From Antedon mediterranea (Eukaryota > Echinodermata > Crinoidea > Comatulida > Antedonidae), in assembly GCF_964355755.1 (NCBI RefSeq), contig NC_092674.1:25012001-25076000 (forward strand): 64,000 nt of DNA, written 5' to 3'. A program made the position numbers and the translations under genes. This document shows, piece by piece, positions 1-64,000 of the stretch. Position 1 is the first letter of the stretch. Each line of letters begins with the position of its first letter. The notes beneath the pieces were generated by a model. The model did no database searches, was not told where the DNA came from, and saw nothing but the letters and a program-made list of their open reading frames with translations.

Positions 1-190
1 TAGAGATTTTACTGTGTAATTTAAACTATCCCCCCACTGATAAGAAAGTGCTTATTTTCAACAAGCTTGTGTAACACAAATAAAATCCTAAAATTTATGA
101 AACATGGGGGAAAATATAGATCGATAATTATTAGAATGTATGATCAATAGAAATTTTTTTCCCGCACCTGGCCTTTAAAGTATTAAAAGA
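1..190 (+). repeat. Dispersed repeat family J, copy 1
   Basis: TATAGATCGATAATTATTAG and CCCGCACCTGGCCTTTAAAG recur at 2090-2360 and, inverted, at 29180-29515. It occupies the intron before the first TRIP12 exon seen. Confidence 0.8.
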
Positions 191-341
191 AAACGCCCTC
201 CTCCTCCCCTGAAATATATAGGTATATTTTTTTGTTGACCGTAAACACAGATTGTATTGCGTTCTGTCTTCATTACTCTATTGACAAGAAGTTTGTTTTT
301 GTTTCCAAATCATTTATATTCTTGTTATTTAAATTTTGTAG

Positions 342-3300
342 TCGATTGAGTGATGTGTTAAAAAGGAAACGGCCACCTAAAAGAACCAGTGCAAGGAAGA
401 GCAAGTACGCTGCACCAGAAGAGGCTGGCAGTACAGCTGCAGATGGTGCTGCCCCGTCAAGGGCTGTTGGTGGAACCACAATGACACCTGTGACTACCAA
501 AACCAGTGCCAGGGCCTTAGTAGCTACAAGGGCTAAAGCTACTTCAGGTAGATATGTCTCATTGCTGGTGGATCAAAGATTTTGAAATAGTGGGGACCAG
601 GGCCTTCATTGGTGGATCAAGGATTTTGAAATAGTGGGGATAGGGCCTTCTTTGCAGGATCAAGAATTTTGAAATAGTGGGGACAGGGCCTTCATTGGTG
701 GATCAAGGCTTTTTAAATAGTAGGGACAGATCCTTCATTGGTGGAAAAAGGATGTTTAAATAGTGGGGACAGGGCCTTCATTGGTGGATCAAGAATTTTG
801 AAATAGTGGGAAATGGGCCTTTATTGGTGGATCAAGGATTTTGAAATAGTGGGGACAGAGCCTTCATTGGTGGATCAAGGATTTTGAAATAGTGGGAAAT
901 GGGCCTTTATTGGTGGATCAAGGATTTTGAAATAGTGGGGACAGGACCTGAACATTGTAAAATGGGGTGCTGATGTTAACTTTTCAAAATTTGGTCGTAA
1001 AATAGAAGAATTTATATTATAATGTTTAGTGATTTGATTTAACTTTATTTAGCTATTCAAAGTTTACACGTACATAAATTAACTATACAAGTTTAGCAGT
1101 AGTAGTAATTTAAACTTTGATAGCAAGTATTAGCCCAAAAAGTTTCAAAGAAATGCATTGCAATTGGGATTTATAGTTATTGAGTTTAAGCCATACTTTG
1201 CAATGATTAAAATACCATTTAATTCATTCCTATCAAATTTCATTATACATTTCAGCTAAGCCAACTGGTGTCTTTCCGAAATCTTCTTTTCTTGCAAGTT
1301 TAAACCCCTCGCGCTGGGGACGAGCTGGAACAAATTCTTCAAACGTTGGTAACACAAGTGGCCTAGAGAGAGGCTCAAGAGAAAACTACCTACAACGCTC
1401 CAGTATGCTAGGTCTTACATCTGTCAGTCAAAGCACCAGTAATAAAGAGAATAAAGAAAAAATTAAAGTGTGGATAAAGCAACAAGGTTGGTTTAAACCC
1501 TTTATTCTGTTTACATTAGCAAATGTGTATAAAAAAAGAACAAAAAGGATTTTTATGATTATTATATTATAATGCAGATTCATGTCACATTATATGCCAG
1601 ACCTCGCAAGTCTACTGCTACTCACGATAGTCTACTGTTTTTAGTACCCATCTACCTCGCTAGCGATGTCACTACGTTTTCTACCGTGACATCGTGGCAT
1701 TGCACTTAGTTCAGCTGCAGTATATTAGGCAATTAACTACCATGAAAGACTTGAATATTGACAATGCAGAATGCCACTAATTTATTTATTTTCTTTTTCA
1801 GCTCGCAAATTTCTTGATGAGCACTTTACTGATGATTCCAATGATTCAGCCCACCCAGCAATGAATGTTCTCAATAACTTGTGTACCGCTGTTAATGCTC
1901 TATCATTGGATGTAAGTCAATTCCAACATTAATATACTTTTAAGTACCTAATGAAAAAGAAGTCTAATATGCTTGTTTAGATTGTAGTCTTCTACAGTGT
2001 TTAATCAATGTAATACCATATTCGGTGATTCTCTAGAAAGTGAAAAAAATGCAAAACAAATTTGGTGGGGGTATACAGTGGATAATTTTTTTTTATAGTA
2101 CGAAAATAAAAATCTGAAAACGTAAAATTCATGTTATATTACCTATATTTAGTCACCTGATTTTTCCTAATTAAAAAAAAATGTCTCTATTTACAACATT
2201 TAACATTTGTGTACAAAAGAATAGGGATTTTAATTTGAAATATCCCCCAACAAAAATATGTAGCACAATAAAATCTCCAAAATTATGAAACACAGGAGAA
2301 ATTATAGATCGATAATTATTAGAATGTATGATCTGCACTTGGCCTTTAAGGTATCCTGTACAACGGTGTACTATTTTCATAAGAATATTGTTTTAGTGAA
2401 TGGAGCACTTGTCAAAATGTAATGTATTCCTAGCCAGAATGTTTTCACTAGCCAGACCGAGTCGTGGCTCAGTGTGAACATAATCTTAACTTTCTTTAAC
2501 AGGGAATGACTGATATGAAAGCGCTGCAAGATATCTGTAAGATTCTGTGCGATTCCGATATATCACCCTTTGAAGTACTGCACAGTGGTCTCCTGGGAAA
2601 ACTACTCACCTACATGACATTCTCTAGTACGGGCTCAGAAACTACTACTAGGAAAACAAGACTTAGAAGATTCTTACATGTGTTTTTAAATTGTCCAGTA
2701 AGTGCAGATTTGGTTGTCTTAAAGAAATAAAGATTGTCAGATAGCCTATTAAATGGTGATAATATGTTTAAATCCTACCTTAACTACTAAGGATTCTGTG
2801 AGTGGGTTCATCTGTCATCTTCCTCCTCATGTCCTATGGCATGCAAGGTCATAAGTTTCATATTGTTTAGCTTGTACGTGGGCTTCATTCATCAAATCCA
2901 TCATCATTCATCAAGTCCATCATCATTCATCAAGTCCATCATCATTCATAAAGTCCATCATCATTCATCAAGTCCGTCATCATTCATCAAGTCCATCATC
3001 ATTCATCAAGTCCATCATCATTCATCAAGTCCATCATCATTCATCAAGTCCATCATCATTTATCAAGTCCATCATCATTCATCAAGTCCATCATCATTCA
3101 TCAAGTCCATCATCATTCATCAAGTCCATCATCATTCATCAAGTCCATCATCATTCATCAAGTCCATCATCATTCATCAAGTCCGTCATCATTCATCAAG
3201 TCCATCATCATTCATCAAGTCCATCATCATTCATCAAGTCCATCATCATTTATCACAGTCCTCCATGTTGTTTATATTGATTGAATTTTAAATTGATATA

Positions 3301-6300
3301 AAGTTAAGATAAAACTCCAGTTTATAGATTAATTGCTACCTTCCTGATATACATATTTTTTTTAGCCTCCTGATTCGCCTTTAATGAAGACTCTAGATTT
3401 GTCTGAACCACCACCGTACATTCATCTGGTTAACAAAGTAAATGCATGTATAAGTCACCTTGAGCAGTTTGCGGTCAAAGTTCATGATTTACCTGGTGCA
3501 GGCTCCTCAGGGAGTCGGGGATCTCAAGCTATGAAGTTCTTTAATACTCATCAACTGAAGGTTAGTATTCGGTACCCCACGTAAATGAAATGTAGAATTT
3601 AGAGTGATTTTTGCAAATGGCAATGCTTGGTTTCCACTAGCACAAGTACTTATATCGCATCCATGATGGCGTGTGGCGCAGTGTGTTGGACGTTGGACTA
3701 CCGATCGTCAGACCTAGGTTCGTATCCGTAGGCAAGATACTTTACTTACGTTGCCTCTCTCCACCCAGGTGTATAAATGGGTACCCAGTTAGATCTAGAC
3801 ACAACTTTGCGCTGGTTACCGGCTGCATTATGGGAGTATGTTTCCATACGTGTTTGATCCCAAAAAATACTGGGGTAATAATGCTTGTAAAGCGCCTTTG
3901 AGCATGATTACTCATGAAAAGGGCGCTATATAAATCTGGTATTATTATTAGTGTGAAACCATTGCGTCCTACGAGAGGCCGCTCCCGATTGGCTCTCGAT
4001 AGGATCGAATCACGAGGCATGTGAGCGGCTATCGAAAGTGCAGGTGACCTTTATTTTTACGTGATAGCCAATCGGATACAAGCTTACAAGCTTTCTTTTT
4101 GGGTCCAATAGGTGTACGTCAATAAATAGAGTTAGGAAACTAAACTGCAGTTACACATGTAAACGAGACTTTAATCTTTTAGTGCTCAAACTTTATGTGA
4201 CAAAAAAATGTGATGTGCCCATATATGGACAAGATGACATCATATCACTACCATATTTTGGCACATCACAGTTTTTGTCTGACTAGTTCGATAGTGTAGA
4301 TAGAGCTTAAGAATAGTAAAGCCATACATGTTGATATTTTTTGTTTTGTAGTGTCAACTATCCAGGCATCCAGAGTGTACAACGCTAAGGCAATGGAGAG
4401 GAGGCCCAGTGAAGATAGATCCACTCGCCTTAGTTCAAGCCATTGAGCGCTATCTGGTTGTTAGAGGATATGGCAGGGTAAGACTTGTAAGTTATTTCAT
4501 GAGGTGTACTGTACTAACAATATTAACATGATATTATATATGACATTACTATTTAGTAATTTTGTAATATTGAATGTTCTCTACAACTCTTCATGATTTT
4601 TAGACAGTATAATATATGTTTTACTAAGAATTTTTTGATGATTATTCTCAAATTTGTGTTTATTTTAAGGATGATGATGACAGCGATGATGCCTCAGATG
4701 ATGATATTGATGAAACTTTAGTGAGTATAACATTTATTTTTCTCTGATTAATTTATTCATCATTAATTATTTTAGCCCAGTGCTTTCAGAATTAATATTT
4801 CTAGGCCTGGGCCTAGCGTAACATCAAAGCGAGTGAGGAATTTGAAAACTGCTATTTATCAAAATTGACCTGACATTTTTAGTAAATTACTTTTTAGCAT
4901 TGCGAAACCTCCCCAATATTAATAAATTTGGAAATACAGATCTGAATTGAATACTATTTATACACTCATAACATTACTGTGTCTATGATATTTAAAATAA
5001 GATAAGAATTTAAGATCATTATTTTACTCATTTATTTTGTTAGGCTGGTGCATTTTCTAGCAGTAACATTAACATACAACATAAACTTCAGTTCATGATC
5101 GGAGACCATGTGCTGCATTACGGAATGACCGTTTACCAGGCCGTCAAGCAGTACGCATCAATGGCTGACGATAGCACAGATACTGAGGACGAAAGTCACC
5201 CATTAGGTCGGGCAGGCATTTGGGCCAAGACCCATGTTATATGGTGAGTAGGAAGAAATTGATTTAAATTGTAATGCATGTGATACAATTCAGTGATAGG
5301 AAATATGAATATTTCACTGTCAATTTTCAAATCTTTAAATTTTGATATTATTTCTGTTGCATTTGTTTTCTGAAAGCCTAATATGAAACACCTGTTTCTT
5401 TAAATACCCATTTTTTTTTAAATACCAATTTTTTTAAACACCCTGTTCTGGAACGCCCGTTTCTGCAACACCAAATATGAAACGCCGGTTTCTGAAACAC
5501 CTGTTTCTAGAACACTCGTTTCTGAGAAACCTGTTTCTGAAACACCTGTTACATTTAATTTTCTGAAACATCTGTGCCTGTAAAACAAACAAAACAAAAC
5601 CTTCGGTGAATAAACTGAATAGTTAAATGAATTGTATTGTAAATGACAGGTACAAACCATTCAACGATGACAAGACGCAAGCTGAATCTGTATCAACCCT
5701 GACGACGAAGAAAAGTTCAACGTCAACAAATAGTAAGAGAGCAAGTAAATCCAAAAGACATGATGTATTATGGCATGGTGGGTATCCACATATAAATAAT
5801 ATATACAGTGTTCTCCTCGAGGCTGTGAAGCATCATGACCTCATGGCCTTTGACACATACCCATAATCATTATACTTTTGAAAGTTCAATTCAATTTACT
5901 CCGAGGTAACTCAATCTATTTTGATGGGACGTCCAAGCCAATATGTGCGACGTTGTGTTTTGTTTACCAACGTGAAATAACTTTACTGATCATGTGACCA
6001 TGATGCTTGGAGAAGAACACTGATTTATCATCAATGTCAGATCTATTACTATTAACATTCTTAGTTTTTATTTCAATATTTTTTTTTTTGCATATAAATA
6101 ATAATTGTTACTAATTAATAAATGCTAAAAATTAATCTTAAATAATAATGTTCAAATATATATACTGTATTTTTAATTCTTTGTTGAAACCACATTATGA
6201 TAATTATTTTCAGATCACAGAAATACATTTAATTTATCACATGGGCACATTTCTGTGGTCTGAAAATAATTTGTGTAGAAAGTTTTAATTTTCAAATCGC

Positions 6301-9300
6301 TTAGCAATACTCTGGTGTTTTCACACTTACAAAACATGGAAATTGACATCCAAGTGTGTATAAACTTAAAAGCTTTTCTAAGCAATGTGAAAGGGTATTA
6401 GTTTCATTAGTTTTAATATACGACAACTGAGGACCGACGACTGACCTAGGTAAAGTCAACAGGTCGTTGCAAATCGAAAGCTCCTTATTTTTTAAAGAAA
6501 AAAATGTGATGTTCCTATATATGGACATGATGATGCCATATCACTACCATATTTGAGCATATCACCATCATATTTGTGCACATCACACTTTTTTGTCAAA
6601 CTAGTTTGATAGTGTAGACAGAGCTTAAGCAATGTGAAGGGATTAGGGACCTTTCGATATACGACGACTGAGGTCCGACAACCATCCTAGGTCAAGCTGC
6701 CTATTGTCTAAACATGATCTTTAATTGACTATATTTTAACTATTTTGCTCTTGTAGAAGGTACAGTACCAGTAGGCAAGTCACCTCTTGATGTACAGCTG
6801 TTGCCATTGCTGCCACTTGGAGTTAACGTCAAAGATCCTTCAACTGAGTCTATAGCGTTGCTTCGAGTTCTTCATGTTCTTAATAGATTTTGGCATTGGT
6901 TGTATGATGTAAGTGATATAAACATTTGATTAGTGTTGTCAGACATGCGACCCACCTCTGATGTAGTAGTATGTAAGCCATGACCTTGCCTCGGTCTGAA
7001 GTGGTACGAAAGCCATGTCCTAGCCTCTGATGTGATATGCAAGTCATGGCCTAGCATCTGAAGTTGTATGTAAGCCTCTGTCTAAAGGGGTATGAAAGCC
7101 ATGTCCTAACCTATACAGTGGTATGCAAGCCATCGCCTAGACACTGATGTGGTATGCAAGTCATTGACCTAGCCTCTGATGTGGTATGTAAGCCATGACC
7201 TTGCCTCTGTCTGAAGGGGTTCGAAAGCCATGTCCTAACCTCTAAAGTGGTATATGCAAGCCATGGCCTAGCCTCTGAGGTTGTATGTGAGCCATGGCCT
7301 AGCATCTGTCTGAAGGGCCATGAAAGCCATGTCCTAGCCTCTTAAGTTGTATGTAAGTAAGCCATGAACTTGCCTCTGTCTGAAGGGGTAAGAAAGCCAT
7401 GTCCTAACCTATGAAGTGATATGCAAGCCATGGCCTAGCCGTATGCATGTCATGGCCTAGCCTCTGTCTGAAGGTTTATGAAAGCCAGGTCCTAGCCTCA
7501 GATGTGGTATGCAAGCCATCGCCTAGCCTCTGATGTGGTATGTAAATCATGGCCTAGCCTCTGTCTGAAGGGGTACGGAAGCCATGTCCTCCCCTATAAA
7601 GTGATATGCAAGCTATGGCCAGTTACTGCGGCAGCATACTGCTTTGCTGTAAACGTACTTGAGTGTTAACATCTGTATGTGTGTTATAATGTTTATACTT
7701 TCCATCTTCTAGGGTGCTATACCAAAGTCTGCCTTGACCTCTAGTGAGTTTATAAGTAGTAAGATGACGGCAAAAGCTACTAGGCAGCTACAAGATCCTT
7801 TAGTAATAATGACAGGAAATTTGCCTTTGTGGCTAACCTCACTATCCAAGGCATGGTAAGTAGGGTTCATTTATAATTAAGTTAATACTGTACATAAATG
7901 GTGCTCAGTATATCATTTTGTGAAAGATAAATATTATTAACATATTTTATTTGAATTATTCTTTTTTTCAGTCCATTTTTGTTTCCATTTGACACTCGTC
8001 AACTGTTGTTCTATGTCACTGTGTTTGATCGAGATCGTGCAATGCAAAGGCTACAGGAAAACAACCCTGACCTGGGCACGACTGACTCAAGTGAGCGTGT
8101 TGCTCCACGCCTTGATAGAAAGAAGGTAAGAAAATACAATACATGTTCCTCATTTCATACATTTAACATGTGTGACAAAGTATTATAGAATTTGCCTACT
8201 GGAAATATTAAGCTATAATACAGTACATAAAATTGATGTAAATGTAGGAATAACCTGCCATTTGCAGCCTACTGGGCAGAATTGCGCACAGGTGTGGACG
8301 ACACATACCACAGCTTTCCACTCCCCTAAGGGTCTCTTCGTGTTGAGCGCTGCCACCAAAGGGTGGTCTAGGCCCCACTTCCGAAAGATGTACTGGGTTC
8401 TTTAAAGTACACACGAGCCAGATGTGTACACTGGACCTTAGTTTAAGTTCTTATCCGGGAAGTTCTACCACCAGAACAATGGCCAAGTAGTGCCTTGAAC
8501 CTGTGCCGATTGTATAGCTATAGTTTGCGGCGTCCCTGCCTTAACCTCATGGCGACTCGACTTTCTACGGCATTGAAGTTAATGAATATAATGTTTCCTG
8601 ATGATGATCCAATTAAAATCTAAAACATTAAATGATGATTTTCTTGTTATTACTTTGAGTTTATTATCTTATTTATTTATCTTTATATAGCGAACTGTCT
8701 GTAGAGGAGATTTACTTAAACAGGCTGAGACCGTCATGGATGACTTGGCTAGTTCACGTGCAGTACTTGAAGTGCAGTATGAAAATGAAGTTGGTACTGG
8801 TCTAGGCCCCACTCTAGAGTTTTATGCGTTGGTATCGCAGGAGATTCAACGTGCCGAGTTGGACTTGTGGCGTGGAGAGGCTGTTCCACTAGTTGACCCT
8901 AAAGGTGCATAATACATTTCTTTAATTATTGGTTATGTCCTGCACTGATTCCAGGATTATTAACAGAGGAAAATGACAACACAATATATAATTAATTTTA
9001 TTTTTGCTTGTAATGTTTGTCTGGAGAAACGCCCTTTGCGTTGTAGAGACACGCCCTTCGGCGATAGTTGTCTTTGACAGCTCTTGTCTCCTCAGTGATT
9101 CCCTTTTATGTATCAATCAATTTTATGTATGAATGGAATAAATCATAGAGGATTTACTAATTCTATTATTTTCTTTCTAGGTTCCCAAGCTGGTGTTAAA
9201 TATGTGTTCGCATCTAATGGTTTGTTCCCAGCACCTCTAGGTAGAAACGCTAAAATGGCAGTTGTATCAAAGATTAAAGCCAAGTTTAAATTTCTTGGCA

Positions 9301-12300
9301 AATTTATGGCGAAAGCACTAATGGATTCGAGAATAGTAAGCTGGTTTCTTTTTACTTATTTCTAACTTGATGTTATTCAGGTTTTTGTGACAATGTTTTA
9401 CCAGCAGTATTAAAGTGGTATTGGAATGCTATAGGTCATAGACATTGTCCAACTATGATGTACTGTAGACAGTACGGAATCTATGCCATTTTTTAAAGAA
9501 TATAATGATTTATGGAGCGCAAGCTGGTGTTAAATATGCGTTCGCATCTAATGGATTGTTCCCAGCACCTCTAGGTAAAACGCTAAAATGGCAGTTGTAT
9601 CGAAGATCAAAGCAAAGTTTAAATTTCTTGGCAAATTTATGGCGAAAGCACTAATGGATTCGAGAATAGTAAGCTGGTTTCTTTTTGTTTATTTCTAATT
9701 GGATGTTTTTGTATAATTTTTTTATATAATTATTATAAATATATTATTTATTATTCATAAATATTATGTCTTCACCTTTATAGCTGGACATTCCTCTAAG
9801 TTTGCCATTCTACAAATGGGTACTAGGTCAAGAGGGTTCATTGACCTCAGCTGACCTCCATTACGTTGACCCAGTATTAGCACGATCCTATGACCAACTA
9901 GCCGACCTGCTAAGGCAGAAGAAACGACTACACCAGGATCAGAGCCAAACTGCCACCAGCCTACAATTAGCCTTGGAAAGCCTTACGATGGATGGCTGCT
10001 CGGTAGAAGATTTAGGCCTAGATTTTACTCTACCCGGACACCCAACAATTGAATTGAAGAAAGGGGGAAAAGATATATGTGTTACTGTTCATAATTTAGA
10101 AGAATATTTAAAGGTAAGACATTATTTAGTTTGTTAAAGCAAATATATAATACTTAACTGTATTTTGTCTTGTGGAGCTCTGTTAATATATTTTGTTTCA
10201 GTCAAGATTATACAGAATTTTATTTGTCCAAAAAAGGAAATTCGTTTCAATTAATTATAAATATAAAAAGTCATGAATACAAAATACAAATGTAAAATAT
10301 CTTATTAAAATTCAAATAAACATTGAACGTAGAAAAAAATATAAAAATCACTTATAGAAAATATAAATATATAAATAGCAGTATGTACACATTTTAAAAA
10401 TGCAGCATCATTACATTAGCTTATAAAAAAAAGTAAATAACAACAACAATAATAATAGTTTGATATAATTGTTTTCAGTTTTAAGATATCTTAATGTGTT
10501 TTTTTCATGGAATTACATACATAAACAAACAATTGATTGATATTTACTATTTCTTGCTTCAAAATTGATTTAAGTTTTTAATTGTATTTACCTTAATAGC
10601 TTGTAGCTCATTGGACGTTAGTAGAAGGTGTTAGCCGGCAGTTTGAAGCGTTTCGTGAAGGTTTCCAATCGGTCTTCCCATTAGAACATTTACAAAGCTT
10701 TTACCCAGAAGAGGTATGTAAAACACATTGAATTACAGTAGAGTGCTATACTATTGTACTACTCAGTGAGTAGTATAATTTCACTCTTCTCAACTCTTTC
10801 AATACCGGGCTCTCTGAAAACCGGAAACTCTCCCAAAACCAGACTTTTCTTGAGGTCCAAAAGGTTCCAAATTTATTTTTACCATTAGAAACACATTCCA
10901 AATACCAGACAACTGAAAATAAGACATATTAAGGCAGCCAAAAGGTGTCCGGTATTGGGATAGTTGACTGTATATTTAAGACAACCCTATTCTTGTTATT
11001 TTAGGAATCACCACCCCTGTGAACAACAATATATGTTTTAACACTACAGCCAACTGCTCTACAAAAGACACCTCTATTAAGGGGACACTTTGTTAAGCCT
11101 TGAAGATGTAACTTTATTAGGGGCCTACTATATTGTATTCTACTCAACTTGTAAGTGACTTTATAAAATCCTTTACTGTTTTTTTACATTTTAGCTTGAT
11201 CAATTATTTTGTGGAAGTACAAATGAATGCTGGGATATCAAGATGTTGATTGAATGCTGTAAACCTGACCATGGTTACACACATGACAGGTAGGTCAAAC
11301 TATTGTTTTTCTTTTTTTTTAAACAATATAGTTTTTTCAATGTATTGACAAGGTTTATATAAGATTCTCTGTAGATGGAATAGCATTCTGATATGAGAGC
11401 ATATCTTATTGTAATAATCAGTACAGTTTTTTTTTTTATGAATATGTAATCATGTTAAATTCTATGGAACAAAGATTCCAAAATGAAAGATTGAATTATT
11501 ATTTTTGTTAAATGAACTACAACCCCCTTTTGGGACACCCCTATTCAGGGGACAATTTCCTGATAAACAAAGAAGGAACAATATATGCAGTTAACACCTA
11601 TTCAAGGGACACCCCTATTAGGGGAAACCTTGTTCGGTCCTGAAGGTGTCTCCTTAATAGGGGGTCTACTGTATTTACTGTACAAGCTGAGTGTCTAAAT
11701 CTGATTTTTCTTTTTTATTTAGCCGTGCTGTGAAGAACTTGTTTGAAATTTTAGTGTCTTACAATGGAGAGGAACAAAGACAGTTCTTGCAATTTGTAAC
11801 AGGAAGTCCTAAGCTTCCAGTAGGCGGTATGTATTTATTATTTATATATTGCAAAGCTCCATCTACACTATATATATATAAATATATAGACATGATGTCA
11901 TATCACTACCATATTTAGGCATATTACTACCATATTTGGGCACTAGTTTGATAGTGTATACAGAGCTTTAAATAATCTGGAAAAGTCTAAAAGAGACAAG
12001 TGCCTGAGCTACCTGATAAACTCTTCAGTAGTTCTCTCCACCCAGGTGTACAAATAGGTATCTGGTAAGATCAGGACACAACTTTGCCCTGTTTACTATC
12101 TGCATTATTGGAGTATGTTTTCATATATTTTTGATCCAAAACATGATCGGGGTATTGATGTGTACATCGCTTTGAAGTTTCATAACATTAGGCGTTTTAT
12201 AAATCCAGAATATTATTATTATTAAATAAAACAAAACATATTAGCACAGCGGTAAATCTTGGTTCCAACTAGGACACAGTGCAAAGTGCTGTATTGCATA

Positions 12301-12889
12301 ATCACAAGTGAGAACCAACGACACAACGGGGTTGATTTCACGCAGACGGAGGCAAACACGATTAATGGAAGGGCATTTTCTTACGTTGTGTAGGTTGCAT
12401 TACGTTGGATCACTAGTGGGGTTGTGGCTTGGTGGTTATGATGCTTGGCTACCACTCCAAGGGTCCTGGGTTCAAGTCCCGTCACATGTCAGAATTTTTT
12501 ATAAGGACCAAATTACAAGGACTTGTAATAAGACTTTGTTTATGTAGAGCATCTTGTGTATATGTTTGTCTTGTGAACCTCTGAGGGTCCCTAATGATCA
12601 GCAATTGCTGGATGGATCACCCTCAAGCTCAAATAATACATGTTTGTGACATGTTGGTGCATCTTTGTAAATGTTATTATCTTCTTCAACAGGTTTCAAA
12701 GCGCTAAGTCCACCTTTGACGGTAGTCCGCAAAACATTTGAAACGACGGAGAACCCAGATGACTTTCTACCTTCTGTTATGACCTGTGTCAACTACTTAA
12801 AGTTACCAGATTACTCAAATCAAGAATTGATGCAATTGAAGTTATCTGTGGCAGCCAAAGAAGGACAACAATCATTTCATTTGTCATAA
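342..12889 (+). CDS. TRIP12: E3 ubiquitin-protein ligase TRIP12 (HECT type), 3' 19 coding exons, 5' partial
   Basis: TRIP12 is a nuclear HECT ubiquitin ligase of the ubiquitin-fusion-degradation and N-degron routes. Exons: 342-547, 1256-1486, 1802-1911, 2503-2697, 3366-3560, 4352-4477, 4670-4720, 5044-5243, 5650-5777, 6757-6908, 7713-7855, 7972-8125, 8691-8904, 9181-9335, 9784-10113, 10600-10713, 11195-11289, 11723-11826, 12693-12889. They join in one open frame of 1032 residues ending in TAA. Hallmarks in order: [14 protein letters not shown] basic patch, [29 protein letters not shown], an acidic stretch (4670-4720), [31 protein letters not shown], then the HECT domain, ending EGQQSFHLS. The order and the C-terminus match vertebrate TRIP12. 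The N-terminal disordered region, ARM repeats and WWE domain must lie upstream of the window. Introns carry SINEs, MITEs and three large minisatellites. Identity is firm; individual splice sites are inferred from consensus and phase. Confidence 0.95.
553..950 (+). repeat. 43-bp minisatellite in TRIP12 intron, about 9 copies
   Basis: The unit contains GGTGGATCAAGGATTTTGAA followed by ATAGTGGGGACAGGGCCTTC. It starts right after a splice donor (548). Similar edges occur singly near 35485 and 58925, so the array probably grew from the end of a dispersed element. Confidence 0.9.
2090..2360 (+). repeat. Dispersed repeat family J, copy 2
   Basis: ATATTACCTATATTTAGTCA, CCAAAATTATGAAACACAGG, ATAGATCGATAATTATTAGA and GCACTTGGCCTTTAAGGTA match copies 1 and 3. 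Confidence 0.8.
2889..3255 (+). repeat. 19-bp minisatellite (CATCAAGTCCATCATCATT), about 19 copies
   Basis: It lies in the TRIP12 intron between 2697 and 3366. Because 19 is not a multiple of 3, translation cycles through three frames every 57 bp, and no stop arises; this explains the long His/Ser-rich open frame across it, which is not a gene. Confidence 0.93.
3664..3950 (+). mobile_element. tRNA-headed SINE family S1, full-length-looking copy
   Basis: The head has an A-box-like GTGTGGCGCAGTGTGTTGG and a B-box-like AGGTTCGTATCC. The body has TCTCCACCCAGGTGTATAAA and GGGTACCCAGTTAGATCTAG. The tail is GGGCGCTATATAAATCTGGT followed by an ATT run. Confidence 0.87.
4180..4310. mobile_element. 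MITE family A copy (TIR GTCTACACTATCAAAC)
   Basis: The body reads CTTTATGTGACAAAAAAATG, GATGTGCCCATATATGGACA, then CATATCACTACCATATTTTG and GATAGTGTAGATAGAGCTTAA. The near-palindromic layout and repeated copies mark a non-autonomous element. The left end is degraded. Confidence 0.85.
5430..5560 (+). repeat. Degenerate ~15-bp repeat (TTTCTGAAACACCTG)
   Basis: Short imperfect units of TTTCTGAAACACCTG type lie just upstream of the TRIP12 exon at 5650. Confidence 0.75.
6478..6626. mobile_element. MITE family A copy
   Basis: It ends with CTAGTTTGATAGTGTAGACA plus GAGCTT. It is flanked on both sides by a related GCAATGTGAA...CGACAACTGAGG stretch (about 6380-6460 and 6629-6700), so it sits inside or between copies of another repeat. 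Confidence 0.85.
6945..7620 (+). repeat. Minisatellite with ~30-bp subunits in TRIP12 intron
   Basis: Units alternate between GGTATGCAAGCCATGGCCTA and GGGGTATGAAAGCCATGTCC types joined by GCCTCTG, suggesting a higher-order repeat. It fills most of the intron between 6908 and 7713. Confidence 0.88.
8240..8575 (-). mobile_element. SINE family S2, minus strand, TRIP12 intron
   Basis: CTTTAAAGTACACACGAGCC, CAGATGTGTACACTGG and TTCTACCACCAGAAC match the inverse of 54030-54270. Confidence 0.82.
9518..9668 (+). pseudogene. Tandem duplicate of TRIP12 HECT exon 9181-9335, frameshifted
   Basis: This is a second copy of the preceding exon, about 335 bp downstream inside the next intron. The shared part differs at five positions by my alignment, four of them synonymous (one Val to Ala). 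One base is lost in the run after CCTCTAGGTA (AGAAACG becomes AAAACG), and the exon start is 3 bp shorter. If spliced in, the frame would shift and stop at CAC TAA near the exon end. About 40 bp of the following intron is also duplicated, including GTAAGCTGG. The first copy has a pyrimidine-rich acceptor (TTTCTTTCTAG); the second has only TTTATGGAG. It is probably a dead exon copy. A mutually exclusive exon with a sequence error is possible but less likely. Confidence 0.85.
10196..10440. repeat. LINE-tail-like repeat (family K), TRIP12 intron
   Basis: AGAATTTTATTTGTCCAAAA and GGAAATTCGTTTCAATT resemble 34525-34720 (AGAAATTTTATTTGTCCATA, GGAAATTCACTTTGC). Such ends are common at 3' tails of LINEs; the identity is inferred. 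Confidence 0.55.
10785..10975. mobile_element. Inverted-repeat element family I, copy 1 in TRIP12 intron
   Basis: CTCTTTCAATACCGGGCTCT at one end and GTCCGGTATTGGGATAGTTG at the other. The stretch AAAACCAGACTTTTCTTGAG recurs inverted near 19040. Confidence 0.75.
10985..11140. repeat. Family H element (CCTATTAAGGGGACAC type), TRIP12 intron
   Basis: CACTACAGCCAACTGCTCTA, then CTCTATTAAGGGGACACTTT and TTATTAGGGGCCTACTATAT. Other copies or relics: 11515-11675, 22975-23045, 26300-26600 (split by family A), 34925-35012, 59225-59330, 63220-63365. Confidence 0.75.
11515..11675. repeat. Family H element, TRIP12 intron
   Basis: ACACCCCTATTCAGGGGACA, GACACCCCTATTAGGGGAAA, TGTCTCCTTAATAGGGGGTC. Confidence 0.75.
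11854..11967. mobile_element. MITE family A copy, shortened
   Basis: AAGCTCCATCTACACTATAT at the left, GATAGTGTATACAGAGC at the right, with ATATCACTACCATATTTAGG inside. It starts about 27 bp after the TRIP12 splice donor at 11827. Confidence 0.8.
12030..12222 (+). mobile_element. SINE family S1, 5'-truncated copy
   Basis: TCTCCACCCAGGTGTACAAA, GCATTATTGGAGTATGTTTT, then GTTTTATAAATCCAGAATAT and an ATT run. Confidence 0.83.
12405..12645 (+). mobile_element. tRNA-headed SINE family S3, copy 1
   Basis: The head runs GTTGTGGCTTGGTGGTTATG to a B box CCTGGGTTCAAGTCCC. The body has AAGACTTTGTTTATGTAGAG, and the tail GCTGGATGGATCACCCTCAA. It lies just before the last TRIP12 exon. Confidence 0.85.
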
Positions 12890-12908
12890 CGTTGCCACTT
12901 ACCATTCA

Positions 12909-13119
12909 TCAACTACGTAAAGCTGCTAGATTGATAATCGATGCAAATAAAGTTGAAAGTGGCCGGCAAAGAAAGACAGAAATTATTTCATTTGTCATAA
13001 TTTTGCCACTGTAGCAATGTGATATATCAACTACTAAAGCTGCTAGATAGATAATCGATGCAAATAAAGTTGACAGTGGCCGGCAAAGAAAGACAGAAAT
13101 TATTTCATTTGTCATAATA
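12909..13119 (+). repeat. Two decayed copies of the TRIP12 stop-codon region in the 3' flank
   Basis: The end of the TRIP12 coding exon (from TCAACTACTTAAAG at 12789 to past the TAA at 12889) is repeated at about 12909-13015 and 13027-13119. The period is about 120 bp. All three units end in TTTCATTTGTCATAA. The two downstream copies resemble each other far more than the coding unit and contain in-frame stops, so they duplicated again after the first event. They probably lie in the 3' UTR. Confidence 0.85.
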
Positions 13120-13457
13120 ATCAAGCAATCATACTGTCCAGTGAACTTGGTGACATCAAGAACACTTTGTACGAAACAGATAATCTTTTGTTTCAGCAAA
13201 TTGGACAAGCAAGAGAAAAAATTTCTTTTGCCATTCTTTCATTACCTTATCATTATCGTATGAAATGGATTCAGATATTTTCATGTTTGAGTAAAGTGGA
13301 CAAGAGGACAATTTTCTTTTACAATTATCTTTCACTACATTGTCTACTAAAGAATCGCATTTAGGAAGAAACAAACTTGTTAATAGAGCAGTCAGTAGTA
13401 TACATTGGTTTATTTGTACACTGGAGTCACCAATAACTCCAGAATCCATGAATCGGA

Positions 13458-13463
13458 AATAAA
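13458..13463 (+). terminator. Candidate polyadenylation signal for TRIP12
   Basis: This is an AATAAA hexamer about 570 bp after the TRIP12 stop, followed by a second overlapping ATAAATA. The flank is AT-rich and has other hexamers further on (for example near 16497), so the true 3' end cannot be fixed from sequence. Confidence 0.25.
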
Positions 13464-15424
13464 TAAATATTGCTTCAATAACGTCTGGAAAAATGTTAAA
13501 TACTTGTAAAGGTTGAAGTACATCATCCCATTGTCGAATTGGAGATATTGGATATAAATGCTAAACAACTTTTACAGTGAGTGCATCCTAAAAAATTACT
13601 GTTCATCATGTTTCGGAAAATATGTACGTTTCTTTCCGGATGAATAGTTTCCTAATGGTCGTCAAGGTTACGCTGCTTACAAAGAGATCAGTGTTGAGTA
13701 TTCTTGTTACAATTATGGACTTAAACAATCCTTTATTGTTGATGTAAAAATCCGTTGTCAAGAATAATTGGAAAATGATCAAACTTATTTGAAGCGTTCA
13801 AGCAAGGCATTGCGAGCTCTTTTGATCTTTCAGAAGAATCCATTTAATGTATAACCAACAAACCACAGTGAATTTGTCATTATTGTGGAACATTTATTTT
13901 CAGCTAGATATCTGTTTGGCGTTCATGCACATAAGCGTGTTGTAAATACAGTGTAAAGCATTTTTTTCACATCGATCACATGAGTGAAACTTTGAGCAAG
14001 AGTAACTTTAAATTATCTCGGATATACGTAAAGTTAAAAAATGGCCGTCGTCTGTTCAACCATCCAATGTGATAAGTGGACAGTTTTGCATTTAACCAAT
14101 GAGAGAACATGGATTTAGAAATGCAATAATCTAACAAATTCCAGAATATTGATTTGTGTAGAGCATGCCTTTCAAAATACTTGCATTTAAGTGCTTAGAT
14201 TACTATAGGTTTAAACTTAGGGTAAGTTTTGTACATTTTAACCAAGCCTTCATTGGTGCTAAAACTACATTAACTGTTCTAAAATTCACTACTGTATGGT
14301 ATATAGAACGCTTTGAAATGATAATTGACAGCGAACAATATACATAATTTTTACTGTAAAGTTTTGTTTGATAAAGATTAAGTTGTATGATGTTAGCCGT
14401 ATTTAATCAAAATCTAAAAACTGTTCAGTTCTACAGTGTATTGCTATGTATATAGCATGTATAACTCGGCTATGTCAAACCAGATAAAACCAGTAAGGAA
14501 ACTGGCTAGTAAACGCTCTTTTTTAATTATAATTTTACAAAAATTGGACAAAAAACTTGATAGTAAATGCTCTTTTTAAATTATAGTTTAAAAAAATTGC
14601 CTTCAACTGAATAAAGAAATCATTACTCGGTGTAATGATATTAACGTTAGTGTACACATATCACTTAAGACATTTTAACATGTAATAAAACCTACTTAGC
14701 AATCTTATTAAAAATCTGTCAAACTTGTCTTCACCGAAATTTACTTTTAAATCTGGAATGTTTTGTATACATAATTTGCATATGTGCTGCATATGCCCTG
14801 CAGCAGGTGAAAGTAATACTAGAACTATACGGAAACCAAGTTGGTAAAACCTATTGTAATAAAATATGTCTCTGTATCCATAGTAAGTCTGTAACAAACA
14901 ATTATTACAATTTTATCTTAAGCCAAGCATATCAATTAAAACTTAATTCTAGCTGTTACGTTGATGTTTTATGACTGCATAAACAATTATCCTTTTCACA
15001 TGGTGTACCAAAAACTGGGAGGCTATACACACCAGACAAAATGCCAGTGTGGACACCCATAGTATGCAAGTTTTGCTAAGCAATATGAAGGGGATTAAGA
15101 ATATGGGGATACAAATGTGTCATTATTATATTAACCACTATGTATTCTAATAACTTCATACAAATGTTCTACCTGTTTGAATTTACTTTAAAATGTTTTT
15201 TAACTTTTTTACACAACTTTTTTCCTTGTTATTACAATTATGTATTACTTTTGTTATAACAAAATAACAATACACCATTTGAAATTTAAGAGTTTGTCAT
15301 CGAACATGTATAAACATTTAAATTCAACTTTAAAAAAAAATCATTTAAACATTATATAGATATATTCATAACTTTCTTTATCTGTAAAAAAAATTCACCT
15401 TTCATTAATCCAGAATCAACATGT

Positions 15425-15563
15425 AAAGCTCTGCCTACACTATGAAACTTTATGTAACAACAAAAATGTGATACTCATATGGACATAATGATGTCATAAC
15501 ACTACCATATTTGGTCACGTCACACTGTTTTTGTCAAACTTGTTTGATAGTGTTGACCGAGCA
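15425..15563. mobile_element. MITE family A copy
   Basis: Both terminal inverted repeats are visible (AAGCTCTGCCTACACTATGA and TTGATAGTGTTGACCGAGC). It lies between TRIP12 and the GPCR gene. Confidence 0.88.
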
Positions 15564-16597
15564 GCTATGTTATAATATACACTAAACCAGAATTGATTTA
15601 AATATTGTTAAGCTTAGATGTATGTACCTTCCTAGCATAAAATTGGTATCAACCCATCTCAAATTTAAGGTCAAATGTTGAAAATGTCAAAATGGAAATG
15701 TATACTTGTTGGATGGTTATAAGAAAAACAACTATTGTACAATGGTGGTCGGTATATGAAGTATATCAATTCTTTAAAAACGAAAATATATATTAGTAAT
15801 AATAAACAGCAGGTCGTCCAATAATTTGCTTAGTGCCAGTTTTGCAAAACACATATCATTTAGTTAGTGGTTACTATAGTACAATTCTAATGTATATAAT
15901 AACATGTTATTGCACATTTTTATATGTTTATGCATTGTAACCGTGAACAATATAAACAGAATATATACCTATCTAGACAATAATGTCACGAATACTAAAT
16001 GTTATACATTTCAGTATTATTGTTTAGGAATCTGTTAAAATTCCTTCACAATAATACTAAAAGGTATCACATTTAAGGATATTGAACCAATAACTGGTTT
16101 TTGTAGTTTGTTTAAAAAAACATGCATATAGTGCATCGTGTTTAGTAAATAACCAACATTTACTGTACAGGCCATTATTTTAGCATTATAATAACAAAAC
16201 CATTGTTGTACATAGACTGTCACTGCAAGAAAGTATATTTATTGTTAATATTGGCAAGTTTATTTCTTTAAAGTGGCAATTAGAATTAGCATTGATATTA
16301 AAAGAAGTGATTGTTGATCTTAAATAACAAAGGATTGTGTAACAGTAGGTTTGATGTATGAGGTTCTGTGGGTAAAGTTTTTTTTTGTTTACATTTTGTT
16401 GTAGACTGATGAACCTGTTATAATTAGTAGGCCAACAAGAAGTTACTTTGATTTACAAGTCTTTTGTTTTTGTTGTATATTGACATGCTTCAGTTGTTAA
16501 TAAAAATCTACCACGCCACAGCGGGAAAACATTCATATTGTGTCTGTTTCCATGTTATTGTTGTGTACTAAACAGTTCTGAAAACTCATTTCCTTAT

Positions 16598-16914
16598 TAA
16601 GATGTATTGTTCCTCAAAAAACATGAAAAATTAAGATTAATGAAATCAGACTTTGAATATGTTGTTTGTAGCTTTAATAAAATGAATCACTTCCGTTGAA
16701 AAAAACGAAAAAAAAAAAAGTTTTGCACTTATATAAAGACAAAATGAATGGTTAAATTCAACAAAAACCCATTGGCTGGCAGCCAATTTTACAGATTTGT
16801 CCAGGTAAATACATTTTTTTTCAATTCAATTTTTGGTCAAAGTGGATAACTATTATGTAGCATATTCAACAACAAATGTTTTAATTATTTTTTCAGGGGG
16901 ACAATACATCTTTA
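16598..16914. mobile_element. MITE family B copy (TIR AAGATGTATTGTCCC)
   Basis: It begins TTAAGATGTATTGTTCCTC and ends GGGGGACAATACATCTTTAA, an inverted pair. Between them are CATTGGCTGGCAGCCAATTT and TTGGTCAAAGTGGATAACTA, which recur in the other copies. Confidence 0.85.
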
Positions 16915-18387
16915 ACTAAATACAGTAATCAGTTTTTATCAAGCTAAATGGTATTAAAGTAACTTTGTTCTTTGACCTCAACATCATTCAAATTATTATT
17001 TTCAAAGGTTAAATGAACGAGTTTTGAAATTAGTACTTATGTTGTGTATTGAAAGTTGAACTCTGAATATTAATTATTATAAATCTTATAAACGGGTTTA
17101 AATATTTAAAGTCCTAACTGAAAAAAAGTCTATGTATTGGAAAACCTTTTGCTTTGCATTTCTATCTTTTTACTAATATTAAGTAAAAACAAAGTCTAGA
17201 AAGTAAAGTATTATTGCAGAAAAAAAATTTATATTAGCCTTTTATCCTTATATTTCTGATGTACCCCCTCTATAGATCGATACTGTTTCTGATGGGTGGT
17301 CTGCTACTGTAAAGGTCTTTGTTTACCATTAAAAAATATAATAATCAAAGTCAATTTATTTTCAATTGAAATAAATATAAATATAATTGTGTATTTTGAA
17401 ATAATACATTACAAATAACTTGTTTTTGTGTAGTTTTTATCTTAATGTTTCACTTTAAAATCGATTTAGTTTTTGACTTACAAATAAAAATTGTTTTGAA
17501 AATACATAGCTTTTAAGCAGAAAGTTGATAAATAGGACCTATACCGCCCTCTAGTTTACAGAATGAACGGAACAGCTTTGTTGCTCCAGAAGACCACACA
17601 CATGGCTGTGTTTACACTAGGGTGGTCTATCTTCATGTTCACAGTGAGTTCGGTCAGTCAGCACCAGCAGGTCAGCACTCAAAGAATGTGAAAAAGAAGG
17701 GAAATGTTGGTTGTAAAAGTAGGCAGATTATGCTGCCATAATACAATATACAATGCATTCTCGGGTTCAAAAGTATAAACAGAAGGTAATTTTGAAATAT
17801 ATTAATTATATTATAAATTGTCTTTTTCGACAAGAACAACGGGTCAGTCTTCCGGTTTTGAAACTTAGTAGACTAGTCTACTTTGTACTGTATAGGCAAG
17901 AAGGAGTGGAAGCTGACTGCAGTAGGGGATAGGATAGATGGGTAGTAGTGAAGGCAATATAGTCATTTCGTCCAAATTTGTTTGCATATGTCACTTTTTA
18001 TTTATAATTTGTTTCTCCACTATTAGTATTAACTATTAGCTTAATCAACTATTATTAGGCATGATTATGTGAATTAAAATTGATTTATTATTAGGTTTAG
18101 GATAGAAAGTTTTTGTTAAGTTGATTGTAAAACTATATGGTACCGTGGTGGTACAGTAAAACTACACTATACTATAGTCTATTAAGTATACAGTATTTTA
18201 AAAACTAATTTTATTTTTAAAAAGTTTGTAATTTAACATTTTTGTTTCTATTTGAATTGATATATTATATTTTTGTTAATAATAAGTCAATAAATGTTTA
18301 ATAATGTTTATATATTTTTAGAATTGAATTGAATAAAGTAATTCTTAAATTTACAGATTTGACAGAATTTAAAAAAAATAAGTTATC

Positions 18388-21131
18388 ATGGACACAACAT
18401 CAGAATCAAATAAAACTCTGTCATCTCAGAATGTTACCTCATCTACCATGGTTGCTATAGAAACATCAATCTTCATTCTTTTGCTAATTTGCATTTTAAC
18501 ACTGAACGCACTCCTGACATACACCCTCTATCGCAAATCTCGCCTCGAAACACCTAGTAACCGTTTCGTCTTCAGTCTGGCTTTGGCTAATGTTGTGTAC
18601 TGTATGTCTTTACCGTTTGACATCATCAGTTTTGTTATGGATGAGTGGTTGTTTGGCGTCATGTGGTGCAATATGACAGGGTTCATATCCATGTGTATTC
18701 TCACAGGAGGTATATTCACTGTGACATGCATCACTATCGATAGGTTTGTAATGTTTATTACTAGCATGCTTTGAAATAAAAAAACCTTTTGAGTATAAGT
18801 ATACCTCAACTCATACCCCAGTCCAACATTTTGCATAGAAATAGCTCCATTTTGTTGTGTTGAATAAAAAACAGAAATCATGTCTTACATACATTAGACT
18901 GTTAATGAGTGTATATTTGCATCCAATGTTTAGCTTATAGTTATACTGTACAGTGAGTCAACTCTGCCTCTGACACCTTTGAGCTGGCGTAATATATCTG
19001 GTTTTCCAGAATTTGGGACCTTTTGAACCCCGAGAAAAGTCTGGTTTTGGGAGAGTCCGGTATTGAAAGAATCAACTGTATTGACATTGGCAAAGCTCAT
19101 AAAATCTTCTTAAATTTCATACCATCATCTTCTAAGCAGCGACACAGATTTTTTACGCAGCTAAATTGTTGTTTGGTTTTAGCTGCTATTAGTAATATAT
19201 GTTAGTCTCATCCTAGGCTACAGTACATGCGCTTTCCTACAGATGATCGTTTAAAAAAAACACCCTGTTGTCGAATTTATTTCAAATGCATGTTTTTACA
19301 TAATTTCAATACAATGTATCTAAACTTGTAGTGTAACATACCAATTATATTTTACTTGAATAAAATATTACCAATAATTATATTCTTGTTTGTAGATATT
19401 ACGCGATTGTGAAACCAATGCTATATCCATTTAAGATAACAAGTAGACGGACAGTAGAACTCATATGTTTTGTTTGGGCTCTTGCCATTTTTATTACCAT
19501 TCCACCATTTTTCGGATGGTCACGTTTTGTCTTCCACAAATCAAAGCTCGGCTGTATGGTCGACTGGCGCCATCATCGTTCTTATGCAGTAGTTTACGGT
19601 ATTATTGGTGCTGTCATGCCGACAATAACAATTATAGTGTGCTATCATCATATTTTTAAAGCTGCTCGTCATTCAAATCGCCGTGTCAGCAATGGTCATA
19701 TTGTCGATACGAACTCACGTTCAAGAAGACGGTCACGTCGTTCGTCGCTCCTTGTTAGTATACGAATGAATTCTCCAACTAAAGCGCTACGGACAGTTTT
19801 AATAACATTAGTTTTAACTTTTATATTTTGGCTGCCATTTATACTTAGTGGTTTAATCGAGATCATGACTTTAGAAATGCCAGCGTTTATCCATCTAATT
19901 GCTATAATTCTTCTTTGTTGCTGGTTTCTTGCGCAACCGTGCATCTACGGTTTGTGGAATCGGACGATTAGAAGAGAGATAAAAGCGATGATTTGCGGTA
20001 CTTCGATATCGTTTGATGGGGATGATGAGCGAGTGTTCTTTCAGAGAAGGCAGTCCAGGGGGGCTAGCATAACAGGAAGTATTACAGATCTTAGTTATAC
20101 TGCGTTACTGCAGTCAAGAGCTGCTGCTGCTGGCGTGACAGTTATAAGTGGAAACAGTGTCCACCAATCAAGTAATGACTCAGGTCTGTATATACCGAAT
20201 AATAATTACTATTTAAAAATAAATGTTAATTTTTTGATAAACCAGTTGCCAAATACCTTCTACGTTACGGCTATTTTCAGTAGCCTTGGTCACGCATGAT
20301 TTTCTGTTAAAAAAGTTAGCGTTTAATTACTTTTAAATATCCATTTTTTTTAGAATAATTATTATCTATATCTATATTACTATGTTTAGATAGTATAATA
20401 AATTAAAGGAACATTTATAATAACTATTCAGCTCTAAATATCTGTACACCACACTCTAGTCTTAGCCCAACTATAATCAGAATACTATATGTATACTGTA
20501 TAATCATATGTTCAGTTCCGCTACTTCTAATGGAGGCTCTTCCTTCCTCCTATCCTACTATTCTTTCTCCAACAATATACCATGGAAAATCTGGAAGGTA
20601 TAACCTCAATAAATATGTTGAATGAACTAATAATACTGTAGTATTATTATTAGTATTTAGTGTAGACTACTTTCATTTTCTAGCATAACAATCGAAACCT
20701 TGATATTCTTAACCATACTGTTTGGGAACTTTATGGTGTCGCACAAACCTAACTTTTACTAGTGTTTATTGGCCATGCAAACATTTAAACAATATCCATA
20801 TACACACATTTTGTTTTGTTTTCACTAATATTTACTGTTACCATTTTCTGTGCGTTCAGGTGCCGTGTTAGCGTGTATACATGAAGCAGCAGACTCTGAT
20901 AAGTCGCTCAGCAACAGTTTAAACCTTAGTACTATCAATAAACCTACAAAACCTACTCATCATACACACAGCACAAACGGCAACGTAGAGTCTGAGAAAA
21001 AGGCATCCAATAAGAGAAGAACTCAAATTGTTCAAAAAGAAACGTGGCGACATCCGCCAAGGTCAAATGGAACAACGGTGGAAGATGAAGGTATCGAGGA
21101 GAATTTTGAAGTGGTAAAACTCGATGATTAA
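18388..21131 (+). CDS. Class A GPCR, GPR161-like orphan receptor (471 aa, three exons)
   Basis: Exons 18388-18743, 19396-20183 and 20860-21131 join in phase. The start is the ATG of MDTTSESNKT, giving an extracellular N-terminus with two N-glycosylation sequons (N8, N15) before TM1 (about 22-44). Seven membrane segments follow, with a C94-C172 disulfide pair and a DRYYAIVKPMLYP motif at 118-130 split by the first intron. TM6 has FIFWLP and TM7 has QPCIYGLWNRTIRRE. Features shared with vertebrate GPR161 are FVFSL-x-L-x-N in TM2 (Asn in place of the usual Asp 2.50), DRYYA with YP-x-KIT, PP-x-FGWS, IYGLWN-x-T-x-R-x-E, and a C-terminal SRxxSIxxxITDL-like stretch. GPR161 is a ciliary, cAMP-raising repressor of Hedgehog signalling. 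Reading through the second donor would give an alternative end at 20299. Orthology is likely but not proven; another GPR161-related receptor is the alternative. Confidence 0.8.
18945..19085. mobile_element. Family I copy 2 in GPCR intron 1
   Basis: Contains GGGACCTTTTGAACCCCGAG, AAAAGTCTGGTTTTGGGAGA and GTCCGGTATTGAAAGAATCA, the inverse of copy 1. Confidence 0.75.
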
Positions 21132-21358
21132 GTTGGTTAATGCTATACAGCTTTCGACTTGTTGCGATAACCAACGACCAAACTAAAGTATTACAAATTT
21201 CATGGCTGAAAAGATTGTTAAAATTTCAAAATGGAAGTGTTTACCTAAAATGTTCGTTGTGCGCACATGGGCTATTGGGACGTGATTCCTCACTCTTCAC
21301 ATAAACACAGTTCTAATGGTTTTCTACTGATTCAGCTTAAAACACTCAGGATACCTAC

Positions 21359-21432
21359 CTGTATAGATTGATAATATTTGGTAAATATCCATATTTATAT
21401 GGATATTTACCAAATATTATCAATCTATACAG
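21359..21432. repeat. Perfect palindrome, two 36-bp arms with a 2-nt spacer
   Basis: The left arm starts CTGTATAGATTG and ends AATATCCATAT; the right arm is its exact reverse complement, separated by TT. It lies about 230 bp after the GPCR stop codon, so it may fall in that 3' UTR and form a long RNA hairpin. I see no second copy in the window. It could be a young foldback element or a cloning or assembly foldback. Confidence 0.9.
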
Positions 21433-21528
21433 TAAGTAAGTAAATACTGATGTAGTGAAATGTATGTTTCCAAGTTTGAAAATGAATCATACACATTATC
21501 AAAAACAGACAAGCTTTTAAGCTCTGTC

Positions 21529-21650
21529 TACACAATCAAATTTTATGTGAAAAAAAATGTGATGTGCCCATAATATGGACTATGGACATGATGATGTCAT
21601 ATCACTACCATATTTGGGCACAAATTAACTAATTGGATAGTGTAGAGCTT
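21529..21650. mobile_element. MITE family A copy
   Basis: AAGCTCTGTCTACACAATCA at the left and GATAGTGTAGAGCTT at the right, with the standard interior. Confidence 0.88.
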
Positions 21651-22259
21651 TAGAGAAAAAAATATACTAACTTGAATTCAAATTTATTTACGATAGTTAC
21701 ACAGTTGTTAATGTAATGAAAGCGGAGAGCAGTGAACAACTCTAAAAAACACATTATTTTCTCACAATTTTGGAAAAACCTATGGTGCTTCTTTAACTCA
21801 TATATAATAGTTTAATACTAGCAGCAGTGTGAACAAAACTATTAAAAACACTATTTAAAAAATTGTACTTTTTTCTTAAAGTTCGAAGAAACTTATTGGT
21901 GCTTTAACTAATATTTTTATACTATTTTTATTTTGTATATAATATTTCCTTGATTTTTATATCTGCTATTTATAAGTCAAATATCAATGCCAAATTTTGT
22001 TAGTGAATAGTCAGTATTTTGATAAACAGTATTATATTTTAAATACTTTTACATTTGTAATACATGAAAATGTATCTTTAAATAATAGTAAGTAATTAGT
22101 AATAAAAAATGATTAATAGTGATTGTGTTTTTTTTAGTATTATTATTATTTATTCTGGCAAATGATACATTTTACAACAAACAAATTAAACAAATACGAC
22201 ACAAGAAGAAAATATAAAATCATAGTGACTAGCTGCCAGGAAAGCACAAAAGCAGACTA

Positions 22260-22441
22260 AAGCTTGGTTCCCACTAGAACGTAACGCAAGGACGTAAACA
22301 CAACGCAAGCGTTTTAACCAATGACAAGCGAAGTTATAGACAGTTAGCAATCACAAGTGAATAAGCCATCGCTTGTGATTGGTCAATTCGCTTGCGTTGC
22401 GTTTACGTCCTTGCGTTACGTTCTAGTGGGAACCACGCTTA
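22260..22441. mobile_element. Foldback MITE family C, copy 1
   Basis: Long inverted arms AAGCTTGGTTCCCACTAGAA ... TTCTAGTGGGAACCACGCTT surround AACGTAACGCAAGGACGTAA words. Inner arms GACAAGCGAAG and CGCTTGTGATTGG flank a short loop. Confidence 0.92.
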
Positions 22442-24609
22442 AGCCACTGTCACCAATTATTACCATGTAATCAAGCAATCAGTTAGTAGGCCTGAACTTC
22501 CTGATTTATCTTCTCTATCTTGCACAATTTTCATTTCTTAATAGTACTTTCGCATGCAAAAGTCAAGACAACATGTTGTATTAAATAATTCATTTCTTTA
22601 TTACAATAGAAAAGATTTTCAATTATTTTATTATTGCCAAATAAAAGTCGCAGAACTTTCTTTTAAATAAAAATTTATACTAAAGTTAGCTAAAATGTTT
22701 ACCGGTACCATGGAGTAATTATTACTCCACGCTGGTACAATACATAATAAATACAGCAGTATTAACAATTGATGCAATAGTATAGTACCTACATATTACA
22801 TTTTCAATACTTTAAACACATGTTGAAATTTATACTGCTAAATAGAATGCAGCAATCCTAATAAATTTGTTCTATAACTGCTAATATATTTTACACATCC
22901 TAAATAAATACTGCAATAAATTATATTCATATAACTTAGTACTGTAATAAAATTGAATTTAAAGCATTTTACACCTGGGACCCAAAAAAGTGTTCCCTTA
23001 TTAGGAGTCTCCCATTAATAGGATCTCTTCAAATGAGTTTTACTGAATTAGCATTGCATAAACATTAAAAAAAACAAATTATTGTAAGCTTTTCAAGCAC
23101 AAACATAATTCACTTAATTTTTATGATTTGAAATGATGTAATTTATAAACTCTAGAAACTGAAAGGCACATATAGATTATGTTGTTTACATACTGAGAGT
23201 TGAAATTATGATAATTAGTTTCTATTAACCGGTTTTTTGGGAGTTTATATTTAAACTGACTGTTTGAATTATCTCAAAACCATAGCATAATATGAAACTC
23301 TGATGAAAGTCAATCAAGAAATTAGATAAATTTGTTTTCTTAAAATTCCATAAATACACATTCTGAATACTGAGATTCTCTTATAATTATTCCATAAAAA
23401 TGCATAATAAAAATTCTACTTTCCAGATATTTGAATGGAATTTTATAAGTCCATTGGGTATTTACATTTGAATGTATTAATTCATAGCTATATAGTTTAA
23501 TAATACTGTATCAGTCAAATAAGTAGAATATTTTATTCATTGAAATCAGTCACTTTAGAACAGTCACTCTTTCACCTTATGAAATATTCTCTCCATTCAA
23601 CACACAAACATTCAATATTTGTATAATAATAAATATTTATACATTTTAAATTTATAAGAAATACAATATTCCTGACAATCAATAAAGTATAAATTAAAGT
23701 TAATAATTTATCCTTTTAAAGATAAAACCTGAATTACCTGAATTTATGATGATTCAAATGAAACTAATTTGTTTTACGTCAAACAATTGATTTACTTTCA
23801 TTGTTTGTTTTATGGAGCATAATTGCTTTCTCTTATTAAAAAAAAACCCATAAAAAAAAATTGAGTTGGAAAATTATATTACAAACAAAATATTTACAAC
23901 TTAAAATGAGGTAAACTTAAATGGCAAGTATCACAATATATTTACATTTGTTTTATAGACTTTATGTATTAATTATATAATACTACAGAAACGTTAACAG
24001 TAAGATATAATTTTTTTACAATACATGACCATAAAGAAATTCAGCAATGAAATGTAATAATTTTGCAACAACATATGTTAATTATCTTAGAGAGTACAGT
24101 GCAATTATTAAATAAAGTACATAAAAATGTCCATTTTCCAAGAAGCGATACGTTTCAGTATCGGTCTTTTTAAAAAAGTATTTGCACATTCGTATAAACA
24201 CACGTACATTATTAGTGTAAGACATACGCACATTAGTGTAAAACATAATTATGCACATTAACATATTATATTGGTTTTAAGGAGTTTCACATAATAATTA
24301 TAAAAGTTTTGTTTTACTACACTTTTCATTTATTTGAAAATTTCTAGTTTTAGAAGGTATAAAATGATGGGTAAATGTTTTAAAAATCTGCAGCAATTTA
24401 AGGTTTTCAAAACACAAATTTAAAAAATAATTTGTCACCAATGTTAAGCCCACAGAAAATAAAGATCATTATTTATATATAAACTTATTAGATTCATGAT
24501 GACCTCTCTGTGACCCGATTGTAAAATAGGTCTTCACAAAAAAACTTGCTAGTCTAGCATAAAGGTAAGGTAGCTTAATGACTAAAGGGGAATCCAGACA
24601 CCTTGAATG

Positions 24610-24935
24610 GTGGTAATAATAATAATGATACCACATTTATATAGCTCCATTTTCACAAGTAATCATGCTCAAAAGCTTTACAACCATTATTACCCAGATC
24701 ATTTTTTGATCAAACATGTATGGAAACATACTCCCATAATGCAGCTAGTAATCAGCGCAAAGTTGTGTCTTGATCTAACCGGGTACCCATTTAATACACC
24801 TGGGTGGAGAGAGGCAAACATAAGTAAAGTGCCTTGCCTAATGATACAAGCAATGCGGCAAGAGTTGGATTCGAACCACGACCTCACAATCGGTAATCTA
24901 TTTTCCAACACACTGCACCACACGCCCTTACATAG
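24610..24935 (-). mobile_element. SINE family S1, copy on the minus strand
   Basis: In plus orientation: ATACCACATTTATATAGCTC at the tail side, CCTGGGTGGAGAGAGGCAAA, the inverse B box GGATTCGAACCACG, and the inverse head GCACCACACGCCC. Confidence 0.87.
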
Positions 24936-25310
24936 AGTACCAGTCATGTGGTTCCAGAAGAGATAGAGAAAACCAATTTGGCTTAGTGCTATTATGATAC
25001 ATTTTTATCCCTGGTAAAAGGCAACAAACACAGGCCATCATAAACCTCTTTGTTGTGGGATGGTTTCATATTATTTCCCCATTTATTTCTTAATCTTAGG
25101 CAGCGAGAAATGTACAACTTGTAAAAACAAATTATTGTAGGCCTTTTAGATGATCATACAAACAAATATTAAAATATTACAAGTTATAGTACTGTACATT
25201 GTTTTGTTTGTTTTGGTGGATAAATTGGGAAATTGCACTTTAAATTTATCATAATTTACTGTAAAAAATGAAAATTAAGTTTTAATATTAATTGGTAAAA
25301 TTATGAAAGT

Positions 25311-25316
25311 TTTATT
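25311..25316 (-). terminator. Candidate polyadenylation signal of the membrane-protein gene
   Basis: The minus strand reads AATAAA here, about 325 bp after the TGA stop. It is the first such hexamer I find downstream. The assignment rests on position only. Confidence 0.35.
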
Positions 25317-25638
25317 TTTAATTAAAAAAATAAATTGATTATAAAATTTGGCTTACATTAAATGTTAAATTTAATACTTTATAACACTTTGTGTATACAT
25401 CCTTCCTTGTCTTGACAACTCTGGGACCAACGGTCATTTGTCCACTACTCGGTCAATCAAGTATGGCAAATTTGAATTTTCAGTCGTACTTTTAGTTGCG
25501 TATTCGCTACAGTGACTCTTCTTTTAATCTGGTTTACAAATTTTCAAAGTTTATAGTTTATAGTCTCAAATCTTTCAATTGCAGTATATATGCATCATAT
25601 TTGTACAGTTAAAATATTGAATATCTCTATGTATGGAC

Positions 25639-28600
25639 TCATACCTGTGTCAAGCTATGCCTACTCCCTCTAGAGTCTTTAGGCAGCATGCTAACTGTGG
25701 AATCAAAGTAAACCTTGTTTGCAGTGGGGTTAGCATGATTTGTGTCCCTATTAACTGCTGGTTGAACATGATCAAATTTACTTGACTTGGGCCTAGCACA
25801 CGATACATCCATATTTTCTGGATGAACGATATCTTTATTAAACTTGCTAGAACGTAGCTTAGACCGAATTATTTCACGGCTTGAAGTTGTGCTGATAGAT
25901 TTCTTGCTCGTCTTCGGTCGAGAACGGCTTACTTCAAGATCAACTAGTTGTTTTTGATTGGTCATTTGAACTAAAGCAGGGTTCATTAAAACCTAATAAA
26001 ATTTAAAAAAAATAGAATTTAAAAGTATAATCATAGAATGTTTAGGTCTTTGTCATTAGTTTATTGACCGTGGGGACACTTGTCAGTTTTAAACAGTACA
26101 ACCACCTCTTTGGTACACCCTATTAAGTGTACACTTCCCCTATGTCAACAGATACTATATGGCATCATCAACTGTGAAATTTACTGGCATACTACCAGCC
26201 CAGTGGTATTGCATCAATTACGTCTCACTGGCATGTGACTTACCAGTCTACAACGACTCATGTGGACGTGAACTTTGTGCACATTAAAAGTCCCTATTAT
26301 ATGATTTAACACTACAGCCAACCAATACACAGGACACACTTATGTAACTTATCTACACTATCAAACTATAGTTTGACTAAAAAGGTGTGATTTGCCTAAA
26401 TATGGTAGTGATGTGCCCAAATATGGTAGTGATATGCCCAAATATGGTAGTGATATGCCCAAATATGGTAGTGAATATGCCCGAATATAATAGTGATATG
26501 ACATCATCATGTCTGTATATAGTATGGGCACATCACATAAAGTTTAATAGTGTAGACTTTTTAGGTCCTAAAAGTGTCCCTTTAATAGAGGTTCTACTTT
26601 ACCTCATCAGAATCGGATGTTTTTTGTGATTCTACAGCAATCTTGTATTCAATACGAAGCGAACTTTCAGAAGGTCCAACTTGATAAGGACTTGTCATGG
26701 CAGTGGACTCCATCTGTGACATCAGCTTCGTTTGATGGCCTACACGTCGCTGGTGAAGGTTGTATAGGACAAAGAACGACACCATTCCTGCTAGAAGTAC
26801 AAATGCCAAGGCCGACAGGATTGTGATTGTAAACGGAGTGAATATCTTTCCATCTGCATTGAAGGTAAGAATATAAAATGATGCTTAGTTTTTACAAAAT
26901 ACATTGGTAAATAAAACTACTAGTGTATCAGTACACTGACAGTATTAGCTGGGCAGATTATTGTACAGTCTCAGGGGTCTGGAAATCAATTTGTGAAAAT
27001 TAGGTGGTGAGATTACATTTGCAATATGTTTTTTAATATGTCAATAGCAAAAAATAGTTACATTGGCTGCCAGCCAATAGGTTTTTGGTTGAATTTAACC
27101 ATTTCTGTTGTCATTTTATAAGTGAAAACATTTTTTTAGTTTTTTTTTTTCTTTGTAAAACTACAAAATGGCCTATTCAAAGTCTGATTTTATTAATCTT
27201 CATTTTTCATGTTTTTGGGGGACAATACAAATTTAGCCTAAAGTATTGGGTGAGTTTATACTTAAATTACAATGTAATGTATTTATCAATTTATCAATGT
27301 ATTTTCTCTCTGAATTTAGTGGGTGGGATTATGGCCCACTGTACTGTTGGTTTGTATCAACAATGGAATTTACCAGTCTTTTTCTCTCTGAATTTTGCCA
27401 AAATTTCAATAATTATTGTTACAATATGGATCTATGAGATAGCAGGCTTTATTATCCAATTTATTCTTGTACTGTAATACCAATTTATTCTTTTGTATAA
27501 TAAGTAGTGAAGGATTTTTATTTCTGCATGGTTGTAAATTCAATACAAATAAAACGTATTCAGGAATTAATGATGCTAACCATATGTCTTTAATAAAAGT
27601 TTAAAAATGGAATATTTTAACAAAAAATCTATTTGTCAGCCAAAAAATTAGGAATATAAATTTATTTTTATTTGAATAAACAACACAAACCATTGTTTTT
27701 TGGCGGACATAGCTCAGTATGAAGAGTAATGTTTTGATTGTAGGCGACAGTCTCCAATTGATCAAATGTGTACGATACCTGAAAAAATTAAGATATATTA
27801 ACTTTTTATGACTTTTTTTATTAGCTTTTTTCTTATATTTTTTTTCTAAATTGATGATCAGATGTTAGATAATTTGCCATTGTCAGCACACAAGGAGACA
27901 ATCTCCTGTTCACACACAAAACAGTAATTTCTTATCGTGCATACATGCAATGTATAGTAAACACCTTACTATTCCGAGTGTTAAAAACAGAACGATACAA
28001 ACGTAGCCTCATCCCCTACCTCCTAAATATTTTAATAACCAGGTTATAATGCAACTTACTACAATCCATAATCGCGGTGCTATATTATTCATAGTCAAAA
28101 CAGTTCCAAACTTTTGTTCCAATAATTGTATTTTTTTATTGTACTATATATATTATAAATTGTAATTGTAATATTTGTTAAATTGTATTATGTTTATCTA
28201 ATTTTTGCTATTTTTATACACAGGACCAACATCTTCATATCCCATCCATAGGATTTGTAAGCAATGTGGCACCACAGGTCTTGAACCCATGCCTCATGCA
28301 TGGTAGTTCAATAGTCCATATCATACTGCTGTCAATACCATTAGTGCCTTTTGGTAAAAATATTAACCCTGAACATTAATGCTATATACTGCATGGTCCC
28401 TTTAATAATCCCTTTTTTATAGTAAAATGAATGGTTAATGCCTAAGAGCAGTATGAATAAATAATGCCCTTTGACCTATCACCTTGAAAAATCAGTGGAT
28501 ATTAACAGTTCATTTAAAGACTTAATCCTCTTAATATGTGGTAATGAGGATTATGTGATTTATGCTAATCCTAGTTAATAACTCCTACAAGGGACGCCTA

Positions 28601-31600
28601 CTCTATATGATTGGTAAATTCTAAGCTGAGGTTAAATCTTGTGAATTGAATGATCATGTTATGAGGATGTAATAGCTTCTGTAATGTTTTGCGGTATCAA
28701 TGTATCACGTTATTTCTTTGTAACATGATTTGACTAACATTAACCTTTTTTGTCTTGCGTGAGTTCTTCTCACGTTTATTTAAATTCTCATTGATGAATA
28801 TATTATATACATATAAGTACATTTGTGACAATTAAAAGTAAGTGTTTAGAGTAGTTAAAATACCGGTATATTTACATAATAAGATGCCAGAATTCAGTAT
28901 TAACCATATATTTTCTCATTTAAAATTTTAGATACAATGTTAATTAAAATGTAGAAATGAAAAATGGCAGTAAAATACATGATTAAAATTTTCTTGTTAA
29001 ACTATCTTATTTGTGTTCTTATTTGTGTTCGAGTAGAGAGGCTATAAACTCAGGGGAGGAAAATGTAGTATCCACCCTTTTCACCAAGATAAGATGGATG
29101 GAATGAAAAAAAGAGGAATGCAATAGGTTGAAAGTTAGTTATTTAGAATGATAGCATGAAATGGTATATTTAATGGACTAACATTAACCTTAAAGGCCAG
29201 GTGCGGGTAAAAAATTTCTATTGGTCATACATTTCAATAATTATCGATCTATAGATTCCCCTAAGTTTCATAATTTTTGGGATTTTATTTGTGTTACACG
29301 AGCTTGTTGAAAATTAGCACTTTCTTATCAGTGGGGGGGATAGTTCAAATTACACACTAAAATCTCTTTTGTACAAAAATTTTTTTATTAGAGAGGCACT
29401 TTAAAAAGCTATGAAAAATAAACGGTGTGGTAAAAAATGTTATCAGATGACTAAATATAGGTAATATAACTTGAATTTTACATTTCTGGTATTTTTATTC
29501 AACTTCAGATTTTTATTTTCATGCTATAGCAAAAATTATCCAGCGTATATCCACCATCTTTTTTCACCTTCTAGGGAGTCACCAGACATGTTATTACATT
29601 ATGTTAACTACCTAACTACTGAAAAAAAGTCTTCCTGGTTTTTTTGGCAGAATTTTGCCAAATTTTTTATTTGACCATATTAGGGGAAATTCATGTTTTT
29701 TCGTCTTGATTTCTGTTACAAATATTTGATTTATGTACAATTAACCAGATATTATATTTAAAATTCATGCCTGTACCTAAGCTTTAACATATTAGCATAG
29801 GCAGGGTTTGAGCCTCACTCGATCCAGGGTTCTGGTGGTAGAACAAGTCTTCTCGGATAAGGACTATAAACCGTAGGTCCCGTGTACACATCTGGCTCAT
29901 GTGTACTTTAAAGAACCTACAGTACATCTTTCGTGATGAGTAGGGGGTTACCCAGGTGTATTAGTATGCACACAGCCACTGTCACTCATCAAGAGGGCCC
30001 CTTGATTGTCAGCATATGCTGAAGGATCACCCTCTATAAATAAGGTGTAATAACAAAAAAAATAATAAAATATGTCAATGTGTGTTGCATTGCACCAAAA
30101 TATTCCTATTATTTTTCAAGGGAATCTTCTATAAGACCTCCTACCCATAGTGCCTATCTTTCTCCCTAATAGCTGCTGAGTTGTTCTCCCTCCCTCAAGT
30201 TGAATTATAATCCCTTGTTGATTATAGGCCAATAAAAAATCATGCAGTCTTTTATGGAGATTTTCCTTTAAAAAACCCCTAATAGATGGTACGCAGGAGA
30301 AACTTAAGAGCACAATCTTCAAAATGCTAAACCATGACATTATCTTTTTGAAAATGCCACACTATCCACCCAATTTAGTGTAACATGATATGGCAGATAA
30401 TAGCTTATTATATGTTATGTCCAACTCCGACATTAAATGAATAACAAATATAGTGGTTGGATGGCTTTTATTCCAATTTCTGTATATAGTACTACACATT
30501 CACTCATCTCCTTATATAAAGCCTTCTATCGGACATTATTTCTCGCAATATATTGGACAGTTACATTACTACAAAACATACTCACTTTAATCTCTATTGA
30601 CTCTAGTGTTGTGATTGAATGCATCTGAACATGAATGAAGGCCTCGTTGTAACCTTTCAATTTCACACGTTCATCATCATTTACGAACACCCGTTCGTGA
30701 TCAATGTTCAACCCATCGACCTAAATTCAACACGAAAAACGACAACAAAGAATTGGTAAGATTTATTTATATTCCTTTGTCTACACTGTCAAACTTTATG
30801 TGACAAAAAATGTGATATATGCCCATATATAGACATGATGATGTCATATAACTACCATCCCAGAAAATTGAAAAAAAAAAACATATCTAAATGGCGTGTC
30901 TTCACTCTGAAAAACATAACCATATCGAATTTGTATACCAACTATAATCATGAAACATTTTTAAAGCTATAAAAAAATACTATTTAATGTCTCATGTCCA
31001 TTGCCGTATTACTCTACACTAAAGTACATTTTAAAAACGTAATATTTCATGTTAAATTCTTTCTAGATATTCATAAAGCGTGCTTCCCACTAGCGACGCA
31101 ACGCAAGGACGTAACGCAACGCAAGTGAATTGACCAATCACAAGCGATGGCTTATTCGCTTGTGATTGCTAACTGTCTATAACTTCGCTTGTCATTGGTT
31201 AAAACGCTTGCGTTGCGTTTACGTCCTTGCGTTACGTTCTAGTGGGAACCAAGCTTTACCTTATATCATACCATAATACAAATTATTATCACTGTGTCTG
31301 TCAACTATCAAGTTGATTGTACTATATGCTATCTATTTATATCTATAATGAATTATAGATTTTGAATTTGTACTTTACAGAACATGCCTCAGGGAGTTGT
31401 GGAATATATTATAAAAAAATATTACGTTTATTAAGAATGCCATAGATGTACCTTAATAATGAAATGCATTGTTGGCTGTTCTCTAATATTTAATATACTT
31501 GCATTAAATTTAATTCTAGAAAAGTATTGTTTTGTAATATCAATATCCTTATTATTGATAGATATTAGTATTGTCATGACGATAAATAATGCTATCGTTG

Positions 31601-34075
31601 TAATTTATATTAATTGCACCACGAAAATATTAATATTCTGGACTATTATTAATATATCATTATTACAGTTCCTATATTATGTGGGGATTTTATTGGCTGA
31701 TTAGATAACTATAAATAATAATTGTATCGTACTGAAATTACTGCCAAAAATATTTTTCAGTTTATGTTGCATGATTTTTAGTTATATGAGGTATATGACT
31801 ACAGTATGCTGTCACTGCAATAGACAGTGTATAATTATCAACACTTCACCAAAAAAATTGTATTATAATTACTGCAGTACTGTAGAATAATTTTGCCATT
31901 GTTCCTAATACGGTATATTACTTTTTTTAAACAGCATAGGTAATATATCATCGGCTAAACTTTTCATTATAGAATCTTTCATTCGATAGCAGATCTCCAA
32001 GCCAACTAGATAACATCATCCTAGCCTTAGGTAATTTTACTAATCAATCTCTGCACAGAATAAAATCAATTTTGACTTTCAAAAAACACCTTGCATAAAA
32101 AATACACACCTTTCAAACTATAAAGATTTTTTTTCACAATATAAAATCAATAATTTTGTTCAAGATATTTTAACGGTAAAAAAAAAAACAACATACAGTA
32201 CCTTAGTTACTACCATCATTTCGGTTGGCTCGCTGCATTGATACAACCGTGTGTACGTGTTGATCTCGTATCCATGGAAACTGAGTGTACAATTTGTGAG
32301 AAGTTTTTTCGTGTCATGTTTGCAGTTGCCTTCGCCTCGGTCTACTGTCCTATCTTGATCTGCCAGAACAAGTATAGTTATATGATTGTAAATGTGTACT
32401 AATGTAAATTACTGTGTTAGTTGTCTTAGAATTATGTGTTAATATATTGTTAATGTTCCCTACTGAACCACTTTGGAAATCAATGCTTTAGCACTGAAAG
32501 TGTCATTCAGTATAACGACAGAATAAACTAGAAAGCCACTCCAAGAGTGCATACCTTCGCCTACTGTAACATTCTTCTACATCAGATTGTGTGTGATTTT
32601 AGGCTAATTTCACTACAAGCATATGTACAGTATGCGAGTTTGGTGTAATGGTTTATGTAACAAGCCTTTCAATTAACAATAGCTTCAGTTGACTAATAAC
32701 AGCATTGCGAAAATCGAACGAGTGAATTTGAAAAGAAATAGGTTTTTTAAACTACTCGCATCAAAAAACGTGCACATTAAATCAAATTATGTTTTAAAAT
32801 TACAATTCACAAATTATAACTCTTGCCTCTTGTACAAAAATAAAGTTTGATGGACAAGCAGTTCTCAAGAAAATGCAATTACAGTTTACTTGTTACTTTA
32901 AGACTGCTTGCCGGATTTTGAAAAATTCTGTCCTATCTTTTAACACTAGCAGGTCTAAAAAAGTATACTAAAAGTGGTCCAGAATTGGGACTGTGGTCCC
33001 AAATGGTCCCAAAATTTAATGGAATGGTCCTTGAACACATATCTATATCTGTATATTCATTTTGGTAAAGATCTTGTAATTACTTTTTGAGTAATCCTGC
33101 TAACAAACAAACACACACATGCTACCGATTACATACCTTCTTGGTGGAGGTAAATAAATAAATAAAAAGTAACAATTTGTATTATATTACAACTTTGTTT
33201 TCTCTAAGTGTATAAATCTTAAAAAATTTAGTTTTTACAGTAGTAAATAGATTCATACAGTATGTGTGAAATTCAGCCCCAATTTTTCTTTTTTTTCCCA
33301 AAAAACTTAGATTAAAAAGGCCTACGGTAAAAGTCTGTAATGTTTTCATTCTCTTCTGTTTAAATTTCACAAAACTTCACTTTCTATAATGAGAATTTAA
33401 AAGTGTCAGTCTAACAATACTGTAGACTGCCACATTATGACCTGTCAACCATAATGTCTACCTTGATGCGACATGCTTGCATCATATGCGATTAAAATCT
33501 GGTGATAAACGATTAAATTTAACAGATATTCTGAACCAAGAATTTGAGAGATTCTGGTTTTAAGCATTGCTACCCTGATAGAATATTTAAGTTTTTTTCA
33601 AATTTTTATTGAAATTAAAGAACAAAATCCAAGGTTATACAAACAAACTTAAGAAACTCGCAAAATAATAGGATTAATGCACAAAATATTGCAGGTGTAA
33701 AATGGCAAGAATTTTTTCTTTAGAAGTGAAAACAAAATATAGCTGTAAGGTATCATAGCATTTATACATATACACAATCGTTATAAGTACTCAATCACAT
33801 GGAAAATCGCCAGGGTTGTCAAAATATAATTAAGAAAATCCGTCAAATGAAAAACAACAGGTTTAACCATGCTTATAGGTGTGTTTCCAGTGTAGGTGAG
33901 GAATTTGGTGTTAGAAATAGAATTGTGTTTAAATCCCATCTCACCTGAGTTAACTTAAAGAATCGTTGTTTTGTAAATTTGTAATTTTTAAAGTAAACTT
34001 ACGATCTGATTGCACACAGCTGAGTGTTGCAATTGTGATAGTTAGGTATAAGCACACTTTTGTTGTGTGATGCAT
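25639..34075 (-). CDS. Unrecognised type I single-pass membrane protein (352 aa, six coding exons)
   Basis: In transcript order the exons are 34075-34003, 32359-32202, 30720-30586, 27778-27691, 26853-26603 and 25992-25639. All have GT-AG borders and the phases agree throughout, giving 353 codons with stop. Exon 1 encodes a signal peptide (MHHTTKVCLYLTITIATLSC). The ectodomain (about 24-157) has four cysteines (C37, C48, C66, C146) and two N-glycosylation sequons (N47, N138). A transmembrane helix (about 158-183, FTITILSALAFVLLAG) is followed by HQRR as stop-transfer. The cytoplasmic tail of about 168 residues is rich in Ser, Lys and Arg, with repeated RPKSSK- and RPKTSK-like stretches. I recognise no domain family. 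It could be a small receptor or adhesion molecule; no function is assigned. The exon set rests on phase agreement and coding content, without any homologue. A 5' UTR acceptor may lie at about 34150. Confidence 0.75.
26348..26560. mobile_element. MITE family A copy with internal 21-bp tandem array, nested in family H
   Basis: TIRs ATCTACACTATCAAACTATA and AGTTTAATAGTGTAGAC enclose about five units of CCAAATATGGTAGTGATATG type. The outside flanks (CACAGGACACACTTATG and AGGTCCTAAAAGTGTCCC) are two halves of a family-H element, so A inserted into H. All lies in an intron of the minus-strand membrane gene. Confidence 0.85.
27030..27236. mobile_element. MITE family B, partial copy
   Basis: TTGGCTGCCAGCCAATAGG, then AAAGTCTGATTTTATTAATC and TTTTTGGGGGACAATACAAA. 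The open frame across it is only the element's interior. Confidence 0.82.
29180..29515 (-). repeat. Dispersed repeat family J, copy 3, inverted
   Basis: CTTAAAGGCCAGGTGCGGGT, then AATAATTATCGATCTATAGA and GACTAAATATAGGTAATATA. It lies in an intron of the membrane gene. Confidence 0.8.
29780..30055 (+). mobile_element. SINE family S2 copy
   Basis: GGCAGGGTTTGAGCCTCACT, GTGTACACATCTGGCTCATG, GAGTAGGGGGTTACCCAGGT, and a tail GCTGAAGGATCACCCTCTAT shared with family S3. Confidence 0.83.
30778..30858. mobile_element. MITE family A, truncated copy
   Basis: Only the left half is present (GTCTACACTGTCAAACTTTA to ATGATGTCATATAACTACCA). Confidence 0.8.
31076..31256. mobile_element. Foldback MITE family C, copy 2 (opposite orientation)
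   Basis: Nearly identical to the reverse complement of 22260-22441, with the loop CTAACTGTCTATAACTTCGC. It lies in an intron of the minus-strand membrane gene. The similarity suggests recent activity. Confidence 0.92.
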
Positions 34076-37000
34076 GGTTTTTTGAAGTTGAGGTTTCACT
34101 TGGTAGAGAATTCCACAGTGTCAGAATTAAGAAAAGAGGTGCACATGTTCTGTGAATAAATAAAAATTAAAAAAAATTGGATTTTATCTTCTTATCATCA
34201 TCTTCCGTTATTTAGCGCAGGTGTTGATCACATTTATGCAGCTGGATTTCATAATTTTTCTTACATTTTTTGTTTCACACATTTCATTTAAATTAATTTT
34301 TTAACGGAACATTTTTTTCTATTTAACAGTTTCTTTATAATTTAAGATATCATATTTATAAAGAGTAAATTATAAAATATTCTATGGCAACTTGTGATCT
34401 TGTAAAACTATAAAACAAATTAAGATTTAAAACAATTATCTACAGTACAAATGAAAAAAAAAAACATTCATACCATGAATTGATAAAATTCATAAATTAG
34501 CTCATATTTATTATAATTATGTATTCAAGATTCAAGAAATTTTATTTGTCCATAAAAATGGAAATTCACTTTGCTTGGTAGATTAAAACAACAATATTGC
34601 AACAATTTAAAACGTGCAGTATTATAACAGATTAAAAATACAAGATAAAAAGTAAAAAATACTGTTAAAAATGTAAAACTATTTAAAAATTGCATTAACG
34701 TCTTACATTAGAATTAAAAATATGAATGCTATTTACAACGAAGGATTATATTGTATGAAACGTCAAATGTGTAAAACACTCAATTGTACAGTATTGCTAA
34801 AATTTAGTAGGTTTCCTATTAATTACGCGTCATGGAAAAATATGTGAAATAAATTTTGTATTAATTAATGTATTAATTAATTAATTAATCATACTGTATG
34901 AACTGAATTAATAACACTATCTATCCACCTCACTAAATTCAAGGAACACCCCAAATAGACACTTTGTTTGGTCCCAAAGGTGTCCCCTTAATAGAGGTTG
35001 TACTCTATGTTTATTTAAAAATTTAATTAGTATTTCTCTTACCTACCTTACTAACTTACCTTAAACAGTTTTATGTTCACCATGTAGTCCAATCAGTACC
35101 ATTTTTGACATCTAAACAAACTCATTCAATGTACTCCTACTGTACAGTACCTCCACGTCAAAGCTTACCTATAGACAAAATAACGAGATATTAGTATTGG
35201 TCGCAGCGAGTGACCTATGAACATAACTCACTTATTGATTTGAGTTAATAAAAGGTATTGATTAAGTTCGAAACCCACGAAGCGCAAACAATATGTTTTA
35301 ACAGCGTCCCATTCTGTGTACGTGTGAATAGTTGTAGTGTTTGTTGATGTTCTGAGTCAATATTAGTATTAATGATCTGTTCTTTGTTTATCATTCTTTA
35401 GGCTGGGAAGTCCAGACCAGGATCTTATCTATAGGTTGGTGTTTATTGGGTCACTTCATAGAATGGTGGTACACAGTTGGCGAATCCATGATTTTGAAAT
35501 AAGGGCCCAGGGCTCATTATTTTTTTTCCTATGCAATTAAGGCAGAAATCATGAATAATTCATTACTTTTAATTATTTTCTATTCTAAGAATTGCAAGAT
35601 AGCTGATCTACTTCCTAAATATACTAAACATAACCCTAAATAATCTCTCTGAACTATTAAAAAAAAGTAATAAAAAAAGTGCTGAAACTATTTGATGTTC
35701 TACAGTATCTTTTGCATTACAATTTTTTTAATTTAGAGGGGGCCCAGCCCAGCTGCCCCCCCCCCCCCCCACTGTACAGTATACTGTATGCCCCTGGTGC
35801 AGATGCAACAGACAGGACATTATAGGGTGCATGCATATAGACTAGATTCCATATTGACAGTGGAGTATTTATTACTTAGAAGTCTCGAGGCCCCTGGTTA
35901 TCCCTGGAGGCCTCAGTCATTTTTAGCCTTTTTCGATTTAGCCAATAAGCACTCATAGCCGTTTTGCCACTGCCTATTGAGAAGATACCTTCAGGAAACC
36001 CAACAACGTTTCCTTTTATAGGGGTGTCGTCCAAGTCTATTTCGTACCTAACTTACTGGATAAAACAAAATTGGCCTATTTTCTCCGAGAAGAGAGCTTC
36101 AACTCGAATATACACAAATAATGTTTAATGATAGAAAGAATGTTTCATTCTTTGAAAGATTGACTGGTCTTTTAAGTAGAGCAGATAAAATACCTACTAT
36201 GAATGTCGATGCACATTTGTCATTTAAAAAAAATCAAAATCCAGTCATGTGATAGGTAATCAATCAAATGGCAAAGATACTCTTTGTTATAATTTATTTA
36301 TAATGCATTTTTACAAAAACAATTTGAAAATTGGTATTTAAAATACAAAGAAAAGAAATTGTTGATCTGAATAATTGAAAGATATGAAATTTATGGTGGC
36401 ATTATTTTAATGTATTTTGTTATGTTTTCTATATTAAAAGGCAATAAATATTATGATTATTGAGTTAAAAATTAAAGATTATTATTTATTTTATGTATCA
36501 TACCTAAATCCTTTGTTAGCCTTTGCATTTCAAACAATGGTCGTCTAGTAAAGCGTGAAGGCCTAATAAAAATTAAATGTAGCGGTCCACTTCTCTAATT
36601 AATTACAGATAATCCAGCGTAAAATAACAAAGCCGTAGATTAGTCAGTCAGCAGTGTTAGCGGTGTCACCAAAGTACAGTAGTGTTAAAAATAGCATAAT
36701 AACGTGATATTTATTTTCACATCACAACAAACCGATACAGTTATGTTATCCCTGATGGAATCTAGGAAATTTTAAATCCAGATGGTAGGAAAATATGAAT
36801 GGGTAAACTTTACAGGGAGAGGGGGGGGGGGGGGCTGGTGGTGATAAATTGTAGGGTAAGAGAATATTAATTACAAAAGAATTCAGTCCTTTTTTTTATT
36901 GAGTGTTTCCTATCTTGTCTTTCACTTCAATTATTATAAATATAGATCACTTGTAAATTTCGGTCACTGAAAATATCGGAGAGAAAGACACCATCGATAT

Positions 37001-38122
37001 AGCGTCATTGATACATGTATCGGTGTTATGAGCAATTTCCGAGAGATAAAAATTTATGATAAATTGCAACAGAAACTGGAAGAATTGTTCATTAATAGTT
37101 AACAATGTACATCCTAAATTACCTAATCTCAAGGTTGACAACCAGATAACTATATTGTTCTGTTAACACTAATCACATGCTGATAGAACAATACTATTTA
37201 CTTCAATTCACTTCACAAACAATGAGGAATGAACGTTGCATATCAGTTGTGGGAAAGTGTGGGTTCCTTGCTGTGGCATGTACAGTATGATTTTTACTGT
37301 AAGATTTAATTATCAGAGGTACCTGCAACCAGGGAGTTGACAACTCCCTGCTGCAACTACTAGCTGGTTTTATAGTAGATAATTATAATGTATTGGACTT
37401 TGCTTGCTTCAATGACAAACTTAAAGTTAAAGTTTTTAAATGTTTTCTTAAATATTTAAATGATATATATAATAATAAATGTACCATAACTGATGTGACG
37501 GGGTGACATGACAGGCCTCAATATCAGATATGAGGTCAGAGTAGACCATATTATTCAACGAGACAGCAATGAAAAGACATGGTTGTCAACAGTAGGCCTA
37601 CCAAGTCTTAGATATAGACAAATTTAAGACTCAGTCACTCAATCAAGCATTCTGGTCTTGAAGGACCAGGTACAGTTTTTTTTAACAGTCGATTTTGAAT
37701 GATGATGATCCCCACATGATATTGAAATACAGAAGAGGCCTCCTCTCAAGACTAGCTAGCCTAGTAGGTCAGGACCTGCTGTAATTAGGCTAATTTATAA
37801 AAAAAAAATCTTACCATCAATAATCAGCATGACTTACATAATCCGATGTACAACCAAGAGACCCGAGAACATAAATAAACTAAATCGATATACCATCACA
37901 GAACGAATTCATGCAAAAAGGTAAACAAACTGGTGTGTAAAAACAGCTGACCTCTATCCCAGGGAAGTAAGTGGGTGTGGTCTGAAAAAAAGGGGAGGAG
38001 CTTATAATTATGAAAAGGGCTTTCTTTATAGAGGGCGCACATTGACAATCGTGACTTTATTTTTGTTCATTTGAAACTTTTACGTCAACTTATTTTACAT
38101 TAATTAAAGCGAAACTGAGGTC
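34076..38122. other. Intergenic DNA between divergent genes (membrane gene - and PANK4 +)
   Basis: About 4 kb with no coding region that I can support. It should contain the promoters of both neighbours. Visible are a LINE-tail-like repeat (about 34525-34720), a family-H relic (34925-35012), a C-run (about 35757-35770), a G-run (about 36822-36835) and a copy of the ATCCATGATTTTGAAATA repeat edge near 35485. A TTTATAGAGGG stretch at about 38025 is a weak TATA-like candidate upstream of PANK4. Confidence 0.45.
34525..34720. repeat. LINE-tail-like repeat (family K), second copy
   Basis: ATTCAAGATTCAAGAAATTT, TATTTGTCCATAAAAATGGA and ACAAGATAAAAAGTAAAAAA. See the copy in the TRIP12 intron. Confidence 0.55.
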
Positions 38123-41100
38123 ATGTCTGAACCATCTAGTTATGCACAATGTATAACATTACCTCCTGATCAAGTTTTTAGAAATTTAAAGAATGCAAAA
38201 CGATTTGCTATCGATATTGGTAAGTTTGCAACTAGCCTTGTCTAGTTAGGCTAGCCTCTAAGGCCTAGGCCTAGGCTAAGCTTGGGCTACCTAGGCCTAG
38301 TAGGCTAGGCCAGGCCTAGCTACTACTACTAGCTAGAGGCTAGGCCTAGCTGGTCCGTTTGTTTCAGCTTGTTGTGCCCGCGCCAGCAGCCAGGTCTTGA
38401 AGTTCTGCTGACTGCCTGAGCCTAGACTAGACCTAGCCTACCAGTCAGTCAGTAATTGTCTCTATATCCTTCATTTAAACTTGCATTAATAATAATAATG
38501 TTAATGTTGTTGGTGTGTATTGTGTTTTAGTTTATTTTAATTTATTCCATAAATAAATTACAATTAAACATATTGTTTTAGTTATTTTATTTATACTATC
38601 CTATAGTTATACAGTCCTAGCTAGTAGGCCTAGGCTAGTTATAGTTTTAAGGATTAAAATTTAAGTTCTATTGATCAATCAGTACGTGTATTTAAAATTG
38701 ATATATGAACTTTAAATGTCCAATTTGAATAACTTTGAATCCACTGTTCGATATTATATCTAAAATTTATAATAACTTTATATATTAAACAAATATTTTG
38801 TCCATACCCAGGTGGATCATTATGCAAATTAGCATACTATTCAACATTGCCTACCAAACAAAGCCATTGCTCGGAAGCCAAAGAGCAGTGTAAAGATGGA
38901 AAAGAAAGTCCTCCTTTATATGAAGTTGGGGAAAAGGAAGAAATCTCAACACGCCTTCATTTCATCAAATTTGAAACCAAATACATCGAAAGTTGCCTTG
39001 ATTTTGTTAAGCAGAACTTGATAGAGAATGAGGAACAGATGAATGGGAAGATTGTAAAGGCAACGGGTGGTGGAGCTTATAAGTATAAAGAACTATTATC
39101 GGAGAAACTAGCAGTAACGTAAGTTTACAAACCGATAGTTACGTAATGACTAAACCTAGTAGGGGACTTATGCACTTGTCAATTGTATGACCCACTATAC
39201 GATCCCCGGGAGAGGTGCGTCATGGGTGCGTCATTTACAAATAATTACTGACGCAGGGGTGCGTCAAAAAACCTAGATGGTACGTCGCATCAATGAACAA
39301 GGTGTGTCAATATCCGTCACTTTACCACCCACCATATCATAAACAACATGGTCACAGTGCGTCAAAATGGGTGCGTCATGGTCACCTAAAGGTAAGTCAC
39401 ATTTTTGACGCACCGGTGCGTCATGGTATTCAAAGGTATGACGCACATCGGACAAATGACGCACCTCTCCCGGGGGTCGTATAGTGGGTCATACAATTGA
39501 CAAGTGCATTACTGTGGCCCATAAGCAGTGCCCAGAGGGAAAAACAGGCATTAAAATATGCCGAAAAGGCTGGCTATTTGTGCATATCAGTACCATATTT
39601 AGACACATCACATTTTTTTGTCAAACTAGTTTGATAGTGTAGACAGAGTGTTTGTTTAGAACTTATATGGGTTTTTTTATCAAACACGTATTGAAACATA
39701 GTCCCATAATGCAGCTAGTAATCAGAAGTGGTGTCTTGATCTAACCGGGTACCCATTTTATACACCTGGGTGGAGAGAGGCAAATTTAAGTAAAGTGTCT
39801 TCCTAAAGCTCTGTCTACACTATCAAACTAGTTATATATGGTAGTGATATGCTCAAATATAATAGGGATGACATCATCATCTCCATATATGGGCACATCA
39901 CATGTTTTTGTCACATAAAGTTTGATTGTGTAGACAAGGCTTAAGGATAGAGTGACGATGATGTATACTTTTAATTTCTATAGGATTGAAAAAGAAGACG
40001 AGATGGATTGCTTGATAAAAGGATTACATTTTCTCCTGAGGAATATCCCAGATGAAGCGTTCATCTTTCAACGACATGCCAATCAAAAATACCAATTCCA
40101 ACCCTCGGACCAAAACATATTCCCTTACCTACTGGTAAACATTGGTTCTGGTGTTAGCATTGTCAAAGTGGAATCGGAGACACAGTACGAGAGGATTGGT
40201 GGTTCAGCAATGGGTGGTGGCACCTTCTGGGGGCTTGGTTCGCTACTAACAAAAGCCAAGGTTTGTTTTTCGAGATTTTTTTGAGTATTTAAAAAAAAAT
40301 TTTATTTCCAAACCCAACTAACAGCAAAAAAAATTCGCCAATAGCAGGTAGGTAATATTTATGTTATAAAGTTTGCGCTACACGCTGTATGTAATTCTAA
40401 CATGAAGTCTCTACCGCAAACTTTATGTCAGCATACTATATTGATTGTTGCTATGTCCTTGGTAAATGCTAACACTACTTTCTTCCTAAGAGGAGGTATT
40501 TTTTAAGTAGTTTATAGAAAAAAGGACAAAAATACATAGCTCCATGTTAGCTGTTACAGTTTTGATAATAATTTATAATACGTATCATTGCTATTCTTGA
40601 TTAGGGTTTTGATGAGTTGTTGAAACTTGCCATGGCCGGTGATCATCGTAATGTGGACATGCTGGTGAAAGACATCTATGGTGGTGCATATTCCGCTATG
40701 GGGTTACCTGAAGATCTCTTGGCATGCCACTTTGGTAGAACAGTCAAGCATTCTATGGACGACCAATCAAATTCAGGTATCAAGTTTTATTCATTTGCTT
40801 TAATTGCTTTCAAAAAAATTGTAATTTGGCCAACCCTATCATCTTGAAAACTAAATCATTTTTTAACTTGCCCCAGTTAGTCCAAATAAGTGACTGACAC
40901 AACATCTGTATTATTTTTTAAGGTACATTATACAGTTATACTGTATATAGTTACTATATTATATACAGTATAATATCATTATTTCTAAAAATCATTATGT
41001 AGGAGATTTCTGAAAAGGAAGTTGTTTGTCTTTAAAGAGTGGAGTTGTGGCTTGGTGTTTATGATGCTTGGCTACCAATCCAAGTGTCCTGGGTTCATTC

Positions 41101-44100
41101 AAGTCCTGTCAATTTTTCTATTGACAAATTGACAACTTCACTCCTAAAGACTTGTAATAAGACTTTGTTTATGTAGAGCATCGTGTGTATATGTTTGTCT
41201 TTTTTTGAAAATTCAAATAAATTATATTTTTAGAAAATGAAGAGTACGCTCCAGAAGACATTGCCAAGAGTCTTCTTTTGATGATAAGTAACGGTATCGG
41301 ACAGATGACGTGTCTCTACGCTAATCTAGAAAATATGAAGCGTGTATATTTTGGAGGGTATTTTATTCGTGGTCACCCAGTCATAATGGCGGCCATTACG
41401 TTTGCTTTAAATTATTTCTCAAAGGTGAGTTGAATGCCCAATTATGGTAGTGATATTCCCAAATATGGCAGTGATATTCCCAAATATGGTAGTGATATTC
41501 CCAAATATGGCAGTGATATTCCCAAATATGGTAGTGATATTCCCAAATATGGTAGTGATATTCCCAAATATGGTAGTGATATTCCCAAATATGGTAGTGA
41601 TATTCCCAAATATCGTAGTGATATTCCCAAATATGGTAGTGATATTCCCAAATATTGTAGTGATATTCCCAAATATGATAGTGTTATGACAACATCATCA
41701 TGTACATATATTGGCACATCACATTTTTGTTGTCACAAAATGTTTCACAGTGTAGACAGAGCTTAATATACAATGACATTTGTTTTGCTCTGAGACAATA
41801 CAAAGCCTCAACAAAATATAAGGTCACATCATTCCTGTATATTCAGTGCTGTAATATCAGCTGAATAGAAACTGTTGTGGAACCAGTAGAAGAGATTAGG
41901 GACTTTATGAAACAGGACGGTTAGGAGAGGTTGATGAATATCCTGTGTTTGCTACAGCGTAAAATCATAAACAGTCCAAATAGCCGTTTTATTAGTTATG
42001 CCCCTTGCGCGAAGATGACGACCAGCATTATCTCTCTATGCATGAGCACCGTCCTGTGGCATTCCGTCCTGTTTCGTAAAGTCCCTAATGGGCCAGTAAC
42101 GTCTACCGCTATGTACTGTACAACCTTAAAAACATAGTGTAGGGAATGGGTCTTGACAAAATGAAGATACTGTAGTCTACATGTACATATACCACGTATA
42201 TTAGTTCTGAAAAGAACTGTTGAGTTTCTCTACGTTTCGATCAAAATGCTTAGACCGTTGTCAGGAGTGAGAATGCCAACCTTTAAACAATATACATGTC
42301 CATAAGTACATAATTATTCACACATATAGAATTTAAATATAAAAATTCAAATCTTGTGTATTGATTAAGTGTTTATTGTAATATTTTTTTCAATGTTTTA
42401 TTATTTCTTTAAAGGGAGAAGTTCAGGCCTTATATTTAAGACATGAGGGTTATCTTGGTGCTATCGGTGCTTTTCTTAAAGGTGCAGAGGAAGATGGTAA
42501 GGAACAGAGTGATTGAAAACAGTTTATAAAACAGTTGCTATCAAATTTTTAAAATAAAGCCATTTATTTCTTTATATCGCATAGAGGTAGTTTTGCAAAA
42601 AAATATTGTGCAGTAATATTTACTTTCTTCCTTATAACTGTATCTGAATGTGTAATAGCACCTAACCAGGCATTCTCTGACCACAAAATGTTGCATTCGG
42701 GGCCAGTTTTATTGACGTTACCTACCTTACCTAACCTCTTCAGACCCATAAGGCTGCAGTGGAAATTTTCCAGTTGGTTTGCTTCGTTCCATGTCCTCCA
42801 TCCAAGGTATTCTCTCTCCCCTTCCACTGTTCTCCTACCTTCTGGTTTCCATATCATAGCTGTCTTAATGATGTATTGCTGTAAAATTGAAAATTCAAAT
42901 ATATATATATTTTTATTTGTACAGATACAGACAAATACCAATGGGGCGAGAATTTTGCTGGTAGCTCTGGATTTAGTAGTCCAACTCCTTACGTTGATTT
43001 TTCTGAAACGGGTATCTCTAGCTCAGTGAGTAGTTATCTTTTTCCACAATTTACAGATACATGTTCTCGATGTTGTTGAATATGCCTAATTCTTGCACTG
43101 AAAATCCTATAGCTATATTTCAATTAATTACTGTGAAAAAGTGTACACGAAATTTTCAAAAGCCGGCGATCTGTACTGAGCTGTCTTAATATCGAGTAAA
43201 CTAAAATTTCATTTTTCAAAACTTCATTTTTAGCATGAGGCAAGAGTTATAATTTAATAATAATGCGATGCTCCCACAGCATTTACTGTATTTGTTTTTT
43301 TGTACACTATTTAATTTGTAATTTTTAATTTAAATTTTTTTTTTAGTTTGATTTGTTTGAGATGAATAGATTAGACAGAGTTTATGTGCCTTGTCCTAGA
43401 CTCAAATGTCCAGTCTCTTATGTAGCTGATTTAGTAGACTTGACGAATGATTCTGATGCACGCGATTATTGGTTGAAATGCTTTGAAGAAGCCTTGACAC
43501 GGGTAAGTGATGCAATCACTTCTTAGCATCTACAGTACGTACTCAAATGTATGTATTGAGAAACATACAGATTTATAATTTATTCATAATTAGTTTTCAT
43601 TTTAGCAAATGGCTATTATTACAGTGGAACCTTAATCCAGCCATAACATAGGCAAGGGTTTGAGGCTCTCTCGCTCTCTTGCTCCATTATAGTTCTTGTG
43701 GTAGAGTCTTCTCAGATATGGACTATAAATCGCAGGTAGAGTGTACACATATTGCTAGTGTGCACTTTAAAAAACCTAGTACATCTTTCGAGACGAGTAG
43801 GGGGTTACTTCGGTGTAATAGTTCACACTTGGCCACTTTGTTGAGGACAAATGAGATACCGCTTTATAGTGGCTGCACAGACATGATGTGAACCGTAGGG
43901 GAGAAACATGGTGTTGAAAAGTGTAACATCCAAGTCCAAAGCGCATAGAGACTATTTGTATTATGCGCTATACAAATTTAAAGCCATTAACCATTATCTG
44001 TATCTTCAATATGGGCCTAAATATTTACAGCACGCTTTCAATCACTTTCTTAATTTCTGAATACTTAATGTATATTTAGGTTGGAGACTATGCAGTGAAA

Positions 44101-47100
44101 AGTCAGTCGTCAACACAGGATGCAATGAATAGAGCTGAACAATTTAAAGAAAAATATAGAAAAAGACTAAGAATACTACAAGACCAGCCTTTGTAAGTAC
44201 TGTATTACAAAAATAAATATTGTTTTGTTGATTTTCTCAACTAAAGAACACTGTTAACGATGAATTGTCCCCCAAAAACATAAAAAATGAAGATTAATCA
44301 AATCAGACTTTGAATTGGCCATTTTGTAGTTTTAACAAAGTTAATCACTTCCATAGAAAAAAAAACCTGAACAAATAATATTTTCATTTATAAAATGACA
44401 AACTAAATGATTAAATTCAACCAAAACCTTATTGGCTGGCAGCCAATTTGACTATGTTTTGCTTTAAATTACAGTTTTTTCAGGTAAATAAAATTTTGTT
44501 TAAGATCCAATTTTTGGTCAAAGTGGATTATATCATAGAAATAATATCTCTATGATTATACTGTGACGTTAAAATGGCATATTCAACAACAAAAATTTAA
44601 AAAAGTAATTTTTCAGGGGGACAATATATCTATATTTTTAGGTTAAATTTTGTTCTTAGTCTAAATTGAATACTCCTAGCTTATGTTTAGTCTCAATTGA
44701 TAGTTTATCTTAATTATTGAAATAAGTATGTGTAATTGTTTTTGTTTTTTTTGTTATAGTGCATTCGGCTCATTAACCGTTAGAAGTTTACTAGAGACAC
44801 GAGAGCAATGTCTGTATGAGTTTAGTTTTCCTGATCCATATTGCCATGTGAGTAAAGATGCCAAAAAATATGCATGTATGGAATCGAAAAAAATAAACAA
44901 ACCAACTTTACACAAATATATGAATGTTTATGAGTTGGATGGTTAGAATATTTCATTCCGTTTTTAATGAGGTGGAGCCAAGTTATGAACACAAAACATT
45001 CATTATTTGTTTTATAACTCACCTACTTTTATTAAATTTATCCATTCAAAATAGCAGTTCTGTAACTTTTTTTTTATTACTATAGCTGAAACGAGAAGAA
45101 AATGAAGCAGCATTAAAATTTTTACCGAGTCGGTTAAATCAGCTGGATTCAATGGCTTGGCTTGGACGACAAATGGCATTGATAGAGGGCGTTCTGGCTG
45201 GTAATGTGTTTGATTGGGGTTCTAAAGCAGTCACTACGTAAGAAAAACTTCTCAAATGTTTACAAATTTTGTTTGCAATTACAGGTACTGTATTGTTTAA
45301 TAGCTTAAAATATTTTTATTTTTCCTTTGCAGACTTTTAGAAAAGGGTAATTTTGGTTTTATGGAGGCTAAGTCTAGCCTCCAACCCAGACCTTGGTTGG
45401 TGGATAACTTGGATGCATGGTTAGAGAGGCTAAAGGTTAGAAATTACTTTTACCTATTTTATGACAGACCAATTTTCCCCAATTTTTTTATATGGAAGAT
45501 AATATTCCTATAATTCATAATGTAGTTTCCACTACTTGTTGTTAACCCGGACAACAAATATGTTTTTCCATTTGACATGTCCAGTTGTCTACATCTCTGT
45601 CTACACTATCAAACTTTATGTGACAAAAAAAATTTGATTTGCCCATATATGGACACGATGATATATCAAATCAAATGTAAATCAACCAATCAAATTTCAT
45701 TTGTACCTTGTTGCATAAATGACAATAAATACTATCGTATCGTACCATCTTTAAGAACATCACACTTTTTTTGTCAAACTAGTCTGATAGTGTAAATTGA
45801 GCTGGATTGTTTAGTTTGATAGTATAGTTTCAATTTTTATAGCGACCTCTCTTGTTTGGTAATATGCTTTTATTGGGACATCTGTTATCACCTTTAACGC
45901 TAATAAATTTTTATTTAATTTTATGTCAATGATTGTGTTCTTTATTCCACAGGGTCCACCTCATAAACGAGTTGTTATATTTGTAGATAACAGTGGTGCT
46001 GACATTATTTTAGGCATATTCCCACTCGTCAGAGAATTCTTAAAGCGAGGAACACAGGTAATACATAGTATTCATTTTTTGTTATTAAAATAATACCGTA
46101 TATCCTCGGGTATAATCCGACCCACTACTTTTTATATAATTTCACAAACATGCATATCCCCCGGTATAAACCCAGTATTGACGTTTGAACTGGATGTAGG
46201 CCTCTCTCTAGCCAATTCAGATGATTTTTTACAAGAAATGCTTACCAATCCTTTTTTTTTTTCTGAACCAGGGTTTCCCCGGGTGTAGTTCACTCCCCCC
46301 TCCCCCCGTAAAGTCGGCCAAAGTTCGTTTTTTAGGAGAGCGAGATTATGCCAGAGGATATACAGTAATTGTTTTTCCCTGACATACATATTATAATAAA
46401 ATATTTTCTTTTTTTCTATTTTAAGGTGATCCTTTCAGCCAATTCAAAGCCTGCCCTCAATGACATTACCCATAATGAATTAGTTATTATTGTGGAGCGT
46501 ATTATTACAATGGACGAGACAATAAAGACCGCCCTCTATGAGAAGCAACTGCAGTTGATTCAAAATGGTAGTGGTTCACCATGTTTAGATTTGAGGTAAA
46601 TAAAAAATAAAATTGTTGAGCCAGATTGTTGTATTCTGAGGTTGAATAGGACTGTCAGGCTTTCAATATTACTCTACATACAGTAATCTTTCATTCAACG
46701 AACACAGAACAATTATTAGTTTTTTAACACGTTCACTGCCACGGCGTATTTATACGTCAAAAATTGCGTGTTGCTACTTGCCAAGACGTAATACTACGTC
46801 AAAATCGTAGCACTTTTGTATTGTATGTAGAATCGCTGGCAGTGGTTATTGGAACAGGAATTATCGCATGGCAGTTTATGAATGATGTACGTAAACGATA
46901 ATCTAAAAATAAATGTCATATGTTTGTTTGTGTTTATTCCCTCATGCATTGAATATGGTTGATACGATGGCGCCCTCACACTCAATATAATCATCTCAAA
47001 CATGTCATAAATTGCGCTAATAGTAAATAAAAATAATAAATAGTAAATAATATAAGTAATATATATATAGTAAGTAATATAATTAGTATTTATACGTCTC

Positions 47101-47934
47101 AACGGTTTTTCCCGCCATCGTATTTTGAATGACATCATGATAGTCTGTGACCAGATGTTACACTTTCAAACTGCAATTTAATATGTAAACGGGACTTGGC
47201 ACTGGGACAGAAATTACGGAAAATGCCTTGGCAGTCAATGTGTTAACACACTGTTCTAGAGTAAACTTTTATTCAATTAATCCAATGCTCTATCAATGTC
47301 AAAAGCTAAACCTAGTCAAAAGACAGCGCTCAGATTTTGGATGTGGAGTTTAACAACAGTTATAGAAGATGTACGTACAGTTAGGTTGAAATTAAATCGC
47401 GGAAACAAGCCTTCCTCCCTACCTAATTTGTATATTCGTAATTTAAATCTAAAAAATGTTTACAAAAAGCTGAGTGTGCAGTGATATCGTCAATCATTGA
47501 AATGGGAGAAATTAATGCCAACCAATCAAATGCAAAGGATGCACTTTGGTGTGTTGTAATAATTATTATTAGTTTATTTAATATTTAATTAGTCAAACAA
47601 CATCATAATAGTTGAGTAGAAAAGTAACTTTACTTTAAAAGGTATCTAATATATTAAAACAATTTTCTATTTAATTAAAATTTATTTGTTTTTCTTACCA
47701 AATAACTTGTTAACTTTTTATTTCTTTTCTTTCAGTCGCATTGATCAAACAATAGCATCCTGCTGTAACGAGGCCGACCTTATTATTTTGGAGGGAATGG
47801 GACGTGCGATTCACACGAATTACAGTGCACGCTTCTCGTGCGAAAGCCTGAAACTCGCCGTGCTGAAAAACAAGTGGTTAGCAGAACGTTTTGGAGGCGG
47901 CATGTTCAGTATTGTTGTCAAATATGAAATGTAG
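38123..47934 (+). CDS. PANK4: PANK4: pantothenate kinase fold fused to DUF89 phosphatase (770 aa, 15 exons)
   Basis: Exons: 38123-38219, 38812-39118, 39984-40260, 40605-40776, 41234-41424, 42415-42496, 42925-43025, 43347-43502, 44080-44192, 44760-44847, 45086-45237, 45333-45435, 45953-46057, 46426-46595, 47736-47934. They give 771 codons with stop, against 773 residues in human PANK4. The start [21 protein letters not shown] matches the PANK4 N-terminus. The N-half has the ASKHA nucleotide-binding motifs (AIDIGGS at 29-35, [12 protein letters not shown] at about 186-197, GGGTFWGLG). The C-half is a DUF89 metal-dependent phosphatase reported to act on 4'-phosphopantetheine and its damaged forms, limiting CoA synthesis. 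DUF89 ligands D625, N626 and D661 ([19 protein letters not shown]) are present. Unlike human PANK4, the kinase residues Glu and Arg are kept (E141, R205). The protein should be cytosolic. Introns hold many MITEs and SINEs. Confidence 0.96.
38230..38360 (+). repeat. AGGCCTAG-rich low-complexity tract in PANK4 intron 1
   Basis: Dense GGCCTAGG and GCTAGGC words run just downstream of the first splice donor. A similar but sparser cluster is near 38625. Confidence 0.8.
39171..39508. mobile_element. Harbinger-like foldback MITE (family D) in PANK4 intron 2
   Basis: Roughly 50-bp terminal inverted repeats begin TGCACTTGTCAATTGTATGA and end with the inverse. TTA lies on each side as a possible 3-bp target duplication, as in PIF/Harbinger elements. 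The interior repeats GTGCGTCA or its inverse many times. Confidence 0.85.
39571..39650. mobile_element. MITE family A, truncated copy
   Basis: Only the right half is present, ending AGTTTGATAGTGTAGACAGA. Confidence 0.8.
39665..39800 (-). mobile_element. SINE family S1, partial minus-strand copy in PANK4 intron 2
   Basis: CATAATGCAGCTAGTAATCA and CCTGGGTGGAGAGAGGCAAA. The head is missing at the border of a family-A MITE. Confidence 0.83.
39806..39942. mobile_element. MITE family A copy
   Basis: Both ends are clear (AAGCTCTGTCTACACTATCA and TTTGATTGTGTAGACAAGGC). It inserted directly beside a truncated minus-strand SINE in PANK4 intron 2. Confidence 0.88.
41036..41205 (+). mobile_element. SINE family S3, copy 2, PANK4 intron 4
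   Basis: GTTGTGGCTTGGTGTTTATG, CTGGGTTCATTCAAGTCC (B box split by a short insertion) and AAGACTTTGTTTATGTAGAG. Confidence 0.83.
41434..41765. mobile_element. MITE family A copy with a 21-bp array of about 12 units
   Basis: The left TIR is gone. The array of CCAAATATGGTAGTGATATT-type units begins about 10 bp after the PANK4 exon-5 donor (41425) and runs to about 41680. A normal right half follows, ending CACAGTGTAGACAGAGCTT. Units are multiples of three, so several frames stay open; these are not genes. Confidence 0.88.
41898..42092. mobile_element. Short inverted-repeat element (family F) in PANK4 intron
   Basis: Ends ATTAGGGACTTTATGAAACA and TGTTTCGTAAAGTCCCTAAT are inverse to each other, each next to CAGGACGG or its inverse CCGTCCTG. 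Confidence 0.8.
42195..42270 (-). repeat. Possible Penelope-like element remnant, PANK4 intron 5
   Basis: The minus strand reads CTCCTGACAACGGTCTAAGC then GATCGAAACGTAGAGAAACT. The pairing of CCTGAnnA with CGAAACGT is characteristic of Penelope-like termini. There is one copy only and no reverse transcriptase nearby, so this is tentative. Confidence 0.4.
43630..43990 (+). mobile_element. SINE family S2 copy, PANK4 intron 8
   Basis: GTACATCTTTCGAGACGAGT, AGGGGGTTACTTCGGTGT, and a tail ATTATGCGCTATACAAATTT. Confidence 0.83.
44258..44632. mobile_element. MITE family B copy in PANK4 intron
   Basis: Starts GATGAATTGTCCCCCAAAAA and ends CAGGGGGACAATATATC, with TTATTGGCTGGCAGCCAATT inside. It lies between exons 9 and 10. 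Confidence 0.87.
45592..45802. mobile_element. MITE family A copy with extra internal sequence
   Basis: TIRs are ATCTCTGTCTACACTATCAA and CTGATAGTGTAAATTGAGC. The middle holds additional AATCAA-rich sequence (about 45660-45740). It lies in the PANK4 intron after 45435. Confidence 0.82.
46094..46367. mobile_element. Inverted-repeat element family G, copy 1
   Basis: TACCGTATATCCTCGGGTAT at the left and GCCAGAGGATATACAGTA at the right. Inside, TAGGCCTCTCTCTAGCCAAT matches the inverse of copy 2. Confidence 0.83.
46728..47242. mobile_element. piggyBac-like non-autonomous element (family E)
   Basis: TTAA is present at both borders (46724-46727 and 47243-47246). The ends are CACGTTCACTGCCACGGCGT and, inverted, CACATTGACTGCCAAGGC. 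TTAA duplication with a CACxTTxACTGCC-type end is typical of piggyBac relatives. It lies in PANK4 intron 14. No transposase is seen. Confidence 0.8.
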
Positions 47935-47964
47935 TAGGCATGGTGTTCGTTCAATGATATTGTA

Positions 47965-47970
47965 AATAAA
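47965..47970 (+). terminator. Candidate polyadenylation signal of PANK4
   Basis: An AATAAA lies 31 bp after the TAG stop. If used, the 3' UTR is only about 50 nt long. No closer alternative exists. Confidence 0.5.
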
Positions 47971-49336
47971 ATTACAGTGATATGATGAAGTCTAATAATA
48001 GGTTTTCTGCCTCTAGAGGGCGGACCATTTAAATGATGATAAAGAATAGGTACTCTGTCCCTAGAGGACTACTTTATGAGGCTGTTTCTTGTGTGCATTA
48101 CTGATTATGATACAAAAGACAAGGCTTTTTATTAAGAATGAATTTCAGTATAGGAAAACAGAAAATTAGAAAATACAAAAATGATATTTTATTATGAAGC
48201 TCAATATACTAAAGATGATTTGGATGATTGTAGTGTATAAATTAAAACTATATAACTAACGCTTTTAAACATGTAAGAGCCTGTTTACACTATAAAATAT
48301 GAATATTTAATTTATTCTTGGGGAATGAAATATAAGAGAATTTTATCCTATATGTATTATTATTATATGTATAACGGCCTCTATTGATATACCACTTTCC
48401 ATTGATCATCAAATTTGTTTTTCTCAACCATTTTCAATGCAATGATTCTGTTTATAATTATTTTAATTTATATAGTAGTTTATATTTATAGTAGTTGGTA
48501 CTGACCATTGGACCAGAATTTATGCTAATATAGATAGTGTAGCAACTATGCATGTTTGGTGTGTAGTAATAGTAGTGACCCCCACATCACACACATTGTA
48601 TACATATAGACAGTAAAACAAAAAGCATTTCTCGATATTAAATAGTGGTATAATATTTGCTCTTCTCTGACATATTTGTATGTTATGCTATAAGTACAAA
48701 TTGAGAAAAAATTCTTATTTTGGACTCGAACTTACAACCTCTACAGTAGATTACTAGCCTGGAGTTCATAACCCTAACTTAGGTAAACATTTTTCAGAGT
48801 AAGGCAAAAACCTGACCAATTGCTTGGCTCTGGTCTGAAGCAAAGCAACTTAGGCAGTAACTAAACAATTATGTGATTAAATCATTTGTTACTGTTATGT
48901 AATACTATATATATCTTAATTTTATTTATTTTAAAAGCTTGTAAAAAATAAGCAATTAATTGAAATTTAAAAAGAAAATCGATTAATTTAAGTAAAAAGA
49001 TAACCTGAAGATTGTTATAATTGAGCTACTTTCTTTACGTGGAATTTGTTTTACATTTCTGTTTTGATTTTTGTCATATTTGTATAGTATAAACAAGCCA
49101 AACAAGTACTGTATGCCAAAGTATGTGATTTGAAAGATTTTATTGTAGGTTAAAATATCATATCAAAATGCATAACCATATATATGTAATTTGTGTTTTA
49201 AAATTATTTTTAAGAGAGATGTTTAATAAATTTTATTGTGTATGCTTATAGCCATCTTGTTTTTTAAATCATGACATATTTACTAATACAGGATGTCTCC
49301 AGTATGGCACGCCAAACTGTCATTTATTCAAGCAAT

Positions 49337-49675
49337 ACAGATATCTTAGTTTTTAATAGAGATATCTTAGTTTTTAATAGAGATATCTTAGTTTTTAATG
49401 GAGATATCTTAGTTTTAAATAGAGATATCTTAGTTTTTAATAGAGATATCTTGGTTTTTAATAGATATCTTAGTTTTAAATAGAGATATCTTAGTTTTAA
49501 ATAGAGATATCTTAGTTTTTAATAGAGATATCTTAGTTTTTAATAGAGATATAGAGTTTTATAGATATCTTCGTTTTAAATAGAGATCTTAGTTTATAAT
49601 AGAGATATCTTAGTTTTAAATGGAGATATCTTATTCTTAATAAAGATATCTCTATTAATAGTGATATCTTAGTTT
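49337..49675 (+). repeat. 21-bp minisatellite (TAGAGATATCTTAGTTTT), about 16 copies
   Basis: Each unit carries the palindrome AGATATCT. The array is intergenic between PANK4 and the SRCR gene. It decays at its right end. Confidence 0.92.
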
Positions 49676-50309
49676 TAAACTTTATTTCAGAATAAATGAC
49701 AGGCCATTATTCTTCCAGTGACCTTCTTTTAGCTTGCCTAATAAAACAAACATAGTAAATCATAAAAACATATTAATTAAAACTTTATAAATTGGCCATT
49801 TATAAGATAATTGTATTATTAATTGAATTAAAATGTTAAATCTATTTTTTTCTTCACTTTTACAAAAATAAAATCAATGGTTTAATTTGTCTAAATTTTA
49901 ATAATCGTATGTGGTGGATTAAAACTGCCTTTGTTTTTTGCACTTTTCAAATTAAAATAAACAAATGAGAAGAATAGAAATTGCAAACATCAAATTCCAT
50001 CAATTGAATTTGGGATAAATTGTTTATTTTTCAATGTTGTGATGAATGATCCAATTAATTTGCACAAAAAAAGAGAGAGTTAGAGGGTTAATTCAGGCAC
50101 ATGATTTGATTTACTTGCACTTTGACCCCTTAAGTTGACAGAACTTCACACTTTCTTCTTTTGTCATTTTGGAAGTTTCCGCTCAGCACGTCGGACGTGT
50201 GTGGAGGAGTGAGGACCTCAGAGGGAGAGTACTAATTACGCACAGTATTTATGAGGATTATAATCTTATTGATATGTAGTTTTTTTGAAGTAAAAAAATT
50301 ACCGACACA

Positions 50310-53300
50310 ATGGTATGTTTAAAAAGGAACTCTGAGACTAATAGCTGGACTTTGTATTGGATATTTAAACAGATCTTTATGATGTTTTTAGTCGTGACGC
50401 TGATGATATTTCGTACTGTCAATACTCAGCTGGTCCAGTCAACATTACCACCACCCGGTAAGATAATTGATTTTGTCCCTTGCCACGGTAGATGGATGGC
50501 TGTCTATAGCCTAATAATATTGTGATTTTCTGTCAGCATTTATAATGTGTACGGTAAGCTTTACATAAAATAATATTATTATTATTAATTATCATGTACT
50601 GGTGGTGTATGTAGTTTAGTAGAGTCAAGCAGCTGACTGGTGGTGAATAGGTAGGAGAAAGACTTGCTTGTCAAACTTAATTTTATCGAAATGTGTGGTT
50701 TTGGAGTGACCTTGACATAGGTAGGCCTAGATGATAACGAGGTTGATGAGAGTGTGTGTTGACAAAGCTATTCACTTTCATTTTTCTTGGAAGGTTTTCA
50801 TTGTCTTTTGATATTTTAATTGGTGAACATGTGTATTTTAATACAGTGTGCTTAACTAACATTAACAAAACTAACAATACATTGACAGGATGCATGCTGC
50901 TGAATGGGGAAGCCAAGAATGATGATGGAATCCACAAATAGAGCGAGGAGGTTGAAGAAAACAAGCAAAGAGTATTGCAATACTCCATGTACTTTATTGA
51001 CTATCCCAAACAACAGATCATCCAAAAAATGTATTCATGCTCTTCCCTGTTTTTTCTTCCGAGTGGATGCTCGCAGAATCTTTGCCTGAAGTCCCGTGGC
51101 AAGCACAAATTTACATTTTATTTATTCGGGAAACCTAATAAAGATCCCAAAAAAGGGTTCTTCTGTCTTTTTGACTAGTGTAAGGTGAAAAAAATTGTAA
51201 CCAAGTGCACTAAACAATTGGGTGGACAACCCCATTTAAAAAAATTTAAGTCACCTTCTGACTTTTGATACTATTTTGCCAAAGTTATTGTCAACTTGTG
51301 TGATGCAAAAATTGCCTTTACTTTCATCAATTTAATTTTTAATTTCCTTTTTCAGTCACCAGGTGCTTTCAAATTAGTTCTGTAGTGCCCGCGGCTTATT
51401 AACATTTTTTTAATACGGTTAAAAAATGTATCAATAATATCGTTTTCTCATCTTCTTTAAAAGTCCTGGTCTTTTGCAATTGGAAGCCATTTTAAAACCA
51501 GGTATATATTATTATTACTGCCTTTCCGCTGAAAAGTCTGCCGACATTTCCGCTTGGGCTGCTCCGTAAATCTCTTTTACTAGTTTCTTCCAGTCTGATC
51601 TTTCTTTGGCTAGTTCTTTAAGTTGTTTCATGTCTTTCTTGGTTTTCAATTGTCCGGGATACTTAATGTCTGTATTATGCTTATAAAGGGTGAGTAGGTC
51701 GTTGCTGAGAGTTATTGGTAGGGTGGTTCTCTCGGCCTTCCTCGAAATTTTATATTGGTAGTGTTGCTGAAATAATAGCCTATTGCTGTGTTAGCTGGTG
51801 TACATGGGTCTTGTCTAAGTATGTGACCCAATAGTCTCCATCTTGCGTCGACTATTTCTAATGAAATCGGTTTTGTTCCTGTCCTTCTGTATAAATTTAT
51901 GTTCGATATCCTGTCTGGGAACCTGATACCTATGATTTTGCGAAGTTGCTGTCTGTGAAATGTGTCGAGTTTATGTGCTTCTTCTTTTGTGAGTCCCCAT
52001 GTTTCAGAGTTGTAGAGTAATATACTTTTAACTAGTGAGTTGTACAGCTTGATACGTATTTTTAATTTGATTTTATCTTTTCGAAGCCACATCAAGTTTA
52101 GTTTGGTCATTGCTACACGCGCTAGTTGTTTTCTTCTAATTATGTCTTGTCTGTCCCCAAGGAGCGATCCTACTTTTTTCGTGTTTCTCCATTGTTCTTG
52201 TATGTCCTCTTTTTCTCGTCTTACGATAGTGTGTTCTGTTTTTTCTTTATTTACATTTAAGTTGAAAGTTGATAAATGGCGTTCTAATTCGTTTACATTA
52301 TGCTTGCTGTTTAGACTAAAAAAATCTACATCATCAGCATATGATATCTCTTGAGGTATTTCTGTTTGGATAATTGTTCTGATTCCTCGTAGCGCAGACT
52401 CAAGGTAAACAGTGAATAAGACCGGGCTTAAGCTATCTCCTTGAGGGGTGCCGATGTTGGTTTGGAATATTGGCTGTTCTTTTGCACCTTTTATTTTTAG
52501 ATTTAGTCCGGTTTCACTCAGCAGAAATCTAACGATCCTAAGTTCATCTTCGTCTATAATATGTTTGAGTATGTCGAGGAGTTTGTTTCTATCCACGGTG
52601 TCAAACGCGCTTGACATATCTATACCGGTTATGTAAATATTTATTTTTTCTTTTTGTGCTTTCTATAAGCCATCAATGTGTAAAAACAATATCACTTGTG
52701 CTTCTGCCTTTGCGAAACCCACTTTGGCTTTGTGGTAAGAATGCGTCTACTTTCGATGTAATTCTATCCAGTGTTATAAGCGATAGGCACTTGCGTATGG
52801 TGTTAAGTAGAATAACAGGTCGTAAATTCTTAGTTGGACCCTTTTCCTTACCCGGTTTTGGTAGTGCTATGAGTGTTCCTTTATTAATATCCACGAATTC
52901 ATGTTTTGTAAATATTTGATTTAAAATGTCTGAAATCATTGGAGCTACAGTAGAACAGTGGAACCGTATTTTAGTACCGGTAGTTCTCCTGGGATACCAT
53001 CCAATCCTCACCTGTTGCTCGACTGTTGTTTAGGCGTTTAAGACTCTTGGTATATGTATAGAGTATTACACCTCTCAGTCGGTCATTGTACTAGAATATT
53101 TAACTTGGTACAAGAGAGTATTCATTTATTTGTTTTATTTGTTTAATAGGAGACATATTGTTTATTTAACCTGTTTACATTAGTTATTAAAGTGAACAAT
53201 TGCAAATACCAAGAGTATCTGTTGTTATGCAGCTAACCAGAAGAACAGTTTATTCACAATTACACGATTTCCGTGCTAAAACATCTTAGCTTTGTCCACA

Positions 53301-56300
53301 CTATCAAACTAGTTTGACAAACAATGTGTGATGTGCCCAAATATGGCAGTTATACGGCCAAATATGGTAGTGATATGACATCATCATGTCCATGAACACA
53401 TCAATGCATTTTTTGTCACATAAAGTTTGATAGTGTAGACAGAGAAATGATGACTCCATATCATTATTGTAGTATCTGTATTTGCATCTGGAATACATGT
53501 TATTTTAAAAATCGTAAAGCCCAAACGAGAGACCTGTCGTCGATGATAAAAAATTGTAACTTGAAAATCTTCTTTGAAGATTTACCCACATCACATATCT
53601 TTCATCAGTATGGACTTGTCATGAGAACGTCAAGATCCATTTTCGATGGGAACGTGTGGGAATATCAGTATATCCATTTTCAATGGGAACGTGTGGGGAT
53701 ATCAGTATATCCATTTTCAATGGAAACGTGTGGGGATATCAGTATCCATTTTCAATGGAAACGTGTGGGGATATCAGTATCCATTTTCAATGGGAACGTG
53801 TGGGGATATCAGTATATCCATTTTCAATGGGAACGTGTGGGGATATCAGTATATCCATTTTCAATGGGAACGTGTGGGGATATCAGTATATCCATTTTCA
53901 ATGGGAACGTGTGGGGATATCAGTATATCCATTTTCTATAAGCAACAACAAAATAAATTTGAACTAGGTGTTCTTTCCCAAAAGTAAAATAGCATACAAT
54001 TTATTTGGTGTTGAATGTTGTAAGACTGAGTGAGTGAGTGGCCGAGCGGTTAAGACAGTGGAACCGTAATTACGTAGCCATAACATTGGCAGGGGTTCAG
54101 TGTACACATCTAGCTCGTGTGCACTTTAAAGAACCTAGTACATCTTTCGAGACGAGTAGGGGGTTACCCCGGTGTATTAGTACATCACAGCCACTGATCA
54201 CCTCTGGGAGACCAGTCTTTGACTGAAGAGGTTACCCAGTATAAATATAAATTTCAATCAATTCAATCAAGACTGTTAAAACTTGTTAAATTGTGTTTGA
54301 TGTTTTCATCTGTGTCTATTATAATTGCTATGTACAGTATATTGCTAAATGCAAATCATACTGTAGACATGTTTTTATTATTCTGAAACATTTTTTTGCA
54401 AACTTTTGGTTTTGCCATTTAAATATGTTTGTAAAATATGTGCCAGCGGCTGTTTGTGTAGTTATACTGTATGTGATTTTTAAAAAAAACATTTATTGTG
54501 TGATTAAAATACTTTGTAAATTGATATAACACTTGTAAATCAAAATACTATAGGCCTAATACTTTTGCTTCAAATAATTCCAACATATTTCTAGTTTATT
54601 TTTGTAAAAATACTCACCTGCGTTTCAAATCTATGTTAAACCTCTTTGGATTTTGTTGGTTTTGAGAACTTGGATTGACCCTTTGTAACCTGATTATTTG
54701 TATGGGAAGTTGAATTCCTCATCAATCATTTTAAATGTGTATTTTGTCATAACAAACAAGTGTTTTTCATGGAATTAGTCCAGTATTAATTTAAACATTG
54801 TTACATTGCAACTTATTGGAATGTATGGTACTGTCTTACTATGTAAATGTAAGGGAACAACCTGAACAAACTTTGAATACACCATTTTGTAGTTTTTTCA
54901 TGGAATTAGTCCAGTATTAATTTAAACATTGTTACATTGCAACTTATTGGAATGTACGGTACTGTCTTACTATGTAAATGTAAGGGAACAACCTGAACAA
55001 ACTATGAATAGACCATTTTGTAGTTTTAATAAAACTATTCACTTTTTGGAAAACAAAATTGAATAAAAATAATGATTTTGTTTAATATTTTTATACCAAG
55101 AATTCAACAAAACGGGCAAAAATTGCCGCACACTAGGCCAGAGTTTAGCTGGTATGAAAAGGGCACTTCATGCACAGAAAAAATTCATTTCATTCCCAGG
55201 CTACTGTAAGTGCTTGTTAAGCCACAAACAAATAAAAGCTGTAATAATACCCACAGTACAGTACAGTTGATTTTTAATTTCTTTTTTATAATGTACAGTA
55301 TCTTGTAAAAATATAAATGGCCTTCATTAATATAGATTAGACTAATAAAGTAATAGACTATTACTCAGTGTACTAAACTTTTAACTGCATAGTTTATGTC
55401 ATATGTAATGTTCTCATATAACATGATATACCTGTAGGCCTATCTCATCATTTAAATGTAATGTATACATTCTGTAGATAAAAAAAGGTTTATGGCCTAT
55501 AATGATGTGAACACTATAATATTTACATCTTGAAGTGTTGTAAATAAGCAACCCATAACATTGTCATCTCAGATTTATGGTAGCTGATTTTATATATACC
55601 AGTAGGGAAAAAGAATCAGCCTACCAAAAAAATTGACTAATAATACTGTATATCCTCTGGTATAATTCCACCCCCTAGAAAACGAAATTGGGCCGACTTT
55701 GCGGGGTGAGACTATACCCAGGAAATCCCTGGTTCAAGAAAAAAATAATTGGTTTAATTTCATTTCTTGTAAAACTTATTTGAACTGGCTAGAGAGAGGC
55801 CTAAATCCAGACCAAATGTCAATACTGAGACTATACCTGGAGATATGCATGTTTGTGAAATCAGACATAAAGTATAGGTGGGATTAGACCTGAGGATGGT
55901 ATGTACTGTATCTGAACAAATAGTACTTAATAGATAGAAGTTTTTCCCCTAAAAAAAAAAATTATTTTCTGTTGAATATATTTTAATGTCATATAATAGT
56001 ATTCACTTTGACCAAAAATGTTTGGTCAGACAATAGTTTTTGGTTAAAATTAACTTTAAATAAGTGAAATAATTTTTTTTTTTTTTACAGAAGTGAATAG
56101 CGTAATTAAAAAACTGCAAAATTGTCTATTAAAGTCTGATTTCTTTAATCTTCAATTTTTATGTTTTTGAGGGACAATACATCTTTAAAGTCTGATTGTA
56201 TTAATCTTTATTTTTCATCTTTTGTTGGACAATACATCTTTAAAGTCTGATTTTATTAATCTTCATTTTTTATTTTTTTGGGGAACAATACATCTTTAAA

Positions 56301-59300
56301 GTCTGATTTTAAAAATCTTTATTTTTCATGTTTTAGGGGAGCAATACATCTTTAAAGTCTGATTTATTAATCTCTATTTTTTATGTTTTTGCTGGGGGAC
56401 AATACATCTTTAAATGTGAAAGTTAACAATTCCAGTTATCAGTGTTTATGTGTTCCAAGTCCACCAACAGTGATTATAAACTGAAAGAATAACAAACTTG
56501 TCCGGGTTGTGCACAACTCAAGAAGGCCTTTCGCATTGTAAAGGTGTTGAACTTGCAATTGTTATTGTTTTCTTTGCAATGATCCATTGTTATTATGTCG
56601 GGTTTCTCAGTTCACTTCCAACAATCAGTCACCAGGAGTTAGTTATTGAAAGGGGCTATTGGGAAATTCACTTGAACTTTCCTATTCAGTGTCTCTTCAA
56701 GGATTTAGGTCCTGTTTCTGCTGCATAAAAATAACCGGTGAATAAATAGGAGCAGAAACAGGACAATTTTTAGTAACCGGTTAAATGGCAGCGCAAAAAT
56801 AGCGGTTAAAAACACCCATTCAATTCGATGATAGAAAGCCATTTAACCGGTTATTGCTGGGCAATTTTTAGCTGCAACACAAAATAATGGTTATTTGATT
56901 GACAGCTGCTGACCTTAAGTCAACTACACTGCAGTAACGTTTGAATTAACCGCCAGGACCAATTGCATTTTGGGTAATTCTAACGATTTTTGTCAACGAC
57001 CACCCACTGATTTAAATGGTTATTTTGAAGCAAAAATTGAGCAGAAATGCAGTCAATATAAAAATTACATTTTAAGTATTTTTTTAAATAAACCGCTTAT
57101 GCAGTAGAAACAGATCCATAATCAGTCAGTTTATTATTGTTTCCCATTGTATCTTAGTTAATGGAGATATAAGGCTTAGTGATGGCATGAACTCATTAGA
57201 GGGCCGAGTTGAGGTTTTTTATGACGGATTGTGGGGTACAATTTGTGACGATGATTGGGGGATCCAAGATGCAGATGTTGTTTGCAGACAACTTGGATAC
57301 AACATGGCTGCCAGGTGAGTTACTGAATGAACTTTGAATTCTCAAAAAGCAACACAAAAACTTTCCCTGTACTGCAAACAAATTCATATCCTACAAATAT
57401 ATCAACAGGCCTACTGCTGTAGTAAATTTTCAGTAGTTGGATTGGTACTGTAGCTGTCTTTGCATTGTCAGCATCCCTCGTGGAAATTTGTACCTGTTAG
57501 ATCTTTAACATTAAGAAGTGATTTTTACTGTACAGGTATAAGCTGGTCACCTTAAAGGCCAATTTCAACAGTAACGGTAATAAAAATATAGAATCTGTGT
57601 CATTTTACGTGGGATAAGCTACGTGGTTCCGCAAGTACCGTTACTGTAAATTGGCCTTAACTTTAATAAATATGACTTGTAGAGCCCAGCCAACAAATTA
57701 TTACCCAGATGATTATGGTTTTCTTTTTTTTAAAACCAATAATTCAGGAGCATTATTCAGAAAGTAGTCTGGGGCTTTAGGGCATTTATCATGACCTTAA
57801 CCTCTTCAAGCTCTCTAGGTTTTAGCATATATCCCTTCACTGTATGGCACCCTATTTTATTTAGTTTGACAAATATACTGTACTGTATATTTGTTAAGCA
57901 CTTTAGGCTTCACCTGATTGACAGACCATTCTTGGGGCTTGAGTCAATCATTGGTCTCCTTTCTGCACAGGCAACTTGTCCCCTGTGGTGTTATTGGTAA
58001 GCTGTAAAATACTGGAGTGCAATTATACTGTCATTTATTCCAGTTCGTTGACTTTCACTCAATTTGATTTTTTATTTGTTTAACTTCTTGTGTATCTTAT
58101 GAAAACCCTATCTGGTTTGTTTAGTTGATATAAAAATTTATAACGTGTAATGGACCAGACAATTGGTACCTCTTCTTTCCTTGTTTAAACCACCATAATT
58201 GTCATTTTCCCTTCTCTCCAAAATGAATAAAATCAAGATTTTGTGATTAACATATTGACAGCTACTATAGTTATAGTATAGTACAGTATAGTTCCTATAG
58301 TATAGGAATTTTCGCATTGAGTAAGAAGAATTGTTCACTCTGATTTTAAAGTTATACTTCTCTAGAATGGTGCCAAATGTGCTCAATAGAAAATGATGTA
58401 GCAAACCCTTAAAGATGTATTGTCCCCCTGAAAATATAATTCTTACAAAATTTTTGTTGAATATGCCATTTTAATGTAACATAATAGTTATCCACTTTGA
58501 CCAAAAATTGGATCGAAAAAAAATGTATTTACCTGAAAAAAATTTAAAGCAAAAAATGGTCAAATTGGCTGCCAGCAAATGGATTTTTTGTTGAATTTAA
58601 CCATTTATCATGTTTTTGTTTTTTTTCTACGGAAGTGATTCACTTTATTAAAACTAGTCTGATTTAATTAATCTTCATTTTTCATGTTTTTGGAGGACGA
58701 TACATCTTCTTTAAGTGTATGATGGTAGTACAAACCATCAAAGCTCAGATCTTGACGTTACTACTTAATTTCATTCATTGCAATGCGCCATGAGAATTTA
58801 ATTTGTTAATTTGAAAACCGGCACCACTTATTATGTTTTGGTTGAATTGAAGAAACCATAATGTTGCAGAGCTTTGTATTTCCGTGGAACTCAACACGTA
58901 CTGTATAGTAACCAGTAATTATTGGCGGATCCAAGATTTTAAAATAGGGGGAGTGAGAGGAGCCCCCTTGAATCTGCCTATGCGAAGAATAGCTTTTTTG
59001 ATTGAATTACATGTGTTTTTTTAACATTTTTTTTAAACATTTTTATTTGATATTTACTGTAGGTTGGGTTGCTGTTTGTCATTTGGCCCAGGGACTGGAC
59101 CAATACATATGGACAACGTAGAATGTAGCGGGGATGAAAATTCAATAAAGAAATGTCTTTTTAATGATTGGGGGCGCCATAACTGTGGCCATTGGGAGGA
59201 TGCTGGTGTTGTATGTGCAAGTAAGTATTACGATAATCCCCTATTAAGGGGACAGACGCATTCCGGACCCAACAAAGTGTCCGCTTAATTTGAGTGTTCC

Positions 59301-62300
59301 CTGAATAGGAGTTAGCTGTAGTGTGAAAACATATGTTGCCCCTTGTTTGTCGCACAGAAAAATGTTGGCCAAATAGAAGTCTCCTGAATAATAGTGTCCT
59401 AAAGAAGGGATAAGTCTCCTGTAATCAAATAATTGTATTTATAGTCGTTGTCATGGTATATCTCTAATATGGTTTTGCCATGGGTATGAAATATATATAA
59501 AATTTGTACTAAGTTCTCCAATTTTAATTATAAAAAATTACAAACTTAGGCAACACTTGATCATAAATACAAAATGTCAGTTGTATATATTTTTATTAAA
59601 AAGCATTTTTTTTTGTAGATCCAATTAGGCTATCCGATGGGTCAACAGCTTTGGACGGTAGAGTAGAGGTGTTTATGAATGGCCACTGGGGAACCATATG
59701 CAATAGAAACTGGGATATTAACGATTCGTATGTGGTATGTCGAATGTTAGGCGGGTACTCGGCCAATGAACATATACAAAGGGTTAAGCCTGGCAAAGGC
59801 ACTGTACAGTTAGACAATGTGAATTGCACTGGAACGGAAGCGTCGATTGAGCAATGTGAGAAAGCTTCCGGGAGTAGTGTGGACGTACGCTGTCGGGATC
59901 ATAGTAGGGATGTAGGTGTCAATTGTACAAGTGAGTACTATATAGGACAATGTGAAACCAAAACAAGTACAGTACAATAAAACTGAGTGATTTTAAAACT
60001 AAACATCGTCATACAGAATGTTTTTATCTACAGTAAACAATAATTAACATAATTATGGTTTATATGCAAAATTGTTTTATATTAAAAGATAAGGAATATT
60101 ATGGGGTTTTTTTTCAAAAATATGTTACCGAAAAAGGAAAATATATTGTAGGAAAGTCCATTAAATTTCATTATTTATTTATTTATTCAAGATCCAACAG
60201 TGTAAAACACCAAAACAGGATCGCCATAAAATATACATTTGATTTACATAAAAAAGAACAAGGAACAAACAGATTTATATATTATTAAAAATGACATTAA
60301 AAGCAGAAGTATTACAACTAAAAATATTGATGTAAGGAAACATTTGAACTAATCTATTATAAAATGGGCAACCCGACAAAAAATACCGTTTTTAAGAAAG
60401 TTTGTAGGCCCACTCCCACAAATATCCTTTTAAGATTACAAATTGCATTATGAGATGTTTTGATCGAAAACTTTGAACAAAAAAACATTTGTTTTATCAG
60501 TTAAATGATTTGTTTTTGGACTAATTTTTGGTGAAAGTTAATAACTATTATGATACTACAAAATGACCCACTTTTTTCAAAAAGGACAATACATCTTTAA
60601 CACTCAGGGCTCATTTATATGATATTGATTATAATAAGGGGTGCTGTGGTTTAAATTTAAATGTAGTGACAGGGTTGAAAAAGATTCCGTAGAAATAAAT
60701 TAATTTATGATTTTAGAATATATACGATTAGTAAATGGAAGCCACCCACTAGAAGGCAGATTGGAAGTGTTATACAATAACCAATGGGGTACTGTCTGCG
60801 ATGACCAATTCTCTGCCAGCGATGCTGAAGTTGTTTGTCGCCATCTTGGTAACTACATTACCAGCTCGTTGAACGCGTATTCATGCTGTGCATTGTTTGG
60901 CAAGGGCGTAGGGCCGATACTTCTCAGCGGCTTGACATGTACTGGACAAGAACGACGAGTTGAAGACTGCATTTTCCAAGGAAATGATCCGGTTTGTCAA
61001 CACAACCGAGACGTTAGCATTCACTGCTCAGGTATTACACTATCCAAATTTAGTTGGTTTTTTAAAGTTGAATAATTAAATTAGTAACTTGGTTTTATTG
61101 TTATACATACAGAAACATAAGACAATGTGTAGAATGACTTTTACACCCAATAGCTGTGTCGTCAAGTGGCATGTTGTGAAAACATATGGTCGCTTTTATA
61201 AAACCAAACAACCATTAAAGTTGCCTCTCCGGTATATTTATGCTCCGTTTAATCTTGGTAACCTTTCAAGTAAAAATATTGGTATTATGGTTAGAGTTTA
61301 CTTAAAATCAAATTAGAACAGTACTTTTATTTTTTATTTTTTAATTACAGTATGTATTGGCTATAACGGTTTCTTCTATTAATTGAATGGGTATCCGAAG
61401 GAACTAATAATTCCGTCTAGTACAGCCCTGCCAAAAACAGATATTTTAAAAACTTGATTATCAAACTTTTAATATACTACTATTTTAGATATACGGTTGG
61501 TTGAAGATCAGGATAGCCTTCAAGGCAAACTTGAATTTATCGAAAATCTTCAATGGGGTGAGATCTGTGCTGATGACTGGGATATCAATGACGCCAATGT
61601 AGCATGTAGGCAGTTATTTAACACGAGTGCGCTCTCTGTATACGTGAGAGACACTCGGTCAAGCAGACAGCCTTTGTTTGGTGGCTTTAATTGCAATGGA
61701 ACTGAATCTAGGCTATCCGATTGCCCACGGTCATCGTATGTCAGATGTACAGGTCAACACCTGGCTGGTATAAAATGTGATGGTAAGATACAAATGTCTT
61801 AGAGCTGCTCTGACCATAATATATACATATCTGATGAGCATCTTTGTAACTCTGTCCCACCTTCGCCAATCTGTGTCTGCATATAGATCTATTGAAGTTT
61901 AAAATGTGGCGTCCTAAAACATGAACCGCTGTTATGCAGTATTGCCTTTACTTTGTAAACGTACATGTGGGAGAATAACCTGCAGCCTCAATGCGCTGAA
62001 TTGCACACATTTGTGTAAATCACGACAACAGGAGCTGAGATAGACCAGTACACCGGGGTAACCCCCTGAAAGGTGCACTGTGTTCTTTAAAGTACACACA
62101 AGCCAGATGTGTACAGTTTCCTTATCCGAGAAGACTTGTTCTACCACCAGAACCACGGCTGAGGAGAGCCTTGCTTTTATGGCTATGGTTTCCAGCTCAC
62201 TTCCCTGAACTCGTTTACTTTGATGATTATTAAAAAATATATCTTCATCATCATTTACTTTCTGTTTCTTTTTTACCAGCCGTGATCAAAATTCGTCTAC

Positions 62301-63718
62301 AAGATGGACCGAATGAGTTGGAAGGACGCGTCGAGGTATTTTATAATAATGAATGGGGCACTGTATGTGATGATGGTTGGAGCATACAAGAAGCGGCTGT
62401 CGTTTGCAGACAACTTGGCAATTACGACGTAACATCCGCCAAGTGCTGTAACGAGTATCCTGGTGGTAATGGTAGTATCCACCTGGATGACATGGATTGC
62501 CAGGGAAACGAAAGGCGATTGGAAGAATGTTCGCACAAATCATGGGGCGACAATAACTGTGGGCACCATGAAGATGCTGGGGTAATTTGTTCAGGTACAT
62601 TCGTATAGAATAAAGCCCGGTTCCCACTGAACTTAGTGAATTTTAGAACATTGCATTCTCATTTATTAATTTTATTATCTTCACTTGCTAAACGTTGTGT
62701 ATTTGCAATGTTGAGTATCACTTTATCAACGCAATTGATATAAATACTTTGATTCACTTAGATTTGATTACAATCTTTTGTAACATGATCAATTTAAAGC
62801 TCTGTCTACACTATCAAACTTTATGTGACAAAAAAATGTGATGTGCCCATATATGGATACGTTGATGTCATATCACACCACAACCATGCCACATCAAAAC
62901 TAGTTGGATAGTGTAGACAGCTTGTTCCTTCATATAAAGTTCAGTGGGAACGAACATAAAATGTATTTCAATCACATAAAAACATCTACTTTAGATCCCA
63001 AATTACAGAAAGCCTTACTTCATTGGTTCTTAAGTCAGACTTTGTGTAGTGTTCCTTATTTGGCCATAAAATATGTTTCATGTTCTAGAAGGTCGACTTA
63101 TACTAAAATCTGTATTTTTATCTTATCTTTATCCAATTTTTAACACCCTGGGGATTGGCTCTCCATGCTACACCTTAAACAAACAAAAGGAAAATTAAAA
63201 AGAATGCTATTGCAGTAGTATAATTCCTATTGAGGGGACACTTTAATAGGGGTGTCTCCTCTATAGGAGTTGGCCATAGTGCTAAAACATATATTTCCCC
63301 TCATTCATTTCATGTGATTGATTAATAGGGATGTCATTTGGTCCCACTAGAGATGTTCTACTGTATGTTGTTTAAAAGATTGTATTTTAAAGTGTGTTCA
63401 CACATTGTTTTTCAGATTTAAGAATCCACTCCCCAACAAACCAAGCTTCTTCTAACATCGGCCCTGTAAAACTTCTTGTTAATGGTAGATGGGGAAATAT
63501 CTGTGCCGAAGACTGGACTCTGGAAGCTGCGAATGTGACCTGCCGTCAGGTACACAACACTGATGTTCTAGCGTTACGCTTTTACACAAGCTCAGAAGTT
63601 CCTCGAATCAGCTCGTTGACCTGTACTGGTGATGAGAATTTGATTTCAGACTGTAATCAAGGCATTTGGAATGATACATCATGTCCAAGTGGTCATATTG
63701 GTGGAGTTGTATGTCAGG
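50310..63718 (+). CDS. Multi-SRCR-domain protein, signal exon plus six SRCR domains, 3' partial
   Basis: Exons: 50310-50457 (start and signal sequence), 57158-57314 with 59063-59220 (SRCR1), 59619-59930 (SRCR2), 60717-61031 (SRCR3), 61489-61782 (SRCR4), 62280-62594 (SRCR5), 63416-63718 (SRCR6); the last donor points out of the window. Every domain boundary intron is phase 1, the usual rule for shuffled extracellular modules. Exon 1 encodes a hydrophobic stretch at residues 15-34. Starting at Met24 or Met25 would leave a conventional short signal peptide. The domains carry standard signatures (GRVEVFY, WGTx[10 protein letters not shown], GPIx[13 protein letters not shown]). SRCR proteins bind microbial or self ligands, and echinoderms are known for large immune SRCR families; immunity is an inference here. 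Exon 1 is tied to the rest only by phase and position across a 6.7-kb intron. Confidence 0.85.
51505..53011 (-). mobile_element. Decayed non-LTR retrotransposon reverse transcriptase fragment
   Basis: On the minus strand, two open stretches (53011-52673 and 52617-51712) form most of a reverse transcriptase: [61 protein letters not shown], then the YADDVDF active site, [24 protein letters not shown] and [10 protein letters not shown] frameshift and stop separate them near 52640, and the C-terminal tail continues out of frame to about 51510. No endonuclease is seen, so the copy is 5'-truncated and dead. It sits in SRCR intron 1. I did not resolve the LINE clade. Confidence 0.85.
53288..53444. 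mobile_element. MITE family A copy
   Basis: AGCTTTGTCCACACTATCAA at the left, AGTTTGATAGTGTAGACAGA at the right, with one duplicated GTAGTGATATG-type step inside. Confidence 0.88.
53637..53935 (+). repeat. 37-bp minisatellite (33-bp variants), about 8 copies
   Basis: The unit contains GGGAACGTGTGGGGATATCA and GTATATCCATTTTCAAT. Two adjacent units lack TATA, giving 33 bp. It lies in SRCR intron 1 beside a family-A MITE. Confidence 0.92.
54030..54270 (+). mobile_element. SINE family S2 copy with intact tRNA-Leu/Ser-like head
   Basis: The head GAGTGGCCGAGCGGTTAAGA is the A-box region typical of Leu or Ser tRNAs. It is followed by GGCAGGGGTTCAGTGTACAC and GAGACGAGTAGGGGGTTACC. The tail has AATTTCAATCAATTCAATC. 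Confidence 0.86.
54765..55025 (+). repeat. Tandem duplication, period 131 bp, two near-identical copies
   Basis: The block from CATGGAATTAGTCC to CCATTTTGTAG occurs twice with few differences (for example ATGTATGG to ATGTACGG). Its right edge runs into family-B MITE-like sequence. Confidence 0.9.
55643..55909. mobile_element. Inverted-repeat element family G, copy 2 (opposite orientation)
   Basis: ATACTGTATATCCTCTGGTA at the left and AGACCTGAGGATGGTATGTA at the right, with CTGGCTAGAGAGAGGCCTAA inside. Confidence 0.83.
55935..56415. mobile_element. MITE family B copy with its right end tandemly repeated five times
   Basis: From about 56140 the end segment (AAAGTCTGATTTTATTAATC, TTCATTTTTCATGTTTTTGG, GGACAATACATCTTT) is repeated with period near 60 bp. 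The left end is poor. Confidence 0.85.
57553..57660. mobile_element. Small foldback element in the intron splitting SRCR1
   Basis: TTAAAGGCCAATTTCAACAG and GTACCGTTACTGTAAATTGG lie inverted about 60 bp apart, with GTAACGGTA against TACCGTTAC as the inner pair. Confidence 0.75.
58410..58712. mobile_element. MITE family B copy in SRCR1 intron
   Basis: Starts TAAAGATGTATTGTCCCCCT and ends GGAGGACGATACATCTTC. It lies inside the intron that splits SRCR domain 1. Confidence 0.87.
59619..59930 (+). other. SRCR domain 2, single exon, 6 Cys
   Basis: It reads [63 protein letters not shown]. The acidic pair after the first Cys of other domains (CDD) is replaced by CNR, so a cation site there may be lost. 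Confidence 0.9.
60460..60601. mobile_element. MITE family B, partial copy
   Basis: Only the right half is clear, ending AAAAGGACAATACATCTTTA, with TTTTTGGTGAAAGTTAATAA before it. Confidence 0.75.
60717..61031 (+). other. SRCR domain 3, single exon, 8 Cys
   Basis: It reads [40 protein letters not shown], a vicinal Cys pair ([10 protein letters not shown]), [23 protein letters not shown]. It most resembles domain 5. Confidence 0.9.
61489..61782 (+). other. SRCR domain 4, single exon, 6 Cys
   Basis: It reads [61 protein letters not shown]. The glycine after RQL is replaced by Phe, and the middle is shorter than in odd-numbered domains. It most resembles domain 6. Confidence 0.9.
61920..62205 (-). 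mobile_element. SINE family S2, minus strand, before SRCR5
   Basis: CGGGGTAACCCCCTGAAAGG, CTTTAAAGTACACACAAGCC and TTGTTCTACCACCAGAACCA. Confidence 0.83.
62280..62594 (+). other. SRCR domain 5, single exon, 8 Cys
   Basis: It reads [39 protein letters not shown], a vicinal Cys pair ([10 protein letters not shown]), [29 protein letters not shown]. It is the closest of the six to a canonical SRCR consensus. Confidence 0.92.
62797..62922. mobile_element. MITE family A copy, nested in a family-C-like remnant
   Basis: AAGCTCTGTCTACACTATCA and GGATAGTGTAGACAGCTT mark the ends. Outside, GCCCGGTTCCCACTGAACTT (62627) and AAGTTCAGTGGGAACGAAC (62938) look like the two arms of an older foldback into which A inserted. 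Confidence 0.85.
63220..63365. repeat. Family H element before SRCR6 exon
   Basis: ATTGAGGGGACACTTTAATA, then GTTGGCCATAGTGCTAAAAC and TTTGGTCCCACTAGAGATGT. It ends about 50 bp upstream of the exon at 63416. Confidence 0.72.
63416..63718 (+). other. SRCR domain 6, single exon, 6 Cys
   Basis: It reads [60 protein letters not shown]. It is divergent at the N-terminal strand. The donor at 63719 follows a phase-1 end, so further domains or a tail lie beyond the window. Confidence 0.9.
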
Positions 63719-64000
63719 GTAAGGTATGACAGACAGGGAACATTTGATTTTACGACAACTAAATTCTTAAAAAAATTCAGACATCAGTACAGTAATTTTA
63801 TACTAAATTAAACATTTCATTAGTTTCGTTTTGTTTTAATGTGTTGCATCATGGAGGAAAAAATATTTTTTTTCCTCCATGGTTGCATCAAACATGCATC
63901 CACATTCCTGAGTGTGTGCTGAAAAATGTTCTGCTTGGCCCTCATGAAAAAAGAAAAGAAGGTCTACCACTCTGTGTTTTGAAGGAAGATTTTTCATGTT

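Follow-up and report, generated by a model that had tools for sequence, protein, structure and literature searches.

PANK4 of the crinoid Antedon mediterranea keeps the catalytic glutamate and arginine of pantothenate kinases on one polypeptide with a DUF89 domain

The window analyzed here, a stretch of 64,000 nucleotides from the Antedon mediterranea genome (contig NC_092674.1, positions 25,012,001 to 25,076,000 of the forward strand), carries a complete gene for PANK4, in which a kinase half with both catalytic residues, E141 and R205, is joined to a DUF89 half with its metal ligands in place. Under the preferred reading, to which a probability of about 0.6 is assigned, this non-vertebrate PANK4 orthologue would represent the ancestral state, combining a working type II pantothenate kinase with a DUF89 phosphatase whose main substrate is 4'-phosphopantetheine. 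By phosphorylating pantothenate, the N-terminal half would carry out the entry step of the CoA pathway, and the metal-dependent C-terminal half would remove phosphate, mainly from 4'-phosphopantetheine, and so drain the third intermediate. The kinase would drive the pathway one way and the phosphatase the other way, at two different steps, and a separate PANK1-3-type kinase is encoded at another locus of the genome. We infer both activities, the substrate preference, and the physiological role from homologues.

Gene model and surroundings of PANK4

The PANK4 gene spans positions 38123-47934 on the + strand and runs from ATG to TAG in 15 coding exons for 770 amino acids (Table 1). In the spliced model, all 14 introns are of the GT-AG type and the frame continues without a break to the stop at 47934; exon 3 occupies exactly 39984-40260, with AG before and GT after it. 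GGSLCK and ATGGGAYKY in exon 2 are conserved motifs of the nucleotide site. Pfam matches were obtained for PF03630 Fumble at residues 27-370 (443.2 bits, profile positions 1-334 of 334) and for PF01937 ARMT1-like (DUF89) at residues 453-761 (174.3 bits). The kinase domain and the C-terminal DUF89 domain are thus on one polypeptide, joined in frame by continuous splicing in the model. The architecture of Fumble plus ARMT1-like is that of PANK4, and with 443 and 174 bits for the two domains the gene is real beyond chance.

Table 1. Positions of PANK4 exons, catalytic codons, and example repeat pairs in the 64,000-nucleotide window
Feature	Positions	Strand	Content
PANK4 exon 1	38123-38219	+	Start codon, first part of the phosphate-1 motif DIGG
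PANK4 exon 2	38812-39118	+	GGSLCK and ATGGGAYKY conserved motifs
PANK4 exon 3	39984-40260	+	D140, E141, S193 (= PANK3 S195), R205, GGGT loop
PANK4 E141 codon	40000-40002	+	Catalytic Glu, equivalent to PANK3 Glu138
PANK4 R205 codon	40192-40194	+	Substrate-binding Arg, equivalent to PANK3 Arg207
PANK4 exon 4	40605-40776	+	Y252, Y256, A267 = opposite-protomer Tyr254, Tyr258, Ala269
PANK4 exon 5	41234-41424	+	Kinase half; F346 vs PANK3 Trp341, C311 vs PANK3 Arg306
PANK4 exon 6	42415-42496	+	End of kinase half
PANK4 exon 7	42925-43025	+	Linker, ends at S409 (T406-equivalent region), without AKT motif
PANK4 exon 8	43347-43502	+	Linker and start of DUF89
PANK4 exon 9	44080-44192	+	DUF89
PANK4 exon 10	44760-44847	+	DUF89
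PANK4 exon 11	45086-45237	+	DUF89
PANK4 exon 12	45333-45435	+	DUF89
PANK4 exon 13	45953-46057	+	DUF89 metal ligands D625 (45986-45988) and N626
PANK4 exon 14	46426-46595	+	DUF89 metal ligand D661 (46462-46464)
PANK4 exon 15	47736-47934	+	End of DUF89, stop
17-mer GTCTACACTATCAAACT, example pairs	39813-39829 and 39919-39935; 53294-53310 and 53424-53440; 62804-62820 and 62902-62918		

Several other features were observed in the window. A frame with a partial HECT ubiquitin-ligase domain (53 bits) lies at 9784-10137 (+), and two frames of a rhodopsin-family GPCR (Pfam 7tm_1, 64 and 86 bits) at 18382-20299 (+). The region 59600-63729 (+) has SRCR domains in three frames, at 59600, 60704, and 63391, as well as a similar fourth frame at 62234-62608, and is probably a scavenger-receptor gene. 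On the - strand, a retroelement reverse-transcriptase frame (Pfam RVT_1, 60 bits) was found at 51712-52662, and the neighboring frame at 52673-53029 resembles the upstream part of this element.

The 17-mer GTCTACACTATCAAACT occurs in the window in 17 copies with up to 2 mismatches, compared to 0.02 expected from shuffles. At five sites, PANK4 introns included, a + copy is followed by a - copy within 200 bases, and the 17-mer resembles the termini of a family of MITE-type repeats. Two tandem arrays consist of closely similar 21-base units, one with about 5 copies at 26387-26500, flanked by inverted copies of the 17-mer (at 26351 and 26541), and the other with about 12 copies at 41437-41687 in PANK4 intron 5.

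Catalytic residues of the two halves

In the HMMER alignment with PDB 5kpr and in a MAFFT alignment, E141 fell on PANK3 Glu138 and R205 on PANK3 Arg207, as the preliminary description of this DNA had proposed; the numbering of 5kpr was verified (chain Glu = 138, chain Arg = 207). The MAFFT rows were the PANK4 kinase half, PANK3, PANK2, CAB1, and the genome's own PANK1-3-like protein, and together with 9 bacterial kinases Glu and Arg were present in 14/14 rows. PANK2 and PANK3 share both residues at the Glu138 and Arg207 columns. Human PANK4 has Val and Trp at these positions, in agreement with the earlier claim, according to the available text of PMC8861153, PMC10529755, and PMC11022721; this amniote-type state was not encountered in Antedon PANK4, with Glu and Arg at both columns.

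The remainder of the site was compared with the PANK3 residues involved in binding pantothenate or in bracing the site, which are given in the accessible part of PMC8366970 as D137, E138, S195, R207, Y254', Y258', V268', and A269'. Seven of the eight are identical in PANK4, that is, besides the Glu and Arg, 5/6 of D137, S195, Y254, Y258, V268, and A269. The exception is V268, a column occupied by Leu in PANK4, Ile in CAB1, and Thr in the bacterial kinases. PANK4 scored 354.3 bits with the NCBIfam equivalog TIGR00555 (panK_eukar; cut-off, 247.6) and stayed below the cut-off of the bacterial NCBIfam model NF009842 (131.8 bits versus 234).

In the phosphatase half, D625, N626, and D661 aligned with the Asp, Asn, and Asp of At2g17340 (1xfi), which bears out the earlier statement that the DUF89 metal ligands are intact. 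D625 and D661 correspond, at an offset of two residues, to human Asp623 and Asp659; human PANK4 lost its phosphatase activity when these were mutated, according to the available part of PMC9352595. In the same source, human PANK4 shows a clear preference for 4'-phosphopantetheine, its activity on 4'-phosphopantothenate, which is what the kinase makes, being considerably lower. The preliminary description had proposed a bifunctional kinase-phosphatase that makes and dephosphorylates 4'-phospho intermediates of CoA synthesis. Its residue basis stood, with both sets intact, and an active bifunctional enzyme is the likeliest reading; the pairing of the two reactions is qualified by the reported preference of the human phosphatase for 4'-phosphopantetheine over what the kinase makes.

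Conservation of the kinase half and competing readings

Of the 85 columns without variation among the other four eukaryotic rows, the PANK4 kinase departs at 19. By the same rule, CAB1, an active yeast pantothenate kinase, differs at 21/87 columns, and the PANK4 kinase half is therefore not more eroded than CAB1. PANK3 (2/68), PANK2 (8/74), and the genome's own PANK1-3-like protein (10/76) depart far less, as is to be expected of three rows so close to one another, and the departures of the latter two are mostly gaps of partial rows. The PANK2 row lacks the N-terminus, which leaves the first nucleotide loop outside the 85 columns; in PANK4, the Asp, two Gly, and Lys of this loop are all present. 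The changes at columns constant in the four comparison enzymes include W341F, S270C, S271H, N300G, A305T, D257A, and S212A, which are candidates that could weaken the PANK4 kinase.

At the PANK4 retention rate of 66/85, the probability of keeping both Glu and Arg is 0.60, and that of keeping all six invariant site columns is 0.21. The retention of E141 and R205 alone is statistically unremarkable, and its use as strong evidence by itself was rejected on the value of 0.60. Given both values, selection for kinase chemistry is not demonstrated by the sequence, which is consistent with an active kinase and cannot prove one; an active kinase is nevertheless likely.

The kinase half might instead have kept both residues while already being weak, persisting chiefly as a scaffold, regulatory or structural, of the phosphatase, with the amniote loss completing the process. 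Frog PANK4 reportedly has both residues and weak kinase activity, and Glu and Arg are therefore no guarantee of a strong enzyme. Six of the substitutions listed above (W341F, S270C, S271H, N300G, A305T, and D257A), each at a column where the other four eukaryotic rows agree, would fit an attenuated kinase, as would the fly PANK4 orthologue, which in the available text of PMC13276073 is without any kinase domain and still a CoA brake. Against attenuation, the share of departures resembles that of CAB1 (19/85 versus 21/87), and PANK4 has kept each of the six published site residues whose columns do not vary among the other four rows. On this balance, attenuation is considered possible, if somewhat improbable.

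A first half that phosphorylates pantetheine or another pantoyl compound instead of pantothenate is very unlikely. S270C, S271H, and W341F lie in or adjoin the opposite-protomer part of the site, and Trp341' and Arg306', which according to the accessible part of PMC13181797 contact the larger synthetic ligand pantazine across the PANK3 dimer interface, are Phe and Cys in PANK4. Pantothenate itself is described there as having no interaction with that interface. A changed substrate is opposed by the 7/8 published pantothenate-site residues kept in PANK4 and by the absence of Arg306 from CAB1 as well. A pseudogene or a mis-spliced model, with pieces belonging to no single expressed protein, was rejected as extremely improbable: the window exons are missing from the list of a genome-wide PF01937 search, which short exons can escape, but the model has 14 GT-AG introns, a frame unbroken over 15 exons, and both domains nearly full-length.

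Ancestry, regulation, and known systems

In the maximum likelihood tree of the 14 rows, PANK2, PANK3, and the genome's own PANK1-3-like protein formed one group (support, 99/96) and the bacterial kinases another (100/100), with the PANK4 kinase and CAB1 outside both; the order of PANK4, CAB1, and PANK1-3 is left undecided by this tree, for which the program warned of long branches. The identity of PANK4 as a PANK1-3 paralogue was rejected on the basis of its position outside the 99/96 clade. By parsimony, Glu and Arg would be the state ancestral to PANK4, because each of the three sampled eukaryotic lines has them, as does the bacterial outgroup, which comprised 9 confirmed of 22 pattern matches, all from Bacillaceae and found with PANK4's own kinase peptides. 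The check proposed earlier, whether the two residues trace as ancestral on a PANK4 tree, was covered by this parsimony argument, with the Antedon row representing PANK4.

The kinase-half query of the bacterial and archaeal collection returned no PANK4, the 9 confirmed relatives serving as the outgroup, and that of the viral collection gave 15 pattern matches with 0 confirmed relatives. No PANK4 was present among the 15 PDB sequences listed with E up to 0.001. In the Antedon genome, at least one further kinase locus was found, encoding the PANK1-3-like protein (L001, G000:C4:25922500-25931500), a lower bound since only the best candidates were scored in the search. This protein keeps Glu and Arg, with DELNC compared to DELDC in PANK3. 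Vertebrates have three PANK1-3 paralogues according to the available text of PMC13276073, and a single further locus therefore agrees with a non-vertebrate animal. Elsewhere in the genome, a single 1124-amino-acid open frame, apparently intronless, with three phosphagen-kinase domains was observed (G000:C9:6113010-6115877, - strand); such a frame, together with the SRCR exons, is suggestive of an echinoderm. A COX1 search gave no match, nor did one for the mollusc haemocyanin family, in which the control was silent as well.

PANK4 is reportedly active in plants and fungi, and the ancestral fusion is likewise said to have been active. The inactivation of the PANK4 kinase domain by evolutionary mutations was assigned to amniotes in the accessible part of PMC9352595, and, as far as its text was available, PMC10529755 attributes both Glu138Val and Arg207Trp to all amniote PANK4s, citing Yao et al. 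2019; PMC10529755 also places the kinase-DUF89 fusion in plants, animals, and chytrid fungi. The derived loss of the kinase is thus already in print and dated to amniotes, and Antedon PANK4 fits that view. Kinase loss as a vertebrate-side event, as first suggested, holds in that the loss is derived and Glu and Arg are ancestral by parsimony, but its published placement is narrower. Within the literature library covered, a search for PANK4 in invertebrates or echinoderms matched only papers on inherited CoA disorders and salivary-gland proteomics.

The motif RxRxx[S/T] was found nowhere in the 770 amino acids of PANK4, nor with Lys in place of either Arg. The linker stretch before FDLFEM reads SETGISSS, to which human Thr406 presumably corresponds. 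The AKT motif at Thr406 of human PANK4 is described as conserved across vertebrates in the available part of PMC9352595, and the fly orthologue as lacking the mammalian phosphorylation sites in that of PMC13276073. This suggests, as the natural reading, that the AKT switch may be younger than the PANK4 enzyme, which one invertebrate sequence is insufficient to settle. More tentatively, and on balance rather unlikely in its full form, a bifunctional non-vertebrate PANK4 would have controlled CoA flux without insulin-AKT, vertebrates would have gained the AKT switch in the linker, and amniotes would then have lost the kinase, resulting in a change from a constitutive two-way enzyme to a purely hormone-controlled brake. 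The order, with the switch first and the kinase loss later, would follow from a motif reported vertebrate-wide and a catalytic loss reported amniote-wide in the accessible text of PMC9352595.

Since the main evolutionary claim has been published, the general importance of the gene is modest. It adds one more non-amniote case of a protein that combines a complete kinase site with an intact phosphatase, with a PANK1-3-type gene also in the genome, and the missing AKT motif is a small addition to the known picture, suggesting that the AKT site was not part of the ancestral animal PANK4. Antedon PANK4 would also be suitable material for finding out whether the two opposed halves of such a CoA enzyme operate simultaneously.

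Among the known systems, At2g17340 (PDB 1xfi) aligns to PANK4 residues 449-768 and has Asp, Asn, and Asp at the matching positions, and its solved chain of 367 residues matches only the phosphatase half. CAB1 (PDB 6uj5) is identical at 139/319 positions (43.6%), the highest of the four eukaryotic rows, with E and R present, and the matched chain covers only the kinase half. PANK1-3 (PDB 5kpr, 5e26, and 2i7n) and the Antedon gene on C4 belong to the same kinase family, with Glu and Arg in PANK2, PANK3, and the Antedon protein; these three are 36-41% identical to the PANK4 kinase half, which lies outside their clade, and the solved chains align only to that half. Drosophila CG5828 (dPANK4) is described in the available text of PMC13276073 as a DUF89 phosphatase and CoA brake without a kinase domain, whereas the kinase domain of Antedon PANK4 is complete. 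Human and amniote PANK4 share with it the two-domain order and the DUF89 aspartates, offset by two residues, and differ, as far as the sources extend, in having Val and Trp for Glu and Arg and, for vertebrates generally, a conserved AKT motif at Thr406. The plant, fungal, and non-amniote animal PANK4 proteins are alike in the kinase-DUF89 fusion itself, a likeness drawn from the description in the accessible part of PMC10529755.
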